Below are positions 1 through 64,000 of a stretch of DNA of 64,000 nt, piece after piece. The DNA is taken from positions 3,238,501 to 3,302,500 of the forward strand of contig NZ_CP034447.1 in NCBI RefSeq assembly GCF_003952485.1, given 5' to 3'. Each line of letters begins with the position of its first letter. Position 1 is the stretch's first letter. Both the position numbers and the translations under genes were made by a program. The notes beneath the pieces are model-generated. The model was given only the letters and a program-made list of their open reading frames with translations, had not been told where the DNA came from and searched no databases. The DNA comes from Mesorhizobium sp. M1E.F.Ca.ET.045.02.1.1. Lineage in GTDB: Bacteria > Pseudomonadota > Alphaproteobacteria > Rhizobiales > Rhizobiaceae.

Positions 1-1514
1 GCGAAATCGATCAGCCGGTTCTCCAGAAAGGGAACGCGCAGTTCGACCGAAGCGGCCATGCTGAGGCGGTCATGCCGGTGCAGCAGGTCCTGCAGATGAG
101 AATAGAGATCGTAGAGGCAGCTTGCCAGGAAGGCGCGGTCGCCGTCCGGGCTGACGCCATCCAGCCGATCGAACAGCTTGGTTTGCAGGAAGTTCAGTTC
201 CGGCGAGAGCGCGCGCAGCACGATGTTGCGGTCCCAGGGCGATCCCCGGCCGATCGAATTGCGGAACGGGGCGCGACGAAGCCGCGCGAATTTCCGGTCC
301 CGGGCGGCCTTCGGACGAAACAGGCGTCGCAGCCATGACTGACGCCAAAGCCTGATGGTCGACGCCTGCCATTTATAGCCGCCGAACAGCTCGTCCGAAC
401 CTTCGCCGGTGAGCAGCACCTTGACGCCGTCGGCGCGGCACTGATCCGCGAGCGCCAGCAGGCCCGCCACGCTGGCGTGCCAGCCGTCGCTTTCGAGATG
501 CCAGACCGCGCGCGGCCACAGCTCGAGGAAGCGATCCCTGTCGACAGCCACGCGACGTAGGTTGACGCCGACGTGGCGGCCGGTCCGCTCGGCGCTTTCG
601 GCCTCGCTGCGGCCGAGCTTGGGATCGACGACATAGCCGTGCATCTCCGGCCTGTAGCGCTTGGCGAGTGCCGTGATCAGGCCGGAATCGATGCCGCCGC
701 TGCAGGCTGTGGCGAGGCTGGCGTCTGCGATGCAATGCAACTTGACGCTTTGTTCGAGCAGCGCCTCAAGGCTCGCCATATGCTCGGCGTCGGACGTCCT
801 GTCGTCGACGATGCGCGATGTCTCCAGGATGTCGAGCACATGCCAGAAATGCTGCTTCTCGATGCCGCCGTCGCTGATCTTCCAGAGACCGGCGGGAGGC
901 AGGCGCTCGATGCCTTCGAAGACGCTGTAGCTGGAATCGCGGGTCTGCCAGGCAAGCCGCAAGGTGAGCTCGCGCGCGTCGACCCTGCGCGGGACGTCGT
1001 GGCAGGCGAGGATCGCCTTGTCCTCGGAGGCGAACAGCAGCCGGTCTGCGGTGTCGGCTACCGATATCGGCTTGATGCCAAGCCTGTCTCGGGCAAGCCA
1101 CAACGCGCCGTCGCGCTGATCGAAATAGGCGAAGGCAAACATGCCGTCGAACAGTGGCACAGCTTTTTCGACGCCCCAGTGGTGCAGGGCCTGGAGCACC
1201 ACCTCGGTGTCGGAGACCGTGCGGAACTCGAGGCCTTCGGCTTCCAGCGTCTTGCGCAGCGAACGGTAGTTGTAGACTTCGCCATTGTAGCAAAGGACGC
1301 CTTGCCCGTCGGATGTGAGCATGGGTTCTCGCGCGGCGGGCGAGGGGTCGATGATGGTGAGCCGGCGATGGCCGAGCGCCAGCCTGGCGCCGTTCCAGCT
1401 ATCGTGATCGTCGGGACCTCGATGCGCCAGCGCCTGCATCATGCGGGCGATGTCGGAAAGATCGCCGGCGCCGATCGGATCGCGCTTTCGCCAGACGCCG
1501 GCTATCCCGCACAT
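1..1514 (-). CDS. asnB: Asparagine synthetase, glutamine-hydrolysing (partial, C-terminus outside window)
   Basis: The minus-strand frame stays open from an ATG at 1514 to the window edge, about 504 codons. It begins MCGIAGV, so Cys2 becomes the N-terminal nucleophile of a class II glutamine amidotransferase domain. The motif AHRGPDD follows near residue 35. A second domain carries the ATP-pyrophosphatase loop SGGIDS and the conserved SVELRVPFLENR stretch near the cut end. The enzyme makes asparagine, or amidates another acid, from aspartate, glutamine and ATP in the cytoplasm. It lies downstream of fliQ on the same strand, behind a palindromic repeat, where relatives carry flhA. Nothing ties it to motility. 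In some rhizobia such genes sit in surface-polysaccharide loci, so the true substrate may differ. Confidence 0.93.
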   Translation of the reverse strand, partial: MCGIAGVWRKRDPIGAGDLSDIARMMQALAHRGPDDHDSWNGARLALGHRRLTIIDPSPAAREPMLTSDGQGVLCYNGEVYNYRSLRKTLEAEGLEFRTVSDTEVVLQALHHWGVEKAVPLFDGMFAFAYFDQRDGALWLARDRLGIKPISVADTADRLLFASEDKAILACHDVPRRVDARELTLRLAWQTRDSSYSVFEGIERLPPAGLWKISDGGIEKQHFWHVLDILETSRIVDDRTSDAEHMASLEALLEQSVKLHCIADASLATACSGGIDSGLITALAKRYRPEMHGYVVDPKLGRSEAESAERTGRHVGVNLRRVAVDRDRFLELWPRAVWHLESDGWHASVAGLLALADQCRADGVKVLLTGEGSDELFGGYKWQASTIRLWRQSWLRRLFRPKAARDRKFARLRRAPFRNSIGRGSPWDRNIVLRALSPELNFLQTKLFDRLDGVSPDGDRAFLASCLYDLYSHLQDLLHRHDRLSMAASVELRVPFLENRLIDF

Positions 1515-1602
1515 GGCCCGCCGGCCGCTTCTGCCTGATCCATGGCTTCCCGAAGTCTGTCCGAATTCCAAAGACGCCGCCGAAGTCGGCGCGGCTCACA
1601 AT

Positions 1603-1651
1603 CTAGAGCAATTCCAGGAAAAGTGCGTAGCGGTTTTCCGTCCGAGACCGG
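1603..1651. repeat. Short palindromic intergenic repeat (copy 1)
   Basis: The segment contains the inner inverted pair GGAAAA (1617-1622) and TTTTCC (1634-1639) around a purine-rich loop, preceded by AGAGCAATTCC. The layout (outer arm, short GC-rich loop flanked by A-tract and T-tract) resembles the elements at 2037 and 7166. I recall near-identical sequences as abundant intergenic elements in Mesorhizobium and Rhizobium, but copy number cannot be checked here. It sits between fliQ and asnB. Confidence 0.55.
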
Positions 1652-1690
1652 CTGCAAGTGGAGTGGCCCAGCGCCCGCGACAGGCATGCG

Positions 1691-1957
1691 TCAGAAGCCG
1701 TGCTCGATGCGTTCGAAGATGACGTTGGTGAAGGCTGAGATCTGGCTGCCGATGAACGGACCGGTCAGCGCCACCACTAGCATGATGGCGACGATCTTGG
1801 GCACGAAGGTGAGGGTGATTTCCTGGATCTGGGTCAGCGCCTGGATGAGCGCGATGCCGATGCCGACCGCCATCGCCACAAGCACGACCGGCGCGGATGC
1901 GGTAAGCACCGTCCACACCGCGTACTGGACGATATCGAGGGCGTCGGCCTCATTCAT
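1691..1957 (-). CDS. fliQ: Flagellar export apparatus protein FliQ
   Basis: The 88-residue product starts MNEADALDIV and has two hydrophobic helices (about residues 12-40 and 50-75), matching the length and topology of FliQ. FliQ is part of the membrane export gate of the flagellar type III secretion system. The ATG at 1957 is preceded by AAGGGG at good spacing. The open frame runs 28 codons further upstream, but that extension reads through a hairpin and is not family-like. It is the last flagellar gene of the flgE-fliQ block. flhA and fliR, which follow fliQ in Brucella and Sinorhizobium, are absent here. Confidence 0.93.
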   Translation of the reverse strand: MNEADALDIVQYAVWTVLTASAPVVLVAMAVGIGIALIQALTQIQEITLTFVPKIVAIMLVVALTGPFIGSQISAFTNVIFERIEHGF

Positions 1958-1985
1958 GGGCAGCCCCTTGCGAAACCGGCTAAAG

Positions 1986-2015
1986 AGGTCGCGTGAAAAA
2001 GGATTCACGCGACCT
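1986..2015 (-). terminator. Strong hairpin between flgD and fliQ (attenuator or processing site)
   Basis: A perfect 12-bp inverted repeat, AGGTCGCGTGAA (1986-1997) and TTCACGCGACCT (2004-2015), has a 6-base loop. It lies 29 bp upstream of the fliQ ATG. No convincing T-run follows on the minus strand (CTTTAG), so a full rho-independent terminator is doubtful. It may attenuate transcription or set an mRNA end. Confidence 0.5.
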
Positions 2016-2036
2016 GCTTCAGGCTTTTTGATTTCA

Positions 2037-2082
2037 AGCATGTCTTTGTCCCGAAACCGGACCCACTTTCGGGAGACCTGCT
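2037..2082. repeat. Short palindromic intergenic repeat (copy 2)
   Basis: Arms CCCGAAA (2050-2056) and TTTCGGG (2067-2073) lie inside imperfect outer arms AGCATGTCT and AGACCTGCT. The layout matches the repeat at 7166. It begins at the flgD stop codon, so together with the 1986-2015 hairpin it fills nearly all of the flgD-fliQ gap. Confidence 0.55.
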
Positions 2083-2489
2083 TAGGCGGCCGGCTTGATC
2101 GACACGCCCGCGCCGACGGGGATCTCGGTTCCGTCCTGCAGCACCGCGATCAGGCCGCTGCTGGCGAGCTTCACCGAAGCCACCGTTCCCGTGGTCTTGC
2201 CGTCGGCGGAGGTGATCGAACGGCCGATCAGCGCATCGGCCTGCGACAGCGCCGAGGACTGCATGATCTGATCGAGCTTGCTATTGGTCTGCACCGACTG
2301 CTCGACCTGCGAGAAGGTCGCGAGCTGCGCGACATACTGCGTCGAATCCATCGGTTTGGTCGGATCCTGGTTCTTCATCTCGGCAATCAAGAGCTTCAGG
2401 AACGACTGGTAGTCGACCGCCGTCTTCGAGGTCTGCTGACTTGCCTGGTTGGCGCCAACCGGGATCGTCGTCGTCATATCCACGGCCAT
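2082..2489 (-). CDS. flgD: Flagellar hook assembly scaffold FlgD (short form)
   Basis: The 135-residue protein contains the conserved FlgD N-terminal stretch YQSFLKLLIAEMKNQDPTKP (about residues 27-46) and QYVAQLATFSQVEQ. FlgD caps the growing hook and directs FlgE polymerisation outside the cell. Rhizobial FlgD is shorter than the enteric protein of about 230 residues and largely lacks the C-terminal Ig/tudor-like region; this one fits that short class. It is two bases downstream of flbT in the same transcript. Confidence 0.93.
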   Translation of the reverse strand: MAVDMTTTIPVGANQASQQTSKTAVDYQSFLKLLIAEMKNQDPTKPMDSTQYVAQLATFSQVEQSVQTNSKLDQIMQSSALSQADALIGRSITSADGKTTGTVASVKLASSGLIAVLQDGTEIPVGAGVSIKPAA

Positions 2490-2491
2490 CT

Positions 2492-2929
2492 TTATGCTCC
2501 CACAGCCAGCGCGCGCGGCGCTTCGGAAATGTCTTCATCGCCGTTGAGCGCCTGGCGCTCGAGCGGATAGAGCGCTCGTATCGCCTTCAGCGCCTCGTAG
2601 ATGTGATCCTCGCCGACCATGCGGTCGATCTGCTTCAGCGCGTTGCAGATGTCCGGATTGTCGAAGGTTGCAATGAGCATCGGCAGCGAGCGGCGGAACA
2701 TGTCGCGCGCCTCGGAGGCGCCCAACGGGTTCACCAGCATGATCTGCACGATGAAGTAGAGCTGCCTGAGCGGCGTCGAGGCCTGCTCGGCCTGGATGAC
2801 ATGGCTTTCGAGCAGGAACTGGACATCGTTCATCAGCTCGATGGTGACCTTGCGGTCGACGCGGATGACGGCGCCATTGATGTAGATCTTCTCGTTCGGC
2901 TTCAGCGAGATCTTCAGCGTGTTGGTCAT
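2492..2929 (-). CDS. flbT: Flagellin synthesis repressor FlbT
   Basis: The 145-residue protein starts MTNTLKISLKPNEKIYINGAV, typical of FlbT. In Caulobacter FlbT binds the 5' untranslated region of flagellin mRNA and couples flagellin translation to hook completion. In Brucella FlbT has been reported to act as an activator. The ATG at 2929 overlaps the flaF stop (ATGA), which fixes the start; upstream in-frame codons lie inside flaF. A candidate flagellin UTR hairpin is described at 17824. Confidence 0.93.
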   Translation of the reverse strand: MTNTLKISLKPNEKIYINGAVIRVDRKVTIELMNDVQFLLESHVIQAEQASTPLRQLYFIVQIMLVNPLGASEARDMFRRSLPMLIATFDNPDICNALKQIDRMVGEDHIYEALKAIRALYPLERQALNGDEDISEAPRALAVGA

Positions 2930-3273
2930 TGGATGCCGTCTCGGATGATCTGGGAGACCTCGATCAGTCCTTCGAAATTGTTGGCGCGGCCTTGGCGAAT
3001 GTCTTCCGTCTCGCGCAGCAGCCACAGGCCGATGGAGATCAGGTTGGCGCGCAGTTCCTTGGGCAGCGCATTGTCGCTGGAGCCAAGGTCCTCGACGAAG
3101 GTGGTCCAGATGCGGTTGGTGAAGTGCAGTGCCTCGACCGCTTCCATCGACTCCGGCCCGACGGCAGCCGCCGCGGCCAGCATATCGATCGATCGGGTGA
3201 GCAATTGCCGCTCCCGATCCTTGGCGTCGGCGACGGAGTCGGTCTGGATGTCGGCGTAGGAGAATTGATACAT
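2926..3273 (-). CDS. flaF: Flagellar biosynthesis regulator FlaF
   Basis: The 115-residue product contains the FlaF core (RERQLLTRSIDMLAAA, HFTNRIWTTFVEDL, ANLISIGLWLL). FlaF works with FlbT to control flagellin production and secretion in alphaproteobacteria. It overlaps flbT by four bases and lies 31 bases downstream of flgL, in the usual rhizobial order flgK-flgL-flaF-flbT. Confidence 0.93.
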   Translation of the reverse strand: MYQFSYADIQTDSVADAKDRERQLLTRSIDMLAAAAAVGPESMEAVEALHFTNRIWTTFVEDLGSSDNALPKELRANLISIGLWLLRETEDIRQGRANNFEGLIEVSQIIRDGIQ

Positions 3274-3304
3274 CGTCGGAGCTCTGCCGTTCCGGTTTAT
3301 GTGT

Positions 3305-4354
3305 TCAGGTGAGATAGTTCAGCAGGCTGAGCTGCTGCAGGCGCGCGGTCAAGGCGAAGGACGTTTCGATATGCTGGGTCAGGTCGGCCACGCGGGTGGC
3401 GGCTTCGGCGGGATCGACGCCTTCGAGGTCGACGATATGCTTCTCGAAGAGATCGACCTGCGTCTTCATGCGGTCGCTGGCATCGGACACGCGCTTCTGG
3501 GCCAGGCCCACCTCGGACCGCACCTGGACGATGCCGCCGATGGCCTCGCCGACCAGTTCCTGCGCGCGGCTGGCGATCGTATTCTGGGCGGCTTCGCTGA
3601 TGTTGCCGGTGACAAGAGTGCTGACCATGGCGGCCGCCATGGCGAGCTTGCGGATGCCCTGCTCGTTGGCGCTGACCGAAGTCTGGGTGGTTTCGTTCAG
3701 CGAAATGCGGCTGGTGATCTGGTCGTCGGTAGCGCTCGACCAGTTGGTTTGCCAGCCGGAGTCCAGGAATTGCGGCTCGACCTGGGTGGTGATGAAGTCG
3801 TCCATCTGGGCGGCGGTGATGTTGGCGGCTGCCGGGTCGTTCTGGGTGAAGCCGAAGTAGCTGGTGAAGGCAGCGTCGAACGCCGCCTTGGCGGGCGAGC
3901 CGGCAGCGCTGAAATCGTCGATCGGCTTGACGTCGGTGTTGGTGCCGGCAAACAGATATTCGCCGTTGACGCTGGTGTTCAGGATGCCGGTCATCTGCTG
4001 CAGCGCCGAGGCGCCGGCGGTCTGCAGGACGCTGGTCGAGGAGTCGCCCGACACGCCGGCGGTCAGCGCCGACAGGAAGCTCTGCGCGACATCGGAGAGC
4101 TGGCCGAGCGAATCCTGGGTCGATGCCAACCGAGCGCCGACCAGCGCGTTGGAATCGATGATGCCGTTCAGCCGGTCGAGGTCGCGCTGGAAGGTGACGG
4201 CCTGGGTCGTGCGTCCGCCAAGCGCCAGGCCGACATCCGCGACCTTGCCGGTCTGGGATTCCGTCGTCGCTTTGACGAGCTCAGCCTGCATGCGCATCTG
4301 CTGATAGCGCATGGCGTTGGAGATGGCGGCTGAAGAAACGGCTGTCGCTTTCAT
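3305..4354 (-). CDS. flgL: Hook-filament junction protein FlgL (HAP3)
   Basis: The 349-residue flagellin-like protein starts MKATAVSSAAISNAMRYQQ and ends in a helical C-terminus (LTARLQQLSLLNYL), the FlgL layout. FlgL joins the hook, via FlgK, to the filament. It follows flgK with three bases between stop and start, so the two are co-transcribed and probably translationally coupled. Confidence 0.92.
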   Translation of the reverse strand: MKATAVSSAAISNAMRYQQMRMQAELVKATTESQTGKVADVGLALGGRTTQAVTFQRDLDRLNGIIDSNALVGARLASTQDSLGQLSDVAQSFLSALTAGVSGDSSTSVLQTAGASALQQMTGILNTSVNGEYLFAGTNTDVKPIDDFSAAGSPAKAAFDAAFTSYFGFTQNDPAAANITAAQMDDFITTQVEPQFLDSGWQTNWSSATDDQITSRISLNETTQTSVSANEQGIRKLAMAAAMVSTLVTGNISEAAQNTIASRAQELVGEAIGGIVQVRSEVGLAQKRVSDASDRMKTQVDLFEKHIVDLEGVDPAEAATRVADLTQHIETSFALTARLQQLSLLNYLT

Positions 4355-4357
4355 GGA

Positions 4358-5812
4358 TTATCCCACCGCGCTCAACAGGGCGTTCAGCATGTCGTCGACC
4401 GTCTTCATCATCCGCGCCGACGCCTGATAGGTGTGCTCGAGGTCGAGAAGGAGCGACATCTCCTGATCGACATTGACGCCTGTTTCGTTCGACAGCGCCT
4501 CGGCCGTGCGCGTGGCCAGCGCCTCCTTGGCGTCGGCGTTGGTCGATGCCTGCTGGCGCACGCCCTCGAACCAGCCGATGGCGTTGGCGGCATAGTCCGA
4601 GACGCCGGAGCTGACGGTGATGCCGGCGGATGTGTCGAAAGCCATCGGCTGATCCAGCCTGTTGCCATAGGCGATCAGCAGGTCCGAATAAGAGGCGCCG
4701 CTGCCGGGGTTGGAAACATAGGCCGCGCCGTTGGCGCCGCCGTCGCGCAGCAGCGAGGGGCTGCCGCCGGCGCTCGGATCGAACGCGGCGTTGACGCTGA
4801 TCGAACCGGCTAGGCCATTGACCAGGGTGCCGGCGGCCGGGATGGCCGGCGCGCCGGACCAGGTGAAGAGGCCTGCCGCGTCGGGCTGCGACGGCGCGGT
4901 CTCGGCAAATGCCGCGATCAGGCCGCGCGCGATTTCGTCGAGCTGGCTCTGCATGGTCGCGGCGACGCTGTCGCGCAGCTTGAGCATGCCGGCAAGCTTG
5001 CCGTCGGCGGTGGCGTTGTCGCCAGCGCCCGCCGAAAGCGGCACATTGTCGATGTAGATCGTATTGCCGGGGGTGCCGGCCGTGTAACCTGCCGAGGGCG
5101 TGAAGGTCACCGACCGCGGCACCGTCTCGAACAGCGTCGTGCCATCAGTGGTGGTGATGACCATGTCGTTGTCGCCGCGCGTGAAGGTCGAGACCGGGAC
5201 ATATTCCGCGATCTTCTTCAGAAGCGCATCGCGCTGGTCGAGCGCATCGGACACGTCCGTGCCGGAACGGGTGCCCGAGATGACGGCCTTGTTGGCGTCC
5301 TGGAACTGGCTGAGCAGCGAGTTGAGGTCGTCGACGGCGGTCGCGATCTGGCCGTCGGTCTGGGTGCGGAAGTCCTGGATCGCCTTGGTGCCGCCGTTCA
5401 GCGAGTTCACCACCTGCTTGGCCGCGTCGATGACGGCGGTGCCAAGGTTCTGGTTCGAAGGCGTCGTGGCATAGAGCTGCAACTGTTGCTGCAGGTTGGC
5501 GATCGCGGTCGACGGGGACGACGCATTGTCGACCCCGTTGACCGAGAGGTCGAGCTGATCCATGCCGCTATAGAGCGCGCTCTGGCCGCTCCATGCCGAC
5601 AGCGCGGAAAGGTTCTGGCGGAACAGAAGGTCGTTGGCGGCGCGCTGTATCTCCACCGATCGCGCGCCGGGCGCCGTGCTGGTGACGACGGCGACGCGAC
5701 GGGCATAGTCCGGGTTGGACGCGTCGGCCACATTGCGCGACACGACGCTGGTTTGCTTGGATGTGGCCAGGAGCGCCGACTGGGCGATGCTTAATGCGGT
5801 GGAAAGCGACAT
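4358..5812 (-). CDS. flgK: Hook-associated protein FlgK (HAP1)
   Basis: The 484-residue protein starts MSLSTALSIAQSALLATSKQ with the rod/hook-family N-terminal helix and SRNVADASNPDYARR, the equivalent of the N-x-N-x-x-T-x-G-Y motif of axial proteins. It ends with the heptad-like C-terminal helix (LLDLEHTYQASARMMKTVDD). FlgK forms the first junction zone on the hook tip. It sits between flgE and flgL. Confidence 0.93.
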   Translation of the reverse strand: MSLSTALSIAQSALLATSKQTSVVSRNVADASNPDYARRVAVVTSTAPGARSVEIQRAANDLLFRQNLSALSAWSGQSALYSGMDQLDLSVNGVDNASSPSTAIANLQQQLQLYATTPSNQNLGTAVIDAAKQVVNSLNGGTKAIQDFRTQTDGQIATAVDDLNSLLSQFQDANKAVISGTRSGTDVSDALDQRDALLKKIAEYVPVSTFTRGDNDMVITTTDGTTLFETVPRSVTFTPSAGYTAGTPGNTIYIDNVPLSAGAGDNATADGKLAGMLKLRDSVAATMQSQLDEIARGLIAAFAETAPSQPDAAGLFTWSGAPAIPAAGTLVNGLAGSISVNAAFDPSAGGSPSLLRDGGANGAAYVSNPGSGASYSDLLIAYGNRLDQPMAFDTSAGITVSSGVSDYAANAIGWFEGVRQQASTNADAKEALATRTAEALSNETGVNVDQEMSLLLDLEHTYQASARMMKTVDDMLNALLSAVG

Positions 5813-5843
5813 GCGGGTCTTTCACGGGCTGGCGCCCGATGGG

Positions 5844-7100
5844 TTATCTCTTGAGGTTGACGAGGACGTCCATGAGGTCGGAACCGGTCTGGAAGACTTT
5901 CGAATTGGCGGTGTAACTGCGCTGCGCCGCGATCATGTTGGTCAGTTCCTCGGCGATATCGACGTTGGAGTTTTCGAGCGCGCCCGAGACGACCGAGCCA
6001 AGCTTTCCTTCATTGGCAAAGCCGATGCGGACGGCGCCTGAATCCGCGCTCTGCACGTAGACGTTGCCCGGCATCGCGGTGAGGTTGTCGGGGCTCTGAA
6101 CGTCGGCCAGCGGTATCTTGTAGAGCGGCTTGGTGGTGCCGTCCTGATACTGCGCGTAGATGACGCCGTCCTGGCTGATCTGGATCTTCTCGATCGTGCT
6201 CGGAGGATTGCCGTTGACCTTGGCGTCGGAGACCGTGAAGCCGGTTCCAAGCTGCGTCATCTTGGAGAGATCGAGGTTGAGGGTCGAGCCGTTCGGCACC
6301 GTGAAGGAGATGCCCGTGGTCGCGCCGGTGAGCTTGCCGGTGGTGGTATCGAAGGTGAGGTTGGCCGAGCCCAGCGCGCCGCCCGTATAGGGGAAGGACG
6401 TGCCGGGAGTAGCCTTCGACTGGTCGAAGACCGAGACCGACCAGGTGCCGGTGCCCGTCTTGGTGAAATAGACGTCGAGCAGCACCTTGTTGCCGAGATT
6501 GTCGTAAGCGACCAGCGAGGATTTCGATGTGTATTCGGCGGTCGCGCTGTTGGTGGACGGCAGGCTGCCGGCTGCGACTGGGGTCGCGCCCGCCGGCAGG
6601 TTGCCGGTGAAATTGCCTTCGGTGCTCGGCGTCGCCGTCATCTCCTGGTCGGAGATCTGCACCGGCACCAGGCCTTCGAAGCCGTTGGCGGTCGCGGCCG
6701 GATCGCCATTGGCGTAGCTGTAGGCCATGAGCTGGTAGCCCGCGGCATTTACCAGCCGACCCTCGGCATCCGGAATGAAGGCGCCGGCGCGGGTGAGATA
6801 GGGTGTGCCGCTCGGATCCTGCACGACGAAGAAGCCGTCGCCGTTGACGGCGAGGTCGGACACCGAGGTGGTGTACTGAAGAACACCTTGCGAGCTGATG
6901 GCGGAGCGGATCGTCGTCGTGACGCCGCCCGAATTGTAGGCGCCGCCGGTGGTCGGCATGATCAGCGTCGAGAATTCAGCGGAGGAGCGCTTGTAGCCGG
7001 TGGTGTCGGAGTTGGCGATGTTGTCGGCCACCGTGGACAAGCGGTTGGCCTGCGCGTTCATACCGGAGACGCCGGTCCGCATCATTCCGTAGAGGCTCAT
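5844..7100 (-). CDS. flgE: Flagellar hook protein FlgE
   Basis: The 418-residue protein starts MSLYGMMRTGVSGMNAQ, followed by NRLSTVADNIANSDTTGYKR, the axial-protein N-terminal signature. It ends with LTNMIAAQRSYTANSKVFQT, the matching C-terminal helix. FlgE polymerises into the hook. The ATG at 7100 has GGAG upstream; the open frame extends 32 codons further but reads into a repeat-bearing intergenic region. rem lies 184 bp upstream on the same strand. Confidence 0.95.
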   Translation of the reverse strand: MSLYGMMRTGVSGMNAQANRLSTVADNIANSDTTGYKRSSAEFSTLIMPTTGGAYNSGGVTTTIRSAISSQGVLQYTTSVSDLAVNGDGFFVVQDPSGTPYLTRAGAFIPDAEGRLVNAAGYQLMAYSYANGDPAATANGFEGLVPVQISDQEMTATPSTEGNFTGNLPAGATPVAAGSLPSTNSATAEYTSKSSLVAYDNLGNKVLLDVYFTKTGTGTWSVSVFDQSKATPGTSFPYTGGALGSANLTFDTTTGKLTGATTGISFTVPNGSTLNLDLSKMTQLGTGFTVSDAKVNGNPPSTIEKIQISQDGVIYAQYQDGTTKPLYKIPLADVQSPDNLTAMPGNVYVQSADSGAVRIGFANEGKLGSVVSGALENSNVDIAEELTNMIAAQRSYTANSKVFQTGSDLMDVLVNLKR

Positions 7101-7165
7101 AGATACATCTCCTCGATGCACGAAGCGCGTCGCGTCGGGGCGGCGCGCTTTATGTCTTTGTTTGA

Positions 7166-7212
7166 TGCATGCCGTTCTCCCAAAACCGCTGCGCACTTTT
7201 GGGCGGCATGCA
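7166..7212. repeat. Short palindromic intergenic repeat (copy 3)
   Basis: Outer arms TGCATGCCG (7166-7174) and CGGCATGCA (7204-7212) are perfect. Inner arms CCCAAAA (7179-7185) and TTTTGGG (7197-7203) flank an 11-base GC-rich loop. It resembles the copies at 1603 and 2037 in layout and lies between rem and flgE, about 65 bp upstream of the flgE start. Confidence 0.65.
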
Positions 7213-7284
7213 CTAGGTCAGAGGCCATGAGGGTAGGCTTCGTGTCTTGCGCGAGGCTGGCGCGGACCGTGCCGGCGGCAGCCA

Positions 7285-7953
7285 TCAGAACACCAGCCGG
7301 TAACCGAGGAACCGCTTGGAATCGATCGGGTCGTGGCCAAGCTTCTCGCGCAGTTTCTTGCGCAGCTTCGAGATGTGGCTCTCGACCACGTTCTCCTCGA
7401 CCTCTTCGTCGAAGATGCCGTAGATGGCGTTGAACACCTGCGTCTTGGTCACGCGGCGGCCGCGATTGCTGGCCAGATATTCCAGGATGCGCCGCTCGCG
7501 CCGCGGCAGCGGCAGCGGCTCGCCGTCGATCTCCGGATCGCGGCCGTCCATGAAGATGCGCATCGAGCCGACTTCGGTGTAGGCGGCCTCTTCATGGGCG
7601 CGGCGGCGGATGGCGGTGATGCGGGCGAGTATCTCGCGGATGTGCACGGGCTTGCGGACGACGTCGTCGACGCCGCTCTCGAAAAGCCGCAGCGTGTGTT
7701 CCAGCGAGTGCTGCTCGCTGAGCGCGATCACCGGCGCGCCGGTGCGGTCGCGGATCTGGCGCGGCGAGATGGCGCCGTCGCGGCAGTCGCCGATGAGGAA
7801 GGCCCTGACGGATCTGAGGTCGGTGTCGGCGGCGGAACTCACCCACTCGCCGAACTCGCCCGGCGCGAAGCCCGCGGTGGCGACGCCCTCGCGATCGAAA
7901 AGTGAGCTATAACCCTCAGTTACGAGCTCGCGCTCATCAACGATCACGATCAT
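7285..7953 (-). CDS. rem: OmpR-type flagellar response regulator (Rem/FtcR-like)
   Basis: The 222-residue protein has a receiver-like domain (1-115) and a winged-helix DNA-binding domain (about 125-222, with [18 protein letters not shown] and FLGYRLVF). Its position immediately upstream of flgE matches rem of Sinorhizobium meliloti and ftcR of Brucella, orphan regulators that activate late motility genes. In the receiver, D6/E7, S79 and K101 keep the acid pocket, Thr/Ser and Lys positions. The residue aligned with the phosphoacceptor looks like G55, with D56 next to it, so phosphorylation is uncertain. No histidine kinase gene is adjacent. Orthology rests on synteny and domain type. Confidence 0.88.
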
Positions 7954-8175
7954 CGGCCCGCCCTCCGAATCATCTCATTTGCCCCGTGCGGAAAGGGGTA
8001 CCCGGTGGCGTGAATCCTGAAAAACCGTCATTTCTTGTAGCTATTTTCTTGGGAGTTTTTTGGGGAGCCGTAATAAAAGCCGGCTGCAAAATGTATTGGC
8101 GGTACCGGATCGAGGACGATATTGGGGCCGTCGAGCGCCTCGACGGCGGTCGACCAGGGGTCGTTGTCGCAACAA
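7954..8175. other. Intergenic region upstream of rem, including a 9-bp-arm hairpin
   Basis: This 222-bp gap separates the transglycosylase gene from rem. It contains a perfect hairpin GCCGTCGAG-CGC-CTCGACGGC (8127-8147), 28 bp after the transglycosylase stop, without a T-run. A more AT-rich stretch (8025-8100) is a reasonable place for the rem promoter. No convincing -35/-10 pair or small gene was identified. Confidence 0.5.
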
Positions 8176-8766
8176 CTATTGATTGCAGAACGCGCTGGCG
8201 TTCGGCGTCCATTTGCCGAAACCGGTGGCGACCATGTTGGCGATGACGCGGCAGACATAGATCTTTTGCGCCGGGTCATTGTCGGGGCCGGCATGATAGC
8301 GGGCGACGGCCATCGACCAGGTCATGTGCCGGGCATGGAGGCTGACCAGGAAGCGCGCCGCGTAGTCGACGTTCTGGTGCGGGTCGAGCATGTCCCCGAC
8401 GCTGCGGAAATGATCGCCGTGATAGCGATGATTGATCTGCATGCAGCCAAGATCGATCAGCGTCTTGCCCTCGCGGCGGGCATTCTCGAATGTCGCAAGC
8501 GCCTCGCCGCGGCTGTGCGGGAAGACAGCTTTTCCTTCTATATTCAAGGCATTAGGCTGGAGGCTGCCTTTCTTTCCCGTTTCCGTCAGGCCAACCGCAT
8601 AGAGGATACCAGCCGGCACGCCGTAGCGGTCGGCGGCGCGCAGGATTTCCGGCTCGCAAGGATTGGCGGCGGCCTTGGCGGCAACGACAGCCAGGCTAGA
8701 TATAGATATCGTCGCCAGCGCGCTCGCGAAGAGGCGAAGCAGCGCGGCCGATTTCCTGTGCGCCAT
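8176..8766 (-). CDS. Lytic transglycosylase-like protein, probably flagellum-associated
   Basis: The 196-residue protein has a signal peptide (MAHRKSAALLRLFASALATI, hydrophobic to about residue 32) followed by an SLT fold. The catalytic Glu lies in YAVGLTETG, followed by GCMQINHRYH and VARYHAGP. Such enzymes cleave peptidoglycan, here probably to let the flagellar rod pass; alphaproteobacteria often lack the FlgJ muramidase domain and use a separate enzyme (SltF in Rhodobacter). AAGGAA precedes the ATG at 8766. The gene overlaps the 3' end of fliK by 71 bp. The flagellar role is inferred from position. Confidence 0.85.
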   Translation of the reverse strand: MAHRKSAALLRLFASALATISISSLAVVAAKAAANPCEPEILRAADRYGVPAGILYAVGLTETGKKGSLQPNALNIEGKAVFPHSRGEALATFENARREGKTLIDLGCMQINHRYHGDHFRSVGDMLDPHQNVDYAARFLVSLHARHMTWSMAVARYHAGPDNDPAQKIYVCRVIANMVATGFGKWTPNASAFCNQ

Positions 8767-10072
8767 TGCTGTCGTTCCTTCCCGGTTGGCGGCCGCCGCC
8801 GGCACTGTCGCCGCCCGAATTCCCTGGCTGGAACGAAGGCTGGTCGCGGCCCGCCGACATCGGCGGCGTGCTGGTTGCATCGGTGCGGCCGGCTGAATGA
8901 ACTGCTATCGAGGGTTGCAGGATGGTAACATGATCGACCTCGAAACCGAGACCGCGCATCGACTTGACGATCGCGTCGCTGTCGGCGGTCAGGCGGCGGT
9001 ATGCCTCATGCGTCTGTGGCTTCATCTCAATCGAAAGCTGTTCTCCCGAGAGCCTCAGGCTGGCGGTCACCACGCCAAGCTCCGAAGGATGAAGCTCGAT
9101 CTTCAGGACGTGTGTCGGAACGGCAACAGAATTGGCCGTTTGAGCGGCGGCCGCGGCGCTTGAAAAGGTCTGCTGGACGCCGGTGTCCGAGGCGATCGCC
9201 TCGACCAGCGCCGATGCCGTCTGGCTGATGGTAGTTTGCGCCGGCGCCGGGAAGCTCTGCTCGCTGACGACATCCATGCGCCCGGCGGCGGATGGCTTGG
9301 CCTGGTTGAGCGATGCGATGGATTGCGCCGCTTGCGCGGTCTTCTGGGCGGCTGCCGGCCGCCAGCCTCGCGGCGCTGCGGCGTCGGTCTCGGTTCCAGT
9401 TGTTCCGGGCAGGACGATGTCGTCCTTGCGGACCAATGTGGCGGGGCCGGCGCTGGCTGGTTTCTGGCCGAAGGCGGGTTCGGGTTTGTCCGTCGCCATC
9501 GTGGCGCGAGCGGATCGCGGCAACGGCTCGGAGCTTTCGGTGGCGTCGGCCGATATGCGTTTGCCCTGACGGATCGCGAGCTGCGAAGGGGCGGATTGGC
9601 CGAGGGAGGATTGGATCCCAGCCTCTCCCTCGGCGGCCGATCCGCTGCGATCGGCATTTGTCGACGTTGCGAAATGGCGGATGTCGCCCAGCGCCATCAA
9701 CAAGGGCAGGCGATCCTCAAACGGAGCGGCATCCGACGATTGCGCCGCCGCACCGGCATCGTCCGCGGCCTTCATATGGTCGGCATCAGCTTTGTTCTTC
9801 GCGGCTTTTCCAGTCGCCGGCTTCTGCGCGGCAGTCCTGGTCTGTCCATCCTGGCCAGCCTGTGTCTTGGCCGGACCGGCGAGGGGACGCCGTGTCGGAT
9901 GGGCATTCGGGGAGACAGACTCCGCCGACTGCTTGCCCTGCAAGGCCGGCTTCTCGGCGCCATTCACCATCTCGCCGAAATTCGCGCCTTTTTCCTTCCC
10001 GTCGGCAGCGTGCTGCCGCGACTGGGCGTGGGCAGAGCCGAGTCCCGGCAAGGCCTGGCTGATGCTGGTCAT
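8696..10072 (-). CDS. fliK: Flagellar hook-length control protein FliK (MotD-type)
   Basis: The 458-residue protein has a long disordered Ala/Pro/Gln-rich N-terminal region (about 1-310). Its globular C-terminal region matches the FliK hook-length domain: KIELHPSELGVVTASLRLSG and LSIEMKPQTHEAYRRL, about residues 325-410. FliK measures hook length and switches export from hook to filament substrates. In Sinorhizobium the gene in this position was first called motD. Its start overlaps the motC stop (ATGA); its end runs 71 bp into the transglycosylase gene. Confidence 0.88.
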   Translation of the reverse strand: MTSISQALPGLGSAHAQSRQHAADGKEKGANFGEMVNGAEKPALQGKQSAESVSPNAHPTRRPLAGPAKTQAGQDGQTRTAAQKPATGKAAKNKADADHMKAADDAGAAAQSSDAAPFEDRLPLLMALGDIRHFATSTNADRSGSAAEGEAGIQSSLGQSAPSQLAIRQGKRISADATESSEPLPRSARATMATDKPEPAFGQKPASAGPATLVRKDDIVLPGTTGTETDAAAPRGWRPAAAQKTAQAAQSIASLNQAKPSAAGRMDVVSEQSFPAPAQTTISQTASALVEAIASDTGVQQTFSSAAAAAQTANSVAVPTHVLKIELHPSELGVVTASLRLSGEQLSIEMKPQTHEAYRRLTADSDAIVKSMRGLGFEVDHVTILQPSIAVHSAGRTDATSTPPMSAGRDQPSFQPGNSGGDSAGGGRQPGRNDSNGAQEIGRAASPLRERAGDDIYI

Positions 10073-11517
10073 TTGGGAGCGGCTCCGAGCAACTGGTCAA
10101 TTTGGTCGAGCTGACGGCGCGCGTTGAGCATCGCGGCGTCGGTGGGATCGTGCGGATCAAGATCCGCGACGGCCGCCGGCGCAGACGCAGGCAGCACGGC
10201 TGGCGTTTCGGGTGGTGCCGGAGCGGCGGCTAGCGCCGCGACCGTGGGCGGAGCCGTCGTTGGCAGGGTCGGCGGCGCGGGAGCCGCGGTCGGCGCGTCC
10301 GCCGCCGGCTTGGCCGCAGCCGCGACAGCCGGCTGCTCGGACATGGCGCCTTCCACCGGCGGCAAGGCTTCGGCGTCGGCCTTGCTCACAGACTCGGCTT
10401 CGGCGGCGGGTTTCGCCGCATTGATCCTTGCCGGATCCGCAGCCTCGATCTCGTCCTTGCCTGCCGCCGGCACAGGTGCGACGACCTCGCCTGCGACGGC
10501 TTGCGCGGCGTCGAGCAAGGCGCGGTCGCCTTCCGAAAGTTTGGCGCGATCGATCTTGCCGAGCCTGGCGCGCACGTCGTCGATCGTGGCCGACGTCACC
10601 GTGGAGAGGCTGGAGTAGAGCACGGCGCGTGGATCGTCCTGATTGCCGTTGCCGTTACGGCCTTGCTCGGCCCGCGCCGAGGCGAAAGCGGAGAGATCCG
10701 TCAGCCCGTCGATCGCGGCACGGCGGGCGATGCGCAGATAGATCACCTTCTCGCGCTCGGCATCCATCATCGACGTGATGTCGGCGAGCTTGTCCTGGCT
10801 GATCGACATGTGCAGTTGAATAACGCCGGAGACGAAGGAATCCGCGAACTGGCTGGCATAGGGGGAATAGAGATAGCCCGCGACATACTGCGTCGAGGCG
10901 AGCGCGAAGCGAGCGGCATCGCCTTGTGCCGCGGCGATGCCGACGGAACGGCGAAGGGCTGCTTCCTCGACCAGCGTGCCGGGGCTGAGCAGGCGGGCCT
11001 GGTCCAGCAAGATGAGCGCTGCGGCCGGTTCATCGGTCGCGAGCAGAGAACCCTTGACCAGCGCCAGGAAGGCGCCGAGGTCGGGAGGCACGCTCATCGG
11101 ATCGATCGGCTTCAGGATCTCGATCGCGGTGGCCGGCCGGCCGTTCAGGTAGGCGACGATCCCCTTGGCGATGGCGAGGCTTTGCGGGTCGGTCGTCGCG
11201 CGCGAAGCCGCGGCCTCGACCGTGACAGGGTTGCCGCCGCTCATGCCGTAGACGAGCAGTCCGCGGAAATTTTTCGGATCCTTGAAATCCTCGGCATCGG
11301 CGGCGCGAAGCCTGGCATCGGTCATTTCGAGCAGTTTGGCCTGCATCGGCAGCGCCGCATGGTCGCCGCCGGCGATGCGGTCCTGGATCAGCTGCAGCGA
11401 ACGCACCAGCTGATAAGGCTGCAAGCCGTCATCCTGGGCGAAAGCCGCGGCCGGCGATCCTGCGGCGGCGAGCAGCAGCAGCCCGACAGCGCGGCCGATG
11501 ACGGTCTTGCCTCTCAT
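10069..11517 (-). CDS. motC: Periplasmic motility protein MotC
   Basis: The 482-residue protein has a signal peptide (about 1-27, ending AAAFAQ) and starts its mature part with DDGLQPYQLVRSLQLIQDRI, typical of rhizobial MotC. MotC is a periplasmic protein that with MotB controls motor function, with MotE as its dedicated chaperone; motE lies at 19976. The C-terminal third (about 355-460) is Ala/Pro-rich and probably disordered. It overlaps motB and fliK by four bases each. Confidence 0.9.
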   Translation of the reverse strand: MRGKTVIGRAVGLLLLAAAGSPAAAFAQDDGLQPYQLVRSLQLIQDRIAGGDHAALPMQAKLLEMTDARLRAADAEDFKDPKNFRGLLVYGMSGGNPVTVEAAASRATTDPQSLAIAKGIVAYLNGRPATAIEILKPIDPMSVPPDLGAFLALVKGSLLATDEPAAALILLDQARLLSPGTLVEEAALRRSVGIAAAQGDAARFALASTQYVAGYLYSPYASQFADSFVSGVIQLHMSISQDKLADITSMMDAEREKVIYLRIARRAAIDGLTDLSAFASARAEQGRNGNGNQDDPRAVLYSSLSTVTSATIDDVRARLGKIDRAKLSEGDRALLDAAQAVAGEVVAPVPAAGKDEIEAADPARINAAKPAAEAESVSKADAEALPPVEGAMSEQPAVAAAAKPAADAPTAAPAPPTLPTTAPPTVAALAAAPAPPETPAVLPASAPAAVADLDPHDPTDAAMLNARRQLDQIDQLLGAAPK

Positions 11518-12944
11518 CCGCCTGTAGCCATCAGGATTTCGATGCGGCGGTTCGCGGCGGCCAGCGGATCGGACGGGATCCTGGGCTGGCGGTCGGCATA
11601 GCCGGCGACCTCGGTGATACGGCTTTCGTCGACGCCGCCTCGCACCAGCATGTAATAGGCGGAGTGGGCGCGGGCGGTGGACAGCCGCCAGTTGTCATAG
11701 GTGTCGCTGCGGAACGGCCGCGCGTCGGTATGGCCGCCGATGGTGATGGTGCCCTTCTTCTCGTTGATGATGTGCCCGATCTTCTCCATCGCCAGCACCA
11801 GCTCGCGGCGCGGCAAGGCCGAACCGATCTCGAACATGCCGAAGTCGAGCTGATCGGTGATCGAGATGACGACGCCCTTGTCGGTGGCCTCGACGGAGAC
11901 GCCCTCGGCCAGCTTTTCACCCGGCGCGAAGGCCTTGGCCAGCTCCTGCTTGATTTCGGCGGCGGCCTTGAGGGCGGTGCTGCTCGGGGCCTTTACGCCT
12001 TGGTCTGGTGTCTGCTCCGGCTCTGCCTTCGCCGTCTCCGCCTTCGCCGATCCAGCCTTCGCGGCTTCGGATTTGGCTTCATCTCCGGCTTTTTCGGCTT
12101 CCGCTTTTCCGCTTTCAGCCTTCTCGACCTTGATCTCCTGGCGCGCGGCTTTCCCGGCCTTCGCATCGGCCGATCCGGCAGCCATCTTGGTATCGGGTTT
12201 CTCGGGCGTTGCCATCGGTTCGAGTGGGGCTTCCAGGCGCGGCGGCGCCGGCGGAGCCGCCTTGACCTTCGGTACCTCGGTTTCGGCGACTTTTTCGCCG
12301 GGCTTGGCCGGATCGCCTTCGATCTTCTTGCGTTCCGCGCTGGCTTCGGCGCCAGGTGTCGCCACCTGCTGCGACCAGAAATCCGGCGCGAAAGGGTCGC
12401 GATAGGATTCGCCGCCGGAAGCGCCGGTCGCCGGACCGGCGTTCTGAACACCGCCTTCACCCTTGGCGCTGACATTCTGCATGACGCCGGTATCGGTGGC
12501 GATCTCGGCAAGCACGGCGTACGGGTCGGCAAACAGGTGCTCGTCGGAAAGGTCGGACTTCTGCGAGGCTTCCTTGGTCTGCCTGCGGTCGGAGGAGCCG
12601 GCGCCGCCCTTGCCGTTCTCGCCGGCCTTGCTGGCGCCATCCTGCGGGTTGTCGGCGGTGAGACCAACCTTGCTCGGGCCGTCGCCGAGATCCTCGAGAC
12701 CCTTGCGGCTGGAGTTGCGGTCGATCAGCTCGACCGGATTGAAGTAGCTGGCGACCGCCGCCTTGGTCTGCTCGTTGGCGGCGTTGATCAGCCACATGAC
12801 GAGAAAGAAGCACATCATCGCCGTCATGAAGTCGGCAAAGGCGATCTTCCAGACGCCGCCATGATGGTCGTCGTCATGACCGTCGTGGTTGCGCTTGACG
12901 ATGATGATCTCGTGCCTGGCCTCGCCGTGGTCGATGGCGCTCAT
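11514..12944 (-). CDS. motB: Flagellar stator protein MotB
   Basis: The 476-residue protein has one transmembrane helix (about 31-54: FADFMTAMMCFFLVMWLINA). It carries the proton-accepting Asp38 and a C-terminal OmpA-like peptidoglycan-binding domain (about 345-476, with GGHTDARPFRSDTYDNWRLS). Between them is an unusually long linker with an Ala/Lys/Glu/Pro-rich low-complexity tract (about 202-320). The start at 12944 overlaps the preceding stop (ATGA); a possible start ten codons upstream lies inside the neighbour. Its partner motA is on the opposite strand at 28393. Confidence 0.95.
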   Translation of the reverse strand: MSAIDHGEARHEIIIVKRNHDGHDDDHHGGVWKIAFADFMTAMMCFFLVMWLINAANEQTKAAVASYFNPVELIDRNSSRKGLEDLGDGPSKVGLTADNPQDGASKAGENGKGGAGSSDRRQTKEASQKSDLSDEHLFADPYAVLAEIATDTGVMQNVSAKGEGGVQNAGPATGASGGESYRDPFAPDFWSQQVATPGAEASAERKKIEGDPAKPGEKVAETEVPKVKAAPPAPPRLEAPLEPMATPEKPDTKMAAGSADAKAGKAARQEIKVEKAESGKAEAEKAGDEAKSEAAKAGSAKAETAKAEPEQTPDQGVKAPSSTALKAAAEIKQELAKAFAPGEKLAEGVSVEATDKGVVISITDQLDFGMFEIGSALPRRELVLAMEKIGHIINEKKGTITIGGHTDARPFRSDTYDNWRLSTARAHSAYYMLVRGGVDESRITEVAGYADRQPRIPSDPLAAANRRIEILMATGG

Positions 12945-13567
12945 GACAGGACCTCCGACAGGGAAGCCGACCATTCGGCGATACGCGTCTCGAACACCGT
13001 TTCATCGATGGTCACGGTCAGGTCGAAGCCCGGGGCTTCGGTGAAATCGAGATTGGCCGCGCGGTCCCCAAGTGCCGCCTTCAGCGGCTCGAACAGCGAC
13101 AGCGGCCCGCGCACGCCGATCCGCACGGCCTCGCTGTCGGCGACCGCGGCGCCGATGGTGCGGGTGAGGGCGTCGAGCGAACGCTTTTGCAGCTCTTCGC
13201 TGACGATGCCGCCCATGATGCGGGCGATGGTGGCGGCGGTGATCTCGGCAACACGCGCCTCCATGGCATCGATCCGCGTCGTGACCGCCGCGCCGAGATC
13301 GCCGCCGAAGCTTTCCAGGAACGCTTTCGCCGCATCGTCATTGGCCTGGCGCTCGGCCTCCAGCGCCGCCTGATGGGCGGCCGTGAGGCGGGCTTCGAGT
13401 GCTGCTTCCGCGTCGGCCACCGCCTCGGCGATCAAAGCGCCAATGTCGGCTTGCGGCGGGGATGCCTCCGGCTTGGGCTCGACGTTCTGCGCCGCCGGCG
13501 GCTGGCCGGTGCGCGGCGCGCGCGGGCCGAAATCGGGCAGGAGATCGAAAAGGGCTCCCGAAGCCAT
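12941..13567 (-). CDS. FliH-like flagellar ATPase regulator (divergent)
   Basis: The 208-residue protein has an Ala/Pro-rich N-terminus, a long Ala/Glu-rich helix (about 42-95, LIAEAVADAEAALEARLTAA) and a C-terminal alpha/beta part. This is the FliH layout, and FliH regulates the FliI ATPase. It lies three bases after fliF and overlaps motB, and no other fliH candidate is visible in the window. Homologues are often left as hypothetical proteins. The assignment rests on architecture and position, not on a strong motif. Confidence 0.65.
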   Translation of the reverse strand: MASGALFDLLPDFGPRAPRTGQPPAAQNVEPKPEASPPQADIGALIAEAVADAEAALEARLTAAHQAALEAERQANDDAAKAFLESFGGDLGAAVTTRIDAMEARVAEITAATIARIMGGIVSEELQKRSLDALTRTIGAAVADSEAVRIGVRGPLSLFEPLKAALGDRAANLDFTEAPGFDLTVTIDETVFETRIAEWSASLSEVLS

Positions 13568-13570
13568 GGC

Positions 13571-15229
13571 TTAAGCCGCCGCTTCCGGGGCGGCCGCCCA
13601 TTTGCGCAGGATCTGTGCGGTGCGCTCCTCGTTGAGGTCGACCATGCGCGCCAGCCGTTCCTGCGGCGCTGGCCTGATCTTCTGACGCAGGTCGTCGAGC
13701 GGGGTGGAGCCCGGGCGAGCGTCGGGCAAGGCGCCGACCGGCGTATCGGAAGCGATCGCAGCCACCGGCGCGTCGGGCGTCGGCAGCGAGCGCTGGACAT
13801 CGTCGAAGCTGGGGCCGGCGATGGCTGCGGGCTTCGCCGATGCCGTCAGCGCGGCGGCCATCGGCCGAAGGCCGAAGAAGGCGACAAGGAACACGACGAC
13901 GATGAAGGCGCCGGCGTTGATGAGCGTGCCGGTGTACGTGCCGATCGAGGCGAGGATGCCGGGCTGGTCGATCGGCTCGCCATCCAGTCCGTCGATGAAT
14001 TCCACCGCCGAGACGTCGATGATGTCGCCGCGCTTGTCGTCGAAGCCGGTGGCCGAGGCCACCATCTTCTGGATGTCCGCAACGCGCTTGGCGATCTGCT
14101 CGGGCGTGGCGTCCTTGCCGAGGATGGTCTTGAGCCGATCCTGGTTGACGACGACGGCGATCGACATCTTGGTCACCGAATAGCCGTTGGAGACGGTGGC
14201 GATCTTCTTGGAGTTGATCTCGTAGTTGGTGATCTCTTCCTTGCGGTCGTTCTGCGAGGAGGACTGCGGCCCCTCGGTGCTGGTCGTCTGGGTCTCGGGC
14301 AGGTTCTGCTCGACGCTGGTCGGGGTCGAGGCCTGCTTCTGGTTGCTGGCCTCGTTGGTGCGTACCGACTGCACCGATCGCTCAACGCGGGATTCAGGAT
14401 CGAAGATCGTCTCTTCGGTCTGGCGCGTGTCGGTGTTGACGTCGGCCTTGACGCTGGCGCGGAAATTGTCGGGGCCGAGATAGGGTGTCAGCGCGCGGCG
14501 GATGTTGTCGCCGATCTGCGCCTCGACCGTCTGCTCGACGCCGAGCGTGCGGGCAGCGCTGGTGTTGGAGGTGTCGTCGCCGGCGGCGAGCAGGTTGCCG
14601 TTGGAATCGAGCACGGTGACCTTGTCGGCCGACAAGCCGGGAACCGCCGCGGCGACCAGGTGGCGGATCGACTGCGCGCTCTTTTCGGCATCCATGCCGG
14701 CATAGCGGATGACCACCGAAGCCGAGGGCTGCTGCTCGTCGCGGCGGAAATTGGCGCGCTCGGACATGACGATGTGGACGCGCGCCGCCTTGACGCCGGC
14801 AATCGACTGGATGGTGCGCGCAATCTCGCCTTCGAGCGCGCGCACGCGGGTGATCTGCTGCATGAAGGACGTCAGGCCAAGCGAGCCGACATTGTCGAAC
14901 AATTCGTAGCCGGCGTTGGCGCTGGTCGGCAGGCCCTTCTCGGCAAGCAGCATGCGGGCGTGCGCGGTGGTGCCGGCCGGCACCAGCACCGACGTTCCGT
15001 CGGCGCCGACATCGAAGCCGATGCCGGCCTCGCCCAGCACCAGGCCGATCTGGTTCACGTCGGAGCGGTCGAGCCCGACATAAAGCGTCTCGTAGGCCGG
15101 ACGGTTGAGGTAGACCGAGGCGAGGCCGATGACCGCCATGACCAGCGCGGCGATGCCGCCCATGAGGGCGAGACGCCTGACGCCGAATCCCCGCAGATTC
15201 GCGATGAGGCTCTGGATCTGTTCCGGCAC
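13571..15229 (-). CDS. fliF: Flagellar MS-ring protein FliF
   Basis: The 552-residue protein has two transmembrane helices (about 20-42 and 430-452) flanking a periplasmic YscJ/FliF ring domain. Visible blocks include YETLYVGLDRSDVNQI, SFMQQITRVRALEGEIARTI and VKAARVHIVMSERANFRRD. The C-terminal tail (DLNEERTAQILRKWAA) is the FliG-binding segment. FliF forms the inner-membrane base of the basal body. It starts the minus-strand operon that runs to the transglycosylase gene. Confidence 0.95.
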   Translation of the reverse strand: MPEQIQSLIANLRGFGVRRLALMGGIAALVMAVIGLASVYLNRPAYETLYVGLDRSDVNQIGLVLGEAGIGFDVGADGTSVLVPAGTTAHARMLLAEKGLPTSANAGYELFDNVGSLGLTSFMQQITRVRALEGEIARTIQSIAGVKAARVHIVMSERANFRRDEQQPSASVVIRYAGMDAEKSAQSIRHLVAAAVPGLSADKVTVLDSNGNLLAAGDDTSNTSAARTLGVEQTVEAQIGDNIRRALTPYLGPDNFRASVKADVNTDTRQTEETIFDPESRVERSVQSVRTNEASNQKQASTPTSVEQNLPETQTTSTEGPQSSSQNDRKEEITNYEINSKKIATVSNGYSVTKMSIAVVVNQDRLKTILGKDATPEQIAKRVADIQKMVASATGFDDKRGDIIDVSAVEFIDGLDGEPIDQPGILASIGTYTGTLINAGAFIVVVFLVAFFGLRPMAAALTASAKPAAIAGPSFDDVQRSLPTPDAPVAAIASDTPVGALPDARPGSTPLDDLRQKIRPAPQERLARMVDLNEERTAQILRKWAAAPEAAA

Positions 15230-15396
15230 GTTTCAAGCGCTCCCAGCATGACTGTCCGCCGGAAGACTAGACCGCGAAGCTTGTGCGAGGATGATAGGGC
15301 GTGCCGCCCAAAACCTGGCGGGGTTGGGACAAAGACACGCACAAAAAGCGCGTGCCGCGCGAGGACGACGACCACAGCAACAACAAGCCGGCAAGC

Positions 15397-15425
15397 GAAA
15401 AGGCCGCGCCCAAGGCACGGCCTTT
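15397..15425 (-). terminator. Rho-independent terminator of flagellin gene 1
   Basis: On the minus strand, AAAGGCCGTGCC pairs with GGCGCGGCCTTT across a 3-base loop (one G-T pair), followed by a T-containing tail. It lies 25-53 bp after the flagellin stop at 15450 and about 170 bp before the fliF start. Confidence 0.8.
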
Positions 15426-15449
15426 CGATAGATCCGGAAGATAAGACGG

Positions 15450-16520
15450 TTAGCCGTTCTTGAACAGCGACAGGATCGACTGCGAGGAACTGTTGGCGAT
15501 CGACAGTGACTGGATGCCGAGCTGCTGCTGAACCTGCAGGGCCTGGAGGCGGGTCGATTCCTTGTTCATGTCGGCGTCGACGAGCTGACCGACGCCGCGG
15601 TCGATGGAGTCCATCAGGCTCTGGGTGAAGGTCTTCTGCAGGTCGATGCTGCTCTTGGCGGCGCCGAGGATGGTGGCGGAGTCGGTGAGCTGACTCATGA
15701 CGTTGTCGATCTTGGTGATCATCTGGGTGATGATGTCGTCGGTCACGCCCGACGCCGTGATGTCGAGATTGTAGGCGGAGACGTTGTCGATCTTGACGGG
15801 CGTGCCCCCAACAGCGGCCTGGCCGGCGGTGTTGGCGGCGATGTCGGTGGCGCCGCCGGCGATCGCGGCCGCATAGGCGGCATCGTAGGCGGACTGGTCC
15901 GCAGCCGTGGAGTAGATCGAGGTCTTGCGGTCGAGGATGCCCTGGTTCTTGACGGCGGTGGCGAGGCCGGAATCGAACAGCTTGATGCTTTCGACATCGA
16001 TGTCGATGGTTCCGAGCGAGATGGCGCCGGATGAGGTGCGGTTGAACGAGGAGACGATCTTGGCGTCGGGCTGGACGCCGTCATTGGCGGCCGCGACCTG
16101 CTTGGACGTCACCGAGAGGTAGTTCGAGCCGGAGAAGGTGGCGGCATCGGCAAAGGACTTCATCTGCGCCTGAAGCGTAGTGATTTCGGTCTGCGTCTTT
16201 GCCTTGTTGGCATCCGACTGGCCGACGCTCGACAGCAGCTTGGTCTTGATCTTGCCGATCGTGTCCAGCACGTTGTTCATGCCGGTGTAGGCGGTGTCGA
16301 CCTTCGAGGCGCCGAGGCCGAGCGCATCCTGCACCGTCGACAGCGCCGAGTTGTCGGACCGCATCGTGGTGGCGATCGACCAGTAGGCGGCGTTGTCGGA
16401 GGCTTCGGAGACCCTGTAGCCGGTCGAGATCCGGGCTTGTGTCTGTTCGAGCGATTTGTTGGTGGCGTTGAGGCTTTGAAGTGCAGTCAACGCCGCAGCG
16501 TTCGTCATGATGCTCGCCAA
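15450..16520 (-). CDS. Flagellin (paralogue 1), TTG start
   Basis: The 356-residue flagellin has conserved N- and C-terminal D0/D1 regions (ALTALQSLNATNKSLEQTQA, STRLQALQVQQQLGIQSLSI) and a variable centre. I place the start at a TTG (16520), giving (M)ASIMTNAAALT, which matches the second flagellin's MASIMTNASALT. GGAG lies eight bases before the TTG, while the ATG at 16508 is 20 bases from it, too far. It is flanked by its own terminator and upstream region, so it is probably monocistronic. The centre holds an Ala/Gly-rich insert (about residues 195-235) absent from paralogue 2. Confidence 0.93.
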   Translation of the reverse strand: MASIMTNAAALTALQSLNATNKSLEQTQARISTGYRVSEASDNAAYWSIATTMRSDNSALSTVQDALGLGASKVDTAYTGMNNVLDTIGKIKTKLLSSVGQSDANKAKTQTEITTLQAQMKSFADAATFSGSNYLSVTSKQVAAANDGVQPDAKIVSSFNRTSSGAISLGTIDIDVESIKLFDSGLATAVKNQGILDRKTSIYSTAADQSAYDAAYAAAIAGGATDIAANTAGQAAVGGTPVKIDNVSAYNLDITASGVTDDIITQMITKIDNVMSQLTDSATILGAAKSSIDLQKTFTQSLMDSIDRGVGQLVDADMNKESTRLQALQVQQQLGIQSLSIANSSSQSILSLFKNG

Positions 16521-16630
16521 GAAACTCGCTCCTTCTCTAAGCCGGCATGCCATACAGGCCGGGTCGACCCGCCCATCGGCTGCGATTGTCCCGGTCAGGG
16601 CCGATTCGACAACCTGTCGTAAGCTAACGG

Positions 16631-16658
16631 TTAACCATACTTAGCGTGATATGGTTAA
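16631..16658 (-). promoter_or_regulatory. Perfect dyad upstream of flagellin gene 1 (candidate operator)
   Basis: TTAACCATA (16631-16639) and TATGGTTAA (16650-16658) form a perfect 9-bp inverted repeat with a 10-bp spacer, 111-138 bp upstream of the flagellin TTG. The overlapping octamer ACGGTTAA (16627-16634) recurs upstream of flagellin gene 2 at 17938-17945. The two-turn layout suits a dimeric regulator such as the Rem-like protein; which protein binds is unknown. Confidence 0.45.
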
Positions 16659-16743
16659 TGCCCTGTTAAAAGTCAGCTTTCGAGAGGTTAAGGAACGAGG
16701 GTTGCGCGAGCCTTGATCAAGACGCAAATTGGGGAGCAAACGC

Positions 16744-16772
16744 AAAACGGGCCGCGCTTTTGGCGCGGCCCG
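16744..16772 (-). terminator. Rho-independent terminator of flagellin gene 2
   Basis: A perfect 10-bp stem (CGGGCCGCGC, 16748-16757, with its complement at 16763-16772) has a 5-base loop and is followed by TTTT on the minus strand. It begins 28 bp after the flagellin 2 stop. Confidence 0.88.
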
Positions 16773-16800
16773 TATGTCTAACTTGATCGGTCGAAGGCGA

Positions 16801-17787
16801 TCAGCCGCGGAAGAGCGACAGGATCGACTGCGAGGAGCCGTTGGCGATCGACAGCGCCTGGACACCGAGCTGCTGCTGAACCTGCAGGGCCTGGAGGCGG
16901 GTCGATTCCTTGTTCATGTCGGCATCGACGAGCTGGCCGACGCCGCGGTCGATGGAGTCCATCAGGCTTTGCGTGAAGGTCTTCTGCAGGTCGATGGAGC
17001 TCTTGGCGGCGCCGAGCTTGGTGGCAGCGGTCGTCATGGCCTTGAGCGCGGTGTCGACGACGTTCATCATCTCCGAGATCTGGCTGTCGCTGGCAGCGGT
17101 GGTACCGGAGAAGATCTTCAGGGTGGCGACCGAGTAGGTGTCGCCGGCTGCCGCAGCCGCACCCAGGGTCGGGTTCTGCGCCGTGCCGACGATGGCGCCG
17201 GTCGCGCCGACGCGGTCGGCGTCGAGGATACCCTTCGTGGTCGGGGCCGCACCGCTATCATACAGCTTGATGCTTTCCACGTTGACGTCGATCGTCGAAA
17301 TCGAAACCGAGCCTGTGGCGCTGCGGTTGAAGGCTGAAACGATCTTGACGTCGGCGGCCGTGCCCGAGGCGGTCTTTACCGACAGCATGTTGGTGCCGGA
17401 GAAGGTGGCGCCGTCGGCGTAAGCCTTCAACTGATCCTGAAGCGCCTTGATTTCGGTCTGGGTCTTTTCCTTGGAGGCATCCGTCTGGCCGTAGGATGCG
17501 GTCAGCTTCTCCTGGATCTTGTTGATGGTGTCGATCGCGCTGCTCATGCCGGTATAGGCGGTGTCGACCTTCGAGGCGCCGAGGCCGAGCGAGTCCGAAA
17601 CGGTGGACATGGCCTGGTTGTCGGAGCGCATCGTGGTGGCGATCGACCAGTAAGCGGCGTTGTCCGAAGCCTGCGAGACGCGATAACCCGTCGAGATGCG
17701 GGCCTGGGTGGTGTCGAGGTTCTTCTGGGTGGCGTTCAAGCTCTGCAGCGCGGTCAGCGCCGAGGCATTGGTCATGATACTGGCCAT
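16801..17787 (-). CDS. Flagellin (paralogue 2)
   Basis: The 328-residue flagellin has N-terminal MASIMTNASALTALQSLNA and C-terminal VQALSIANGSSQSILSLFRG. The first 130 and last 85 residues closely match paralogue 1, while the surface-exposed middle differs and is 28 residues shorter. It is secreted by the flagellar export system and forms the filament; multiple flagellins are usual in rhizobia. AAGGT precedes the ATG. A stem-loop (17824-17844) lies in the leader and a terminator follows the gene. Confidence 0.95.
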   Translation of the reverse strand: MASIMTNASALTALQSLNATQKNLDTTQARISTGYRVSQASDNAAYWSIATTMRSDNQAMSTVSDSLGLGASKVDTAYTGMSSAIDTINKIQEKLTASYGQTDASKEKTQTEIKALQDQLKAYADGATFSGTNMLSVKTASGTAADVKIVSAFNRSATGSVSISTIDVNVESIKLYDSGAAPTTKGILDADRVGATGAIVGTAQNPTLGAAAAAGDTYSVATLKIFSGTTAASDSQISEMMNVVDTALKAMTTAATKLGAAKSSIDLQKTFTQSLMDSIDRGVGQLVDADMNKESTRLQALQVQQQLGVQALSIANGSSQSILSLFRG

Positions 17788-17823
17788 GATACTCGTACCT
17801 TGATTTTACACGGATTTTTTTGA

Positions 17824-17844
17824 CATACCGGCATTTCCGGTATG
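17824..17844 (-). promoter_or_regulatory. Stem-loop in the flagellin 2 leader (candidate FlbT target)
   Basis: CATACCGG-CATTT-CCGGTATG is a perfect 8-bp stem with a 5-base loop, 37-57 bp upstream of the ATG, so probably within the mRNA leader. FlbT is known in Caulobacter to act on flagellin leader RNA, and flbT is present in this window. The link between this hairpin and FlbT is inference. Confidence 0.45.
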
Positions 17845-17985
17845 ACGGTGCGGCATCATGCCAATGACCGTTGAGACCGGTCACCCGCCATCTGCAGGCG
17901 ACTATGGCGGCAAGTCCCTACCAAAGGGCTAAACCGGACGGTTAATCGAAAATAATATTGGAAACTTCGCGCCGACTTTCGTCTC

Positions 17986-18002
17986 CAAGTCTTCAAGACT
18001 TG
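17986..18002. promoter_or_regulatory. Small palindrome between fliP and flagellin 2
   Basis: CAAGTCT-TCA-AGACTTG is a perfect 7-bp inverted repeat with a 3-base spacer. It is 32 bp after the fliP stop and about 200 bp upstream of the flagellin 2 ATG. It could end the fliP transcript or serve as an operator. There is no T-run, so neither role is favoured. Confidence 0.35.
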
Positions 18003-18033
18003 CGCGGCATCCCAGGGCGTCCGGCCGTGGCGA

Positions 18034-18765
18034 TCAGGTGAAGGACCGCACCAGGCTGCCGACCAGTAGATTCCAGCCGTCGATCAGCACGAAAAACAGG
18101 ATCTTGAAAGGCAGCGAGACCACTGTCGGCGGCAGCATCATCATGCCCATCGCCATGGTGACGGTGGCGACGATGAGGTCGATGACCAGGAACGGCAGCA
18201 CGATCAGGAAGCCGATCTCGAAGCCGCGCCGGATCTCCGAGATCATGAAGGCGGGCACCAGGATGCGCAGGTCGACGGCGTCACGCGAGACGGTCTGGCC
18301 GCGCTCGCGGGCGAGATCGGCAAAGAGGTCGAAATCCTTGTCGCGCACATTGTGCAGCATGAAGCTGCGGAACGGATCCGAGATCTTCTCGAAGGCTTCG
18401 GCCTGGGTGATCTGATTGTCCATCAGTGGCTTGACGCCGGTGTTCCAGGCCTGGTCGAAGGTCGGCGCCATGACATAGAAGGTCATGAACAGCGACAGCG
18501 AGATCAGGATCAGGTTGGCGGGTGTCGACTGCAGGCCGATGCCGGCGCGCAGGATCGAGAAGGCGATGACGAAGCGGGTGAAGCTCGTCACCATGATCAG
18601 CAGGCCCGGCGCCACCGAAAGCACGGTGAGCAGACCGAACATCTGGATGAGGTAGCCGACCGTCGTGCCGTCGGCCTTGCCGATGCCGCCGAGATCGAGC
18701 TGCTGGGCCGCGGCGACAGAGGTGGTGACGACGATAAGCGCCGTGGCGACAAGCAATCTTCTCAT
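18034..18765 (-). CDS. fliP: Flagellar export apparatus protein FliP
   Basis: The 243-residue protein has a cleavable N-terminal signal (about 1-20, ending SVAAAQ) and four hydrophobic helices. It carries the family signatures LLIMVTSFTRFVIAFSILRAG, here GLLIMVTSFTRFV, and AFMISEIRRGFEIGFLIVLP. FliP forms the core ring of the export gate. It is the last gene of the minus-strand operon starting at 28252 and overlaps fliL by four bases. Confidence 0.96.
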   Translation of the reverse strand: MRRLLVATALIVVTTSVAAAQQLDLGGIGKADGTTVGYLIQMFGLLTVLSVAPGLLIMVTSFTRFVIAFSILRAGIGLQSTPANLILISLSLFMTFYVMAPTFDQAWNTGVKPLMDNQITQAEAFEKISDPFRSFMLHNVRDKDFDLFADLARERGQTVSRDAVDLRILVPAFMISEIRRGFEIGFLIVLPFLVIDLIVATVTMAMGMMMLPPTVVSLPFKILFFVLIDGWNLLVGSLVRSFT

Positions 18766-19256
18766 TCGAGCAGCATCGTCCTGATGAGAACCTGTTTGAC
18801 ATGGCCGCCGCTGCGCAGCGCAGCTCGCTCGTCGAGGTCGGCCTTGAGGTGCTGGTAGCCGCTGGCGCCCTCGATCTGGTGCATCTTCAGCGTGCGCACG
18901 AACGCCAGAAGGTCCTGCTGGATCTGCTCGGCCATTTCCGGAGGCTGCGGCGCGTCGTAGAGCACCGAAGCCTCAAGCCTTATCCAGACTTCGCCCGGCG
19001 AAGCGATATTGGTGGTGATCGGCGCGAGCTGAACCACCGTCGGTCCGGGAGCCGGCTTGCCGGCTTCGGCCGCCTTCTCCGGGCTGCCGGCATTCTCCGG
19101 CGCGGCAGGCACAGGTGCCGGCGCTTCGCCTTGCTTGAGATAGCCGCCGGAGACCCAGCCCAGGCCGATGGCCGCGCCCGTCATGACCAGAAGCATGGCG
19201 AGTTGGACCACGAGGGATGGTCCTTTCTTGGGCTGCGCCTGCTCGACATTTGCCAT
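18762..19256 (-). CDS. fliL: Flagellar basal-body-associated protein FliL
   Basis: The 164-residue protein has a short cytoplasmic N-terminus, one transmembrane helix (about 15-35) and a periplasmic FliL domain (VVQLAPITTNIASPGEVWIRLEAS, split here as two blocks; C-terminus VKQVLIRTMLLE). FliL surrounds the stator and supports torque under load. It overlaps fliP by four bases and is 18 bp from flgH. Confidence 0.9.
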   Translation of the reverse strand: MANVEQAQPKKGPSLVVQLAMLLVMTGAAIGLGWVSGGYLKQGEAPAPVPAAPENAGSPEKAAEAGKPAPGPTVVQLAPITTNIASPGEVWIRLEASVLYDAPQPPEMAEQIQQDLLAFVRTLKMHQIEGASGYQHLKADLDERAALRSGGHVKQVLIRTMLLE

Positions 19257-19274
19257 AACAGCGGTCTCCCCGTC

Positions 19275-19979
19275 CTAGAAAGGAAGAACCTGGTCGAGGA
19301 TCTGCTGGCCGTAGGGCGGCTGCTGGACCTCCATCACACGGCCGCGGCCGCCATAGGAGATGCGTGCCTCGGCGATGCGCTCGTAGGGGATCGTATTTTC
19401 GGCGCCGATGTCGGAGGGACGCACCATGCCGGCGATGGTGAGGACCCGAAGCTCGTAATTGACGCGCACCTCCTGCGAGCCCCTGATCATCAGATTGCCG
19501 TTGGGCAGCACTTCGGTGACGACAGCGGCGACGTTGAGCTCGAGACTCTCCGAGCGCTTGATCTCGCCGTCGGCGTTGGTCTCGGTGCTGGAACTCAGGC
19601 CTGCGTCGCCCTTGCCGCTTGTGCTCTTGCCGTCCCATCCGAGCGTGACGTCGTAGCCGAGCTTGCGGGCGGCGGTGCGGCTGCGGTCGTTCTGGTTCTT
19701 GAAATTGGCCCTGTCGTTGAGCTTGATGTTGACGGTCAGGATGTCGCCTTCCCGCAGCGCCCGCGGGTCGGTGAAGAGCCTGCTCTGGCGGTCGTCCCAC
19801 AGCGAGAATTTTTTCACGGGCGCGGCCGGCGGCTCAGGATAGCTGTAGGGCGCTCCGCCGCCATTGCCGATGCCGGAACCGACCGGCGACAGCGCGGGCT
19901 CGCGGCCGACCTCCTTGAGGTCGGTGCCGCAGCCGGACAGTGCCGCAACCGCGACCAGGACGAGCAACTTCAACTTCAT
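19275..19979 (-). CDS. flgH: Flagellar L-ring lipoprotein FlgH
   Basis: The 234-residue protein has a lipoprotein signal with lipobox LSGC (Cys17). FlgH blocks follow: SLWDDRQSRLFTDPRALREGD, given here only in part, ILTVNIKLNDRANF and LMIRGSQEVRVNYELRVLTI. It ends in ILDQVLPF. FlgH forms the outer-membrane bushing of the rod. It overlaps motE by four bases. Confidence 0.95.
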   Translation of the reverse strand: MKLKLLVLVAVAALSGCGTDLKEVGREPALSPVGSGIGNGGGAPYSYPEPPAAPVKKFSLWDDRQSRLFTDPRALREGDILTVNIKLNDRANFKNQNDRSRTAARKLGYDVTLGWDGKSTSGKGDAGLSSSTETNADGEIKRSESLELNVAAVVTEVLPNGNLMIRGSQEVRVNYELRVLTIAGMVRPSDIGAENTIPYERIAEARISYGGRGRVMEVQQPPYGQQILDQVLPF

Positions 19980-20560
19980 GACGGATCAACCCTTCGCGCC
20001 GCGCTGGCCATGATGCCGGTGAGCGTCGCCGCCGCCTTCTGGTCCATTTCGTTGAGGATGACGCCCGCCTTGCGTGAATCGAGCTTCATCAGGATGGCGG
20101 CAGCGAGCTCGGCATTGACCATCGCAAGGCGCTCGGCCGCGGCGTCGGGCTTCATGCCGGCATAGATCTTGACCACACTGTCCTCGGCGCGCGCCAGGAA
20201 CACTTCGCGGCGCTTCAGCCATTCCTCATATTCGGTGCGTTTTGCCTCCAGCGCCTTCATGCGCTCGTCGATGCCGGCCTGAAGCTGCTTCAGTTCCTCG
20301 GCCTGGAGCGCGTAGCGGCGGTCGCGCGCGGCATCGGCGATGTTGGAGCAGAAGCGCTGGATCTCGCTTTGGTCCGGCGCCTTCGCGCGCACGAGCTGGG
20401 CCGGCTGAGCCGGCGCCTGTCCGCCGGGCAGCACCTGGCGGACTTCTTCCGCGCGGGCGGTACCGCCCACCAGCGCGACAATGGCGGCTGCGGCGAGGAG
20501 GCTCATTCCAGGATGAAGTCTCGGGCGACGATGCAGTCTTGCGGAGAAAAGCTCGATCAT
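19976..20560 (-). CDS. motE: MotE, periplasmic chaperone of MotC
   Basis: The 194-residue protein has an N-terminal signal/hydrophobic segment (about 18-38), a coiled-coil region (about 85-125: EELKQLQAGIDERMKALEAK) and a MgtE-N-like helical C-terminus (YAGMKPDAAAERLAMVNAEL, LDSRKAGVILNEMD). In Sinorhizobium meliloti MotE occupies the same place between flgI and flgH and stabilises MotC in the periplasm. It is often annotated only as a MgtE-like protein. The start may be the internal Met19, nearer the signal peptide. Confidence 0.85.
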   Translation of the reverse strand: MIELFSARLHRRPRLHPGMSLLAAAAIVALVGGTARAEEVRQVLPGGQAPAQPAQLVRAKAPDQSEIQRFCSNIADAARDRRYALQAEELKQLQAGIDERMKALEAKRTEYEEWLKRREVFLARAEDSVVKIYAGMKPDAAAERLAMVNAELAAAILMKLDSRKAGVILNEMDQKAAATLTGIMASAARRVDPS

Positions 20561-20568
20561 CGGCGTGC

Positions 20569-21807
20569 CTATTGGAGAACCAGGTCGGCCTGCAGGGCGC
20601 CGGCCGACTTGATGCCTTGCAGGATGGCGATGATGCCGTCGGGTTTCACACCAAGGCGGTTGAGGCCGGAGACAAGCGTTTCCAGGTCAGGGCCGTCGAG
20701 CACGGCAACGCGCGCGTCGGGCCGCGTAGCTTCGATGGCGGTGAAGGGTTCGACCGCGGTCTCGCCCCTGGAGAAGGGTTCTGGCTGAACCACCTTCGGC
20801 GCTTCGGTGATGCGCACGGTGAGCGTGCCGTGGCTGATGGCGACGCGCGAGATCTTGACGTTGTTGCCGATGACGATGGTGCCGGTGCGTTCGTCGATGA
20901 CGACGCGGGCAGGGGCATCCGATTCGACGACCAGGTTTTCGATCTCGGCATAGAAGCGCGCGGCCGACACGTTCTTCGGCCGCCTGATCTGCACGGTGCG
21001 GGCATCGCGCTCAGCCGCGACGCGCATGCCGAAGCGCTGCGCGGTGTAATCGTTGATGGCGTCGGCGATGCGAATGGCGGTCGAGAAATCGGGATTGCGC
21101 AATTGCAGCGTCAGCACGCCCTGGTCGTCGAATTCGGCCGGCACGGTGCGCTCGATGATGGCGCCGTTCGGCACGCGGCCGGCGGTGGGCACACCTTGCG
21201 TCAACTGCTCGGCCTGGCCCTTGGCGGTGAAGCCGCCCACGATCACCGAACCTTGCCCGACAGCATAGATCTCGCCGTCCGCCGCCTTCAGCGGCGTCAT
21301 CACCAGCGTGCCGCCGGCGAGCGAGGTTGCGTCACCCATGGAGGAGACGTCGATGTCGATGCGGGCGCCCGACTGGACGAAGGGCGGCATGTTGGCGGTG
21401 ACGATGACGGCGGCGACGTTCTTGGCGCGCGCGCTGCCGCCTTCGGTGGCGATGCCGAGGTTCTCCAGCATGGCGCGGATCGACTGTTCGGTGAAGGGCG
21501 AGTTGCGCAGGCTGTCGCCGGTTCCCGCCAGGCCTATGACAAGGCCGTAGCCGACGAGCTGGTTGTCGCGGGCGCTCTGCAGTTGGGCGATATCCTTGAT
21601 GCGCGCCGCGACCTGGCCGGGCGGCAGCGTGCTCGGCCCCGTTGAGACGCGGAACATGCGCGTGGTGGTGGCCGGATCGTATTCAGGGTCGTCGTAGACG
21701 CCACCGTTCTTCAAGGCCAGCTCGCGCTTGGCCTTGGGCGTCAGCCCGTCCGCCAAGGCGGGCTGAAGGCCGATCGCGGCGCTGAGCAAAAGGGCGAAAG
21801 CGCGCAT
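20569..21807 (-). CDS. flgI: Flagellar P-ring protein FlgI
   Basis: The 412-residue protein has a signal peptide (MRAFALLLSAAIGLQPALA) and the family blocks RIKDIAQLQSARDNQLVGYG, LAGTGDSLRNSPFTEQSI, KNVAAVIVTANMPPFVQSGA and the C-terminal IAILQGIKSAGALQADLVLQ. FlgI forms the periplasmic ring around the rod. The start at 21807 overlaps the flgA stop by one base (TGATG). The open frame extends 165 codons upstream but only as a shadow of flgA. Confidence 0.95.
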   Translation of the reverse strand: MRAFALLLSAAIGLQPALADGLTPKAKRELALKNGGVYDDPEYDPATTTRMFRVSTGPSTLPPGQVAARIKDIAQLQSARDNQLVGYGLVIGLAGTGDSLRNSPFTEQSIRAMLENLGIATEGGSARAKNVAAVIVTANMPPFVQSGARIDIDVSSMGDATSLAGGTLVMTPLKAADGEIYAVGQGSVIVGGFTAKGQAEQLTQGVPTAGRVPNGAIIERTVPAEFDDQGVLTLQLRNPDFSTAIRIADAINDYTAQRFGMRVAAERDARTVQIRRPKNVSAARFYAEIENLVVESDAPARVVIDERTGTIVIGNNVKISRVAISHGTLTVRITEAPKVVQPEPFSRGETAVEPFTAIEATRPDARVAVLDGPDLETLVSGLNRLGVKPDGIIAILQGIKSAGALQADLVLQ

Positions 21808-22334
21808 CACGATGCGCCGACCTTGATGGTGCCGTCGGCCATGACAATGCCGGAAATGATCTTGCCGCTGTCGATGTTGCGGACCTTGATGAGGTCGCCC
21901 GCGGCGCCTGGCTGCAAGGTGACGCCGGCAGCCGAAATGGTCAGCGCGCCGGCGGTGAAATAGACCTGCACGGAGGCGCCCTGCTCGACCAGCCAGGCTT
22001 CTCGGATAGCAGCCACGGGAATGTAGCGGCCGGGCAGCAGCGTGCGCTTGGCGACCTTGCCCTGCAGGTCTTCGGAGCGCGTCGCCATGCCGTCCGGCTC
22101 GTGCTTGCCCGGCACGAGGGTCACCTGCTTCAGCGCCGCAAGCTCGATGGTCTCGCCCGGGTAGATGACCCGGTTCGGGATCAGCACAGCCTCGCCGGCC
22201 GGCTGGCCGGCGGCGATCTGGCTGGCCGATTGGCCGGCCGTTTCCTGCGCGAATGCCGGCATGCCGCCGGCAACCAGCGCGAGGGCCAGCGCGGCGCGGC
22301 AAAATGCGGAACAGGAGATCGGCCTCGGCATCAT
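21807..22334 (-). CDS. flgA: P-ring assembly chaperone FlgA
   Basis: The 175-residue protein has a signal peptide (cleaved after about residue 29, AFAQ). A SAF-type domain follows (YPGETIELAALKQVTLVPGK, LLPGRYIPVAAIREAWLVEQ) and a C-terminal part (GDLIKVRNIDSGKIISGIVM) typical of FlgA. It assists FlgI assembly in the periplasm. It sits three bases after flgG and just before its client gene flgI. Confidence 0.92.
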   Translation of the reverse strand: MMPRPISCSAFCRAALALALVAGGMPAFAQETAGQSASQIAAGQPAGEAVLIPNRVIYPGETIELAALKQVTLVPGKHEPDGMATRSEDLQGKVAKRTLLPGRYIPVAAIREAWLVEQGASVQVYFTAGALTISAAGVTLQPGAAGDLIKVRNIDSGKIISGIVMADGTIKVGAS

Positions 22335-22337
22335 CCG

Positions 22338-23126
22338 TTACCTGATGTTCTTGGAGACCACCGAGGCCATGTCGTCAGCGGCCTGGATGACCTTGGAATT
22401 CATTTCATAGGCGCGCTGCGCCGAGATCAGCTCGGTGATTTCCTTGACCGGATCGACGTTGGAGGATTCCAGATAACCCTGCTCGATCGTGGCGAAGCCG
22501 GGATCGCCGGGAACGCCGACATTGGCCGGACCGGAAGCCGCCGTCTCCTGGAACAGATTGTCGCCGAGCGGGGCGAGGCCGGCCTCATTGGCGAAGTTGA
22601 CGATCTGAAGCTGGCCGAGAAGCTGCAGGTCGGTCTGGCCGTCGATGCGGGCAAAGACCTGGCCGGTCTTGTTGACGATCACCTCGACCGCGTCGGTCGG
22701 CACGGTGATCGCCGGGACGACGCTGGCGCCGTCGACGGTGACCAACTGCCCGGTGGCATTGGTGTTGAAGGCGCCGGCGCGGGAGTAGAGCGTGCTGCCG
22801 TCAGCGCCCTCGATCTGGAACCAGCCTCTCCCGGTCAGCGCCAGGTCGAAGCTGTTGCCGGTGCTGGTCAGTTCACCTTGGGTGTGGACGTTGCGCACCG
22901 CCGTCGTCTTGACGCCGAGGCCGATCGAGACGCCCTCGGGCACAAGCGAGGTGTTGGAGCGGTTGGGCACGCCCTGGGTACGGTCGACCTGATAGAGCAG
23001 ATCGGAGAATTCGGCCCGCGCCCGCTTGTAGCCGGTGGTGTTGATGTTGGCGATGTTGTTGGCAATGACTTCCAGATTGGTCTGCTGGGCGTTCATGCCG
23101 GTCGCGGCGATAGCAAGGGCTTTCAT
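22338..23126 (-). CDS. flgG: Distal rod protein FlgG
   Basis: The 262-residue axial protein starts [20 protein letters not shown] followed by [17 protein letters not shown]. It ends with the paired C-terminal helix [20 protein letters not shown]. The length is exactly that of typical FlgG, which forms the distal rod. It lies between fliE and flgA, nine bases after fliE. Confidence 0.96.
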
Positions 23127-23135
23127 GACGCGGTC

Positions 23136-23465
23136 CTAGATATTCATGCGACTGATTTCGAGGTAGGCCGAGACGACCTTGTCACGGATGGCGATGGTCG
23201 TCTGCAGGGCCTGCTGGGCGCTCATCACCGCATCGGCCACCTGACGGGTGTCGGCATCGCCCTTGAGCGCCTGGATCGACATCTGCTCGGCGTTCTGCAG
23301 CGTGTTGACGGTCTTGGTTGCGGCCTGGCTGAGAAGGTCCGCGAAGCTGCCGCCGACGCTTTCGCTTGCCTGTGTCCCGACACCGCCCGGAAGCAGGCCT
23401 GGCGAGGCGGCCTCTGCGCCTTCGATTGCCGGTTTGAACTGTAGTGCCCCGATACCGCCGATCAT
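23136..23465 (-). CDS. fliE: Flagellar hook-basal body protein FliE
   Basis: The 109-residue protein contains the FliE core SFADLLSQAATKTVNTLQNA and the C-terminal ADAVMSAQQALQTTIAIRDK. FliE links the MS ring/export gate to the rod. Its ATG overlaps the flgC stop by one base (TAATG). Confidence 0.93.
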   Translation of the reverse strand: MIGGIGALQFKPAIEGAEAASPGLLPGGVGTQASESVGGSFADLLSQAATKTVNTLQNAEQMSIQALKGDADTRQVADAVMSAQQALQTTIAIRDKVVSAYLEISRMNI

Positions 23466-23881
23466 TACTGGTTCCTCATCAGGTCGATGGTCATGGAAAT
23501 CAGATCGCGAGCCTGCTTGATGACCTGCAGGTTGGCCTCATAGGAGCGGTTCGCCTCGCTCATGTCGGCCATTTCGACCAGCACGTTGACGTTGGGCATC
23601 TTCACGTACCCCTTTTCGTCGGCGGCTTCGTTGCCGGGCTGGAACTCGATCGGGAAGTCCGACGGATCGCGCGCGATCGAGCTCACCTCGACCAGCGAGC
23701 CGCCGCTCGCGCGGTCGAGCTCGGACTGGAAGGTGATCGTCTTGCGCCGATAGGGATCGGCGCCGGGCGTGTTGCCCGTCGATTGCGCGTTGGCGAGGTT
23801 CTCCGACACCACGCGCAGGCGCTCCGACTGGGCGCCAAGGCCTGATGATGCGACTTTGAGGGCTGCGGTCAGCGCGTCCAT
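23465..23881 (-). CDS. flgC: Proximal rod protein FlgC
   Basis: The 138-residue protein has the axial N-terminal signature [20 protein letters not shown], the FlgC hallmark [20 protein letters not shown] and C-terminal [18 protein letters not shown]. It forms part of the proximal rod. Two bases separate it from flgB. Confidence 0.95.
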
Positions 23882-23883
23882 GG

Positions 23884-24264
23884 TCAGCTCTTCACCACCA
23901 TCGTCATCATCGAATGGAAGGCTTTGACGATCGCCGTGTTGAGCTCGAAGGAGCGGCGCACTTCGCCAGCCTTCATCAACTCGTCTTCGAGAACGACGGT
24001 GTTCTTCGACGGCATGATCGAGCCGGTGGCTTCCTGCGGCTTGACATTGAAGCCGGCATTCGTCGTCTCGGCGCCAAGATGGCCTGCTTCGGTGGCCTTC
24101 AATGTCACCGCGGTCCGGTCGAGAACCTTTTCGAACGGCTCGACGTCATTTGCCGTGTAGCCCGGCGTGTTGGCATTGGCGATGTTGGAGGCGATCGCGG
24201 ACTGGCGCACGGCCAGCCATTGCGACTGCCGGGTGGCGAGATCAAAAAGGTTGACGGGTTCCAT
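23884..24264 (-). CDS. flgB: Proximal rod protein FlgB
   Basis: The 126-residue protein starts [20 protein letters not shown], with [20 protein letters not shown] and the C-terminal helix [24 protein letters not shown] lies upstream of the ATG at 24264; an in-frame ATG eight codons earlier lacks a good site. An 88-bp gap separates it from the upstream gene, the largest gap in this operon. Confidence 0.94.
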
Positions 24265-24352
24265 GGGACTCTCCGGGCGAGTAGGCACAAGACTAGGCCG
24301 TCAGTCTTGCGCGGACCTTGCGCGGATAGGCCCGAAGTCCGTTACAGCGCCA

Positions 24353-25009
24353 TCACCTGGAAAGCTCGACCACCTTGTTTGCGTCCGTGACGATCACCCA
24401 TTTGCCGCCGCGCTGTTCGATCGAGGCGACGCGGCTGGAATCGGGCAGGACCGAGCCGCGCTGGACGATCCACAGGCCGGTATCGTCCTCGATCATGGCG
24501 CGGCCATTGGCGACATGCACAACCTTGAACTCCGACACGGCGGCCGGGAAGGGCTGATCGCCGGGCGCCGGCGGGGGTTCGTCCTGCACCGTTCCGGTGG
24601 CAAGCAGGTCGATATCGGCATTGGGAACGTCCTTGGCCGTCAGCGATGCGCTGCGTTCGGCCGCGACGCCACCGCCCTCGCGTCCGGAATTGCTGCCGCT
24701 GCCACCGAACTTGATGGCCTGCACGCCGAATTGCTCCTGGTTGAAGAAGATGTACCAGGGAAACAGCGCGCAGATCAGCCCGAGCGTGATGCCGAGCGCG
24801 GCGACGACGAAATCGCTGCGCCGGTCCGCTTTCCTGTCGGCCAGGCGCGGAAATTCGGCCCGCGGCGGCTGCGGCCATTCCACCTTCGGAAACAGACCGT
24901 TGATAGCCAAGTCGCGGCTGGCCTCGGCCTCCTCGGTGGCCTTGGCCTCGGCAATCATCTCGCGCAGCAGACGCTCGGTTTGCTGCAGATCAGTCTCCTT
25001 GATCGCCAT
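24353..25009 (-). CDS. Uncharacterised membrane protein in the flagellar operon
   Basis: The 218-residue protein has a charged, Glu/Ala-rich N-terminal helix (about 7-33), a Pro-rich stretch, one transmembrane helix (about 66-89, FVVAALGITLGLICALFPWYI) and a periplasmic domain. The Gly/Ser-rich linker (103-115) is followed by a beta-rich end (about 155-218, VVHVANGRAMIEDDTGLWIV). I do not recognise a named family. Its start lies 20 bp inside the fliI 3' end and flgB follows, so it is expressed with the rod genes. A role in rod or export assembly is inferred from position only. Confidence 0.8.
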   Translation of the reverse strand: MAIKETDLQQTERLLREMIAEAKATEEAEASRDLAINGLFPKVEWPQPPRAEFPRLADRKADRRSDFVVAALGITLGLICALFPWYIFFNQEQFGVQAIKFGGSGSNSGREGGGVAAERSASLTAKDVPNADIDLLATGTVQDEPPPAPGDQPFPAAVSEFKVVHVANGRAMIEDDTGLWIVQRGSVLPDSSRVASIEQRGGKWVIVTDANKVVELSR

Positions 25010-26390
25010 TCTGCTTCCCCTTGAGATGGCGGGCGAGGTCGGCGAACGGATCGGCCGAAGCGCGATCCCTCGGCGACTGCGTGAGCGCCTCGTAGATCAG
25101 CGGCACCTGGCGCACGGCGATGTCGAGCTCGGCATCGGCGCCGCCCTGGTAGGCGCCAAGCAGGCGGATATCGCGCGTATCCTCGAAACGCGCGATCATC
25201 GACTTCAACCTGGTCACCAGCAGGCGCTGCTCCGCGCTCCAGGCCTTGTCGGCGAGACGCGAGATCGACGACAGCGGATTTACCGGTGGGTAGCGTCCCT
25301 GCTCGGCGATCGCGCGGTCGAGGACGACATGGCCGTCGAGGATGCCGCGCACCGAATCGGCCACCGGGTCGTTATGATCGTCGCCGTCGACAAGCACCGA
25401 GATGATGGCGGTGATCGAACCTTTGCCCTCTGCGCCTGGTCCCGCGCGCTCGAGCAGCTTGGGCAAATCGGTGAAGACCGAGGCCGGGTAGCCGCGCGCG
25501 ACCGGCGGCTCGCCGGTTCCCGTCGCCACCTCGCGCAGCGCGTGGGCGAAGCGGGTGATCGAATCCAGCACCAGCAGCACGCGATGGCCCTGGTCGCGGA
25601 AATGCTCTGCCACGCACATGGCGGTGTCGGGCGCGCGTCGCCGCATCATGGCGCTCTCGTCACTGGTGGCGACGACGGCGACGGTCTTTGCCATGCTGTC
25701 GGCGCCGATCGTGTCCTCGAGGAATTCGCGCACCTCGCGGCCGCGCTCGCCGATCAGCGCGACGACCACCGTATCGAAGGCCTCGGCGCCGGCGAGCATG
25801 GCAAGCAATGTCGACTTGCCGACGCCGGAGCCGGCGAAGATGCCGAGCCGCTGGCCGAAGCAGAGCGGGGTGAAGATGTCGATCACCCGCACGCCGGTCA
25901 GGAAGCCGGTGCCGACGCGCTGGCGCGACATGGCGCCCGGCGTCAGCGCGCCATCGCCGGCGTTCGGCCTGATCAGCGGCGGGCCACCGTCGATGACGCG
26001 AGTCAAAGCGTCGATGGCACGTCCGCGCCAGGAACCGTGCGGCGCGACGCCAAGCGGACCGCGCCGGAACACGGCGTCGCCGATGCCGGCATCGGCGCTG
26101 CGCTCGAACGGCGCGACCACGACCTCGTCGCGGCCTATTCTGACGATCTCGCCGCGGCGGGTCCCAGCCTTGCCGCGCTGCTCGACGATGTCGCCAAGCC
26201 TCGCGATATCCGAAAGGCCGCGCACCTTATAGTGGGTTGGCGAGATCTCGACGACGCGGCCGCCGCGGCTGAGCACTGTTTGCGGATCGTCGAACCGCCG
26301 CCAGACGCGTTCGAGCGCCGACAGCCTGTCCGCCGAGCCGGCCTCGGCAAGCCTCTCGGGCGCGCGCAGCAGGGACGAGCCGGTCGCCAT
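24990..26390 (-). CDS. fliI: Flagellar export ATPase FliI
   Basis: The 466-residue F1-beta-like ATPase has Walker A GSGVGKST at 187-194, a Walker B region HRVLLVLDSITRFAHALREV, and the specificity stretch DGHVVLDRAIAEQGRYPPVN. It powers unfolding and delivery of export substrates at the cytoplasmic gate. The C-terminus overlaps the next gene by 20 bp. flgF is four bases upstream. Confidence 0.96.
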   Translation of the reverse strand: MATGSSLLRAPERLAEAGSADRLSALERVWRRFDDPQTVLSRGGRVVEISPTHYKVRGLSDIARLGDIVEQRGKAGTRRGEIVRIGRDEVVVAPFERSADAGIGDAVFRRGPLGVAPHGSWRGRAIDALTRVIDGGPPLIRPNAGDGALTPGAMSRQRVGTGFLTGVRVIDIFTPLCFGQRLGIFAGSGVGKSTLLAMLAGAEAFDTVVVALIGERGREVREFLEDTIGADSMAKTVAVVATSDESAMMRRRAPDTAMCVAEHFRDQGHRVLLVLDSITRFAHALREVATGTGEPPVARGYPASVFTDLPKLLERAGPGAEGKGSITAIISVLVDGDDHNDPVADSVRGILDGHVVLDRAIAEQGRYPPVNPLSSISRLADKAWSAEQRLLVTRLKSMIARFEDTRDIRLLGAYQGGADAELDIAVRQVPLIYEALTQSPRDRASADPFADLARHLKGKQNGDQGD

Positions 26391-26394
26391 GCCG

Positions 26395-27117
26395 TTACTT
26401 CGAACCGAGCGTCTTGATCGCGTCGTCGGTGGAGGAAGCGCTCTGCCGGATCAGCGCCGCCGTGTTCTCGAAGGCACGCTGCACCATGATCAGCCGGGTC
26501 ATTTCCAGCACCGGATTGACATTGGATTCTTCCAGAAACCCTTGCGCGACGCCGACGTTGGAGCGGTCGGTGACAGGCTCCGGCGTGCGCGCGGGCACGA
26601 TACCGGAATTGCCGTAACGGACAAAATTGTCGCCGGGGTCGAAATCATAGAGCCCGATGGCGCCGACAAGCTGGTCGTTCTGCCTCAGCGAGCCGTCGGC
26701 GCCGGCCTTTGGCGGGCCGTTGCGCGGATCGAGCTGGATCGGCGCACCGCCGCTGTCCAGCACCGGATAGCCTTCGATCGACATCAGCTCGCCGTTCTCG
26801 TTCATGGAGAAGCGGCCGTCGCGGGTCATCACGGTGCCAACCGGCGTCTCGATGGCGAACCAGGCATCGCCCTGGATGGCGAAGTCGAAAGGATTGCCGG
26901 TTTCGGTCAGCGAGCCATGCGCGGTGGAAAGATAGGTCTTGCCCGAGGAAGCGAAGGAGACCGACTTCGGCCCGGTGCCGGAGACCACGTCCTCGAACTT
27001 CACGCCGGTGGCGCGGAAGCCGATGGTCGAGGCATTGGCGACATTGTCGGCGATGGTGTCGAGGCGGCGCTCGAGCGCAATCTGCGAGGAGAGGGCGACG
27101 TAGAGACTGTCCTGCAT
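26395..27117 (-). CDS. flgF: Proximal rod protein FlgF
   Basis: The 240-residue axial protein starts MQDSLYVALSSQIALERRLD, then TIADNVANASTIGFRATGVK. It ends EMTRLIMVQRAFENTAALIR, the typical paired helix. The length fits FlgF rather than FlgG (262 aa, at 22338). It lies seven bases after the DUF1217 gene. Confidence 0.94.
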   Translation of the reverse strand: MQDSLYVALSSQIALERRLDTIADNVANASTIGFRATGVKFEDVVSGTGPKSVSFASSGKTYLSTAHGSLTETGNPFDFAIQGDAWFAIETPVGTVMTRDGRFSMNENGELMSIEGYPVLDSGGAPIQLDPRNGPPKAGADGSLRQNDQLVGAIGLYDFDPGDNFVRYGNSGIVPARTPEPVTDRSNVGVAQGFLEESNVNPVLEMTRLIMVQRAFENTAALIRQSASSTDDAIKTLGSK

Positions 27118-27124
27118 GGTGTTC

Positions 27125-28252
27125 TCAGAACTTCAGCTTCTGCATGGCCATCATCAGGTCGGTGGAGATGCCCACGGTGATCGGCTGCGCGAAGAGCACG
27201 CTGACCGACGTCACGGCGGTCGAGGTCGGGTTGTTGATCTCGTACATGCTGGTGAAGCGGGTCAGGAACTTGCCGAGTTTCTCGGGGTCGGTGAAATCCG
27301 AGATGTCGAGCTTCTGCTCGAACAACTGCGCCTGCTTGTCGATGTCGGCCGTGGCGAAGGAATCGGGCAGGCCGAGCGCGGTGCGCACCACGCTGGCAAG
27401 CGCGGTGTCGGCGAGCACGTCGTACCAACTGGTGATGCCCGGCGCCTTGCGCTGGAAGTAAAGCGCCAGCCGCACGCCCTCATTGGTCTTGCCGGCGTCT
27501 TCCTCCAGCGTCTGGCGCATGTATTTGTCGACGGTCGGCTGCTGCGCCGGAACGTAGGCGGTGGCGTTCTCGCCGTACTGCTCGAAGTTGAAGGCCGAGG
27601 CCAGCGCCGCATAGGCCGGATCCGTCTGCTTGTTGGCGACGCTGTCGGGGTCGCGCACGCCGCCTTGCAGGACCTGCTTGATGAGATCCTTGTCCTCGGT
27701 GGCCGAATCGAGGCCGAACGCCGCCAGCGCGTAGGTGTAGAGCCGGCTGTTGCCCATCAAGTCGTCGACGGACTTCACCTTGGTGATATTGGCGAGATAA
27801 TAGGTCGTCTCGCCCTTCACATAGTCCGAATTCGGATCAAGACCGGCGATCTGCGCCTGGATGGCGTAGTTCTTCGTCACCAGCTGCTGCGCCTTGTTGT
27901 AGATGGTCGCATCGGCGCCATTGGCGGCGAAGTTGAAGGCGCTGACAAATTCGGCGTAGCGCTTGTCGGTCAGCTTGTTGGCGAAGCTATTGGGATCGGA
28001 AACACCTTCCTTCAGCGCCTTGACCATAAAGGCCTTGGCATAGTCCATGTCCTCCAACCCGTAGGCCTTCATGGCATATTTGAACACGCGGTCATTGTTG
28101 ACGAAATCGTCGATCGATTTCACCTTGGTGATGTTGGCCAGGTAATACTTGGTATCGCGATCAACCGTCGGCTGTTGCTCGATACGGTCGATCGACTTGT
28201 TGATGTCTTTCACGATCAACTGGTAGCTGGTGTAGGTATTGAGCAAGGACAC
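27125..28252 (-). CDS. DUF1217 flagellar-operon protein with internal duplication
   Basis: The 375-residue, mostly helical protein starts MSLLNTYTSYQLIVKDINKS and matches the DUF1217 proteins encoded next to flgF in rhizobia. Residues 35-111 and 150-227 are clear repeats: YYLANITKVKSIDDF against YYLANITKVKSVDDL, then SDPNSFANKLTD against RDPDSVANKQTD. A third, diverged copy may occupy about 255-350. No signal peptide or membrane helix is seen. Helical paired repeats and the absence of a FliD cap gene suggest a structural or export-related part, but the function is unknown. It heads the 14-gene operon. Confidence 0.85.
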   Translation of the reverse strand: MSLLNTYTSYQLIVKDINKSIDRIEQQPTVDRDTKYYLANITKVKSIDDFVNNDRVFKYAMKAYGLEDMDYAKAFMVKALKEGVSDPNSFANKLTDKRYAEFVSAFNFAANGADATIYNKAQQLVTKNYAIQAQIAGLDPNSDYVKGETTYYLANITKVKSVDDLMGNSRLYTYALAAFGLDSATEDKDLIKQVLQGGVRDPDSVANKQTDPAYAALASAFNFEQYGENATAYVPAQQPTVDKYMRQTLEEDAGKTNEGVRLALYFQRKAPGITSWYDVLADTALASVVRTALGLPDSFATADIDKQAQLFEQKLDISDFTDPEKLGKFLTRFTSMYEINNPTSTAVTSVSVLFAQPITVGISTDLMMAMQKLKF

Positions 28253-28392
28253 GCCTCCGGCCGAAGCTATCCCGAAACAATAAGCTCACTTCCTTGCGCG
28301 AAACTGAATCGCGCCCATCGGCTTCGATTCAAGCCTCACACAAGGCACGAGGACTATCCGTGATCACGACGTGATGTGCGGAAGGACCTGTC
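28253..28392. promoter_or_regulatory. Divergent promoter region with a 10-bp palindrome
   Basis: These 140 bp separate the 14-gene minus-strand operon from the motA operon, so at least two promoters must lie here or nearby. The palindrome CGTGATCACG (28359-28368) lies 24 bp upstream of motA and could be a LuxR-type regulator site, given that VisN and VisR are encoded nearby. I could not assign -35/-10 boxes. Confidence 0.45.
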
Positions 28393-29268
28393 GTGGGTAT
28401 TCTGATCGGACTTGTGGTGACGCTTGGTTGCGTTCTCGGCGGCTTCATGGCCATGGGCGGGCACCTGCATGTGCTGATGCAGCCATGGGAAGCGGTGGTC
28501 ATCTGCGGCGCCGCGCTCGGCACCTTCCTCGTCGCCAACCCGATGAAGACGGTCAAGGACACGGGCAAGGGCATTATCGAAGCCTTCAAGCAGGCGGTGC
28601 CCAAGGAACGGGACTACCTGGAGACGCTCGGCGTGCTGCACAGCCTGATGCGCGAACTGCGCTCGAAGTCGCGCAGCGAGGTCGAGGCGCATATCGACAA
28701 TCCGGAAGAATCCGCGATCTTCCAGGCCTTCCCGACCGTCCTGAAGAACCACGATCTGACGAATTTCATCTGCGACTATTGCCGCATCATCATCATCGGC
28801 AATGCACGCTCGCACGAGATCGAGGCGCTGATGGACGAGGAGATCCAGACCATCCGCAGCGACAAGCTGAAGGCCTATCACGCGATGGTCGCGGTCGGCG
28901 ACGGCCTGCCGGCGCTCGGCATCGTCGCCGCAGTGCTCGGCGTGGTGAAGGCGATGGGCGCGCTCGACCAGTCGCCGGAAATCCTCGGCGGGCTGATCGG
29001 CGCCGCGCTTGTCGGAACCTTCCTCGGCATCTTCCTGTCCTATGGCGTGGTCGGCCCGGTCGCCACCAAGATCAAGACGGTTCGCGAGAAGAAGAACCGC
29101 CTCTACATCATCGTCAAGCAGACGCTGCTCGCCTACATGAACGGCGCCTTGCCGCAGGTCGCGATCGAGTTCGGCCGCAAGACCATCTCCTCCTATGAGC
29201 GCCCGACGATCGATGCCGTCGAGCAGAGCACCATGAATACGGGCGTCGCCGAGAAGAAGGCGGCCTGA
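28393..29268 (+). CDS. motA: Flagellar stator protein MotA
   Basis: The 291-residue protein starts at a GTG with GAAGGA upstream and reads [20 protein letters not shown]. It has four transmembrane helices, the cytoplasmic loop with charged residues, and the conserved [20 protein letters not shown] and [17 protein letters not shown] blocks. MotA and MotB form the proton channel that drives rotation. It heads the plus-strand operon. Confidence 0.95.
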
Positions 29269-29270
29269 GC

Positions 29271-29306
29271 ATGCAGAACTTCAGCCAGGGCCGCATGCCG
29301 TCATGA
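29271..29306 (+). other. Possible coupling minicistron between motA and fliM
   Basis: An 11-residue reading frame (MQNFSQGRMPS) starts two bases after the motA stop, and its TGA overlaps the fliM ATG (ATGA). fliM itself has only a weak, distant AGGG. Translation of this frame could deliver ribosomes to fliM. Coincidence is possible. Confidence 0.35.
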
Positions 29307-30238
29307 CCAGTCCGGGCAGTCCGTCGCAAACCCGGGCCTTGATCATCGAGCGTCTCGTCGGCGACAGCGGCGAGGCCGCGCAGGTGATCGGCGTCGGCCG
29401 CGGCATGGCCGAACGCTCGCTGCCGCTGCTGCAGAAAGCCCTTTCCGGCGACCTTGGCGCGCCGGTCACGGTCGACCTGCAAGCGGTGGAAGTGAGTCGT
29501 GTGCCTGATGCGCGCATCCGCGCCGGCGAAACCTTCGCCATGACCATCGTCTCCTCGCCGACCTCGGCCGACGCCATGACGCTGGTCATGGACGCGCCGG
29601 CGATCGCCGTCATGGTCAGCGCTCTGTTCGGCGGCGACCCCGACCAGCCGGTGGCGCCGATCGAGCGCGACCTGTCGCAGATCGAGACTGACGTCGCGAC
29701 CAGCGTCTTCCAGGAGGTCGCAGTGGCGCTGAACGGATCGGACAGGCGCTCCCTAAACCTGCGCCTGACAATCCCCCGGGCGATGTCCGGCAACGAGGCA
29801 AGACGGCGTGTGCTGCGCGATGGCGCGGCAGCCCGCATCGTCTACGGCATTTCGACGCCAACCGACACCGGCACGGTGACGGTGATGATCCCGCAGCGCA
29901 TCCTTCTGGCGGCGCGCGGCGCCACCGCCGCTCAGGGCGACGACCAGACGACGGAATTCGACTGGCGAGCCCGCTTCTCGGAGGAAGTGATGCGCTCGGC
30001 TGTGCGGCTAGAGGCCACCATGCCGCTCGCCCGGCTGACGCTTGGCGATCTCGCGGCCTTGCAGCCCGGCCAGGTGATCGAGTTCGAGGAGAACGCGCAG
30101 TCGCAGGCCAAGCTCAGCGCGCGCGACAAGACGCTGTTTGTCTGCGAGTTCGGCAAGCTCGGTCAGAATTACACGGTCCGCATCCGGCATCCTCACGATG
30201 CCGGGCAGGATTTTATCGACGGACTTATGCCCGGCTGA
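29303..30238 (+). CDS. fliM: Flagellar motor switch protein FliM
   Basis: The 311-residue protein has a CheC-like middle domain (about 35-215) and a C-terminal SpoA domain (about 225-311, MPLARLTLGDLAALQPGQVI). FliM is the middle of the C ring. The N-terminus (MTSPGSPSQTRALIIERLVG) lacks the usual EIDALL CheY-binding motif near residues 5-15, so phospho-CheY contact must differ or use another site. fliN follows after 30 bp. Confidence 0.9.
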   Translation: MTSPGSPSQTRALIIERLVGDSGEAAQVIGVGRGMAERSLPLLQKALSGDLGAPVTVDLQAVEVSRVPDARIRAGETFAMTIVSSPTSADAMTLVMDAPAIAVMVSALFGGDPDQPVAPIERDLSQIETDVATSVFQEVAVALNGSDRRSLNLRLTIPRAMSGNEARRRVLRDGAAARIVYGISTPTDTGTVTVMIPQRILLAARGATAAQGDDQTTEFDWRARFSEEVMRSAVRLEATMPLARLTLGDLAALQPGQVIEFEENAQSQAKLSARDKTLFVCEFGKLGQNYTVRIRHPHDAGQDFIDGLMPG

Positions 30239-30268
30239 GGCCGGACCTGGGATTATTGGAGAAGAGGC

Positions 30269-30649
30269 ATGGCAAAGACCAAGGTGGAAGCCGAACCCGA
30301 TCAGCCGGACGAGCAGCTCGACCGCGCCATCGAGGAACTGCGCGGCGTGCTGCGGGAAGAGGAACAGCGTCCGGACGCCGCCTTCCAGGCAGGCGCCAAT
30401 TCGTCGATCATCATGACGATCCCGGTCGATGTGCAGATCATCCTCGGCAGCACCGAAATGCCGGTGTCGGAGCTGATGGCATTGCAGAAAGGCTCGACCG
30501 TGGCACTCAACCGCCGCATCGGCGAGCCGGTCGACGTGGTCGTCAACGGCCGCAGAATTGCGCGCGGCGAGATCACCGTGCTGGAAAACGATCCGTCGCG
30601 CTTCGGCATCAGGCTCACCGAGATCATCGCCGCGACGAAGAGCGCGTAG
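30269..30649 (+). CDS. fliN: Flagellar motor switch protein FliN
   Basis: The 126-residue protein has a charged N-terminal region and a C-terminal SpoA domain (about 48-122: [40 protein letters not shown]). FliN forms the base of the C ring and helps dock FliH/FliI. TTGGAGAAGAG precedes the ATG, a strong ribosome binding site. Confidence 0.95.
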
Positions 30650-30651
30650 AA

Positions 30652-30693
30652 ATGGACAGCCAGAGCATCCACCGGCCGCGGAGCCAAGCATGA
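30652..30693 (+). other. Possible coupling minicistron between fliN and fliG
   Basis: A 13-residue frame (MDSQSIHRPRSQA) starts two bases after the fliN stop and ends with a TGA that overlaps the fliG start (ATGATG). fliG also has its own GGAG six bases upstream, so coupling is optional here. Confidence 0.3.
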
Positions 30694-31709
30694 TGACGTC
30701 ATTGACGCTGACGCGCCCGCAAAAGGCTGCCGCCATCCTGGTGGCGATGGGCAAGCCCTCGGCCAGCCGGCTGCTCAAATTCTTCAAGCAGGAAGAGCTG
30801 AAGGCGCTGATCGAGGGCGCCCGCCTGCTGCGCACCATCCCGCAAGCCGATCTGGAGCGCATCGTCGCGGAATTCGAGGCCGAGTTCACGGAGGGCGCCG
30901 GCCTGCTCGATTCGGCCGACCGGATGGACACGATCCTCAACGAATCGCTGTCGCCCGAGGAGATGAGCGCCATCATGGGCGACAAGAAACTCGAGCCTGC
31001 TCCCGAGGGACCGCCGCCGATCTGGCCGGATCTCGAGAAGCTCGAGCCCGCGCGCCTCGGGACCTTCCTCGCCGGGGAACATCCGCAGACGGCGGCCATG
31101 GTGTTGTCGAAGCTCGCGTCGCAGGCCGCCGCCAACGTTCTGTTGACGATGGAAAAGCCGATACGCAGCCAGATCATCAAGCGCATGGTGACGATGGCCA
31201 ACATTCCGGACGCAGCGACCAGGATCGTCGAGAGCCAGTTGCGCGCCAGCGTGCTTGCGCAGAAGGCGACCAAGGACACTTCGGCCGGCCAGGAGCGTGT
31301 CGCCAGCGTGCTCAACGAAATGGCCAAGCCCGAGCTCGACGAGCTCATGCAGGATCTGGAAGAGGCCGGCACGCCCGATCTCGCCGGCGTCAAGTCGCGG
31401 TTGTTTGCTTTCGACGACCTGCCGCTGCTTACCCAGAAGGCGCGCGTGCTGCTGTTCGACGGGCTGTCGACCGAGCTCGTCACGCTGGCGCTGCGCGGCG
31501 CGCCCGCGGCGCTCACCGAATCCGTGCTGTCGGCGATCGGCGCACGCTCACGCCGCATGATCGAATCCGAGCTCGGGCAGGGATCGGAAGGCATTGCGCT
31601 GGCCGACATTATGGCGGCGCGCAAAACGATCGCCGTGGCGACCATCCGTCTGTCGCGGCAAGGAGCGTTCGAGCTTCCCTCGACGCAAAGCGCCGCCGAA
31701 GCGGCCTGA
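30690..31709 (+). CDS. fliG: Flagellar motor switch protein FliG
   Basis: The 339-residue protein has the FliG N domain (LTRPQKAAAILVAMGKPSAS), the middle domain with the EHPQT motif (LAGEHPQTAAMVLSKL) and the C domain (SRLFAFDDLPLLTQKARVLL). The C domain contacts MotA. GGAG six bases before ATG 30690 sets the start; an upstream in-frame ATG lies inside fliN. Confidence 0.95.
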   Translation: MMTSLTLTRPQKAAAILVAMGKPSASRLLKFFKQEELKALIEGARLLRTIPQADLERIVAEFEAEFTEGAGLLDSADRMDTILNESLSPEEMSAIMGDKKLEPAPEGPPPIWPDLEKLEPARLGTFLAGEHPQTAAMVLSKLASQAAANVLLTMEKPIRSQIIKRMVTMANIPDAATRIVESQLRASVLAQKATKDTSAGQERVASVLNEMAKPELDELMQDLEEAGTPDLAGVKSRLFAFDDLPLLTQKARVLLFDGLSTELVTLALRGAPAALTESVLSAIGARSRRMIESELGQGSEGIALADIMAARKTIAVATIRLSRQGAFELPSTQSAAEAA

Positions 31710-31733
31710 CGACAGCAATACGGTCGGGTCACC

Positions 31734-32816
31734 ATGGCTGAGGCGGTCGACAAGGATTCCAAAACCGAGGAAGCCACGGAGAAGAAGATCCGCGACACGA
31801 TCGAACAGGGCAAGCTGCCCCATTCGCGCGAGACGGCGATCTTTGCCTCGTTCCTTGCCATTTTGGTGTTCGCGGTTTTTTACGCCAAGGATGCCGTCGT
31901 CGATCTCGGCATGTTCCTGTCGACGTTCCTGGAAAAGCCCGAAGCATGGCCGATGGACACCGAGACCGATGTCATCACGCTCTACGAGCAGGTCCTGATC
32001 GAGATCGGCCGCGCCGTCGTCAGCCTGCTGGTGCTGCTGGTGGTCGCCGGCATCGGTGCCTCGGTGTTCCAGAACATGCCGCAACTCGTCGGCGAGCGGA
32101 TCAGGCCGCAACTGTCGCGCATTTCGATCGCCAAGGGTTGGAGCCGGCTGTTCGGTGTGCAGGGTTTCGTCGAATTCGGCAAGTCGCTGGCCAAGCTTGC
32201 CTTCGCCATCGCCGTGCTCGCCTTCACGCTGTCGGAGGATCATCGCAGGCTGCTTGCCGGCATGATCACCAATCCGGTGTCGTTCGGCATGGTCATCCGC
32301 GGCATCTTTGTCGACATATTGGTGTCGATCGTCTTCGTCATGGGGCTGATCGCGGTCGCCGACATCGTCTGGTCGCGCTTCCACTGGCGGCGCGATCTGC
32401 GCATGACCAAGCAGGAAGTGAAGGACGAGTTGAAGCAATCGGAAGGCGATCCGATCGTGAAGTCGCGCCTGCGCTCGCTGGCGCGCGACCGGGCGCGGCA
32501 GCGCATGATGACGGCGGTGCCACGTGCGACGCTCGTCATCGCCAATCCAACGCACTACTCCATCGCGCTGAAATATGTGCGCGAGGAGGATTCCGCTCCG
32601 GTCGTGCTCGCCAAGGGCCAGGACCTGGTGGCGCTGAAGATCCGCGAAATCGCCAGGGAGCACAACATCCCGATCTTCGAGGACGTGGCGCTTGCCCGCT
32701 CCATGTACAAGCAAGTTTCGGTTGATAGCGTGATCCCGTCGCAATTCTACCAGGCCGTCGCCGAGTTGGTGCGGATCGTCTACTCGAAGAAGGCCGTGCG
32801 CAGAGTACCCTCATGA
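31734..32816 (+). CDS. flhB: Flagellar export gate protein FlhB
   Basis: The 360-residue protein has four transmembrane helices (about 34-52, 93-112, 150-168, 185-210) and a cytoplasmic C-terminal domain. The self-cleavage motif NPTH is at 271-274, flanked by TLVIA and YSIALKY. Cleavage switches export specificity together with FliK. It starts 24 bp after fliG. Confidence 0.96.
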   Translation: MAEAVDKDSKTEEATEKKIRDTIEQGKLPHSRETAIFASFLAILVFAVFYAKDAVVDLGMFLSTFLEKPEAWPMDTETDVITLYEQVLIEIGRAVVSLLVLLVVAGIGASVFQNMPQLVGERIRPQLSRISIAKGWSRLFGVQGFVEFGKSLAKLAFAIAVLAFTLSEDHRRLLAGMITNPVSFGMVIRGIFVDILVSIVFVMGLIAVADIVWSRFHWRRDLRMTKQEVKDELKQSEGDPIVKSRLRSLARDRARQRMMTAVPRATLVIANPTHYSIALKYVREEDSAPVVLAKGQDLVALKIREIAREHNIPIFEDVALARSMYKQVSVDSVIPSQFYQAVAELVRIVYSKKAVRRVPS

Positions 32817-32839
32817 ACGGATGCTGCCTCTATCCATGA
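32813..32839 (+). other. Possible coupling minicistron between flhB and the next gene
   Basis: An 8-residue frame (MNGCCLYP) overlaps the flhB stop (ATGA) at its start and the next gene's ATG (ATGA) at its end. The downstream gene has no visible ribosome binding site, so passing ribosomes along this frame is plausible. Confidence 0.35.
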
Positions 32840-33273
32840 ACCGGCAACCACACGCCAATTCACGCGAGCAGATCGTCGCCAGCGCCATCCAGGATGTAGT
32901 CGGCGAGCTGCGCCTGATCGAGGTCGCCGACTATATCGCCTTCATCCGGCTGGAGCATTTCGCTTGCCTGTCGGACCTGGTGGACTCGGCCGCGGAACTC
33001 TACTTCCAACCGGGCACGCTCAGGCTCGGCCATGGCGGTGAAGCGCATGTCGACTGGAGCGGCAGCCCGCGCATCGTGCTCGATCTGGAGCTTCGGCCGC
33101 GCGGCGTCACCGTCTACTTCCAGCTCACGCTGACCGAGCACGGGGCGTCCGTGGTCGTCAACTACGTGTCTTTCGAGAAGCCGGGCGAGACGCCGGAGCA
33201 CAACACCGCCCTGCTGGAGGGCGCGATCGAGCAGGCCAGCATCCGGAAGACCGAGCCGCTCGCCTATCCTTGA
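32836..33273 (+). CDS. Conserved hypothetical protein downstream of flhB
   Basis: This is a 145-residue soluble protein without signal or membrane segments. The N-terminal part is helical (QIVASAIQDVVGELRLIEVA) and the rest beta-rich (VDWSGSPRIVLDLELRPRGV, TVYFQLTLTEHGASVVVNYV). I do not recognise a family. It is the last gene of the motA-flhB operon and converges with visR. An in-frame ATG five codons upstream (32821) is an alternative start. A motility role is suggested only by its place. Confidence 0.7.
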   Translation: MNRQPHANSREQIVASAIQDVVGELRLIEVADYIAFIRLEHFACLSDLVDSAAELYFQPGTLRLGHGGEAHVDWSGSPRIVLDLELRPRGVTVYFQLTLTEHGASVVVNYVSFEKPGETPEHNTALLEGAIEQASIRKTEPLAYP

Positions 33274-33311
33274 CGACAATTTGGGGCGTGTGGACGCTTG
33301 GCCTGAGCGAG

Positions 33312-34082
33312 CTACTCGATCAGGCCAAGCCGCAGCGCCTTGGCCACCGCCTGGTTGCGGTTGACCGCGTTGAGCTTCTGCGTCGATTGGGTGAGGTACT
33401 GGTTGGCGGTGTGCACCGACAGTTTCAGAAGCTTCGCAATTTCTTCGCTGGTGTTGCCGTTGGCGGTCAGCTTCAGGCATTCGAGCTCGCGCTTGGAGAT
33501 CGCGCGCGTCCTGCCGGTTTCGCCCGGACGGATCCGGGCGACCGCCGCGAACAGCGCAAAGCAGCGCGCGTGGATTTCACAGAGCGTGTCGTCCGACAGC
33601 GTGATGTCGGACCCAAGGAAGACGACCAGCCCGCACTGGCCGCGATCCGCATGCACCGGAAAGGCGATGCCGTTGGTGCCGGGCGCGAGCGGCGCGGTCG
33701 GCTCGGCCCATGCCAGGCTCTCAAGGGGCTGCCGCGAGCCGGCGATGCCGTCATCCGCCCACCAGCGCGGCGTCGTCGAGATGCGGCTGTGGCGCACCAT
33801 ATCCTCGCCGCTGGCGCCCGAGATGAATTTGGTCGTGAGGGCGGTCGACGGATAGTCGGAATCGAAGCAGGCGACCAGGCGGGCGCGCTCCAGCGAAGGG
33901 CTGACGAAGAACAGTCCGAAACCGGAAGCGTTGATGTCGACGGCGATCCAGCGGCAGCGGCGCACGGCATCCGGGATGGTGACCGCCTGATGCGTTTCCG
34001 ATCCAAGCGAGAACGCGCCGAACGGATTGCGCTGGTCGTTGAAAAGGGCGGCTGCGGTCTCTCTGATCTGCGCGTGTTTCAA
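33312..34082 (-). CDS. visR: LuxR-family motility regulator VisR, TTG start
   Basis: The 256-residue protein has an N-terminal ligand/partner-binding region and a C-terminal LuxR HTH (about 195-256, RELECLKLTANGNTSEEIAK, KLSVHTANQYLT). VisN and VisR act as a heterodimer at the top of the rhizobial motility cascade. No ATG exists at a suitable place. A TTG at 34082 overlaps the visN stop (TTGA) and has AGGAG nine bases upstream, so I use it. The longer open frame is a shadow of visN. Confidence 0.87.
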   Translation of the reverse strand: MKHAQIRETAAALFNDQRNPFGAFSLGSETHQAVTIPDAVRRCRWIAVDINASGFGLFFVSPSLERARLVACFDSDYPSTALTTKFISGASGEDMVRHSRISTTPRWWADDGIAGSRQPLESLAWAEPTAPLAPGTNGIAFPVHADRGQCGLVVFLGSDITLSDDTLCEIHARCFALFAAVARIRPGETGRTRAISKRELECLKLTANGNTSEEIAKLLKLSVHTANQYLTQSTQKLNAVNRNQAVAKALRLGLIE

Positions 34083-34789
34083 ATGATGCCGCTCCTGATC
34101 GCGGTCGCAATCGCCATCGCACGGTTGCTGGCCGCGAATTTCTGGATGGCATGCGTGATGTAGCTGTTGACGGTGTTCGACGAGACGCCAAGGATGAGCG
34201 CCACCTCGTCGGTGGTCTTGCCTTCCGACACCCAGAACAGGCATTCGCGCTCGCGGTCCGACAGAGGGTCCTGCATGGCGGCAGCGGCAATCAGTTGCGG
34301 GATGCAGGACAGCGCGTAGCAGCATTTCAGCTGCGCCTTCATCAGCGCAGGCAGATCGATCTTGCCGGCCTCCGCGGCCGAGAACAGCACGAAAAGACGC
34401 TGGCGGCCGACATTGAGCCTCAGCGAATAGATTTCGGCGTGGCCGAGCACGTCGAGCAGCCTGGCTTCCTCACTGGTCAGCAACGCGCCGGCGTCGGGGG
34501 CATGCGCCGCGACCAGCGGCTTGGGGCGCATGCCGGGTGCGGCGGTCAGCGGTCCCAGCGCAAGATTGGCGATCAGCCTTTTGCCGATCAGCTCTATGGC
34601 GTCGAAAATCCAGTTCGACGACACGATGCGGGCGTCGTTGCGGTCCTGGTCGTGCACGATGGCGACAAGCATGTAGCTGTCGGCGCCGATGTCGGCGGCA
34701 AGCTGCATGAAGAAACTGGTGAGATCGCCGCGGGACGTCAGGTGCGAGCCTGAGGCGTCGGGTTGGAGAGGCGCGGCGGGACTGCTCAT
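34079..34789 (-). CDS. visN: LuxR-family motility regulator VisN
   Basis: The 236-residue protein starts MSSPAAPLQPDASGSHLTSR and ends with a LuxR HTH (SDRERECLFWVSEGKTTDEV, GVSSNTVNSYIT). It is 4 bases overlapped with visR. VisNR activate rem and early flagellar genes in Sinorhizobium. The ribosome site before 34789 is weak; an upstream in-frame ATG (34861) would add 24 residues. Confidence 0.87.
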   Translation of the reverse strand: MSSPAAPLQPDASGSHLTSRGDLTSFFMQLAADIGADSYMLVAIVHDQDRNDARIVSSNWIFDAIELIGKRLIANLALGPLTAAPGMRPKPLVAAHAPDAGALLTSEEARLLDVLGHAEIYSLRLNVGRQRLFVLFSAAEAGKIDLPALMKAQLKCCYALSCIPQLIAAAAMQDPLSDRERECLFWVSEGKTTDEVALILGVSSNTVNSYITHAIQKFAASNRAMAIATAIRSGII

Positions 34790-35222
34790 CTTGATATTCT
34801 GGCCGGAATCGATCCCTGTGCCCGGTGCTGGCAAAAGCCGGCGGCCGGACCCGAAACGCATCACGTTGACGAAAACACACTCAAGGGCACGCACAGCGCC
34901 CAACCGAGCCGAATCCTTTTAGGGAACGCGCAGCCGTCCGCGTCTGGTGCCGGCCGGATGCCGGAACTGGAGACTTTGGGTGGTAGCCGCGCCCCCCGTG
35001 GACCGGCTGATTCGGGTCTAATCTACCTGCAGATGAATCCGACATCAAACGCGATTTGACAAAATCGAATCTGATGGACTCGTGTTGCGACTCAGAAGCC
35101 TCGCTTCGCGTTGCCTGGCGGCGATTTCCGGCCTGAATTGAGCCGACGATTTCGGGCGGAATCGCTAAAAAAATGCGCCCTCGGCCATCTCCGAGGGCGC
35201 ATGTCCTTTCGATCAGCGCGGC
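34790..35222. other. Intergenic region upstream of visN
   Basis: This 433-bp gap should contain the visN promoter. A small dyad CGATTT-GACA-AAATCG (35052-35067) includes TTGACA on the plus strand. A terminator for the downstream-reading deacetylase gene lies at 35166-35202. No further gene is supported. Confidence 0.5.
35166..35202 (-). terminator. Rho-independent terminator of the deacetylase-family gene
   Basis: ATGCGCCCTCGG (35173-35184) pairs with CCGAGGGCGCAT (35191-35202) across a 6-base loop. On the minus strand the stem is followed by a run of seven T. It starts 20 bp after the gene's stop codon. Confidence 0.92.
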
Positions 35223-36253
35223 TTAATGATCCTCGAAGCCGGTCAGCACGCCGACGGCGTTGATGCCGATCTCTTCCACCGCGTAGCCTCCTTCCATGAC
35301 GAACAGCGTCGGCAGGCCGAGCTTGGCGATGCGGCGGCCGATCTTGGGATAGTCCTCGCTCTTCAGCTTGAACTGGCTGATCGGATCCTTCTCGAACGTA
35401 TCGACGCCGAGCGACACCACGACGACGTCGGGGGTGTAGGCGGCAAGCCTGGCGCAGGCATCTTCCAACGATGCGTTCCAGCCGTCCCAATTGGTGCCGA
35501 AGGGCATCGGATAGTTGATGTTGAAACCTTCGCCTTCGCCCTCGCCGCGCTCGTCGGCATGGCCGAGGAAGAAGGGGTACTCGACCATCGGATCGCCATG
35601 CAGGTTGAGCACCTGGATGTCGCCGCGGCGGTAGAAGATTTCCTGCGTGCCATTGCCGTGGTGATAGTCGACATCGAGGATGGAGACACGGCTTGCGCCC
35701 TGGTCGCGGAACCATTGCGCGACGACCGCGGCATTGTTGATGAAGCAGTAGCCTCCCATGAAGGCGGCGCCCGCGTGATGGCCTGGCGGACGGCAGAGCG
35801 CGAAGGCGGTCCGCTCGCCGCCCTTGACCAGGGCGGCCGCCGTCAGCGCGACGTCATAGGACGACTTGATCGCCGCCCAGGTGCCTTCGACGAAGGTGGC
35901 GCCGGCATCGAAGGAATATAGCCGAGCAAGGCGTCGATGCGCTTCGGCGGCACGTCGCCGCGCAACCCGCGCGTCGGCCAGGTGAAGCCCATGGCCGAAC
36001 CCTTGAAGCCGGCGGCGACCCATTCCGGCCACACGGTCGGCAGGAAGTCGACGTAGTGCGCTTCATGCACCCGCTTGGCCGCGGCGAGGTCGTGCTCGAC
36101 CGGCCCGACGATCGGCCCAAGCTTCTCGCTTTCCACCCGCGCCTTGATGAATTCGGCCCGCGACGGCTTCTCGAAACCCGGCACGATTGCCGAGGTGACC
36201 AGTTCCATCTGGTCAGCGTGACCGGCATGAAGCGGCGAATAGACAGTCTTCAT
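35223..36253 (-). pseudogene. Histone deacetylase/acetylpolyamine amidohydrolase family gene with a frameshift
   Basis: The N-terminal frame starts at ATG 36253 (MKTVYSPLHAGHADQMELVT) and reads correctly to RIDALLGY. The rest of the protein continues in another frame from YSFDAGATFVEGTW to the stop at 35223. The break lies at about 35914-35922; one missing base (GGCTATATTCC instead of GGC TAT TAT TCC) explains it. All active-site blocks are otherwise intact: PPGHHAG, DVDYHHGNGTQ (Zn ligands), SLGVDTFEKDP, MEGGY. The family deacetylates acetyl-lysine or acetylpolyamines. The polyamine-type importer next door favours acetylpolyamines. True pseudogene or sequencing error cannot be decided here. 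Confidence 0.85.
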
Positions 36254-36294
36254 AGGAATTCCCCTGGAGCGCGAAATCAGTTGGAAGTGTGAAA

Positions 36295-36948
36295 TCAGTC
36301 GAGGTTGAGATAGGGGTTCACGAGAGCCAGCCACATGGCTTCCACATCGTCCTCGATGAGGTCGAATGTCTTGCGATCTCTCTTCAGCCCCACAAGCCTG
36401 CAGGCGTGTCCGACCTCCATCATCACCAGGCCCAACCGCTTGGCGATCTTTTCTTCAAGGGCCGGGTTCACATGTTGCAACCAGGCTGCGTAGAGGGCGA
36501 TGATCTGCTTGTCATATTCGTCCTGGATCGGCCTGAGGTCGGCGTTGCCGGATATGGCTTCGATCACCGGCATCAGCGTGACGTTGTCCAGATAGAGCCT
36601 GGATGTGTCGATGAAGAGTTTGCGCACTTCGCGCCGAAACTCGTCGCGGTTGGTCGGCCGGGGGACGTTGATACGCTTCCGGATGACCTCGGGAAAAGAC
36701 GACAGCCAGCGCCGGGCCAGGTCCAGAAGAATGGCTTCCTTGTTGGGAAAGTACTGATAGACCGAGCCGACCGAGAGGCCCGCGCGTTGCGCGATGGCCA
36801 GCGTCGTCGGCGCCCTGGTTCCCTGCTCACGCGTCAGGATCAGCGCCGCGTCGAGAATCCTGTCGACCACCTTGCTTGACCGTTTTTGCCGCGGCTGCTT
36901 GCGCGGTTCGAGCGCTATCCTGGTCTTGCGGTCGAGACTGCGCTTCAC
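36295..36948 (-). CDS. TetR-family transcriptional regulator
   Basis: The 217-residue protein has an N-terminal HTH (RILDAALILTREQGTRAPTT, AGLSVGSVYQYFPNKEAIL) and a helical ligand-binding domain. I chose GTG 36948, with GAGGG nine bases upstream; an ATG at 37011 would add 21 residues. It is divergent from the amidohydrolase-importer operon and 41 bp upstream of the deacetylase-family gene, so it probably represses one or both in response to an amine ligand. Confidence 0.88.
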   Translation of the reverse strand: MKRSLDRKTRIALEPRKQPRQKRSSKVVDRILDAALILTREQGTRAPTTLAIAQRAGLSVGSVYQYFPNKEAILLDLARRWLSSFPEVIRKRINVPRPTNRDEFRREVRKLFIDTSRLYLDNVTLMPVIEAISGNADLRPIQDEYDKQIIALYAAWLQHVNPALEEKIAKRLGLVMMEVGHACRLVGLKRDRKTFDLIEDDVEAMWLALVNPYLNLD

Positions 36949-37026
36949 TTTCCGATGCCCTCGTTCACCGACCGGCCTCAGCACAGGCGCGGGGTGCTGT
37001 CCACTATACATTCCAAATTCCGGCTG

Positions 37027-37055
37027 TTGACAAACGCGAATAAACAGTCGCATTC
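37027..37055 (+). promoter_or_regulatory. Candidate promoter for the amidohydrolase-importer operon
   Basis: A perfect -35 hexamer TTGACA (37027-37032) lies 17 bp before GCATTC (37050-37055), a weak -10. It is in the 252-bp divergent region between the TetR gene and the amidohydrolase ATG at 37201. Only the -35 box is convincing. Confidence 0.35.
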
Positions 37056-37200
37056 TTTATCTACGCTGTCTTCCACGATAACAAGGGGAATTTCGAAGAC
37101 GGCGCATCGGCATCGACTTTCGTCCCACGGCGCCGCCTCAGTGGAGCGGCAGCTCACTGGACTTGGCGCTGTCGGTCCCTCAGCAAAATGTGGAGTCGCG

Positions 37201-38868
37201 ATGTCGGTTGCGGATGGTGGTGCGGATCTGATGGTCGTCAACGGTCGTGTGCTGACCATGGACGATGACAATCCCGCCGCTGAGGCTATTGCCGTCAAGG
37301 ACGGCGTCATCGTCGCCATCGGCAGCCGAGCCTCGATCGAAACGCTCAAAGGGCAGGCCACCAAGGTCATCGACGCCCAGGGCGGCTCCGTCCTGCCTGG
37401 CTTCATCGAAGCGCATATGCATCTGTTCGGCGGCGCGGCCGAGCTCGACAACCTGCATCTGGCGGGCGTGCATGGCTTCGACGCGCTGCGCGAAGCGATT
37501 CAGGGCTTCGCAGCGAAGCGTCCGAACGCCAGGCTGCTGATCGGCGCCGGCGTCGATTATGCGATCCTGTCCGAACCGGTGACGCGTCATCATCTCGACC
37601 GCATCATCCCCGACCGGCCCTTCGCCATGTCGGCTTCCGACCACCACACGATGTGGGCAAACACCAAGGCGCTGAAAGAGGCGGGCCTGCTGCACGGCAA
37701 GCAGGTAGGACAGGGCAACGAGATCGTCATGGGCGCTGACGGTCTCGCCGCCGGCGAGTTGCGCGAGGGCGAGGCGTTCGGACCGATCCTCGAGCATTTC
37801 GGAGCAAATCGGACACGGCTGGGACTGACCGGCGAGGAGCCGGATCCCTATCCGTCGGCCGAGGAGCTGGCCGCCGATCGCAACCTGATGCACCGAGGGC
37901 TTCAGTGGTGCGCCCAGCACGGCATCACCTCGATCCAGAATATGGACGGCAACCTCTACCAGCTCGAGCTGCTTGCCGGCCTGGAAGAAGAGGGGCGGTT
38001 GCTGTGCCGCACAAAGATCCCATTCCACTTCAAGAATTTCATGTCGCTGGACATGCTCGAAAAAGCCTCGCGCATGGCTGCGACCTATAATTCCGAATGG
38101 CTGTCATCCGGCATGGTCAAGCTCTTCTATGACGGCGTGCTGGACTCCTGGACCGCGGTGATGGTCGACGATTATGCCGACCGGCCGGGCTGGCGCGGCG
38201 AGCCGCTTTTTTCGCCCGAACATTTCGCCGAGGTGGCGGTCGAGGCCGACAGGCGCGGCCTGCAGGTCGCCGTGCACTCGATCGGCGACGGCGCGGTGCG
38301 GGCCGTGCTCGACGGCTACCAGGCGGCGCTCAAGAAGAACGGCAGGCGCGACAGCCGCCACCGCATCGAGCATATCGAAGTCACCACGCCTTCCGACGTG
38401 CCGCGCTTCGCCGAGCTCGGTGTGCTCGCGTCGATGCAGCCGCCGCATCCACCGGGCGCCATGAATTTCCCGCTGGAGCCGACGATCTCGCGCATCGGTC
38501 GCGATAAGTGGCCGCTGAGCTATGCCTGGCGCACGCTGAAAGACGCCGGCGCGCGGGTCGTCTTCGCCTCCGACTGGCCGGTCTCGCCGGTTGACCCGAT
38601 CCTGGGCATCCAGGCGGCAGTGATGCGCAAACCTTGGGCAGAAGGTCTGCCGGATCAGAGTTTCTCGCTCCATGAATCGATTGCCGGCTATACGGTCGAG
38701 GGCGCCTATGCCGAGTTCATGGAACACTGCAAGGGTCGTCTGAAGACCGGGTACCTCGCCGATATCGTCGTCTTGTCGGCCGATATCGAGGCGACGGCGC
38801 CCGAAGCGCTGCACACCGTTCGGCCCGTCACCACCATTTGTGGTGGAAGGGTCACTTACCAAGCCTGA
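37201..38868 (+). CDS. YtcJ-like metal-dependent amidohydrolase
   Basis: The 555-residue protein has the amidohydrolase-3 layout: an N-terminal beta-sandwich ([20 protein letters not shown]), the metal motif HMH in [27 protein letters not shown] and the late Asp in [10 protein letters not shown]. It hydrolyses C-N bonds in an amide or cyclic substrate; the substrate is unknown. ATG 37201 has GGAG upstream, and the frame open further upstream crosses the divergent promoter. potA follows after 23 bp, so hydrolase and importer are probably co-expressed. Confidence 0.88.
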
Positions 38869-38891
38869 GGACAGCCAGACCCGAGGGTGGC

Positions 38892-40112
38892 ATGGAGATT
38901 GCCTTTAAAAGTCGAGTGACAGCTCCGCAGTTGCCAAGCCAGTCGGCTTATGGTGACAATCAAACAGGAACAAACCTGCCGCCAAGAGCAGGCTCTCTCA
39001 ATGGGGAAATCGTGCCGGAACAACCGGGTAAGAACGCGATCGAAGTTCGCGGTGTACGCAAAGTATTTGGAACCGGTGAAAACCAGGTAGCCGCTCTCGA
39101 CACGGTGTCGGTGTCGATCCGCGAGAACGAGTTTTTCACCCTGCTCGGCCCGTCCGGATGCGGAAAGACGACGCTGCTGAGACTGATTGCCGGCTTCGAT
39201 TTCCCAACCGCCGGCGAAATCCTGCTGCACGGCCAGGACATCGCGCCGCTGCCGCCATTCAAGCGCCCGGTCAACACCGTCTTCCAGAGCTACGCGCTGT
39301 TCCCGCATATGACGGTGGCTGAGAATATCGGCTTCGGGCTGGAGATGCTCGGCAAGCCGAAGGCGGAGATCGAAGCGCGCGTCGCCCAGATGCTAAAGCT
39401 GGTCAAGATGGAGGCGTTGAAGGCGCGCCGCACCAGCCAGATCTCCGGTGGCCAGCAGCAGCGCGTCGCGCTCGCCCGGGCGCTGGCGCCGCAGCCGAAA
39501 GTGCTGCTGCTCGACGAGCCGCTCTCGGCGCTCGACTACAAGCTGCGCAAGGAAATGCAGATCGAGTTGAAGCGTCTGCAGCACGAGACCGGCATCACCT
39601 TCATCTTCGTCACCCACGACCAGGAAGAAGCGCTGACCATGTCCGACCGCATCGCGGTCATGTCGGCCGGCAAGATCCTGCAGGTCGGGACGCCGCGCGA
39701 TATCTACGACCGGCCGGCGGAGCGCTTCGTCGCCGACTTCATCGGCGAGACGAATTTCCTGGCCGGCACGGTGGTATCGAAGAAGCCCGGCGTGGCGACG
39801 GTCAAATTCGCGCGCAGTGCCACGATCGCCGCCGGTTATCCGGAAGGCTTCGATCCGACGGGCGAAGTGACGCTGGTGGTGCGTCCCGAGCATGCCGACC
39901 TGGTGCCGGACCCGGCCAAGGGCACGATCGCCGGAACCCTCTCCAACATCGTTTATTTCGGCACCGACACGCATTATCACGTGAAGCTCGATGGTGGCGA
40001 AAACTTCATCGTGCGCCACCAGAACAGCCGTTCGAGCCCGGTGACCTACGAGAAGGGCGCCAAAGTCGGCATCCAGTTCGAGGAGGACGCAGCCCGCGTC
40101 CTGAAAGACTGA
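38892..40112 (+). CDS. potA: Polyamine-type ABC transporter ATP-binding protein (PotA-like)
   Basis: The 406-residue ATPase has Walker [11 protein letters not shown]-loop [13 protein letters not shown], signature [14 protein letters not shown], Walker [13 protein letters not shown] and the H-loop [15 protein letters not shown]-terminal TOBE domain follows (about 300-400). GTG 39012, with GGGG upstream, would give 366 residues, closer to the family norm; the extra 40 residues have no domain. It energises import through PotB and PotC. Confidence 0.92.
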
Positions 40113-41059
40113 TGACGACAGCCACGCTCTCCCCAACCATGCCTTCCAAGGCCGCGTTGTTCGAGGCCCAGGCGGTGAAAGCCGGCGCGCGGCGCAACAG
40201 GCTGCTGTCGCTACCGGCGCTGATCATCATCGGCATTTTCGGCGTGCTGCCGCTCCTTATCATCTGCGTCTATTCGTTCCTTGTCGCGGCGCCCTATGGT
40301 GGCGTGCAGTGGCAGTTCTCGACCGACGCCTATCTGAACTTCCTGTTCCAGCGCGACATCTTCGACGACACGCTGCAATTCACGCCGGACTTCCTGATCA
40401 TCTACCTGCGCTCGTTCCTGTTCGCGGTGGTGACGACAGTCATCTGCCTGCTGCTCGGCTTCCCGACCGCCTATTTCATGGCCACCCGCCCGCCGGCGCA
40501 GCGCAACTGGTGGGTGCTTCTTATCACCATTCCGTTCTGGTCGAACCTCCTGGTGCGTACGCTGGCGATCATGTTCATCATCCGCGACGAGGGCCTGATC
40601 AACAACGCGCTGATGGCATTGGGCGTGATCGATAAGCCGATCACCATGCTCTACACCAATTTCGCCATCCAGCTCGGCCTGCTCTACGCCTTCCTGCCGT
40701 TCATGGTGCTGCCGCTCTATTCGAGCCTGGAGAAGCTCGACTTCCGGCTGATCGAGGCGGCCTACGATCTCTACGCGACGCGCCGCCAGGTGCTGTGGCG
40801 GGTGATCATTCCGCTTTCCAAGCCCGGCATCATCGCCGGCTGCCTGCTGGTCTTCATCCCGGCGCTCGGTGCCTATGTGACGCCGCTGATCCTGGGCGGC
40901 GGTGTCCACCTGATGATCGGTGACCTGATTGCCCAGCAATTCGGTTCCGGGCGCAACTGGCCGCTCGGCTGCGCGCAGGCGCTGATCCTGATGGCCGCGG
41001 TGCTGGTGGCGCTCTACTTCTACGTCCGCAACACGTCGGGGAAGGTGCAGCATGGCTGA
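40112..41059 (+). CDS. potB: Polyamine-type ABC transporter permease (PotB-like)
   Basis: The 315-residue protein has six predicted transmembrane helices and the inner-membrane-permease EAA loop (EAAYDLYATRRQVLWRVIIP). Its start overlaps the potA stop by one base (TGATG). It forms the channel with the PotC-like subunit. Confidence 0.93.
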   Translation: MTTATLSPTMPSKAALFEAQAVKAGARRNRLLSLPALIIIGIFGVLPLLIICVYSFLVAAPYGGVQWQFSTDAYLNFLFQRDIFDDTLQFTPDFLIIYLRSFLFAVVTTVICLLLGFPTAYFMATRPPAQRNWWVLLITIPFWSNLLVRTLAIMFIIRDEGLINNALMALGVIDKPITMLYTNFAIQLGLLYAFLPFMVLPLYSSLEKLDFRLIEAAYDLYATRRQVLWRVIIPLSKPGIIAGCLLVFIPALGAYVTPLILGGGVHLMIGDLIAQQFGSGRNWPLGCAQALILMAAVLVALYFYVRNTSGKVQHG

Positions 41060-41864
41060 ACCGCGCACCATCGACATCAAGGACCAGCCGGGCTTCCGCT
41101 CGATCGCCATCATCTGCCTGCTGGTGCTCTACATCCCGGTGCTCATCCTGATGATCTTCTCGCTGAACAGCGGCTCGCTGGTCACGCATTGGGAAGGCGT
41201 CACGCTCGGCTGGTACGGCAGCGCGCTGCGCAACGCGGAGTTCCACAACGCGGCCCGCAACACGCTGATCATTTCGGTCACCGCTACGATCGTCTCGACC
41301 ATCTGCGCGACGCTTGCAGCGATCGGGATGACCAGAGTGAAGCCGTGGCGCGGGCTGGCGGCGGCCTTCATGGTGATCAACCTGCCGCTGATGGTGCCGG
41401 AGATCATCACGGCGGTGGCGACGCTCTCCTTCTTCGCGCTGATCGCCGGCACGTTCGGGCTGAATTTCGGCATCGGCAATTTGATCCTTGCCCATACCGT
41501 GTTCTGCATCCCCTTCGCCTATATGCCGATCCGGGCGCGGCTCGAGGACATGGACCTGACGCTGGAATATGCGGCGGCGGACCTCTACGCGACGCCGTGG
41601 AACGCCTTCAAGCGCATCACGCTGCCGCTGCTGGTGCCCGGCATCATGTCGGGCGCCGCGCTCGCTTTCATCGTCTCCTTCGACGATTTCACCATCACGC
41701 AGCTCGTCGCCGGTCCCGGCCAGACGACGCTGCCTCTCTACATCTGGAACCAGATTCGGCGGCCGATGACGCCGGAGATCAACGCCATCTCCACAATCCT
41801 GCTTCTGGTGTCGATCCTGTTCGTCTCGATCTCGTTCCTGATAGCGCGGCGACGCGCCAAATGA
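41052..41864 (+). CDS. potC: Polyamine-type ABC transporter permease (PotC-like)
   Basis: The 270-residue protein has six hydrophobic helices and an EAA-loop equivalent (EYAAADLYATPWNAFKRITL). It overlaps potB by eight bases. Together with PotB it makes the heterodimeric pore typical of spermidine/putrescine importers. Confidence 0.93.
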   Translation: MAEPRTIDIKDQPGFRSIAIICLLVLYIPVLILMIFSLNSGSLVTHWEGVTLGWYGSALRNAEFHNAARNTLIISVTATIVSTICATLAAIGMTRVKPWRGLAAAFMVINLPLMVPEIITAVATLSFFALIAGTFGLNFGIGNLILAHTVFCIPFAYMPIRARLEDMDLTLEYAAADLYATPWNAFKRITLPLLVPGIMSGAALAFIVSFDDFTITQLVAGPGQTTLPLYIWNQIRRPMTPEINAISTILLLVSILFVSISFLIARRRAK

Positions 41865-41909
41865 CCCGTGAACTCCAACACAACAATGGGAAGGCAAGGA
41901 GAACATAAA

Positions 41910-42938
41910 ATGTCTGGAAAACTGATGGCGGCCGTTTCCGCGGCCGTGCTGTTATGGGCCGTGCCCGCGCTCGCCGACGGCGAACTGCACATCTACAACT
42001 GGGGCGACTATACCAACCCCAAGCTGATCGAGAAGTTCGAGAAGCAATACAACATCAAGGTGACGCTGGACGACTATGATTCCAACGAAACCATGCTGTC
42101 CAAGGTGCGCGCCGGCAATTCCGGCTACGACATCGTGGTGCCGTCCGACTACACCGTGAAGATCATGATCGAAGAGGGCCTGCTCGAAAAGACCGAGCCC
42201 AACGCGATGCCGAACGGCAAGAACATCGATCCACGCTTCGTCGACATCTATTGGGACAAGGGCCGCCACTACACCGCGCCATGGCAGTTCGGCACGACGA
42301 CATTCGCCGTCAATATGGACAAGTTCAAGGGCGACATCGACACGCTGGCGATCCTGTTCAATCCGCCGGATGAGCTGAAGGGCCAGATCAACGTGCTCGA
42401 CGACGTCAACACCGTCATGCACGCGGCCGAACGCTATGCCGGCGTGCCGCGCTGTGGCGCCGACAAGGCCAATTTGAAGAAGATCAACGACATCCTGACG
42501 GCTGCCAAGCCGTCGTGGAAGACCTTCAGCTACGACACCATCACCAAGATCACCTCGGGCGACGTGGTCGTGACCGAGCAGTGGAATGGCGCAGCCTACC
42601 GCTCGCGCCAGAAGATCCCGGCGATCAAATATGCCTATCCGAAGGAAGGCATTGAGGGCTGGATGGATAATGTCGCGGTGCTGAAGGGCGCCAAGAACCT
42701 CGAGAACGCCAAGCTGTTCCAGGACTTCGTCATGGCGCCTGAGAATGCGGCGCTGATCTCCGAGTTCGCCGGCTACGACAACGGCATTGCCGGCAGCCAC
42801 AAATTCCTGCCGGCGGAGTTCGCCAACTCGCCGGAGATCAGTCCGCCGGCCGGTTCGGCGACGCCGGAATTCGTGCCGCCGTGTCCGCCGGAGGTGGTGG
42901 AGATCTACAACAAGATCTGGACGAACCTGCGCAAATAG
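41910..42938 (+). CDS. potD: Polyamine-type periplasmic binding protein (PotD-like)
   Basis: The 342-residue protein has a signal peptide (about 1-23, ending PALAD) and the solute-binding-family-1 blocks ELHIYNWGDYTNPKLIEKFE, GYDIVVPSDYTVKIMIEEGL and EGIEGWMDNVAVLKGAKNLE. AAGGAG precedes the ATG at 41910. The family binds spermidine or putrescine, but related members bind other amines and opines, so the ligand is not certain. A terminator follows. Confidence 0.92.
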   Translation: MSGKLMAAVSAAVLLWAVPALADGELHIYNWGDYTNPKLIEKFEKQYNIKVTLDDYDSNETMLSKVRAGNSGYDIVVPSDYTVKIMIEEGLLEKTEPNAMPNGKNIDPRFVDIYWDKGRHYTAPWQFGTTTFAVNMDKFKGDIDTLAILFNPPDELKGQINVLDDVNTVMHAAERYAGVPRCGADKANLKKINDILTAAKPSWKTFSYDTITKITSGDVVVTEQWNGAAYRSRQKIPAIKYAYPKEGIEGWMDNVAVLKGAKNLENAKLFQDFVMAPENAALISEFAGYDNGIAGSHKFLPAEFANSPEISPPAGSATPEFVPPCPPEVVEIYNKIWTNLRK

Positions 42939-42961
42939 CTCCGCCGCAAAGCATGAAGGAG

Positions 42962-42985
42962 GGGAGGCTCCGGCCTCCCTTTCTT
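42962..42985 (+). terminator. Rho-independent terminator after potD
   Basis: GGGAGGC (42962-42968) pairs with GCCTCCC (42973-42979) across TCCG, followed by TTTCTT. It lies 24 bp after the potD stop and before the serine hydrolase genes, so these may depend on read-through or their own promoter. Confidence 0.72.
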
Positions 42986-43003
42986 GTGTCCAGGGAGGAA
43001 ATC

Positions 43004-44200
43004 CTGACGTCCTATCGCAACTCCGATCCGCGGCCGCCGATCATGCAGGGGTCGCCGCCGGCCATGGTGGTGCCAAAGCTCGACTGGGACCGGCCGCCCT
43101 GGAACCGCTGGGCTTTCCAGCATATCCGCGAGTTCCTGCCGACCGTGGAGGTCTGGCGCGGCCATGGCCATCGCCGTCGTCTCGAGCGTGCCGAGGTCGA
43201 TCTCGACGGCCTGGCGGTGGCGGATGGCGAAGGCCGCCCAACGACGCTCGCCGGACTGCTCGACGAGACCTATACCGACGGCTTCCTGGTGCTGAAGGAC
43301 GGCAGGGTTGCCTATGAGCACTACTTCAACGGCATGGACGAGCGCACGCCGCATCTGTCGCAGTCGATGGCGAAATCCGTCACCGGTTCTGTCTTCGGCA
43401 TCCTGGTCGGGCGCGGTCTGATCGATCCGGCCAAATTGGTCACCGACTATCTTCCAGAGCTCGGTGAGACGGCCTGGGCTGGCGCCACCGTGCAGCACGT
43501 GCTCGACATGACGACGGGCGTGCGCTTCTCCGAGGAGTATACCGATCGCTATTCCGAGATCGGCCAGGTCGATGTCGCCAGCGGCTGGAAACCGGTGCCG
43601 CCGGGCAGCGATCCCGATTTCCATTGGCCATCGCATCTGTTCGAACTGATCCTGCGGCTGAAGGACAAGGTGCGCTCGCACGGCGAGGCCCTCGAATACC
43701 GCTCGATCGAAACCGACGTGCTCGCCTTCATCATGGAGCGGGTGAGCGGCAGGCGGCTGGCGCAGCTCGTCTCGGAAGAGCTCTGGCAAAAGCTCGGCGC
43801 CGACGAGAGCGCCTGCTTCACCGTCGACAGCGCCGGCTATGCGCTGGCCGACGGTGGCTTCAACGCGACGCTGCGCGACTACGGCCGCTTTGGTCAGCTC
43901 ATCCTCGACAATGGCGGCGGGGTCATTCCGGCCGATTGGATCGCGGCGACGCGGACGGGCAGGCACGGACCGAATTTCAATCCGAGCCTTCCGGACGGCA
44001 GCTACCGCAACCAGTTCTGGATCGAGGATTCGCGCTCGCGCTCGCTGATGTGTCGCGGTGTGTTCGGGCAGTTGATCCACATCGACTGGGACAACAGGAT
44101 GGTCGTGGTGAAGCTTTCGACCTATCCGGATTTCACCAACATCGCCTATTCGGTGGCGACGCTGAAGGCCGTGCACGCCATCGCCGCGGCTCTCGCCTGA
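43004..44200 (+). CDS. SxxK serine hydrolase, beta-lactamase/class C family (copy 1)
   Basis: The protein of about 398 residues has the SxxK motif SMAK (HLSQSMAKSVTGSVFG) with nucleophile Ser, and a Tyr-containing second motif in LEYRSIETDVLAF. The family includes esterases, D-aminopeptidases and 6-aminohexanoate-dimer hydrolases. There is no signal peptide, so it is cytoplasmic. The start is unclear: GGGAGGA sits five bases before a CTG at 43004, while the first ATG (43044) has no ribosome site and GTG 42986 lies against the terminator. The partner gene at 44232 is a paralogue. Confidence 0.85.
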   Translation: MTSYRNSDPRPPIMQGSPPAMVVPKLDWDRPPWNRWAFQHIREFLPTVEVWRGHGHRRRLERAEVDLDGLAVADGEGRPTTLAGLLDETYTDGFLVLKDGRVAYEHYFNGMDERTPHLSQSMAKSVTGSVFGILVGRGLIDPAKLVTDYLPELGETAWAGATVQHVLDMTTGVRFSEEYTDRYSEIGQVDVASGWKPVPPGSDPDFHWPSHLFELILRLKDKVRSHGEALEYRSIETDVLAFIMERVSGRRLAQLVSEELWQKLGADESACFTVDSAGYALADGGFNATLRDYGRFGQLILDNGGGVIPADWIAATRTGRHGPNFNPSLPDGSYRNQFWIEDSRSRSLMCRGVFGQLIHIDWDNRMVVVKLSTYPDFTNIAYSVATLKAVHAIAAALA

Positions 44201-44231
44201 AAATCAGAGACAAAAGTACCGGGAGACAATC

Positions 44232-45410
44232 GTGGCCGGCAAGACTGCGTTCGAGACCAGATACGGCTTTGCCCGCAAGGACGTGCGGCTCGACAACTGG
44301 CGGCTGAGGCCGTTCAGCCAATGGTCGTTCCAGAATGTCGGCGAACTCGTCCCGTCGGTGCATGTTGCCGCCGCGCCCGGCGGCGAGGAGCAGGCAAAGC
44401 CTCTCGGTGCGCTGCTCGAAGAAAAGGTCAAGCTCGCTGGCGGCGCCGAAACCGTCGAAGCCTTCCTCAGGCGTTCCGACACCGACGGGCTGTCGATCAT
44501 GAAGGGCGGCAGGCTGATCGGCGACTGGGCGGCGCCGCATATGGCGTTCGGCCAGCGCCACATCGTCTTTTCGATCAGCAAATCGGTGACGGCCATCCTC
44601 GCCGGCATACTGGAAGACGAGGGGGTGTTCGACTTTGAAGCGCCGGTGACTGAGTACATTCCCGAAGCCAAGCGCTCGGCCTATGGCGATGCCAGCGTGC
44701 GCAATGTGCTCGACATGACGGTCAGCCTCGATTTCGAGGAAGCCTATCTCGATCCGGAAAGCGCCTTCGCCCGATACCGCCGCGCGACGCTGTGGAATCC
44801 CGGCGGCGGCTCGGAAAGCCTTGCGGCATTCCTGCTGACGCTGCAGCGCCTCGCCGAGCCGCACGGGCAGACCTACCGCTACCGCTCCCCCAATTCGGAT
44901 ACGCTGGGCATTCTTGTCGAGCGGGCATCCGGCAAACGCGTCAGCGACCTGTTAGCCGAGAAATTGTGGCTGCCGCTCGGCGCTGCGAGCGAGATGTCCG
45001 TCACCGTCGACATGGAAGGCACGGCGCGCACCGCCGGCGGCATGTCGATGACGCCGCGCGATCTTGCCCGCATCGGCGAGATGATGCGGCAGGGCGGCAT
45101 GGCCAATGGCCGGCGCATCGTGCCTGAGGCCTGGGTGCGCGACACGGTTGCCACCGGCGGCAGCCATGAAGCCTGGCAGCGCGGCACGATGGCGTTCCTC
45201 TTCCCCGAAGGGCGCTATCGCAACAAATGGTACCAGATGGGCAAGGCAAGCGGCGCCTTCTGCGGCATCGGCATCCACGGCCAATGGATTTACGTCGACC
45301 CCAAGACGGAAGTGGTCATCGCCAAGATGTCGTCGCAGCCGGAGCCGGTGGATGACAAGCTTGACGTCGATATCGTAGCGTTTTTCGAGACACTGAGCGG
45401 CATGGTTTGA
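44232..45410 (+). CDS. SxxK serine hydrolase, beta-lactamase/class C family (copy 2)
   Basis: The 392-residue protein starts at GTG 44232 with GGGAG upstream. It has the SxxK motif SISK ([17 protein letters not shown]), [12 protein letters not shown], and a C-terminal block ([20 protein letters not shown]). It shares the N-terminal layout and the WxF-N/H repeat of copy 1 ([15 protein letters not shown] against WAFQHIREFLPTVEV). It is probably cytoplasmic. Tandem placement after PotABCD suggests hydrolysis of an imported amide or ester. Confidence 0.87.
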
Positions 45411-45442
45411 GGGGCTTATCGAGCCGACTGTCTATGTCGGCT

Positions 45443-45497
45443 CCGCCCCTCATCCGCCTGCCGGCACCTTCTCCCCGTATAGTGACGGGGAGAAGGA
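45443..45497. repeat. Palindromic intergenic element, unit A
   Basis: The unit contains a perfect-armed stem CCTTCTCCCCGT...ACGGGGAGAAGG (45467-45496) preceded by CCCCTCATCCGCCTGCCGGC. It resembles rhizobial RIME-like elements. Unit B downstream is the same element in inverse orientation. Confidence 0.75.
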
Positions 45498-45560
45498 GGA
45501 CGGCCACAGCCTCGGCGCCCTTCTTGCAACGCTGGCGACTGGCGAAACCGTCGATGAGAG

Positions 45561-45619
45561 CACCCCTCTCCCCGTCACCATACGGGGAGAGGGGTGCCGG
45601 CAGGCAGGTGAGGGGCGGC
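45561..45619. repeat. Palindromic intergenic element, unit B (inverted copy of unit A)
   Basis: The unit contains CACCCCTCTCCCCGT...ACGGGGAGAGGGGTG (45561-45595) followed by CCGGCAGGCAGGTGAGGGGC. Read on the opposite strand it matches unit A with a handful of changes, including paired changes that keep the stem. The two units face each other across 63 bp and fill most of the gap before tex. Confidence 0.75.
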
Positions 45620-45727
45620 GCCCACGTTAGACCGCTTTCCTGTGGACCTTTCCGCCGGCCGAAACCAACCCGGTTGGCGCAGCCGGCATCCCGGCCTATG
45701 GTCGCCGCTCTTTCGACAGGGACCAGC

Positions 45728-48043
45728 ATGGCATCGGACATCACGCGCATCGCAGCAATCATCGCGGCCGAGATCGGTTCGCGGCCGGAGCAGGCCGCGG
45801 CGGCGATCGGGCTTCTCGACGAAGGCGCTACGGTGCCGTTCGTGGCGCGTTACCGCAAGGAAGTCACCGGCGGGCTCGACGACACGCAGTTGCGCGATCT
45901 TTCCGAGCGGCTTGCCTATCTGCGCGAGCTCGATGCGCGTCGCGAGACGATACTCGGCTCGATCCGTGAGCAGGGCAAGCTGACCGAGGATCTGGAAGCC
46001 AAGATCGCGGCGGCAAGCACCAAGGCCGAGCTCGAGGACATCTACCTGCCCTATAAGCCGAAGCGCCGGACCAAGGCCGAGATCGCCAAGGAACGCGGGC
46101 TCGGGCCGCTGGCCGAAGCGATCCTGGCCGACCGTTCAGCGGTGCCGACCGAGCTCGCGCTCGCCTATGTCACCGAAGAAGTGCCCGAGGCGAAGGCGGC
46201 GCTCGAAGGCGCGCGCGACATCCTGTCGGAGCAGTTCGCCGAGAATGCCGATCTGGTCGGCAAGCTGCGCGCCTACATGAAGGAACGCGCTTTCCTGCGC
46301 GCCAGGGTCGTCGACGGCAAGCAGGAAGCCGGCGCGAAATTTTCGGACTATTTCGACCATGTCGAGCGTTGGGCCGGTGTGCCCAGCCACCGCGCCTTGG
46401 CCATGCTGCGCGGCCGCAACGAGGAAGTGCTGTCGCTCGACATCGAGGTCGATGTCGATGATCAATCGCCGGTGAAGCCGGTTGAGCGCATGATCGCCAA
46501 CGCCTATGCGATCGGCGCGAGCTTGCCGGGCGATCGCTGGCTGATGGAGGTCGCCGGCTGGACCTGGCGGATAAAACTGTCGCTGCACCTGACGCTCGAC
46601 CTGATGCGCGACCTGCGCGAGCGCGCCGAGGAAGAGGCGATCCACGTCTTCGCCCGCAACCTCAAGGATTTGCTGCTTGCAGCCCCCGCCGGTTCGCGGC
46701 CGACCATGGGGCTCGATCCCGGCATCCGCACCGGCGTCAAGGTGGCGGTGGTCGACGGCACGGGCAAGCTGGTGGCGACAACGACGGTCTATCCGTTCCC
46801 GCCGAGGAACGATGTGCGCGGCACCCAAGTCGAACTCGCCGCGCTTATCCGCCTGCACAAGGTGGAGCTGATCTCGATCGGCAACGGCACCGGCAGCCGC
46901 GAGACCGAGAAGCTGGTGGCCGACATGCTGTCGGATCTGCCGGCCGGTGCCGGGCCGAAGCCGCTCAAGGTGATCGTCAGCGAGGCGGGTGCCTCGGTCT
47001 ATTCGGCTTCCGCGACGGCAGCGGCAGAGTTCCCGGGCCTGGACGTGTCGCTGCGTGGCGCGGTGTCGATCGCGAGGCGCCTGCAGGACCCGCTCGCCGA
47101 GCTGGTCAAGATCGAGCCGAAGTCGATCGGCGTCGGCCAGTACCAGCACGATGTCGACCAGTACCGGCTTGGCCGCTCGCTGGAAGCGGTGGTGGAGGAC
47201 GCGGTCAACGCCGTCGGCGTCGACCTCAACACGGCGTCCGCGCCGCTGCTCGCGCGCGTTTCAGGGTTGGGGCCGTCGCTCGCGGAAGCAATCGTGGCGC
47301 ATCGCGACGCCAGCGGTGCTTTCGGAACACGACGCGACTTGCTCAAGGTTGCACGGCTCGGGCCGCGCGCGTTCGAGCAGTGCGCCGGCTTCCTGCGCAT
47401 CCCGAACGGCGTGGAGCCGCTCGATGCTTCCTCGGTGCACCCGGAAGCCTATGGCGTGGCGAAAAGGATAGTCGCTGCCTGCGGACGCGACGTGCGCTCG
47501 CTGATGGGCGACAGCGCGGCACTCAAGGCGCTCGACCCGCGCGTCTTCGTCGACGAACGCTTCGGTCTGCCGACCGTGCGCGACATCATCGCCGAGCTGG
47601 AAAAGCCTGGACGCGACCCGCGTCCCGGCTTCAAGACGGCGACCTTTGCCGAGGGTGTCGACGACATCAAGGACCTGAAGCCCGGCATGCTGCTCGAAGG
47701 CACCGTCACCAATGTCGCGGCCTTCGGCGCCTTCGTCGACATCGGCGTCCACCAGGACGGACTGGTGCATGTCTCGCAACTGGCCGACCGCTTCATCAAG
47801 GATGCGCATGAGGTGGTGAAGGCGGGCGACGTGGTGAAGGTTCGCGTCGTCGACGTCGACATCAAGCGCAAGCGCATCGGGCTTTCGATGCGCAAGGATG
47901 GCGGCGAGGGCGCTCCCCGCGGCGGCCAGCGAGATCAGGGGGGCAAGCCCGCGCCGCGCTCTCCGGCTCCGCATCGGCAACAGGAGCGGCCGGCGCAGGG
48001 CGCGTTTGGCGCGGCGCTCGCCGAGGCGATGAAGCGCAAATAG
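45728..48043 (+). CDS. tex: Tex family RNA-binding transcription accessory protein
   Basis: The 771-residue protein has the Tex N-terminal helical region ([20 protein letters not shown]), the YqgF-like core ([20 protein letters not shown]), helix-hairpin-helix repeats ([20 protein letters not shown]) and a C-terminal S1 domain ([20 protein letters not shown]). Tex binds nucleic acid and affects transcription and stress tolerance. The frame is open to 45407, but that part covers palindromic repeats; ATG 45728 begins the family homology. It ends base-to-base against the convergent lysR gene. Confidence 0.96.
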
Positions 48044-48955
48044 CTACCAGGCCAGAACAGCCGGTTCCTTCTCGACCTGGCCCAGCAGCCAATCGCGAAA
48101 GCTGGCGACGGGGGCATGGCCGCGCTTGTCGTGCGGCACGACGAGGTAATAGGCGCTGCGGCTCTGCATCGGTTGGCCGGGCGCCGGGACCAACTGGCCG
48201 CGCTGCAACTCGCCGGCAATCAGGATTTCCGGCAGCAGCGCGACGCCAAGACCTGCCATGCAGGCCTGGGCGACGGTGCCGAACTGCTCGAACTGCATGC
48301 CGGGGCCGGTCGGCGCGTCGAGCCCCTGATGCTCGAACCATTCGCTCCAGGCGCCGGGGCGCGTCGCCATATGCAGCAGCGGCAGGCGGCCGATATCGGC
48401 TGGCGTCTCGACCTTGCGCTCTGCGAGGAATTCAGGTGCTGCGACCGGAACGACGGTCTCGCGCATCAGAAGCGTGCAGTCCGCGTCCGGCCAGTCGGGC
48501 ATGCCGTGATGGATCGCGGCGTCGAGCCGCTCGCGGGCAAAGTCGAAGCGGCCGATGCGCGTGGCGAAGTTGATGGTGATATCGGGATGGCGGGCGACGA
48601 AATCCGGGATCAGCGGCATCAGCCAGCGTGTGCCGAAGGTCGGCAGGATGGCGAGGTTAAGAGCGCCGCTATGCCGATTGCTCATCAATCCGAGCGCCGC
48701 ATCCCGCAACTGGCCGAGCGCGGAGCGCACCGTTTCGGCATAGATCTCGCCCGCTGCCGACAGCCTGACATTGCGGCTGTCGCGCTCGAACAGCCGGCGT
48801 CCGAACTGCTCCTCCAACAGGTTGATCTGCCGGCTAATGGCACCCTGGGTCAGATCGAGCTCGCGGGCGGCGGCGGTGAAGGAGCCGAGACGCGCCACCG
48901 CCTCGAAGGCGGCAAGGGCGGCGGTGTTCGGCAGGAGACGGCGCTGGACGTTCAT
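48044..48955 (-). CDS. LysR-family regulator (GcvA-like), divergent from gcdH
   Basis: The 303-residue protein has an N-terminal winged HTH (AALAAFEAVARLGSFTAAAR, QGAISRQINLLEEQFG) and a periplasmic-binding-like effector domain. LysR regulators usually control the divergent gene, here glutaryl-CoA dehydrogenase 106 bp away. Its stop codon touches the tex stop without a gap. Confidence 0.92.
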   Translation of the reverse strand: MNVQRRLLPNTAALAAFEAVARLGSFTAAARELDLTQGAISRQINLLEEQFGRRLFERDSRNVRLSAAGEIYAETVRSALGQLRDAALGLMSNRHSGALNLAILPTFGTRWLMPLIPDFVARHPDITINFATRIGRFDFARERLDAAIHHGMPDWPDADCTLLMRETVVPVAAPEFLAERKVETPADIGRLPLLHMATRPGAWSEWFEHQGLDAPTGPGMQFEQFGTVAQACMAGLGVALLPEILIAGELQRGQLVPAPGQPMQSRSAYYLVVPHDKRGHAPVASFRDWLLGQVEKEPAVLAW

Positions 48956-49061
48956 GATCTATTACTAACGCTCATTGATCCGTCATGCAATTTCGTTTGA
49001 TTTTTTCCGTGCGGAGGCGGATAAGCCGGGCACCTCAAAAATACTGCCGGGAGAGCGGGCC

Positions 49062-50252
49062 ATGGCCGCCGAGAAGAACGCCTTCGTGTGGAACGATCCT
49101 TTCCTGATCGAGGACCAGCTTTCCGAGGACGAGCGCATGGTGCGCGACGGCGCGGCTGCGTTCGCCGCCGACAAGCTCGCGCCCCGCATCGAGGAAGCCT
49201 ATCTCGACGAGAAGACTGATCCCTCGATTTTCCGCGAGATGGGCGAGGCTGGCCTGCTCGGCATCACCATCCCGGAGGAATATGGCGGGCTCGGCGCGAA
49301 CTACGTGACCTACGGGCTGGTGGCGCGCGAGGTCGAGCGCATCGATTCCGGCTACCGCTCGATGATGAGCGTGCAGTCGTCGCTGGTCATGTATCCGATC
49401 CATGCCTATGGCTCGGAAGAGCAGCGCAGGAAATACCTGCCGAAGCTCGCCTCCGGCGAATGGATCGGCTGCTTCGGCCTGACCGAGCCGGACGCCGGAT
49501 CGGATCCGGGCGGCATGAAGACGCGCGCCGAGAAGACGGCGAACGGCTACAGGCTTTCCGGCTCCAAAATGTGGATCTCCAACGCGCCGATCGCCGACGT
49601 CTTCGTCGTCTGGGCGAAATCGGCAGTGCATGACAACCAGATCCGCGGCTTCGTGCTGGAAAAGGGCCTGAAAGGGCTGTCGGCGCCGAAGATCGGCGGC
49701 AAACTGTCGCTGCGGGCCTCGATCACCGGCGAGGTGGTGATGGAAGGCGTCGAGGTCGGCGAGGAGGCGCTGCTGCCCAATGTAGCGGGCCTGAAAGGTC
49801 CGTTCGGTTGCCTCAATCGGGCGCGTTACGGCATTTCCTGGGGCGCCATGGGCGCTGCAGAGGATTGCTGGCACCGGGCGCGCCAGTACGGTCTCGACCG
49901 CAAGCAGTTCGGCAAGCCGCTCGCCGGCACGCAGCTCTTCCAGAAGAAGCTCGCCGACATGCAGACCGAGATCGCGCTTGGCCTGCAGGGCAGCTTGCGC
50001 GTCGGCCGGCTGATGGACGAAGGCAAGATGGCGCCGGAGATGATCTCGATCGTCAAGCGCAACAATTGCGGCAAGGCGCTCGACATCGCCCGCCACGCCC
50101 GCGACATGCATGGCGGCAACGGTATCCAGATCGGCTACCACGTCATGCGCCATGCGCAGAACCTGGAGACGGTGAACACCTATGAGGGCACGCATGACGT
50201 GCATGCGCTGATCCTCGGAAGGGCGCAGACGGGTATTCAAGCGTTTTTCTAA
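49062..50252 (+). CDS. gcdH: Glutaryl-CoA dehydrogenase
   Basis: The 396-residue acyl-CoA dehydrogenase has the flavin block [20 protein letters not shown] and [19 protein letters not shown]. Near the C-terminus, the catalytic-base region [20 protein letters not shown] is diagnostic for glutaryl-CoA dehydrogenase. It oxidises and decarboxylates glutaryl-CoA to crotonyl-CoA in lysine and tryptophan breakdown. GGGAGAG precedes ATG 49062; the 29 extra upstream codons lie in the divergent promoter. The aminoadipate-semialdehyde dehydrogenase at 60226 acts earlier in the same pathway. Confidence 0.93.
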
Positions 50253-50357
50253 GCCGGCAATGCTGCTTAAATTAGGTGCAGCGCAACATCTCTGCTTGGA
50301 GAATGCCCAGGACTTGTGTCAGGGTTCGGCGATTGAAACGCCGTTCCCCGGGGCACC

Positions 50358-53300
50358 ATGGCAATACTGGCAGCCGTCCACCACCTGACCCATTACAAAT
50401 ACGATCGGCCGGTGGTGCTCGGCCCCCAGGTGATCAGGCTGCAGCCGGCGCCGCATTCCCGCACCAAGGTGCTCAGCCACTCTTTGAAGGTCGAGCCGAA
50501 GAACCACTTCGTCAACCTGCAGCAGGACCCCTACGGCAACTTCCTCGCCCGCTTCGTCTTTCCGGAGCCGGTGAACGAGCTGAAGATCGAAGTCGACCTC
50601 GTCGCCGACATGACGGTCTACAACCCGTTCGATTTCTTCGTCGAACCCTCGGCCGAAACCTTTCCCTTCGACTATCCGGAAGAGATCAGCGAAGACCTTG
50701 CCATCTACCGGACGCCGGAGCCGGTGGGACCGCTCTTGTCGAAGTTCCTGGAGAGCATCGACCGCAGGCCGACAAACACCGTCAATTTCCTCGTCGACCT
50801 CAATGCGCGGCTGCAGCGCGAGATCGCCTATATCGTGCGCATGGAGACCGGCGTCTACTCGCCGGAGGAGACACTGGCCGCGGGCAAAGGCTCGTGCCGG
50901 GATTCGAGTTGGCTGCTGGTGCAGATCCTGCGCAACCTCGGCGTCGCCGCGCGCTTCGTCTCCGGTTACCTGATCCAGCTCAAGCCCGATCTCGTTTCGC
51001 TCGACGGACCGCCCGGAACCTCGGTCGACTTCACCGACCTGCATGCTTGGTGCGAGGTCTATATTCCGGGCGCCGGCTGGATCGGCTTCGATCCGACCTC
51101 CGGCCTGCTTACCGGCGAAAGCCATGTGCCGCTTGCCGCTACGCCGCATTTCCGCAACGCCGCGCCGATCTCCGGCATGGCGAGCTTCGCCAATGTCGAT
51201 TTCAACTTCGACATGCGCGTCGACCGCATTGCCGAGCATCCGCGCATCACCAAGCCGTTCTCCGACGAAAGCTGGGAAGCGCTCGATGCGCTGGGCAACA
51301 AGGTCGATGCCATTTTGCACGAGCAGGACGTACGGCTCACCATGGGCGGCGAGCCGACCTTCGTGTCGATCGACGATTTCGAGTCCGCCGAATGGAACAC
51401 GGCCGCCGTCGGTCCGACCAAGCGCGACAAGGCGGATCAGCTCATCCGACGACTGCGCGAGCGCTTCGCGCCGGGCGGCTTCCTGCATTACGGCCAGGGC
51501 AAATGGTATCCGGGCGAGAGCTTGCCGCGCTGGACCTTTTCGCTCTACTGGCGCGCCGATGGCGAGCCGGTGTGGCGCGACCCCTCGCTGATCGCGCAGG
51601 AAAAGAGCACGGTCTCTGTCGGGCCTGAGCAGGCCGAAAGCTTGCTCACGGCGATCGCCGGCGAACTCGGCCTCGACAAGGCGATGGTCAGCGAGGCCTA
51701 TGAGGATCCGGCCGAATGGCTGCTCAAGGAAGGCAAGCTGCCGGACAATGTCGATCCTTCCAATTCGAAGTTGGAGGATCCGGAAGAGCGCAGCCGCATG
51801 GCGCGCGTCTTCGAGCGCGGCCTGACCAAGCCGTCGGGCTATGTTCTGCCGGTGCAGCGTTGGAACAGCCAGGCCGCGGGGCAGCGCTGGCGCTCGGAGA
51901 AATGGAAGACACGGCGCGGGCGGCTGTTCCTTGTCCCTGGCGACTCTCCGGTCGGCTATCGTCTGCCGCTCGGCACGCTGCCCTACGTGCCGCCGGCGCA
52001 GTTTCCTTACATCGTGCCGGTCGACCCCTCTGTGCCGCGCGGCGCCTTGCCTGCGCGCGAGGCGATCTTGCCGGAAACCGCTCCGGTTGAGCCTGAAGGC
52101 GCCGACGAAATGGCCCGTCGTCAGCAGGCGGTATCCTTCACGGCAGCGACTGGCCAGCAGGACCGCGTCGAGCAGGAGATCACAGAGATCGGCGGCGCGG
52201 TGCGAACGGCCCTCACCGTCGAGCCGCGGGACGGCCGGCTCTGCGTGTTCATGCCGCCGGTCGAGGCGCTGGAGGATTATCTTGAACTGGTGGCCGCGGC
52301 CGAGAATGCGGCGAAGGCGGTTGGGCTGCCGGTGCATATCGAAGGCTACGGCCCGCCCCACGATCCGCGCCTCAACGTCATCCGCGTTGCGCCGGACCCA
52401 GGCGTCATAGAGGTCAACATCCATCCGGCCGCCAACTGGCAGGAATGCGTTGCCACGACCACGGCGATCTACGAGGAAGCCCGGCAGTCGCGGCTTGGGA
52501 CCGACAAGTTCATGATCGACGGCCGCCATACCGGCACCGGCGGCGGCAACCATGTTGTGGTCGGCGGCGCGACGCCCAACGACAGCCCGTTCCTGCGCCG
52601 GCCGGACCTGTTGAAGAGCCTGGTGCTGCAATGGCAGCGGCATCCGTCGCTGTCCTATCTGTTTTCCGGCCTGTTCATCGGCCCGACCAGCCAGGCGCCG
52701 CGCTTCGACGAGGCGCGGCACGATTCGCTCTATGAGCTCGAGATCGCGCTGGCGCAGGTGCCGCATCCGGACAAGGGAGAGGCGCCCTTGCCGTGGCTGG
52801 TCGACCGGCTGTTCCGCAATCTGCTCACCGATGTCACGGGCAACACGCATCGCTCGGAAATCTGCATCGACAAGCTGTTCTCGCCGGATGGCCCGACCGG
52901 CCGGCTCGGGCTGGTCGAGTTCCGCGGCTTCGAGATGCCGCCCAATGCGCGCATGTCGCTTGCCCAGCAGTTGCTGGTCCGCGCCATCATCGCCCGCGCC
53001 TGGAAGAATCCGTTCGACGGCCGCTTCGCGCGCTGGGGCACCTCGCTGCATGACCGGTTCATGCTGCCGCATTATGTCTGGGCGGATTTCCTCGATGTTC
53101 TTGAAGACTTGAAGCTCAACGGCTTCGACTTTCGCCCCGAATGGTTCGCCGCGCAGCTCGAATTCCGCTTTCCGTTCTGCGGCGAAGTGCAGCATGCCGG
53201 CATCAAGCTGGAGCTGAGGCAGGCGCTGGAGCCCTGGCACGTGATGGGCGAGCAGGGCGCGATCGGTGGCACCGTCCGCTTCGTCGACTCGTCCGTCGAG

Positions 53301-53717
53301 CGGCTGCAGGTGAGGACCGAAGGACTGAACCCTGAGCGCCATGCCATCGTCTGCAACGGCCGCATCGTGCCGATGAAGGTCACCGACAGCAGGGAGATCG
53401 CGGTGGCGGGTGTGCGCTTCAAGGCCTGGCAGCCGGCCTCCGGCCTGCATCCGGCCTTGCCGGTCAACACGCCGCTGATCTTCGACATCTATGATCGCTG
53501 GTCGGGCCGCTCGATCGGCGGCTGCGTCTACCATGTCGCGCATCCGGGCGGCCGCAACTACGACACCTTTCCGGTCAACGGCAACGAGGCCGAGGCGCGG
53601 CGGCTTGCCCGCTTCGAGCCGCGCGGCCACACACCGGGCAGCTACGTGCTCGAAGCCGAAGAAGCCTCTGAAGACTTCCCCATGACCCTTGACCTCAGGC
53701 GGCCGGCGAGACTCTGA
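50358..53717 (+). CDS. Transglutaminase-DUF2126 putative amidoligase fusion
   Basis: This is a 1119-residue two-part protein. Residues 1-95 are the bacterial transglutaminase N-terminal beta domain and about 150-260 the papain-like core with a complete triad: Cys180 in GKGSCRDSS, His229 in DLHAWCEVY, Asp245 in GFDPTSG. Residues of about 310-1115 match DUF2126, a predicted ATP-dependent amidoligase module ([60 protein letters not shown]). No signal peptide, so cytoplasmic. The next gene starts six bases on. Transglutaminase-fold and ligase in one chain suggest forming and trimming of a peptide-like bond; the substrate is unknown. Confidence 0.93.
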
Positions 53718-53723
53718 TCCACC

Positions 53724-56135
53724 ATGGCCAAGGGGAATCAGAAACGGGCGGGCGGCAGGCCGCGGGCGCAGGGCCTGCTGGAGCGCTACCGTCCGATCGA
53801 CGGTGTCGTCGACGAGATGGTCGACGCATCAGGCAATCCGCGCCCGGCCTGGCGTTCCTTCATCGAAGCGCTCGATGAACTGGGGGCTGAGACGCTCGGA
53901 CAGCGATTTGCCCGCGCCGACCAGTATCTGCGCGACGCGGGCGTCTACTACCGCGTCTACGACAAGGCCGGCGCCAACGAACGCGAATGGCCGCTGGCGC
54001 ATGTCCCTCTGCTAATCGACGAGAAGGAATGGGCCGAAATCAGCGCCGGGCTCGTCCAGCGCGCCGACCTGTTCGAGGCGATCCTGACCGACGTCTACGG
54101 TCCGAACCGGCTGGTCGAGAAGGGCATCCTGCCGGCCGGGTTGATCGCGGCCAGCCCCGAATATCTGCGCCCGGTCGTCGGCGTCCGGCCGGCCAGCGGC
54201 CATTTCCTGCATATGGTCGCTTTCGAGCTTGGCCGCGGACCGGACGGCCGCTGGTGGGTGCTGGGCGACCGCACCCAGGCGCCGTCGGGCGCCGGCTTCG
54301 CGCTGGAGAACCGCGTCGCCACCACGCGTGCGCTGTCCGACATCTATGGCGAAATGCATGTGCACCGTCTTGCCGGCTTCTTCCGCCGCTTCCGCGACGC
54401 TCTGAACGGCATGGCAAGGGAGTCCGGCGGACGCGTCGCCATCCTGACGCCAGGACCGCTCAACGAGACCTATTACGAGCACGCCTATATCGCGCGCTAT
54501 CTCGGCATCATGCTGCTCGAGGGCGAGGACCTGACCGTCTCCGGCGGCCGCCTGATGGTTCGCACCGTTTCGGGCCTGATGCCGATCGGCGTTTTGTGGC
54601 GGCGGCTCGATGCGGCCTTCGCCGATCCGCTCGAGCTCAACCCGGACTCGCAGATCGGCACGCCGGGCCTGGTCGAGGCGATCCGCCGCGGCACGGTCTC
54701 GGCCGTCAACGCGCTGGGTTCGGGCCTGATGGAAACGCGGGCGTTGCTTTCCTTCCTGCCCAGGATCGCCCAGGAACTGCGTGGCGAGGATCTCTCCCTG
54801 CCGAGCATCGCCACGTGGTGGTGCGGGCAGCAGACCGAACGCGACCATGTGCTTGCCAACATCGACCGCATGGTGATTGGCCCGGCGCTGTCGACGCGGC
54901 TCGCCTTTGAAGACGATGGCGCGACGCGGCTGGGCTTGGCGCTTTCGTCAGGGGAGCGGGCGGAACTGATCGCGCGGATCGAGACGGACGGTGCCGGCTT
55001 TGTCGGCCAGGAAGCCGTTACGCTTTCGACGACGCCGGTCTTTGCCGGCAGCCGGCTGGAGCCGCGGCCCGCCAGCCTGCGGGTCTATCTGGCGCGCACC
55101 CAAGAAGGCTGGACCGTCATGCCTGGAGGCTTTGCGCGCGTCGGCTTCTCGCTCGACCCGACGGCAATCGCCATGCAGCGCGGTGGCCAGGCCGCCGATG
55201 TCTGGGTGGTCAGCGACAGGCCGGTCGAACGCGAGACGCTGCTGCCGCAGGAGACCGACGGTTTCACCCGGACCATGCCCGGCAGCCTACCAAGCCGCGC
55301 GGCGGAGAACCTGACCTGGCTCGGCCGCTATATCGAGCGCTCGGAAGACACGGTGCGCGTGCTGCGCGCCTATCATGTCAGGCTGGCGGAGACGTCCGAT
55401 CCCGATATGCCGCTGCTCGCCGATATCAGGGACTATCTCGAGCCGTTCGGCATCGAGGTCGAATCGGCGATCCCGCTTGGCCTGATCGGCACGTTGGACA
55501 GCGCCGTCTACAGCGCCGGACAGATCCGCGACCGCTTCTCGCCGGACGGCTGGCTGGCGCTGAAGGATCTGTCGAAGACGATCCATAGATTCGCCGGAAC
55601 GGTGGCGCCTGGCGACGACGCGACGCGCGCGATGACCGTCATGCTGCGCAAGCTTGCGGGCTTCTCGGGCCTGCTGCACGAGAACATGTACCGGTTCACC
55701 GGCTGGCGATTCCTGGAGATCGGCCGCCGGCTGGAGCGCGGCATCCAGATCGCCCGGACGCTCGCCCGACTGACTGGAAACGGCGCGCCGGACGGCGCGC
55801 TCGACATGATGCTGGAGATCGGCGACAGCGTGATGACCCACCGCCGGCAATATCCGGTGCAGGCCGGCCGGCGCACGGTGATCGACCTCCTGGCGCTCGA
55901 TCCGCTCAATCCGCGCTCCATCCTGTTCCAGCTCGAGCGGCTGAAGGCCGAGATCGGCATGCTGCCTTCGGTCGGCGGCGAGGGGCATATGTCGCCCGCG
56001 GCGAAGGAAATCCTACAGCTCAACACGGCGACCGCTGTGATGGAACCGTCGGACATGACCGCCAGGGTGCTAGACGAGCTCGCCAACCAGATCGGTGATC
56101 TCTACAACAGCCTCGCCAAGGCCTATTTCGGTTAG
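53724..56135 (+). CDS. Circularly permuted ATP-grasp and alpha-E domain fusion
   Basis: The 803-residue protein joins two families that are often separate genes. About 80-470 is the circularly permuted type 2 ATP-grasp (LLIDEKEWAEISAGLVQRAD, GPLNETYYEHAYIARYLGIM, IATWWCGQQTERDHVLANID). About 522-800 is an alpha-E domain (SRAAENLTWLGRYIERSEDT, ENMYRFTGWRFLEIGRRLER). ATP-grasp ligases join a carboxylate to an amine at the cost of ATP; alpha-E is a helical partner of unknown mechanism. The stop and the next ATG are directly adjacent. Confidence 0.93.
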   Translation: MAKGNQKRAGGRPRAQGLLERYRPIDGVVDEMVDASGNPRPAWRSFIEALDELGAETLGQRFARADQYLRDAGVYYRVYDKAGANEREWPLAHVPLLIDEKEWAEISAGLVQRADLFEAILTDVYGPNRLVEKGILPAGLIAASPEYLRPVVGVRPASGHFLHMVAFELGRGPDGRWWVLGDRTQAPSGAGFALENRVATTRALSDIYGEMHVHRLAGFFRRFRDALNGMARESGGRVAILTPGPLNETYYEHAYIARYLGIMLLEGEDLTVSGGRLMVRTVSGLMPIGVLWRRLDAAFADPLELNPDSQIGTPGLVEAIRRGTVSAVNALGSGLMETRALLSFLPRIAQELRGEDLSLPSIATWWCGQQTERDHVLANIDRMVIGPALSTRLAFEDDGATRLGLALSSGERAELIARIETDGAGFVGQEAVTLSTTPVFAGSRLEPRPASLRVYLARTQEGWTVMPGGFARVGFSLDPTAIAMQRGGQAADVWVVSDRPVERETLLPQETDGFTRTMPGSLPSRAAENLTWLGRYIERSEDTVRVLRAYHVRLAETSDPDMPLLADIRDYLEPFGIEVESAIPLGLIGTLDSAVYSAGQIRDRFSPDGWLALKDLSKTIHRFAGTVAPGDDATRAMTVMLRKLAGFSGLLHENMYRFTGWRFLEIGRRLERGIQIARTLARLTGNGAPDGALDMMLEIGDSVMTHRRQYPVQAGRRTVIDLLALDPLNPRSILFQLERLKAEIGMLPSVGGEGHMSPAAKEILQLNTATAVMEPSDMTARVLDELANQIGDLYNSLAKAYFG

Positions 56136-57011
56136 ATGCTTTACGACATCAGGCTTCATCTGCATTACGAATACGCCTCCGCCGCCGGCGGCGGCCGGCA
56201 CCAGGTGCGCGTCTTGCCGCAGACGATCGCCGGCGTGCAGCGGGTGATCGCCGCGTCATTGTCTTTTCAGCCGATGCCGTCCGAACGGGCGGATTTTTCC
56301 GATTTCTTCGGCAACAACGTCACCTCGATCGCCTTTCGCGAGGCGCATGAGGAACTCGACATCAGGATGAGCGCGCGGGTGTCGGTCTCGCGGCCGGAAC
56401 CAGGGCTGGACGTTTCGCCCGACATCCACGGTTTGAGGGCGGAACTGGATGCCGTGCGCTCGCTGTCCCCTGCCGCGCCGCATCATTTCCTCGCCGCCAG
56501 CGACTATGCCGGCCTCGATGCGGCGATCACCGCCTATGCGCGGGAGAGTCTCTCTGGCTCCACGGTCGGCACCGCGGTCGATCTCTGCAACCGCATCCAT
56601 CGCGATTTCACCTATGACGGCAAGGCGACCACCGTGCAGACCCGGGGCAGCGACGCTTTCGCGCTCAAACGCGGGGTGTGCCAGGACTTTTCGCACATCA
56701 TGATTGCCGGCCTGCGCGGCCTGGGCATTCCCGCCGGCTATGTCAGCGGCTTCCTGCGCACCATTCCGCCGAAAGGAAAACCGAGGCTCGAGGGCGCCGA
56801 CGCCATGCATGCCTGGGTAAAGGTCTGGTGCGGCCGCGATGCCGGCTGGCAGGAATTCGATCCAACCAACGGCATGCGGGCGAGCAACGACCATATCACG
56901 GTCGGGCACGGCCGCGACTATTCCGACGTGGCGCCGATCGTCGGCGTCTTGAAGACCACCGGCGGCCAGGTCGGCGAGCAGGCGGTCGACGTCATTCCGG
57001 TCGCCGCCTGA
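56136..57011 (+). CDS. Second transglutaminase-like protease of the amidoligase operon
   Basis: The 291-residue protein has an N-terminal beta domain (1-90) and a transglutaminase core with triad Cys182 (GVCQDFSH), His225 (AMHAWVKVW) and Asp242 (EFDPTNG). It has no signal peptide. It starts at the base after the preceding stop, so it is tightly co-translated. It could act as a peptidase or transpeptidase on the product of the two ligase modules. Confidence 0.93.
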   Translation: MLYDIRLHLHYEYASAAGGGRHQVRVLPQTIAGVQRVIAASLSFQPMPSERADFSDFFGNNVTSIAFREAHEELDIRMSARVSVSRPEPGLDVSPDIHGLRAELDAVRSLSPAAPHHFLAASDYAGLDAAITAYARESLSGSTVGTAVDLCNRIHRDFTYDGKATTVQTRGSDAFALKRGVCQDFSHIMIAGLRGLGIPAGYVSGFLRTIPPKGKPRLEGADAMHAWVKVWCGRDAGWQEFDPTNGMRASNDHITVGHGRDYSDVAPIVGVLKTTGGQVGEQAVDVIPVAA

Positions 57012-57196
57012 AGCCGCGCGAGCGGCATCGATCGCGCGGGCTGCTTCTCAACTCGCGACGCGACGCCGGGTCTCGATCTATCATAGCCAGTTGCAAAGCG
57101 CCTGATGGCTGGCGGGCCGGGGTTGGCGTCGCTCCGCAATGTGGAACCAGCCGCCTGTCGCGCGGCTTATCTACGGACCAGTTCCGTGGAGCCATT

Positions 57197-58288
57197 ATGC
57201 TGCAACGAGCACAATCGTCCTCGGACCGCCTGGCGGGTGGTACGAAGATGCAGGGGAACGGCGCGCAAAGTTCGGCCGAAAGCGCGTCGCTCAGCTATGT
57301 CAGCGATGCCGATCCGGGCATCCGGCGCCGGAGAAAAGGCAAGGGATTTGATTACGCTGACCCGAACGGAGGCGCGGTCAGCGCGGCGACGCTTGACCGC
57401 ATCAAAGCGATCGTTATTCCGCCCGGGTGGACGGATGTTTGGATTTCGCCTGACCCGGACGGGCATATCCAGGCGACCGGCCGGGATCAGCGCGGGCGCA
57501 AGCAGTACCGCTATCACGCGCAATGGACCGAGGAGCGGGACGGCGTCAAATATTCCAGCCTTGTCGCTTTTGCCGAGGCGTTGCCTGAACTGCGGAGCCG
57601 CATCGATGCCGACCTGCGCCGGCACGGCCTGCCGCAGCAGCGTGTGGTCGCAGCGATCGTCTGGCTGCTCGACAACACCATGATCCGCGTCGGCAATGCC
57701 GCCTACGCCCGGGACAACAAGAGCTTCGGGCTGACCACGCTGCGCGACCGACACGTCGATATCGAGGGTTCGAGGCTGCGCTTCGCCTTCAAGGGCAAGT
57801 CCGGCAAGGAATGGAAGCTGAGGCTCGTCGACCGCCGCATCGCCAAAATCGTGCGCGGAGCGCAGGACCTGCCGGGCCAGAACCTGTTCCAGTATCTCGA
57901 CGAGGAAGGAAACCGCCGGCCGGTGCGCTCCGAGGATATCAACCGCTACATCCGTGAGGCGTCCGGCGTGGAATTCAGCTCAAAACATTTCCGCACCTGG
58001 GGCGGCACAATTCATGCGGCGTCGCTGTTTGCGCAGACGGAACTGCCCGAAAGTGCCCCCCAGCAAAAGCGGATGATAAACAGCATCGTCGACAAGGTCG
58101 CCGAACGATTGGGCAACACGCGAGCCGTCTGCCGCAAATGCTACATCCATCCGCTGGTCTTCGAGGCGTGGTCGCAAGGCAAGCTGCTCGACGAAATGGC
58201 GGAAGCCAACAGACGGAAGCGTCTCATGCCCGGCCTCGACGAAGAGGAGACGCTGGTGCTCAGATGGCTGCAAGCGCGCGGAGCCTGA
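57197..58288 (+). CDS. Poxvirus-type DNA topoisomerase IB
   Basis: The 363-residue protein has the small N-terminal domain (AIVIPPGWTDVWISPDPDGH) and the catalytic domain with FKGKSGKEW, KHFRTWGGT and the nucleophilic Tyr in VCRKCYIHP. It relaxes supercoils without ATP. TGGAG precedes ATG 57197; the frame is open farther upstream only as a shadow of the transglutaminase gene. A terminator follows, so it forms its own unit or the end of the preceding operon (185-bp gap). Confidence 0.93.
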   Translation: MLQRAQSSSDRLAGGTKMQGNGAQSSAESASLSYVSDADPGIRRRRKGKGFDYADPNGGAVSAATLDRIKAIVIPPGWTDVWISPDPDGHIQATGRDQRGRKQYRYHAQWTEERDGVKYSSLVAFAEALPELRSRIDADLRRHGLPQQRVVAAIVWLLDNTMIRVGNAAYARDNKSFGLTTLRDRHVDIEGSRLRFAFKGKSGKEWKLRLVDRRIAKIVRGAQDLPGQNLFQYLDEEGNRRPVRSEDINRYIREASGVEFSSKHFRTWGGTIHAASLFAQTELPESAPQQKRMINSIVDKVAERLGNTRAVCRKCYIHPLVFEAWSQGKLLDEMAEANRRKRLMPGLDEEETLVLRWLQARGA

Positions 58289-58297
58289 CATATCGCG

Positions 58298-58339
58298 AGG
58301 GCACGGGATAAGCCCGTGATCGCCCTATGAATTTTTTTT
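58298..58339 (+). terminator. Rho-independent terminator after the topoisomerase gene
   Basis: CACGGG (58302-58307) pairs with CCCGTG (58313-58318) around ATAAG, with outer GGG/CCC pairing across a small bulge. A run of eight T follows at 58332-58339. Confidence 0.85.
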
Positions 58340-58349
58340 GTCGACCTTG

Positions 58350-58376
58350 TGTCGGGAAGGGTCCTACTGTCGCGTC
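58350..58376 (+). promoter_or_regulatory. Candidate ECF42-type promoter
   Basis: TGTCGG (58350-58355), a 17-bp spacer and CGTC (58373-58376) lie 25 bp upstream of the DGPF gene. This fits the ECF42 consensus as I recall it (TGTCGA-like -35, CGA/TC -10), so the operon may be autoregulated. A second TGTCGA at 58339 has no matching -10. Confidence 0.5.
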
Positions 58377-58400
58377 CTTTGATACGGAAAGGACGAGACC

Positions 58401-58775
58401 ATGCTCTACGCCATCCTCTGCTACGCCTCCGAAGACGTCGTCTGCTCCTGGAGCAAGGAACAGGACGACGAGGTGATGGCAAAGCTCCTCAACGTACAGG
58501 ACAAATACGCCAAGGCAGGTCGGCTTGGACCCGTGGCCCGTCTCTTGCCGACCACCGCCGCGACGACGCTGAGGAAGGTCAAGGGGGAATCGGTCGTGCT
58601 CGACGGGCCCTTCGCCGAGACCAAGGAGCAGTTCCTCGGCTTCTACACGCTCGAATGCCGCGACCTTGACGAGGCGGTCGATTTCGCCCGCGAGCTCTCC
58701 GAGGTCAATCCGAGCGGCGGCTCCTACGAGATCAGGCCGATCTCCATCTTCAATCCGACCAAGGTTGCCGTATGA
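58401..58775 (+). CDS. YCII/DGPF-domain protein
   Basis: The 124-residue protein begins MLYAILCYASEDVVCSWSKE and has the family motif LDGPFAETKEQFLGFY. It is a small alpha/beta-barrel fold, cytoplasmic, with unknown substrate. GAAAGGACGAG precedes the ATG. Its stop overlaps the sigma-factor start (ATGA); such DGPF proteins are the conserved partners of ECF42 sigma factors. Confidence 0.92.
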   Translation: MLYAILCYASEDVVCSWSKEQDDEVMAKLLNVQDKYAKAGRLGPVARLLPTTAATTLRKVKGESVVLDGPFAETKEQFLGFYTLECRDLDEAVDFARELSEVNPSGGSYEIRPISIFNPTKVAV

Positions 58776-60043
58776 CCGATCTTGCCTGGATCAGCAACGC
58801 GATCAGCACCGCCCGTCCGCAGGCGATGGGCGCGCTGCTGCGCTATTTCCGCGATCTCGACGCCGCGGAAGAAGCTTTCCAGGACGCATGCTTGAGGGCA
58901 TTGAAGAACTGGCCGAAAAACGGGCCGCCGCGCGATCCGGCGGCCTGGCTGATCTTCGTCGGCCGCAACAGCGGCATCGACGCGGTGCGCAAGCGCTCCA
59001 AGCAGGCGCCGCTGCCGGAAGAGGACCAGATCTCCGATCTCGATGACGCCGAAGGCGATATGGCCGAGCGGCTGGACGGCGCGCATTATCGCGACGACAT
59101 CCTGCGGCTCTTGTTCATCTGTTGTCATCCGGACCTGCCGGCGACACAGCAGATCGCAGTGGCGCTGCGCATCGTCTCCGGCATCACCGTCAAACAGATC
59201 GCGCGCGCCTTTCTTGTCGGCGAAAGCGCCATGGAGCAGCGCATCACCCGTGCCAAGGCGCGCATCGCGGACGCCGGCGTGCCGTTCGAGACGCCAGGCG
59301 CGGTCGAGCGGTCGGAGCGTCTCGCGGCGGTCGCCGCCATGATCTACCTCATCTTCAACGAAGGTTACTCGACCAACAGCGGCGAGGCGCCGGCTCGCGC
59401 GCCACTGTGCGAGGAAGCGATCCGGCTTGCCCGGCTGCTGCTCAGGCTCTTTCAGACCGAGCCCGAGATCATGGGTCTGACGGCGCTGCTGCTTCTCCAG
59501 CATGCGCGCGCGCCGGCGCGCTTCGACGAGAATGGCGAGATCGTGCTGCTCGAGGATCAGGACAGGTCGCTGTGGAGCCGCAAGATGATCGACGAAGGCC
59601 TGGCCTTGGTGGACAAGGCGCTGCGCCATCGCAAGCCCGGCCCCTACCAGGTGCAGGCGGCGATCGCGGCGTTGCATGCGCGCGCGGCGACGCCCGAGGA
59701 TACCGACTGGACCGAGATCGACCTGCTCTACGGCCTGCTCGAGCAGATGCAGCCCTCGCCGGTGGTGACGCTCAACCGCGCCGTCGCGGTGAGCAAGGTG
59801 AGCGGACCTGAAGCCGCGCTCGCCATGATCGAGCCGCTGGAAGACAGGCTGTCCGGCTATTTCCACTTCTTCGGCCTGAGGGGCGGACTGTTGATGCAGC
59901 TTGGCCGCAATGAGGAGGCGCGCGTGGCCTTCGACCGTGCGATCGCTTTAGCCAACACCGCCGCCGAGGCCGCTCACATCCGCATGCACATTGACAGGCT
60001 GATCAAGGAAAGCGCCGAAAAGCCGGTCCACAAAGCCCGCTGA
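58772..60043 (+). CDS. ECF42-type RNA polymerase sigma factor with C-terminal TPR-like extension
   Basis: The 423-residue protein has sigma region 2 (LLRYFRDLDAAEEAFQDACL, WLIFVGRNSGIDAVRKRS) and region 4 (ISGITVKQIARAFLVGESAM in effect; the HTH is near 125-165). A long helical extension (about 185-423) follows with MIYLIFNEGYSTNSGE and repeats such as VTLNRAVAVSKVSGPEAALA. The extension marks ECF42 and replaces an anti-sigma factor as control element in characterised cases. No anti-sigma gene is nearby. Stimulus unknown. Confidence 0.92.
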   Translation: MTDLAWISNAISTARPQAMGALLRYFRDLDAAEEAFQDACLRALKNWPKNGPPRDPAAWLIFVGRNSGIDAVRKRSKQAPLPEEDQISDLDDAEGDMAERLDGAHYRDDILRLLFICCHPDLPATQQIAVALRIVSGITVKQIARAFLVGESAMEQRITRAKARIADAGVPFETPGAVERSERLAAVAAMIYLIFNEGYSTNSGEAPARAPLCEEAIRLARLLLRLFQTEPEIMGLTALLLLQHARAPARFDENGEIVLLEDQDRSLWSRKMIDEGLALVDKALRHRKPGPYQVQAAIAALHARAATPEDTDWTEIDLLYGLLEQMQPSPVVTLNRAVAVSKVSGPEAALAMIEPLEDRLSGYFHFFGLRGGLLMQLGRNEEARVAFDRAIALANTAAEAAHIRMHIDRLIKESAEKPVHKAR

Positions 60044-60225
60044 TCCCCCCTCCGGCGCCTGGCCCAATTTTGCGAGCCGGGCTTGGACCATGCCGGGGTG
60101 GCGGTTTTTCCCTGAAACGAGTAATGCCACGCCATCAAAGCGCCTGGACGTGCCGGAGGGCGCGCCAAGCATGGCGCAAGGCTTCGACGCTCGCCATATC
60201 CGGGCGGGATCTGAAAGGGACAAAA

Positions 60226-61740
60226 ATGACGATAGCGAAGGAAACGGCCTCACTTCTGGAGAAACTTGGCGTCGCCAAGGACGCGCTTTCCGGCGGCGAC
60301 CTCGTCGTGCGCAGCCCGGTGACGGGCGAGCAGATCGCGGCGCTGAAGACGATTTCTGCCGCCGATGCAAGCAAGGCCATCGACGCCGCGCACAAGGCCT
60401 TCCAGGCCTGGCGGCTGGTGCCTGGGCCGAAGCGGGGCGAATTGGTGCGCCTGCTTGGCGAGGAATTGCGCGCGCACAAGGCGGAACTCGGCCGGCTGGT
60501 GTCGATCGAGGTCGGCAAGATCCCGTCCGAGGGGCTCGGCGAGGTGCAGGAGATGATCGACATCTGCGATTTCGCCGTCGGCCTTTCGCGCCAGCTCTAC
60601 GGCCTGACCATCGCCACCGAGCGGCCCGGTCACCGCATGATGGAAACCTGGCATCCGCTCGGTGTCGTCGGCGTCATTTCGGCCTTCAACTTCCCGGTCG
60701 CGGTATGGTCGTGGAACGCGGCGCTCGCGCTCGTCTGCGGCGACGCGGTGGTGTGGAAGCCGTCGGAAAAGACGCCGTTGACGGCGCTTGCCTGCGACGC
60801 GGTCTTCAAGCGTGCCGTGAAGCGCTTCGGCGCCGATGCCCCGGAAGGCCTGCTCCAGGTGCTGATCGGCGACCGCGCCGTCGGCGAGGTGCTGGTCGAT
60901 CATCCCAAGGTGCCGCTCGTGTCTGCCACCGGCTCGACCCGTATGGGCCGCGAGGTCGGTCCGCGGCTGGCGAAGCGCTTCGCCCGCGCCGTGCTGGAGC
61001 TTGGCGGCAACAATGCCGGCATCGTCTGCCCGACCGCCGATCTCGACATGGCGCTGCGCGCCATTGCCTTCGGCGCCATGGGCACCGCCGGCCAGCGCTG
61101 CACGACTCTGCGGCGCCTGTTCGTGCATGAGAGCGTCTACGACGCGCTGCTGCCGCGCCTGAAGAAGGCCTATCAGAGCGTCTCGGTCGGCAATCCGCTG
61201 GAGACGTCGGCGCTGGTCGGACCGTTGATCGACAAGGCCGCCTTCGACAACATGCAGAAGGCGCTGAAGGAAGCCGAAGCACATGGCGGCAAGGTGACCG
61301 GCGGCACGCGGTTCGAGAACGGCCACCCCGACGCCTACTATGTGCATCCGGCGCTGGTCGAGATGCCGAAGCAGGTGTCACCTGTGACGGAAGAAACCTT
61401 CGCGCCGATCCTCTACGTGATGAAATATTCCGATTTCGACGAGGCGCTCGACCTGCACAATGCTGTGGGCGCCGGCCTGTCGTCCTCGATCTTCACCCGC
61501 GACCTGCAGGAATCGGAACGCTTCCTCGGCGTCGACGGATCGGATTGCGGCATTGCCAACGTCAATATAGGCACCTCCGGCGCCGAGATCGGCGGCGCAT
61601 TCGGCGGCGAGAAGGAAACCGGCGGCGGCCGTGAGAGCGGCTCGGACGCCTGGAAGGCCTATATGCGCCGGGCCACCAACACGGTGAACTTCTCGAAGGC
61701 GCTGCCCTTGGCGCAGGGCGTGTCGTTCGACATCGACTGA
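60226..61740 (+). CDS. ALDH7-type L-2-aminoadipate-6-semialdehyde dehydrogenase
   Basis: The 504-residue aldehyde dehydrogenase has the fold motif AFNFPVAVWSWNAALALVCG, the catalytic Glu in LELGGNNAG, the Cys in AGQRCTTLRRL, and the C-terminal ETGGGRESGSDAWKAYMRRA typical of ALDH7 (antiquitin). It oxidises aminoadipate semialdehyde to 2-aminoadipate in lysine breakdown, using NAD. AAGGGA precedes ATG 60226; the frame is open to 60070 without family homology. A hairpin separates it from the convergent ABC gene. Confidence 0.9.
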   Translation: MTIAKETASLLEKLGVAKDALSGGDLVVRSPVTGEQIAALKTISAADASKAIDAAHKAFQAWRLVPGPKRGELVRLLGEELRAHKAELGRLVSIEVGKIPSEGLGEVQEMIDICDFAVGLSRQLYGLTIATERPGHRMMETWHPLGVVGVISAFNFPVAVWSWNAALALVCGDAVVWKPSEKTPLTALACDAVFKRAVKRFGADAPEGLLQVLIGDRAVGEVLVDHPKVPLVSATGSTRMGREVGPRLAKRFARAVLELGGNNAGIVCPTADLDMALRAIAFGAMGTAGQRCTTLRRLFVHESVYDALLPRLKKAYQSVSVGNPLETSALVGPLIDKAAFDNMQKALKEAEAHGGKVTGGTRFENGHPDAYYVHPALVEMPKQVSPVTEETFAPILYVMKYSDFDEALDLHNAVGAGLSSSIFTRDLQESERFLGVDGSDCGIANVNIGTSGAEIGGAFGGEKETGGGRESGSDAWKAYMRRATNTVNFSKALPLAQGVSFDID

Positions 61741-61746
61741 GACATG

Positions 61747-61780
61747 CGAGCGGTTCAGCTTGGAGAAGCTGAACCGCTCG
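61747..61780. terminator. Bidirectional hairpin between convergent genes
   Basis: CGAGCGGTTCAGCTT (61747-61761) and its perfect complement (61766-61780) form a 15-bp stem with a GGAG loop. There is no T-run on either side. The stem begins six bases after the dehydrogenase stop and covers the last codons of the ABC ATPase gene. Confidence 0.6.
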
Positions 61781-62867
61781 ATACTGCTCCTCGGAAAGCC
61801 TTGCCTGTCGCTGGATCGAACAGGCGAAGCGCGTCTTCATCGAAGGCAAAGGCGCATGGCTGGCCCTTGGCAACGCGGCTCCGCGGCGGCAAGGTTGCCG
61901 TGAGCCTCTGCGCGCCGATCCGGGCTGTGGTGACCTGCTCGGGCCCGGTCAGCTCGACCACATCGATCTCGACGGGCAGCGACAATTCGGCGCCAGTGCC
62001 TGACCCGAGGCGGAGCGCTTCGGGCCTGATCCCGACAACGACTTTGGCGCCGTTCCGGGCCGCGCTCGCGTAACGGGGCGGCAACGCCAGTCGCGTGTCG
62101 GTGCCGGCTATGGCAAGCTTGCCATCCTCAACCACCGCTTCCAGCACGTTCATCGCAGGCGCGCCGACGAAGCCGGCGACATAGAGGGTCGCCGGCTGGT
62201 TGTAGATCTCCTCCGGCGTGCCGAGCTGTTCGATGCGGCCGTCGCGCATGACGGCGATGCGGCTCGCCAGCGTCATCGCCTCGATCTGGTCGTGCGTGAC
62301 ATAGACGACCGTGGTCCGCAGCATCTCGTGCAGGCGCTTGAGCTCGGTGCGCATCTCGAGACGCAGCTTGGCGTCGAGATTGGAGAGCGGCTCGTCGAAC
62401 AGGAATACCTGCGGCTTGCGCACCAGCGCCCGGCCGATGGCGACGCGCTGGCGCTGGCCGCCGGAAAGCTGGCCGGGCTTGCGGTCGAGCAGGCTTTCGA
62501 TCTGCAGGAGCTTGGCTGCCTCACGCACCGCCTTGTCGCGTTCGTCCGCGGGGACTTTTCGCATCTCCAGGCCGAAGCCGATGTTGCGGCTCACGGTCAG
62601 GTTTGGATAAAGCGCATAGGACTGGAAGACCATGGCGATGTCGCGGTTCTTGGGATGCACGCCGAGCACCGAGCGGCCGCCGATCAGCACGTCGCCACTG
62701 GTCGCCTCGGCGAGCCCGGCAATGATGTTGAGCAAGGTCGACTTGCCGCAGCCGGACGAGCCGAGCAACACCAGGAACTCGCCACTCTCAAGCGAGATGT
62801 CGATGCCTTTCAGGGTTTCGACGCTGCCGTAGCTCTTGCGGATATCGCGGATTTCAAGCGCGCTCAT
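61755..62867 (-). CDS. Sugar ABC transporter ATP-binding protein (MalK/UgpC type)
   Basis: The 370-residue ATPase has Walker A GSSGCGKST, Q-loop VFQSYALYPNLTV, signature LSGGQRQRVAIGRALV, Walker B FLFDEPLSNLDAKLR and a C-terminal OB/TOBE domain (about 240-365). The DAKLRLEMRTE stretch is typical of carbohydrate importers. GAGGAAG precedes ATG 62867, which lies 14 bp inside the kinase gene. Permease and binding-protein genes must be outside the window. Confidence 0.92.
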   Translation of the reverse strand: MSALEIRDIRKSYGSVETLKGIDISLESGEFLVLLGSSGCGKSTLLNIIAGLAEATSGDVLIGGRSVLGVHPKNRDIAMVFQSYALYPNLTVSRNIGFGLEMRKVPADERDKAVREAAKLLQIESLLDRKPGQLSGGQRQRVAIGRALVRKPQVFLFDEPLSNLDAKLRLEMRTELKRLHEMLRTTVVYVTHDQIEAMTLASRIAVMRDGRIEQLGTPEEIYNQPATLYVAGFVGAPAMNVLEAVVEDGKLAIAGTDTRLALPPRYASAARNGAKVVVGIRPEALRLGSGTGAELSLPVEIDVVELTGPEQVTTARIGAQRLTATLPPRSRVAKGQPCAFAFDEDALRLFDPATGKAFRGAVSSGSASPS

Positions 62868-63795
62868 TGACGGCTTCCTCGAAAAGCATCGGCCCGCCAT
62901 AGTCGCGGGGCAAGGTGGAGATGGCGCGTGAGGCCACCCGGATCGCGGCGGAAAGGCAGTTGGCCAGCGGCCGCTCCCGCGCCAGCGCGGCGAGGAAGGC
63001 GGCGTTGAAGACATCGCCGGCGCCGATCGTGTCGACGACTTTCACACGGGGCGCCGGGACTTCGATGAGTTGGCCGTCGGCGCCGATGGCGATCGCGCCG
63101 TCGGGCCCGCGCTTGACCACGACAGTCGCGCCCTTCCTCATTCCGTCGCGGATCTTGCGCGCGGCGTCCGCCGGACTTGCCAGCCCGGCCAGCGTCGTCG
63201 TCTCGACCTCGTTGAAGAGGGCCAACTCGCAGCGCGACAGCCAATCTCGGGTGGCGTTGCAGTTCTTCGCCGTCCAGCCGTCGATCGGCCAGCCGGTATC
63301 GAGCGCGACGGCGATATGATGCGCCTCCGCCCAGTCGAAAAAGGCGCCGTAGTCTCGGGTGAGGTCATCGGTCAGGAAGGAGCCGCAAATGAGCGCGTAG
63401 CCGCCGGAAAGCCGCTTGCCGTCGAGAACGGCAAGAACGTCGTCCAGGCTGAAGCGGGGCAGATGACCGCGTGTGGTGAAGAAAGTGCGTTCTCCGTCCG
63501 GGTGCGTCATGCCGACCGACAGCGTCGTGCCCTCCGGACGCACCGGCCATTTCTCGGCACGCGAGCCGAAAGCCTCGCGCAGCCAGCGACCGAACTGGTC
63601 GTCGCCGAGATTGGCGGCGATATCGAAATCGATGCCCAGCGCCTGCCAGGCTAGCGCTGTGTTGCCGGCCTGGCCGCCGACGCGCAGGTCGTCATGATCC
63701 ACGACGGTCTCGGTTCCCGCCTTCGGCCATGGCGCGACCGGGCCGACGATCAGGTCGACATTGACGTTGCCGATCACCGCAAGCGGCCGCATCAT
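62854..63795 (-). CDS. PfkB-family sugar kinase
   Basis: The 313-residue kinase has the first PfkB motif GGQAGNTALAWQALGI and the second, DTIGAGDVFNAAFLAAL, with the catalytic Asp of GAGD. It phosphorylates a sugar or sugar derivative in the cytoplasm. The start overlaps the SIS gene stop (ATGA) and its end overlaps the ABC ATPase gene. Substrate unknown. Confidence 0.92.
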   Translation of the reverse strand: MMRPLAVIGNVNVDLIVGPVAPWPKAGTETVVDHDDLRVGGQAGNTALAWQALGIDFDIAANLGDDQFGRWLREAFGSRAEKWPVRPEGTTLSVGMTHPDGERTFFTTRGHLPRFSLDDVLAVLDGKRLSGGYALICGSFLTDDLTRDYGAFFDWAEAHHIAVALDTGWPIDGWTAKNCNATRDWLSRCELALFNEVETTTLAGLASPADAARKIRDGMRKGATVVVKRGPDGAIAIGADGQLIEVPAPRVKVVDTIGAGDVFNAAFLAALARERPLANCLSAAIRVASRAISTLPRDYGGPMLFEEAVNERA

Positions 63796-64000
63796 TCGCT
63801 CCGCGTGATCTTGGTGGTGCGGACCGGCGTCCCGGCATTGTCGACACGGGCATCGGCGAAGGCGATCATCAGGCGCTGCGCCACCGGCAGCATGGCGAAG
63901 ATCGCCGCCAGCCCGGAGGCTGGTTTGAAAGCCAGCGTGACCGCGTCACCGACCGGCGGCTTGCCCGAGGCGTCGAAGATGATCAGCCGCGCGCCTGCCT
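63792..64000 (-). CDS. SIS-domain sugar isomerase/deglycase (partial, C-terminal 68 residues)
   Basis: The frame is open from the window edge to a TGA at 63792. The visible end includes VTLAFKPASGLAAIFAMLPV and finishes TPVRTTKITRSE, resembling the GlmS/AgaS-type SIS C-terminus. Such proteins isomerise or cleave phosphorylated amino sugars. Together with the kinase and ABC ATPase it suggests uptake and breakdown of an amino-sugar or Amadori-type compound. Too little is visible to name it. Confidence 0.6.
   Translation of the reverse strand, partial: AGARLIIFDASGKPPVGDAVTLAFKPASGLAAIFAMLPVAQRLMIAFADARVDNAGTPVRTTKITRSE

Follow-up and report, generated by a model that had tools for sequence, protein, structure and literature searches.

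The operon lies on the chromosome of a Mesorhizobium strain, within a stretch of 64,000 nucleotides (the window) that covers positions 3238501-3302500 of a 7.35 Mb one-contig genome. It consists of three genes on the forward strand. In order, these encode a transglutaminase-like (TG) domain fused to DUF2126, a circularly permuted ATP-grasp domain fused to Alpha-E, and a second TG protein (Table 1). The gaps between the genes are 6 and 0 bp, as originally predicted. The predicted five-module content is likewise borne out by Pfam: the first gene matches Bact_transglu_N, Transglut_core and DUF2126 (1349.9 bits), the second matches CP_ATPgrasp_2 (457 bits, with CP_ATPgrasp_1 overlapping) and Alpha-E (185 bits), and the third matches Bact_transglu_N and Transglut_core, all far above chance. 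The Pfam scan of the three reading frames gave no further domains, NCBIfam models match none of the genes, and PADLOC defence models gave 0 matches to five proteins. Pfam identifies three flanking genes as a LysR regulator, an acyl-CoA dehydrogenase and a topoisomerase IB. The acyl-CoA dehydrogenase gene lies upstream and ends 105 bp before gene 1.

Table 1. Genes, domains and sites of the operon (positions in the window).
Feature	Position	Strand	Evidence
Gene 1, TG_N + TG core + DUF2126, 1119 aa; likely (predicted) ATP-driven ligase joined to a TG-type cysteine enzyme	50358..53717	+	ORF, Pfam, at least 8000 homologues, TG-DUF2126 in 120/120 loci
TG-like region of gene 1, residues 6-246, triad C180/H229/D245	50373..51095	+	Pfam; triad 121/121
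DUF2126, residues 278-1114, glutamine-synthetase fold, invariant E332, E387, E662, E685, N687, H732, E854, R856	51189..53699	+	
Gene 2, circularly permuted ATP-grasp fused to Alpha-E, 803 aa	53724..56135	+	ORF, Pfam; model pLDDT 87.2
Pseudo-ATP-grasp domain, residues 95-473	54006..55142	+	
Degenerate ExN site, residues 181-189, GDRTQAPSG versus EDNxRxPSG in active copies	54264..54290	+	Alignments
Residues 386-400, position of the ATP lysine (now G386) and lost Gly-rich loop	54879..54923	+	Alignments
Alpha-E helical domain, residues 522-802	55287..56129	+	Pfam
Gene 3, stand-alone TG-like protein, 291 aa, triad kept	56136..57011	+	ORF, Pfam, 3isr sequence match E 7.1e-8

The best 120 of at least 8000 scored homologues are 92-98% identical to gene 1, and the named ones among them come from Mesorhizobium, except for one alphaproteobacterium MAG. 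For a wider view, 120 DUF2126 loci were read besides the window. Eighty named loci were taken from a scan of genomes; they are the best 80 out of 593 or more matches and so lean towards close relatives, the scan patterns lying in TG and DUF2126. The other 40 come from an even draw of 200 Pseudomonadota genomes (the phylum sample), in which DUF2126 is present in 63 genomes and, among the matches listed, CP_ATPgrasp in 116.

The pairing of two domain fusions had been highlighted, and the survey shows that it is not special. TG is fused to DUF2126 in 120/120 loci and ATP-grasp to Alpha-E in 108/120, and a stand-alone TG gene stands in the same stretch in 107 of those 108. This arrangement is thus the rule, not an exceptional combination of fusions. 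The remaining 12 loci, several of them incomplete, have DUF2126 without a fused ATP-grasp copy in the stretch; for instance, an unfused ATP-grasp/Alpha-E pair takes its place in two (L117 and L118), and in another (L147) the fused copy is on a different contig of the genome (G191). Conversely, the fused gene occurs with an adjoining TG gene and without DUF2126 in genomes G194, G197, G024 and G126 and in one S. meliloti strain. One genome of a genus sample (G204) also has the fused gene and no DUF2126.

The catalytic residues of the TG cores are conserved. Counting the window, C180, H229 and D245 of gene 1 are each present in 121/121 copies, and the triad of gene 3 is found in 107/107 (Cys), 107/107 (His) and 106/107 (Asp) copies. 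The full Cys-His-Asp triads noted in both cores are thus confirmed by alignment.

DUF2126 belongs to the glutamine-synthetase (GS) fold. The eight residues listed for it in Table 1 are invariant in 121/121 copies; its acidic, His and Arg residues were paired with GS motifs by eye, and a profile comparison between DUF2126 and E. coli GlnA gave no match. The structure model of gene 1 is of medium confidence (pLDDT 70.5). DUF2126 differs from other members of the glutamine synthetase / glutamate-cysteine ligase / Dop superfamily in sitting behind a TG domain and carrying large insertions. It is probably the operon's ATP-driven amide ligase, as predicted from its fold.

Both ligase modules had been described as intact. 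For DUF2126 this holds so far as fold and invariant residues show; for the ATP-grasp of gene 2 it does not. Gene 2 keeps the permuted ATP-grasp fold, but its G181 and R183 replace the Glu and Asn of active relatives, so that the E-x-N motif is absent, G386 replaces the ATP lysine, and the Gly-rich loop is gone. The motif presumably supplies the metal ligands of ATP-grasps, a role to which the fold relative Cp1B also points, and the lysine and loop are taken to form the ATP site of active copies.

The loss is shared by the fused copies that were examined. In a comparison of 113 fused copies with 77 unfused paralogues (3n6x numbering), Glu161 is present in 2/113 fused versus 77/77 unfused copies, Asn163 in 0/113 versus 77/77, Lys368 in 7/113 versus 77/77, and the GGxG loop in 1/113 versus 77/77. 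A second aligner, hhalign, pairs the sites in the same way. In a tree, fused and unfused ATP-grasps split exactly (support 1.0), and one actinobacterial fused copy shows the same degeneration. An example of an active relative is Cp1B (9cjn), the pseudodipeptide ligase of E-64 biosynthesis, in which Ala at R139, D141, E163 or N165 weakens or abolishes activity (PMC12568646). Judging by motif and shared fold, these residues would correspond to the sites lost in gene 2, which lacks the kinds of residue that Cp1B needs. The Alpha-E domain matched no solved structure by sequence.

One model for the operon is a pathway of two ligases, in which DUF2126 and the fused ATP-grasp would both be active ligases that work in succession, assembling a small peptide or a protein tag. 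Glu, Asn, Lys and Gly-rich loop occur together in 0/113 fused copies, against 77/77 unfused paralogues, which makes this model very unlikely; the operon has one likely ligase, not two. Loss of catalytic residues on alignment had been named in the original prediction as an outcome that would count against it, and for the ATP-grasp this outcome is what the alignment shows.

Despite the lost active site, the gene is not decaying. Nei-Gojobori dN/dS for the pseudo-ATP-grasp half, against four hand-picked relatives, is 0.085, 0.135, 0.100 and 0.235, and for gene 1 it is 0.084, 0.079, 0.073 and 0.136; in the fourth pair dS exceeds 1 and the ratio is rough. Conservation also extends to the residues that replace the ATP-grasp site (Asp 106/109, Arg 95/109, Gln 93/109, Pro 107/109, Gly 109/109). 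On these two grounds the ATP-grasp of gene 2 is classed as a pseudoenzyme rather than as the product of a broken gene. A domain that has lost its active site and is nonetheless kept by selection points to a supporting role rather than to peptide-bond making.

The same conservation has a second reading. The fused domain may be a repurposed enzyme or sensor whose old ATP site binds another ligand through D-R-x-Q-A-P-S-G, and the recurrence of the replacement residues in one Actinomycetota copy is in its favour. It has, however, no known ligand or activity, the conservation may merely serve the fold or an interface, and the motif differs in two loci (L201 and L133), so that this reading appears rather unlikely.

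The genome holds a second system: about 2 Mb from the window operon lies a four-gene Anbu operon whose ATP-grasp is intact. In that locus (L033) the genes are ATP-grasp (9169-10638), Alpha-E (11120-12061), TG (12083-12877) and Anbu (12911-13642). Pfam names the last Proteasome, weakly (32 bits), and Anbu was found at C1:5303410-5304138. The Anbu model has no match in positions 46000-62000 of the window.

This association is general in the phylum sample. An unfused ATP-grasp is present in 63/63 genomes with DUF2126, and those copies, which are among the 77 checked, are intact. Among the matches listed, 53/137 genomes lacking DUF2126 have any CP_ATPgrasp match at E 0.001, and two or more match rows occur in 59/63 genomes with DUF2126 versus 5/137 without, the genomes not being independent. 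In the genus sample, 56/61 genomes have the fused copy, and 54 of these 56 have an unfused copy in one frame. The two exceptions are a complete Mesorhizobium genome (G202) with the fused gene and DUF2126 and no unfused match, and a genome (G225) whose unfused ATP-grasp is split over two frames. An intact unfused partner is thus not absolutely required. Anbu occurs in 35/63 genomes with DUF2126 versus 34/137 others, and is therefore optional.

The two sets are sometimes neighbours. An unfused ATP-grasp shares the stretch with the DUF2126 set in 24/120 loci. Among these are 22/30 of loci L114-L143, which lie outside the window's class, and 1/80 of the named, mostly alphaproteobacterial loci. Anbu is in the stretch in 10/120. 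In Burkholderia arboris a single co-directional row holds unfused ATP-grasp, Alpha-E, TG, TG-DUF2126, fused ATP-grasp-Alpha-E and TG. Likewise, by the product names of its record, an Enterobacter plasmid brings together unfused ATP-grasp, Alpha-E, a TG-family protein that matches DUF2126 proteins in its great length, the fused protein and TG. A metallopeptidase, Peptidase_Mx, stands beside the DUF2126 set in 16/120 loci and is present in 19/63 genomes with DUF2126 versus 10/137 others, a recurrence that fits a cycle of amide building and breaking.

Iyer, Abhiman, Burroughs and Aravind reportedly predicted in 2009 an Anbu / Alpha-E / GS-like ligase amidoligase system for peptide tagging, which is said to bring an Ntn peptidase together with ATP-grasp, GS-like ligase, Alpha-E and TG. 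The last four co-occur here, and the assignment made in the original prediction fits such a system. The operon is a common member of this predicted system, and the conserved pseudo-ligase is its variant feature. Glutathionylspermidine synthetase/amidase, a ligase joined to a cysteine amidase, offers an analogy for gene 1. In the E. coli enzyme (2io8, 2ioa), however, the ATP-grasp is the ligase, whereas here the GS-fold domain is the predicted ligase and the ATP-grasp appears dead. No match emerged when profiles of the unfused ATP-grasps were compared with this enzyme.

Another close system is the Anbu operon, for example that of Yersinia bercovieri (CP-ATP-grasp, Alpha-E, transglutaminase, Anbu). 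It shares paralogous ATP-grasp, Alpha-E and TG families, but its ATP-grasp is unfused and intact and it has no DUF2126, whereas the window operon has no Anbu and has lost the ATP-grasp site. In a study of the Y. bercovieri operon, the unfused ATP-grasp releases phosphate from ATP and is not stimulated by Anbu, glutamine or glutamate, and Anbu shows no specific interaction with its operon partners, the fused protein and DUF2126 not being among those tested (PMC6376114). The authors of a second Anbu study judge a role in peptide synthesis less likely (PMC5666114).

The literature returned for DUF2126 and the domain names, as listings and passages, contains no biochemistry on DUF2126 or the fused protein, no function study and none on the dead fused copy, though Iyer et al. 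2009 may have noted it. It likewise holds no experiment demonstrating peptide tagging by these domains and no characterised product, in keeping with the earlier statement that the product is not known. PMC3597751 and PMC11597610 mention the domains in passing.

Expression data for related clusters point to nitrogen. When nitrogen is limiting, NtrC and sigma54 activate I35_5080-83 of B. cenocepacia (DUF404/407; DUF403; TG; large TG), whose expression changes by -6.0 to -9.4 fold in an ntrC mutant (PMC5491218). By analogy with the gene order of B. arboris, the large TG protein would be TG-DUF2126. Nitrogen limitation raises P. putida PP_2686-2688 by 11.0- to 37.3-fold in the wild type and also in relA/spoT and rpoN mutants, and PP_2685 is the Anbu-like gene of the set (PMC7801951). 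The rise in the rpoN mutant argues against a sigma54 requirement in P. putida. The second Anbu study reports Anbu up in nitrogen-limited P. putida and operon expression constant under various other conditions (PMC5666114). Upstream of 119 loci, sigma54-like promoters show no excess, and nitrogen control in the window is backed by no promoter signal. Nitrogen shortage is the probable condition under which the system is used.

Such induction suggests another model, a machine for degradation and salvage. The TG cores and partner peptidases (Anbu, Peptidase_Mx) would break amides and free nitrogen, while the ligases would only prime or tag substrates. Besides the induction of related clusters by nitrogen limitation (PMC5491218, PMC7801951), it can draw on the metallopeptidase found at some DUF2126 loci and on the preference of the Anbu authors (PMC5666114). 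Against this, neither Anbu nor Peptidase_Mx (35/63 and 19/63 of the DUF2126 genomes, as above) is obligatory, DUF2126 has a synthetase fold, and Anbu had no activity in tests on standard peptides (PMC6376114, PMC5666114). The model is somewhat unlikely.

The explanation that is preferred, and that seems on the whole fairly probable, is that, within the widespread Anbu / Alpha-E / GS-like amidoligase system, the operon forms the DUF2126 arm, in which a GS-fold ligase is coupled to TG-type cysteine enzymes and the pseudo-ATP-grasp-Alpha-E protein serves as a partner subunit. Gene 1 would both make amides and break or transfer them. The DUF2126 half is predicted to activate a carboxylate with ATP and form an amide, and the TG half would be a cysteine enzyme that cuts or transfers amides, with gene 3 as a second enzyme of the same sort. 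Gene 2 would have lost Mg-ATP chemistry and become, together with its Alpha-E domain, a subunit for binding or assembly; its probable partners are the unfused, intact ATP-grasp and the Alpha-E whose genes lie elsewhere in the genome. The direction of the reaction, its substrate and any complex of pseudo and active ATP-grasps are inferred.

A more specific form of this explanation can be imagined, although it must be considered improbable. The fused ATP-grasp-Alpha-E proteins could be an ancient class of pseudoenzymes whose dead site has been rebuilt as a specific pocket (D-R-x-Q-A-P-S-G). Such a protein might serve as substrate receptor or on/off switch, handing a tag or amine between the intact ATP-grasp and the GS-fold ligase, much as an adaptor would in a bacterial conjugation system.

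Genes for Anbu, Alpha-E and DUF2126 are found in many bacteria, yet no known product was found for them. Since one of the two supposed ligases of this operon is probably dead, DUF2126 and the unfused ATP-grasp are the proteins to assay for ligation, and the fused protein is one to examine for partner binding. An adaptor role for the pseudo-ligase, if borne out, would add a new type of control to a bacterial system of amide conjugation.

Close homologues of the first gene of the operon, which encodes a transglutaminase-DUF2126 protein, appear in public records as "IMP dehydrogenase" (P0004, P0037 and others among the protein matches). This looks like a naming error. Antisense to the same gene runs a long open frame that is likely a by-product of high GC content and not a gene.

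A five-gene cluster is carried by the IncFII plasmid p1_120063 of Enterobacter roggenkampii, and about 5 kb past it comes an element of the IS26 family, so the cluster may be mobile. Matches to ATP-grasp and Alpha-E also occur in four phage-labelled records (MT835738, MT835541, CAKLQH020000004 and CAKLQF020000002), which are possibly bacterial DNA misfiled under phage.

A recurrent neighbor is the zinc-ribbon metallopeptidase Peptidase_Mx (PF15887 + PF10005), which adjoins the DUF2126 set in 16 of the 120 loci. A "putative zinc-binding metallopeptidase" is likewise encoded within the Caballeronia cluster. Peptidase_Mx also adjoins Anbu, the Ntn-hydrolase of a separate four-gene operon, at two loci (L203 and L204). 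DUF2126 itself adjoins Anbu at three loci of family f21 (L117, L118 and L119), in genomes of 2.3-2.9 Mb. Unfused ATP-grasp and Alpha-E are also present at two of these three, and the stretches read there contain no fused ATP-grasp-Alpha-E gene.

Coordinates of the metallopeptidase genes and of the antisense frame
Feature	Location	Strand	Remark
Peptidase_Mx, example	L080:8724-9800		one of the 16 loci
Peptidase_Mx, genome of the window	G000:C1:2026623-2027663		distant from the operon
Open frame, 1103 aa	window 50319-53630	-	antisense to gene 1

Within Mesorhizobium, one genome (G202) has no match to the unfused ATP-grasp. In two others, a gene is broken across two frames: the unfused ATP-grasp in G225 and DUF2126 in G231. 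Judging by these sequences, some strains are losing the system or carry damaged copies, unless the sequences contain errors.

The fused ATP-grasp-Alpha-E protein, a pseudo-ligase with a degenerate site, can be found without its usual partner. At one locus (L201, genome G126), the order is an intact unfused ATP-grasp, Alpha-E, the degenerate fused protein and a transglutaminase, without DUF2126; the pseudo-site there is unlike the DRTQAPSG type. Three Mesorhizobium genomes (G194, G197 and G204) retain the fused gene and have no TG-DUF2126, and in S. meliloti Ak57 (L220) the fused gene is present with no TG-DUF2126 adjoining it. Because the fused gene is kept in these three genomes and in Ak57, the pseudo-ligase may have a role independent of DUF2126.
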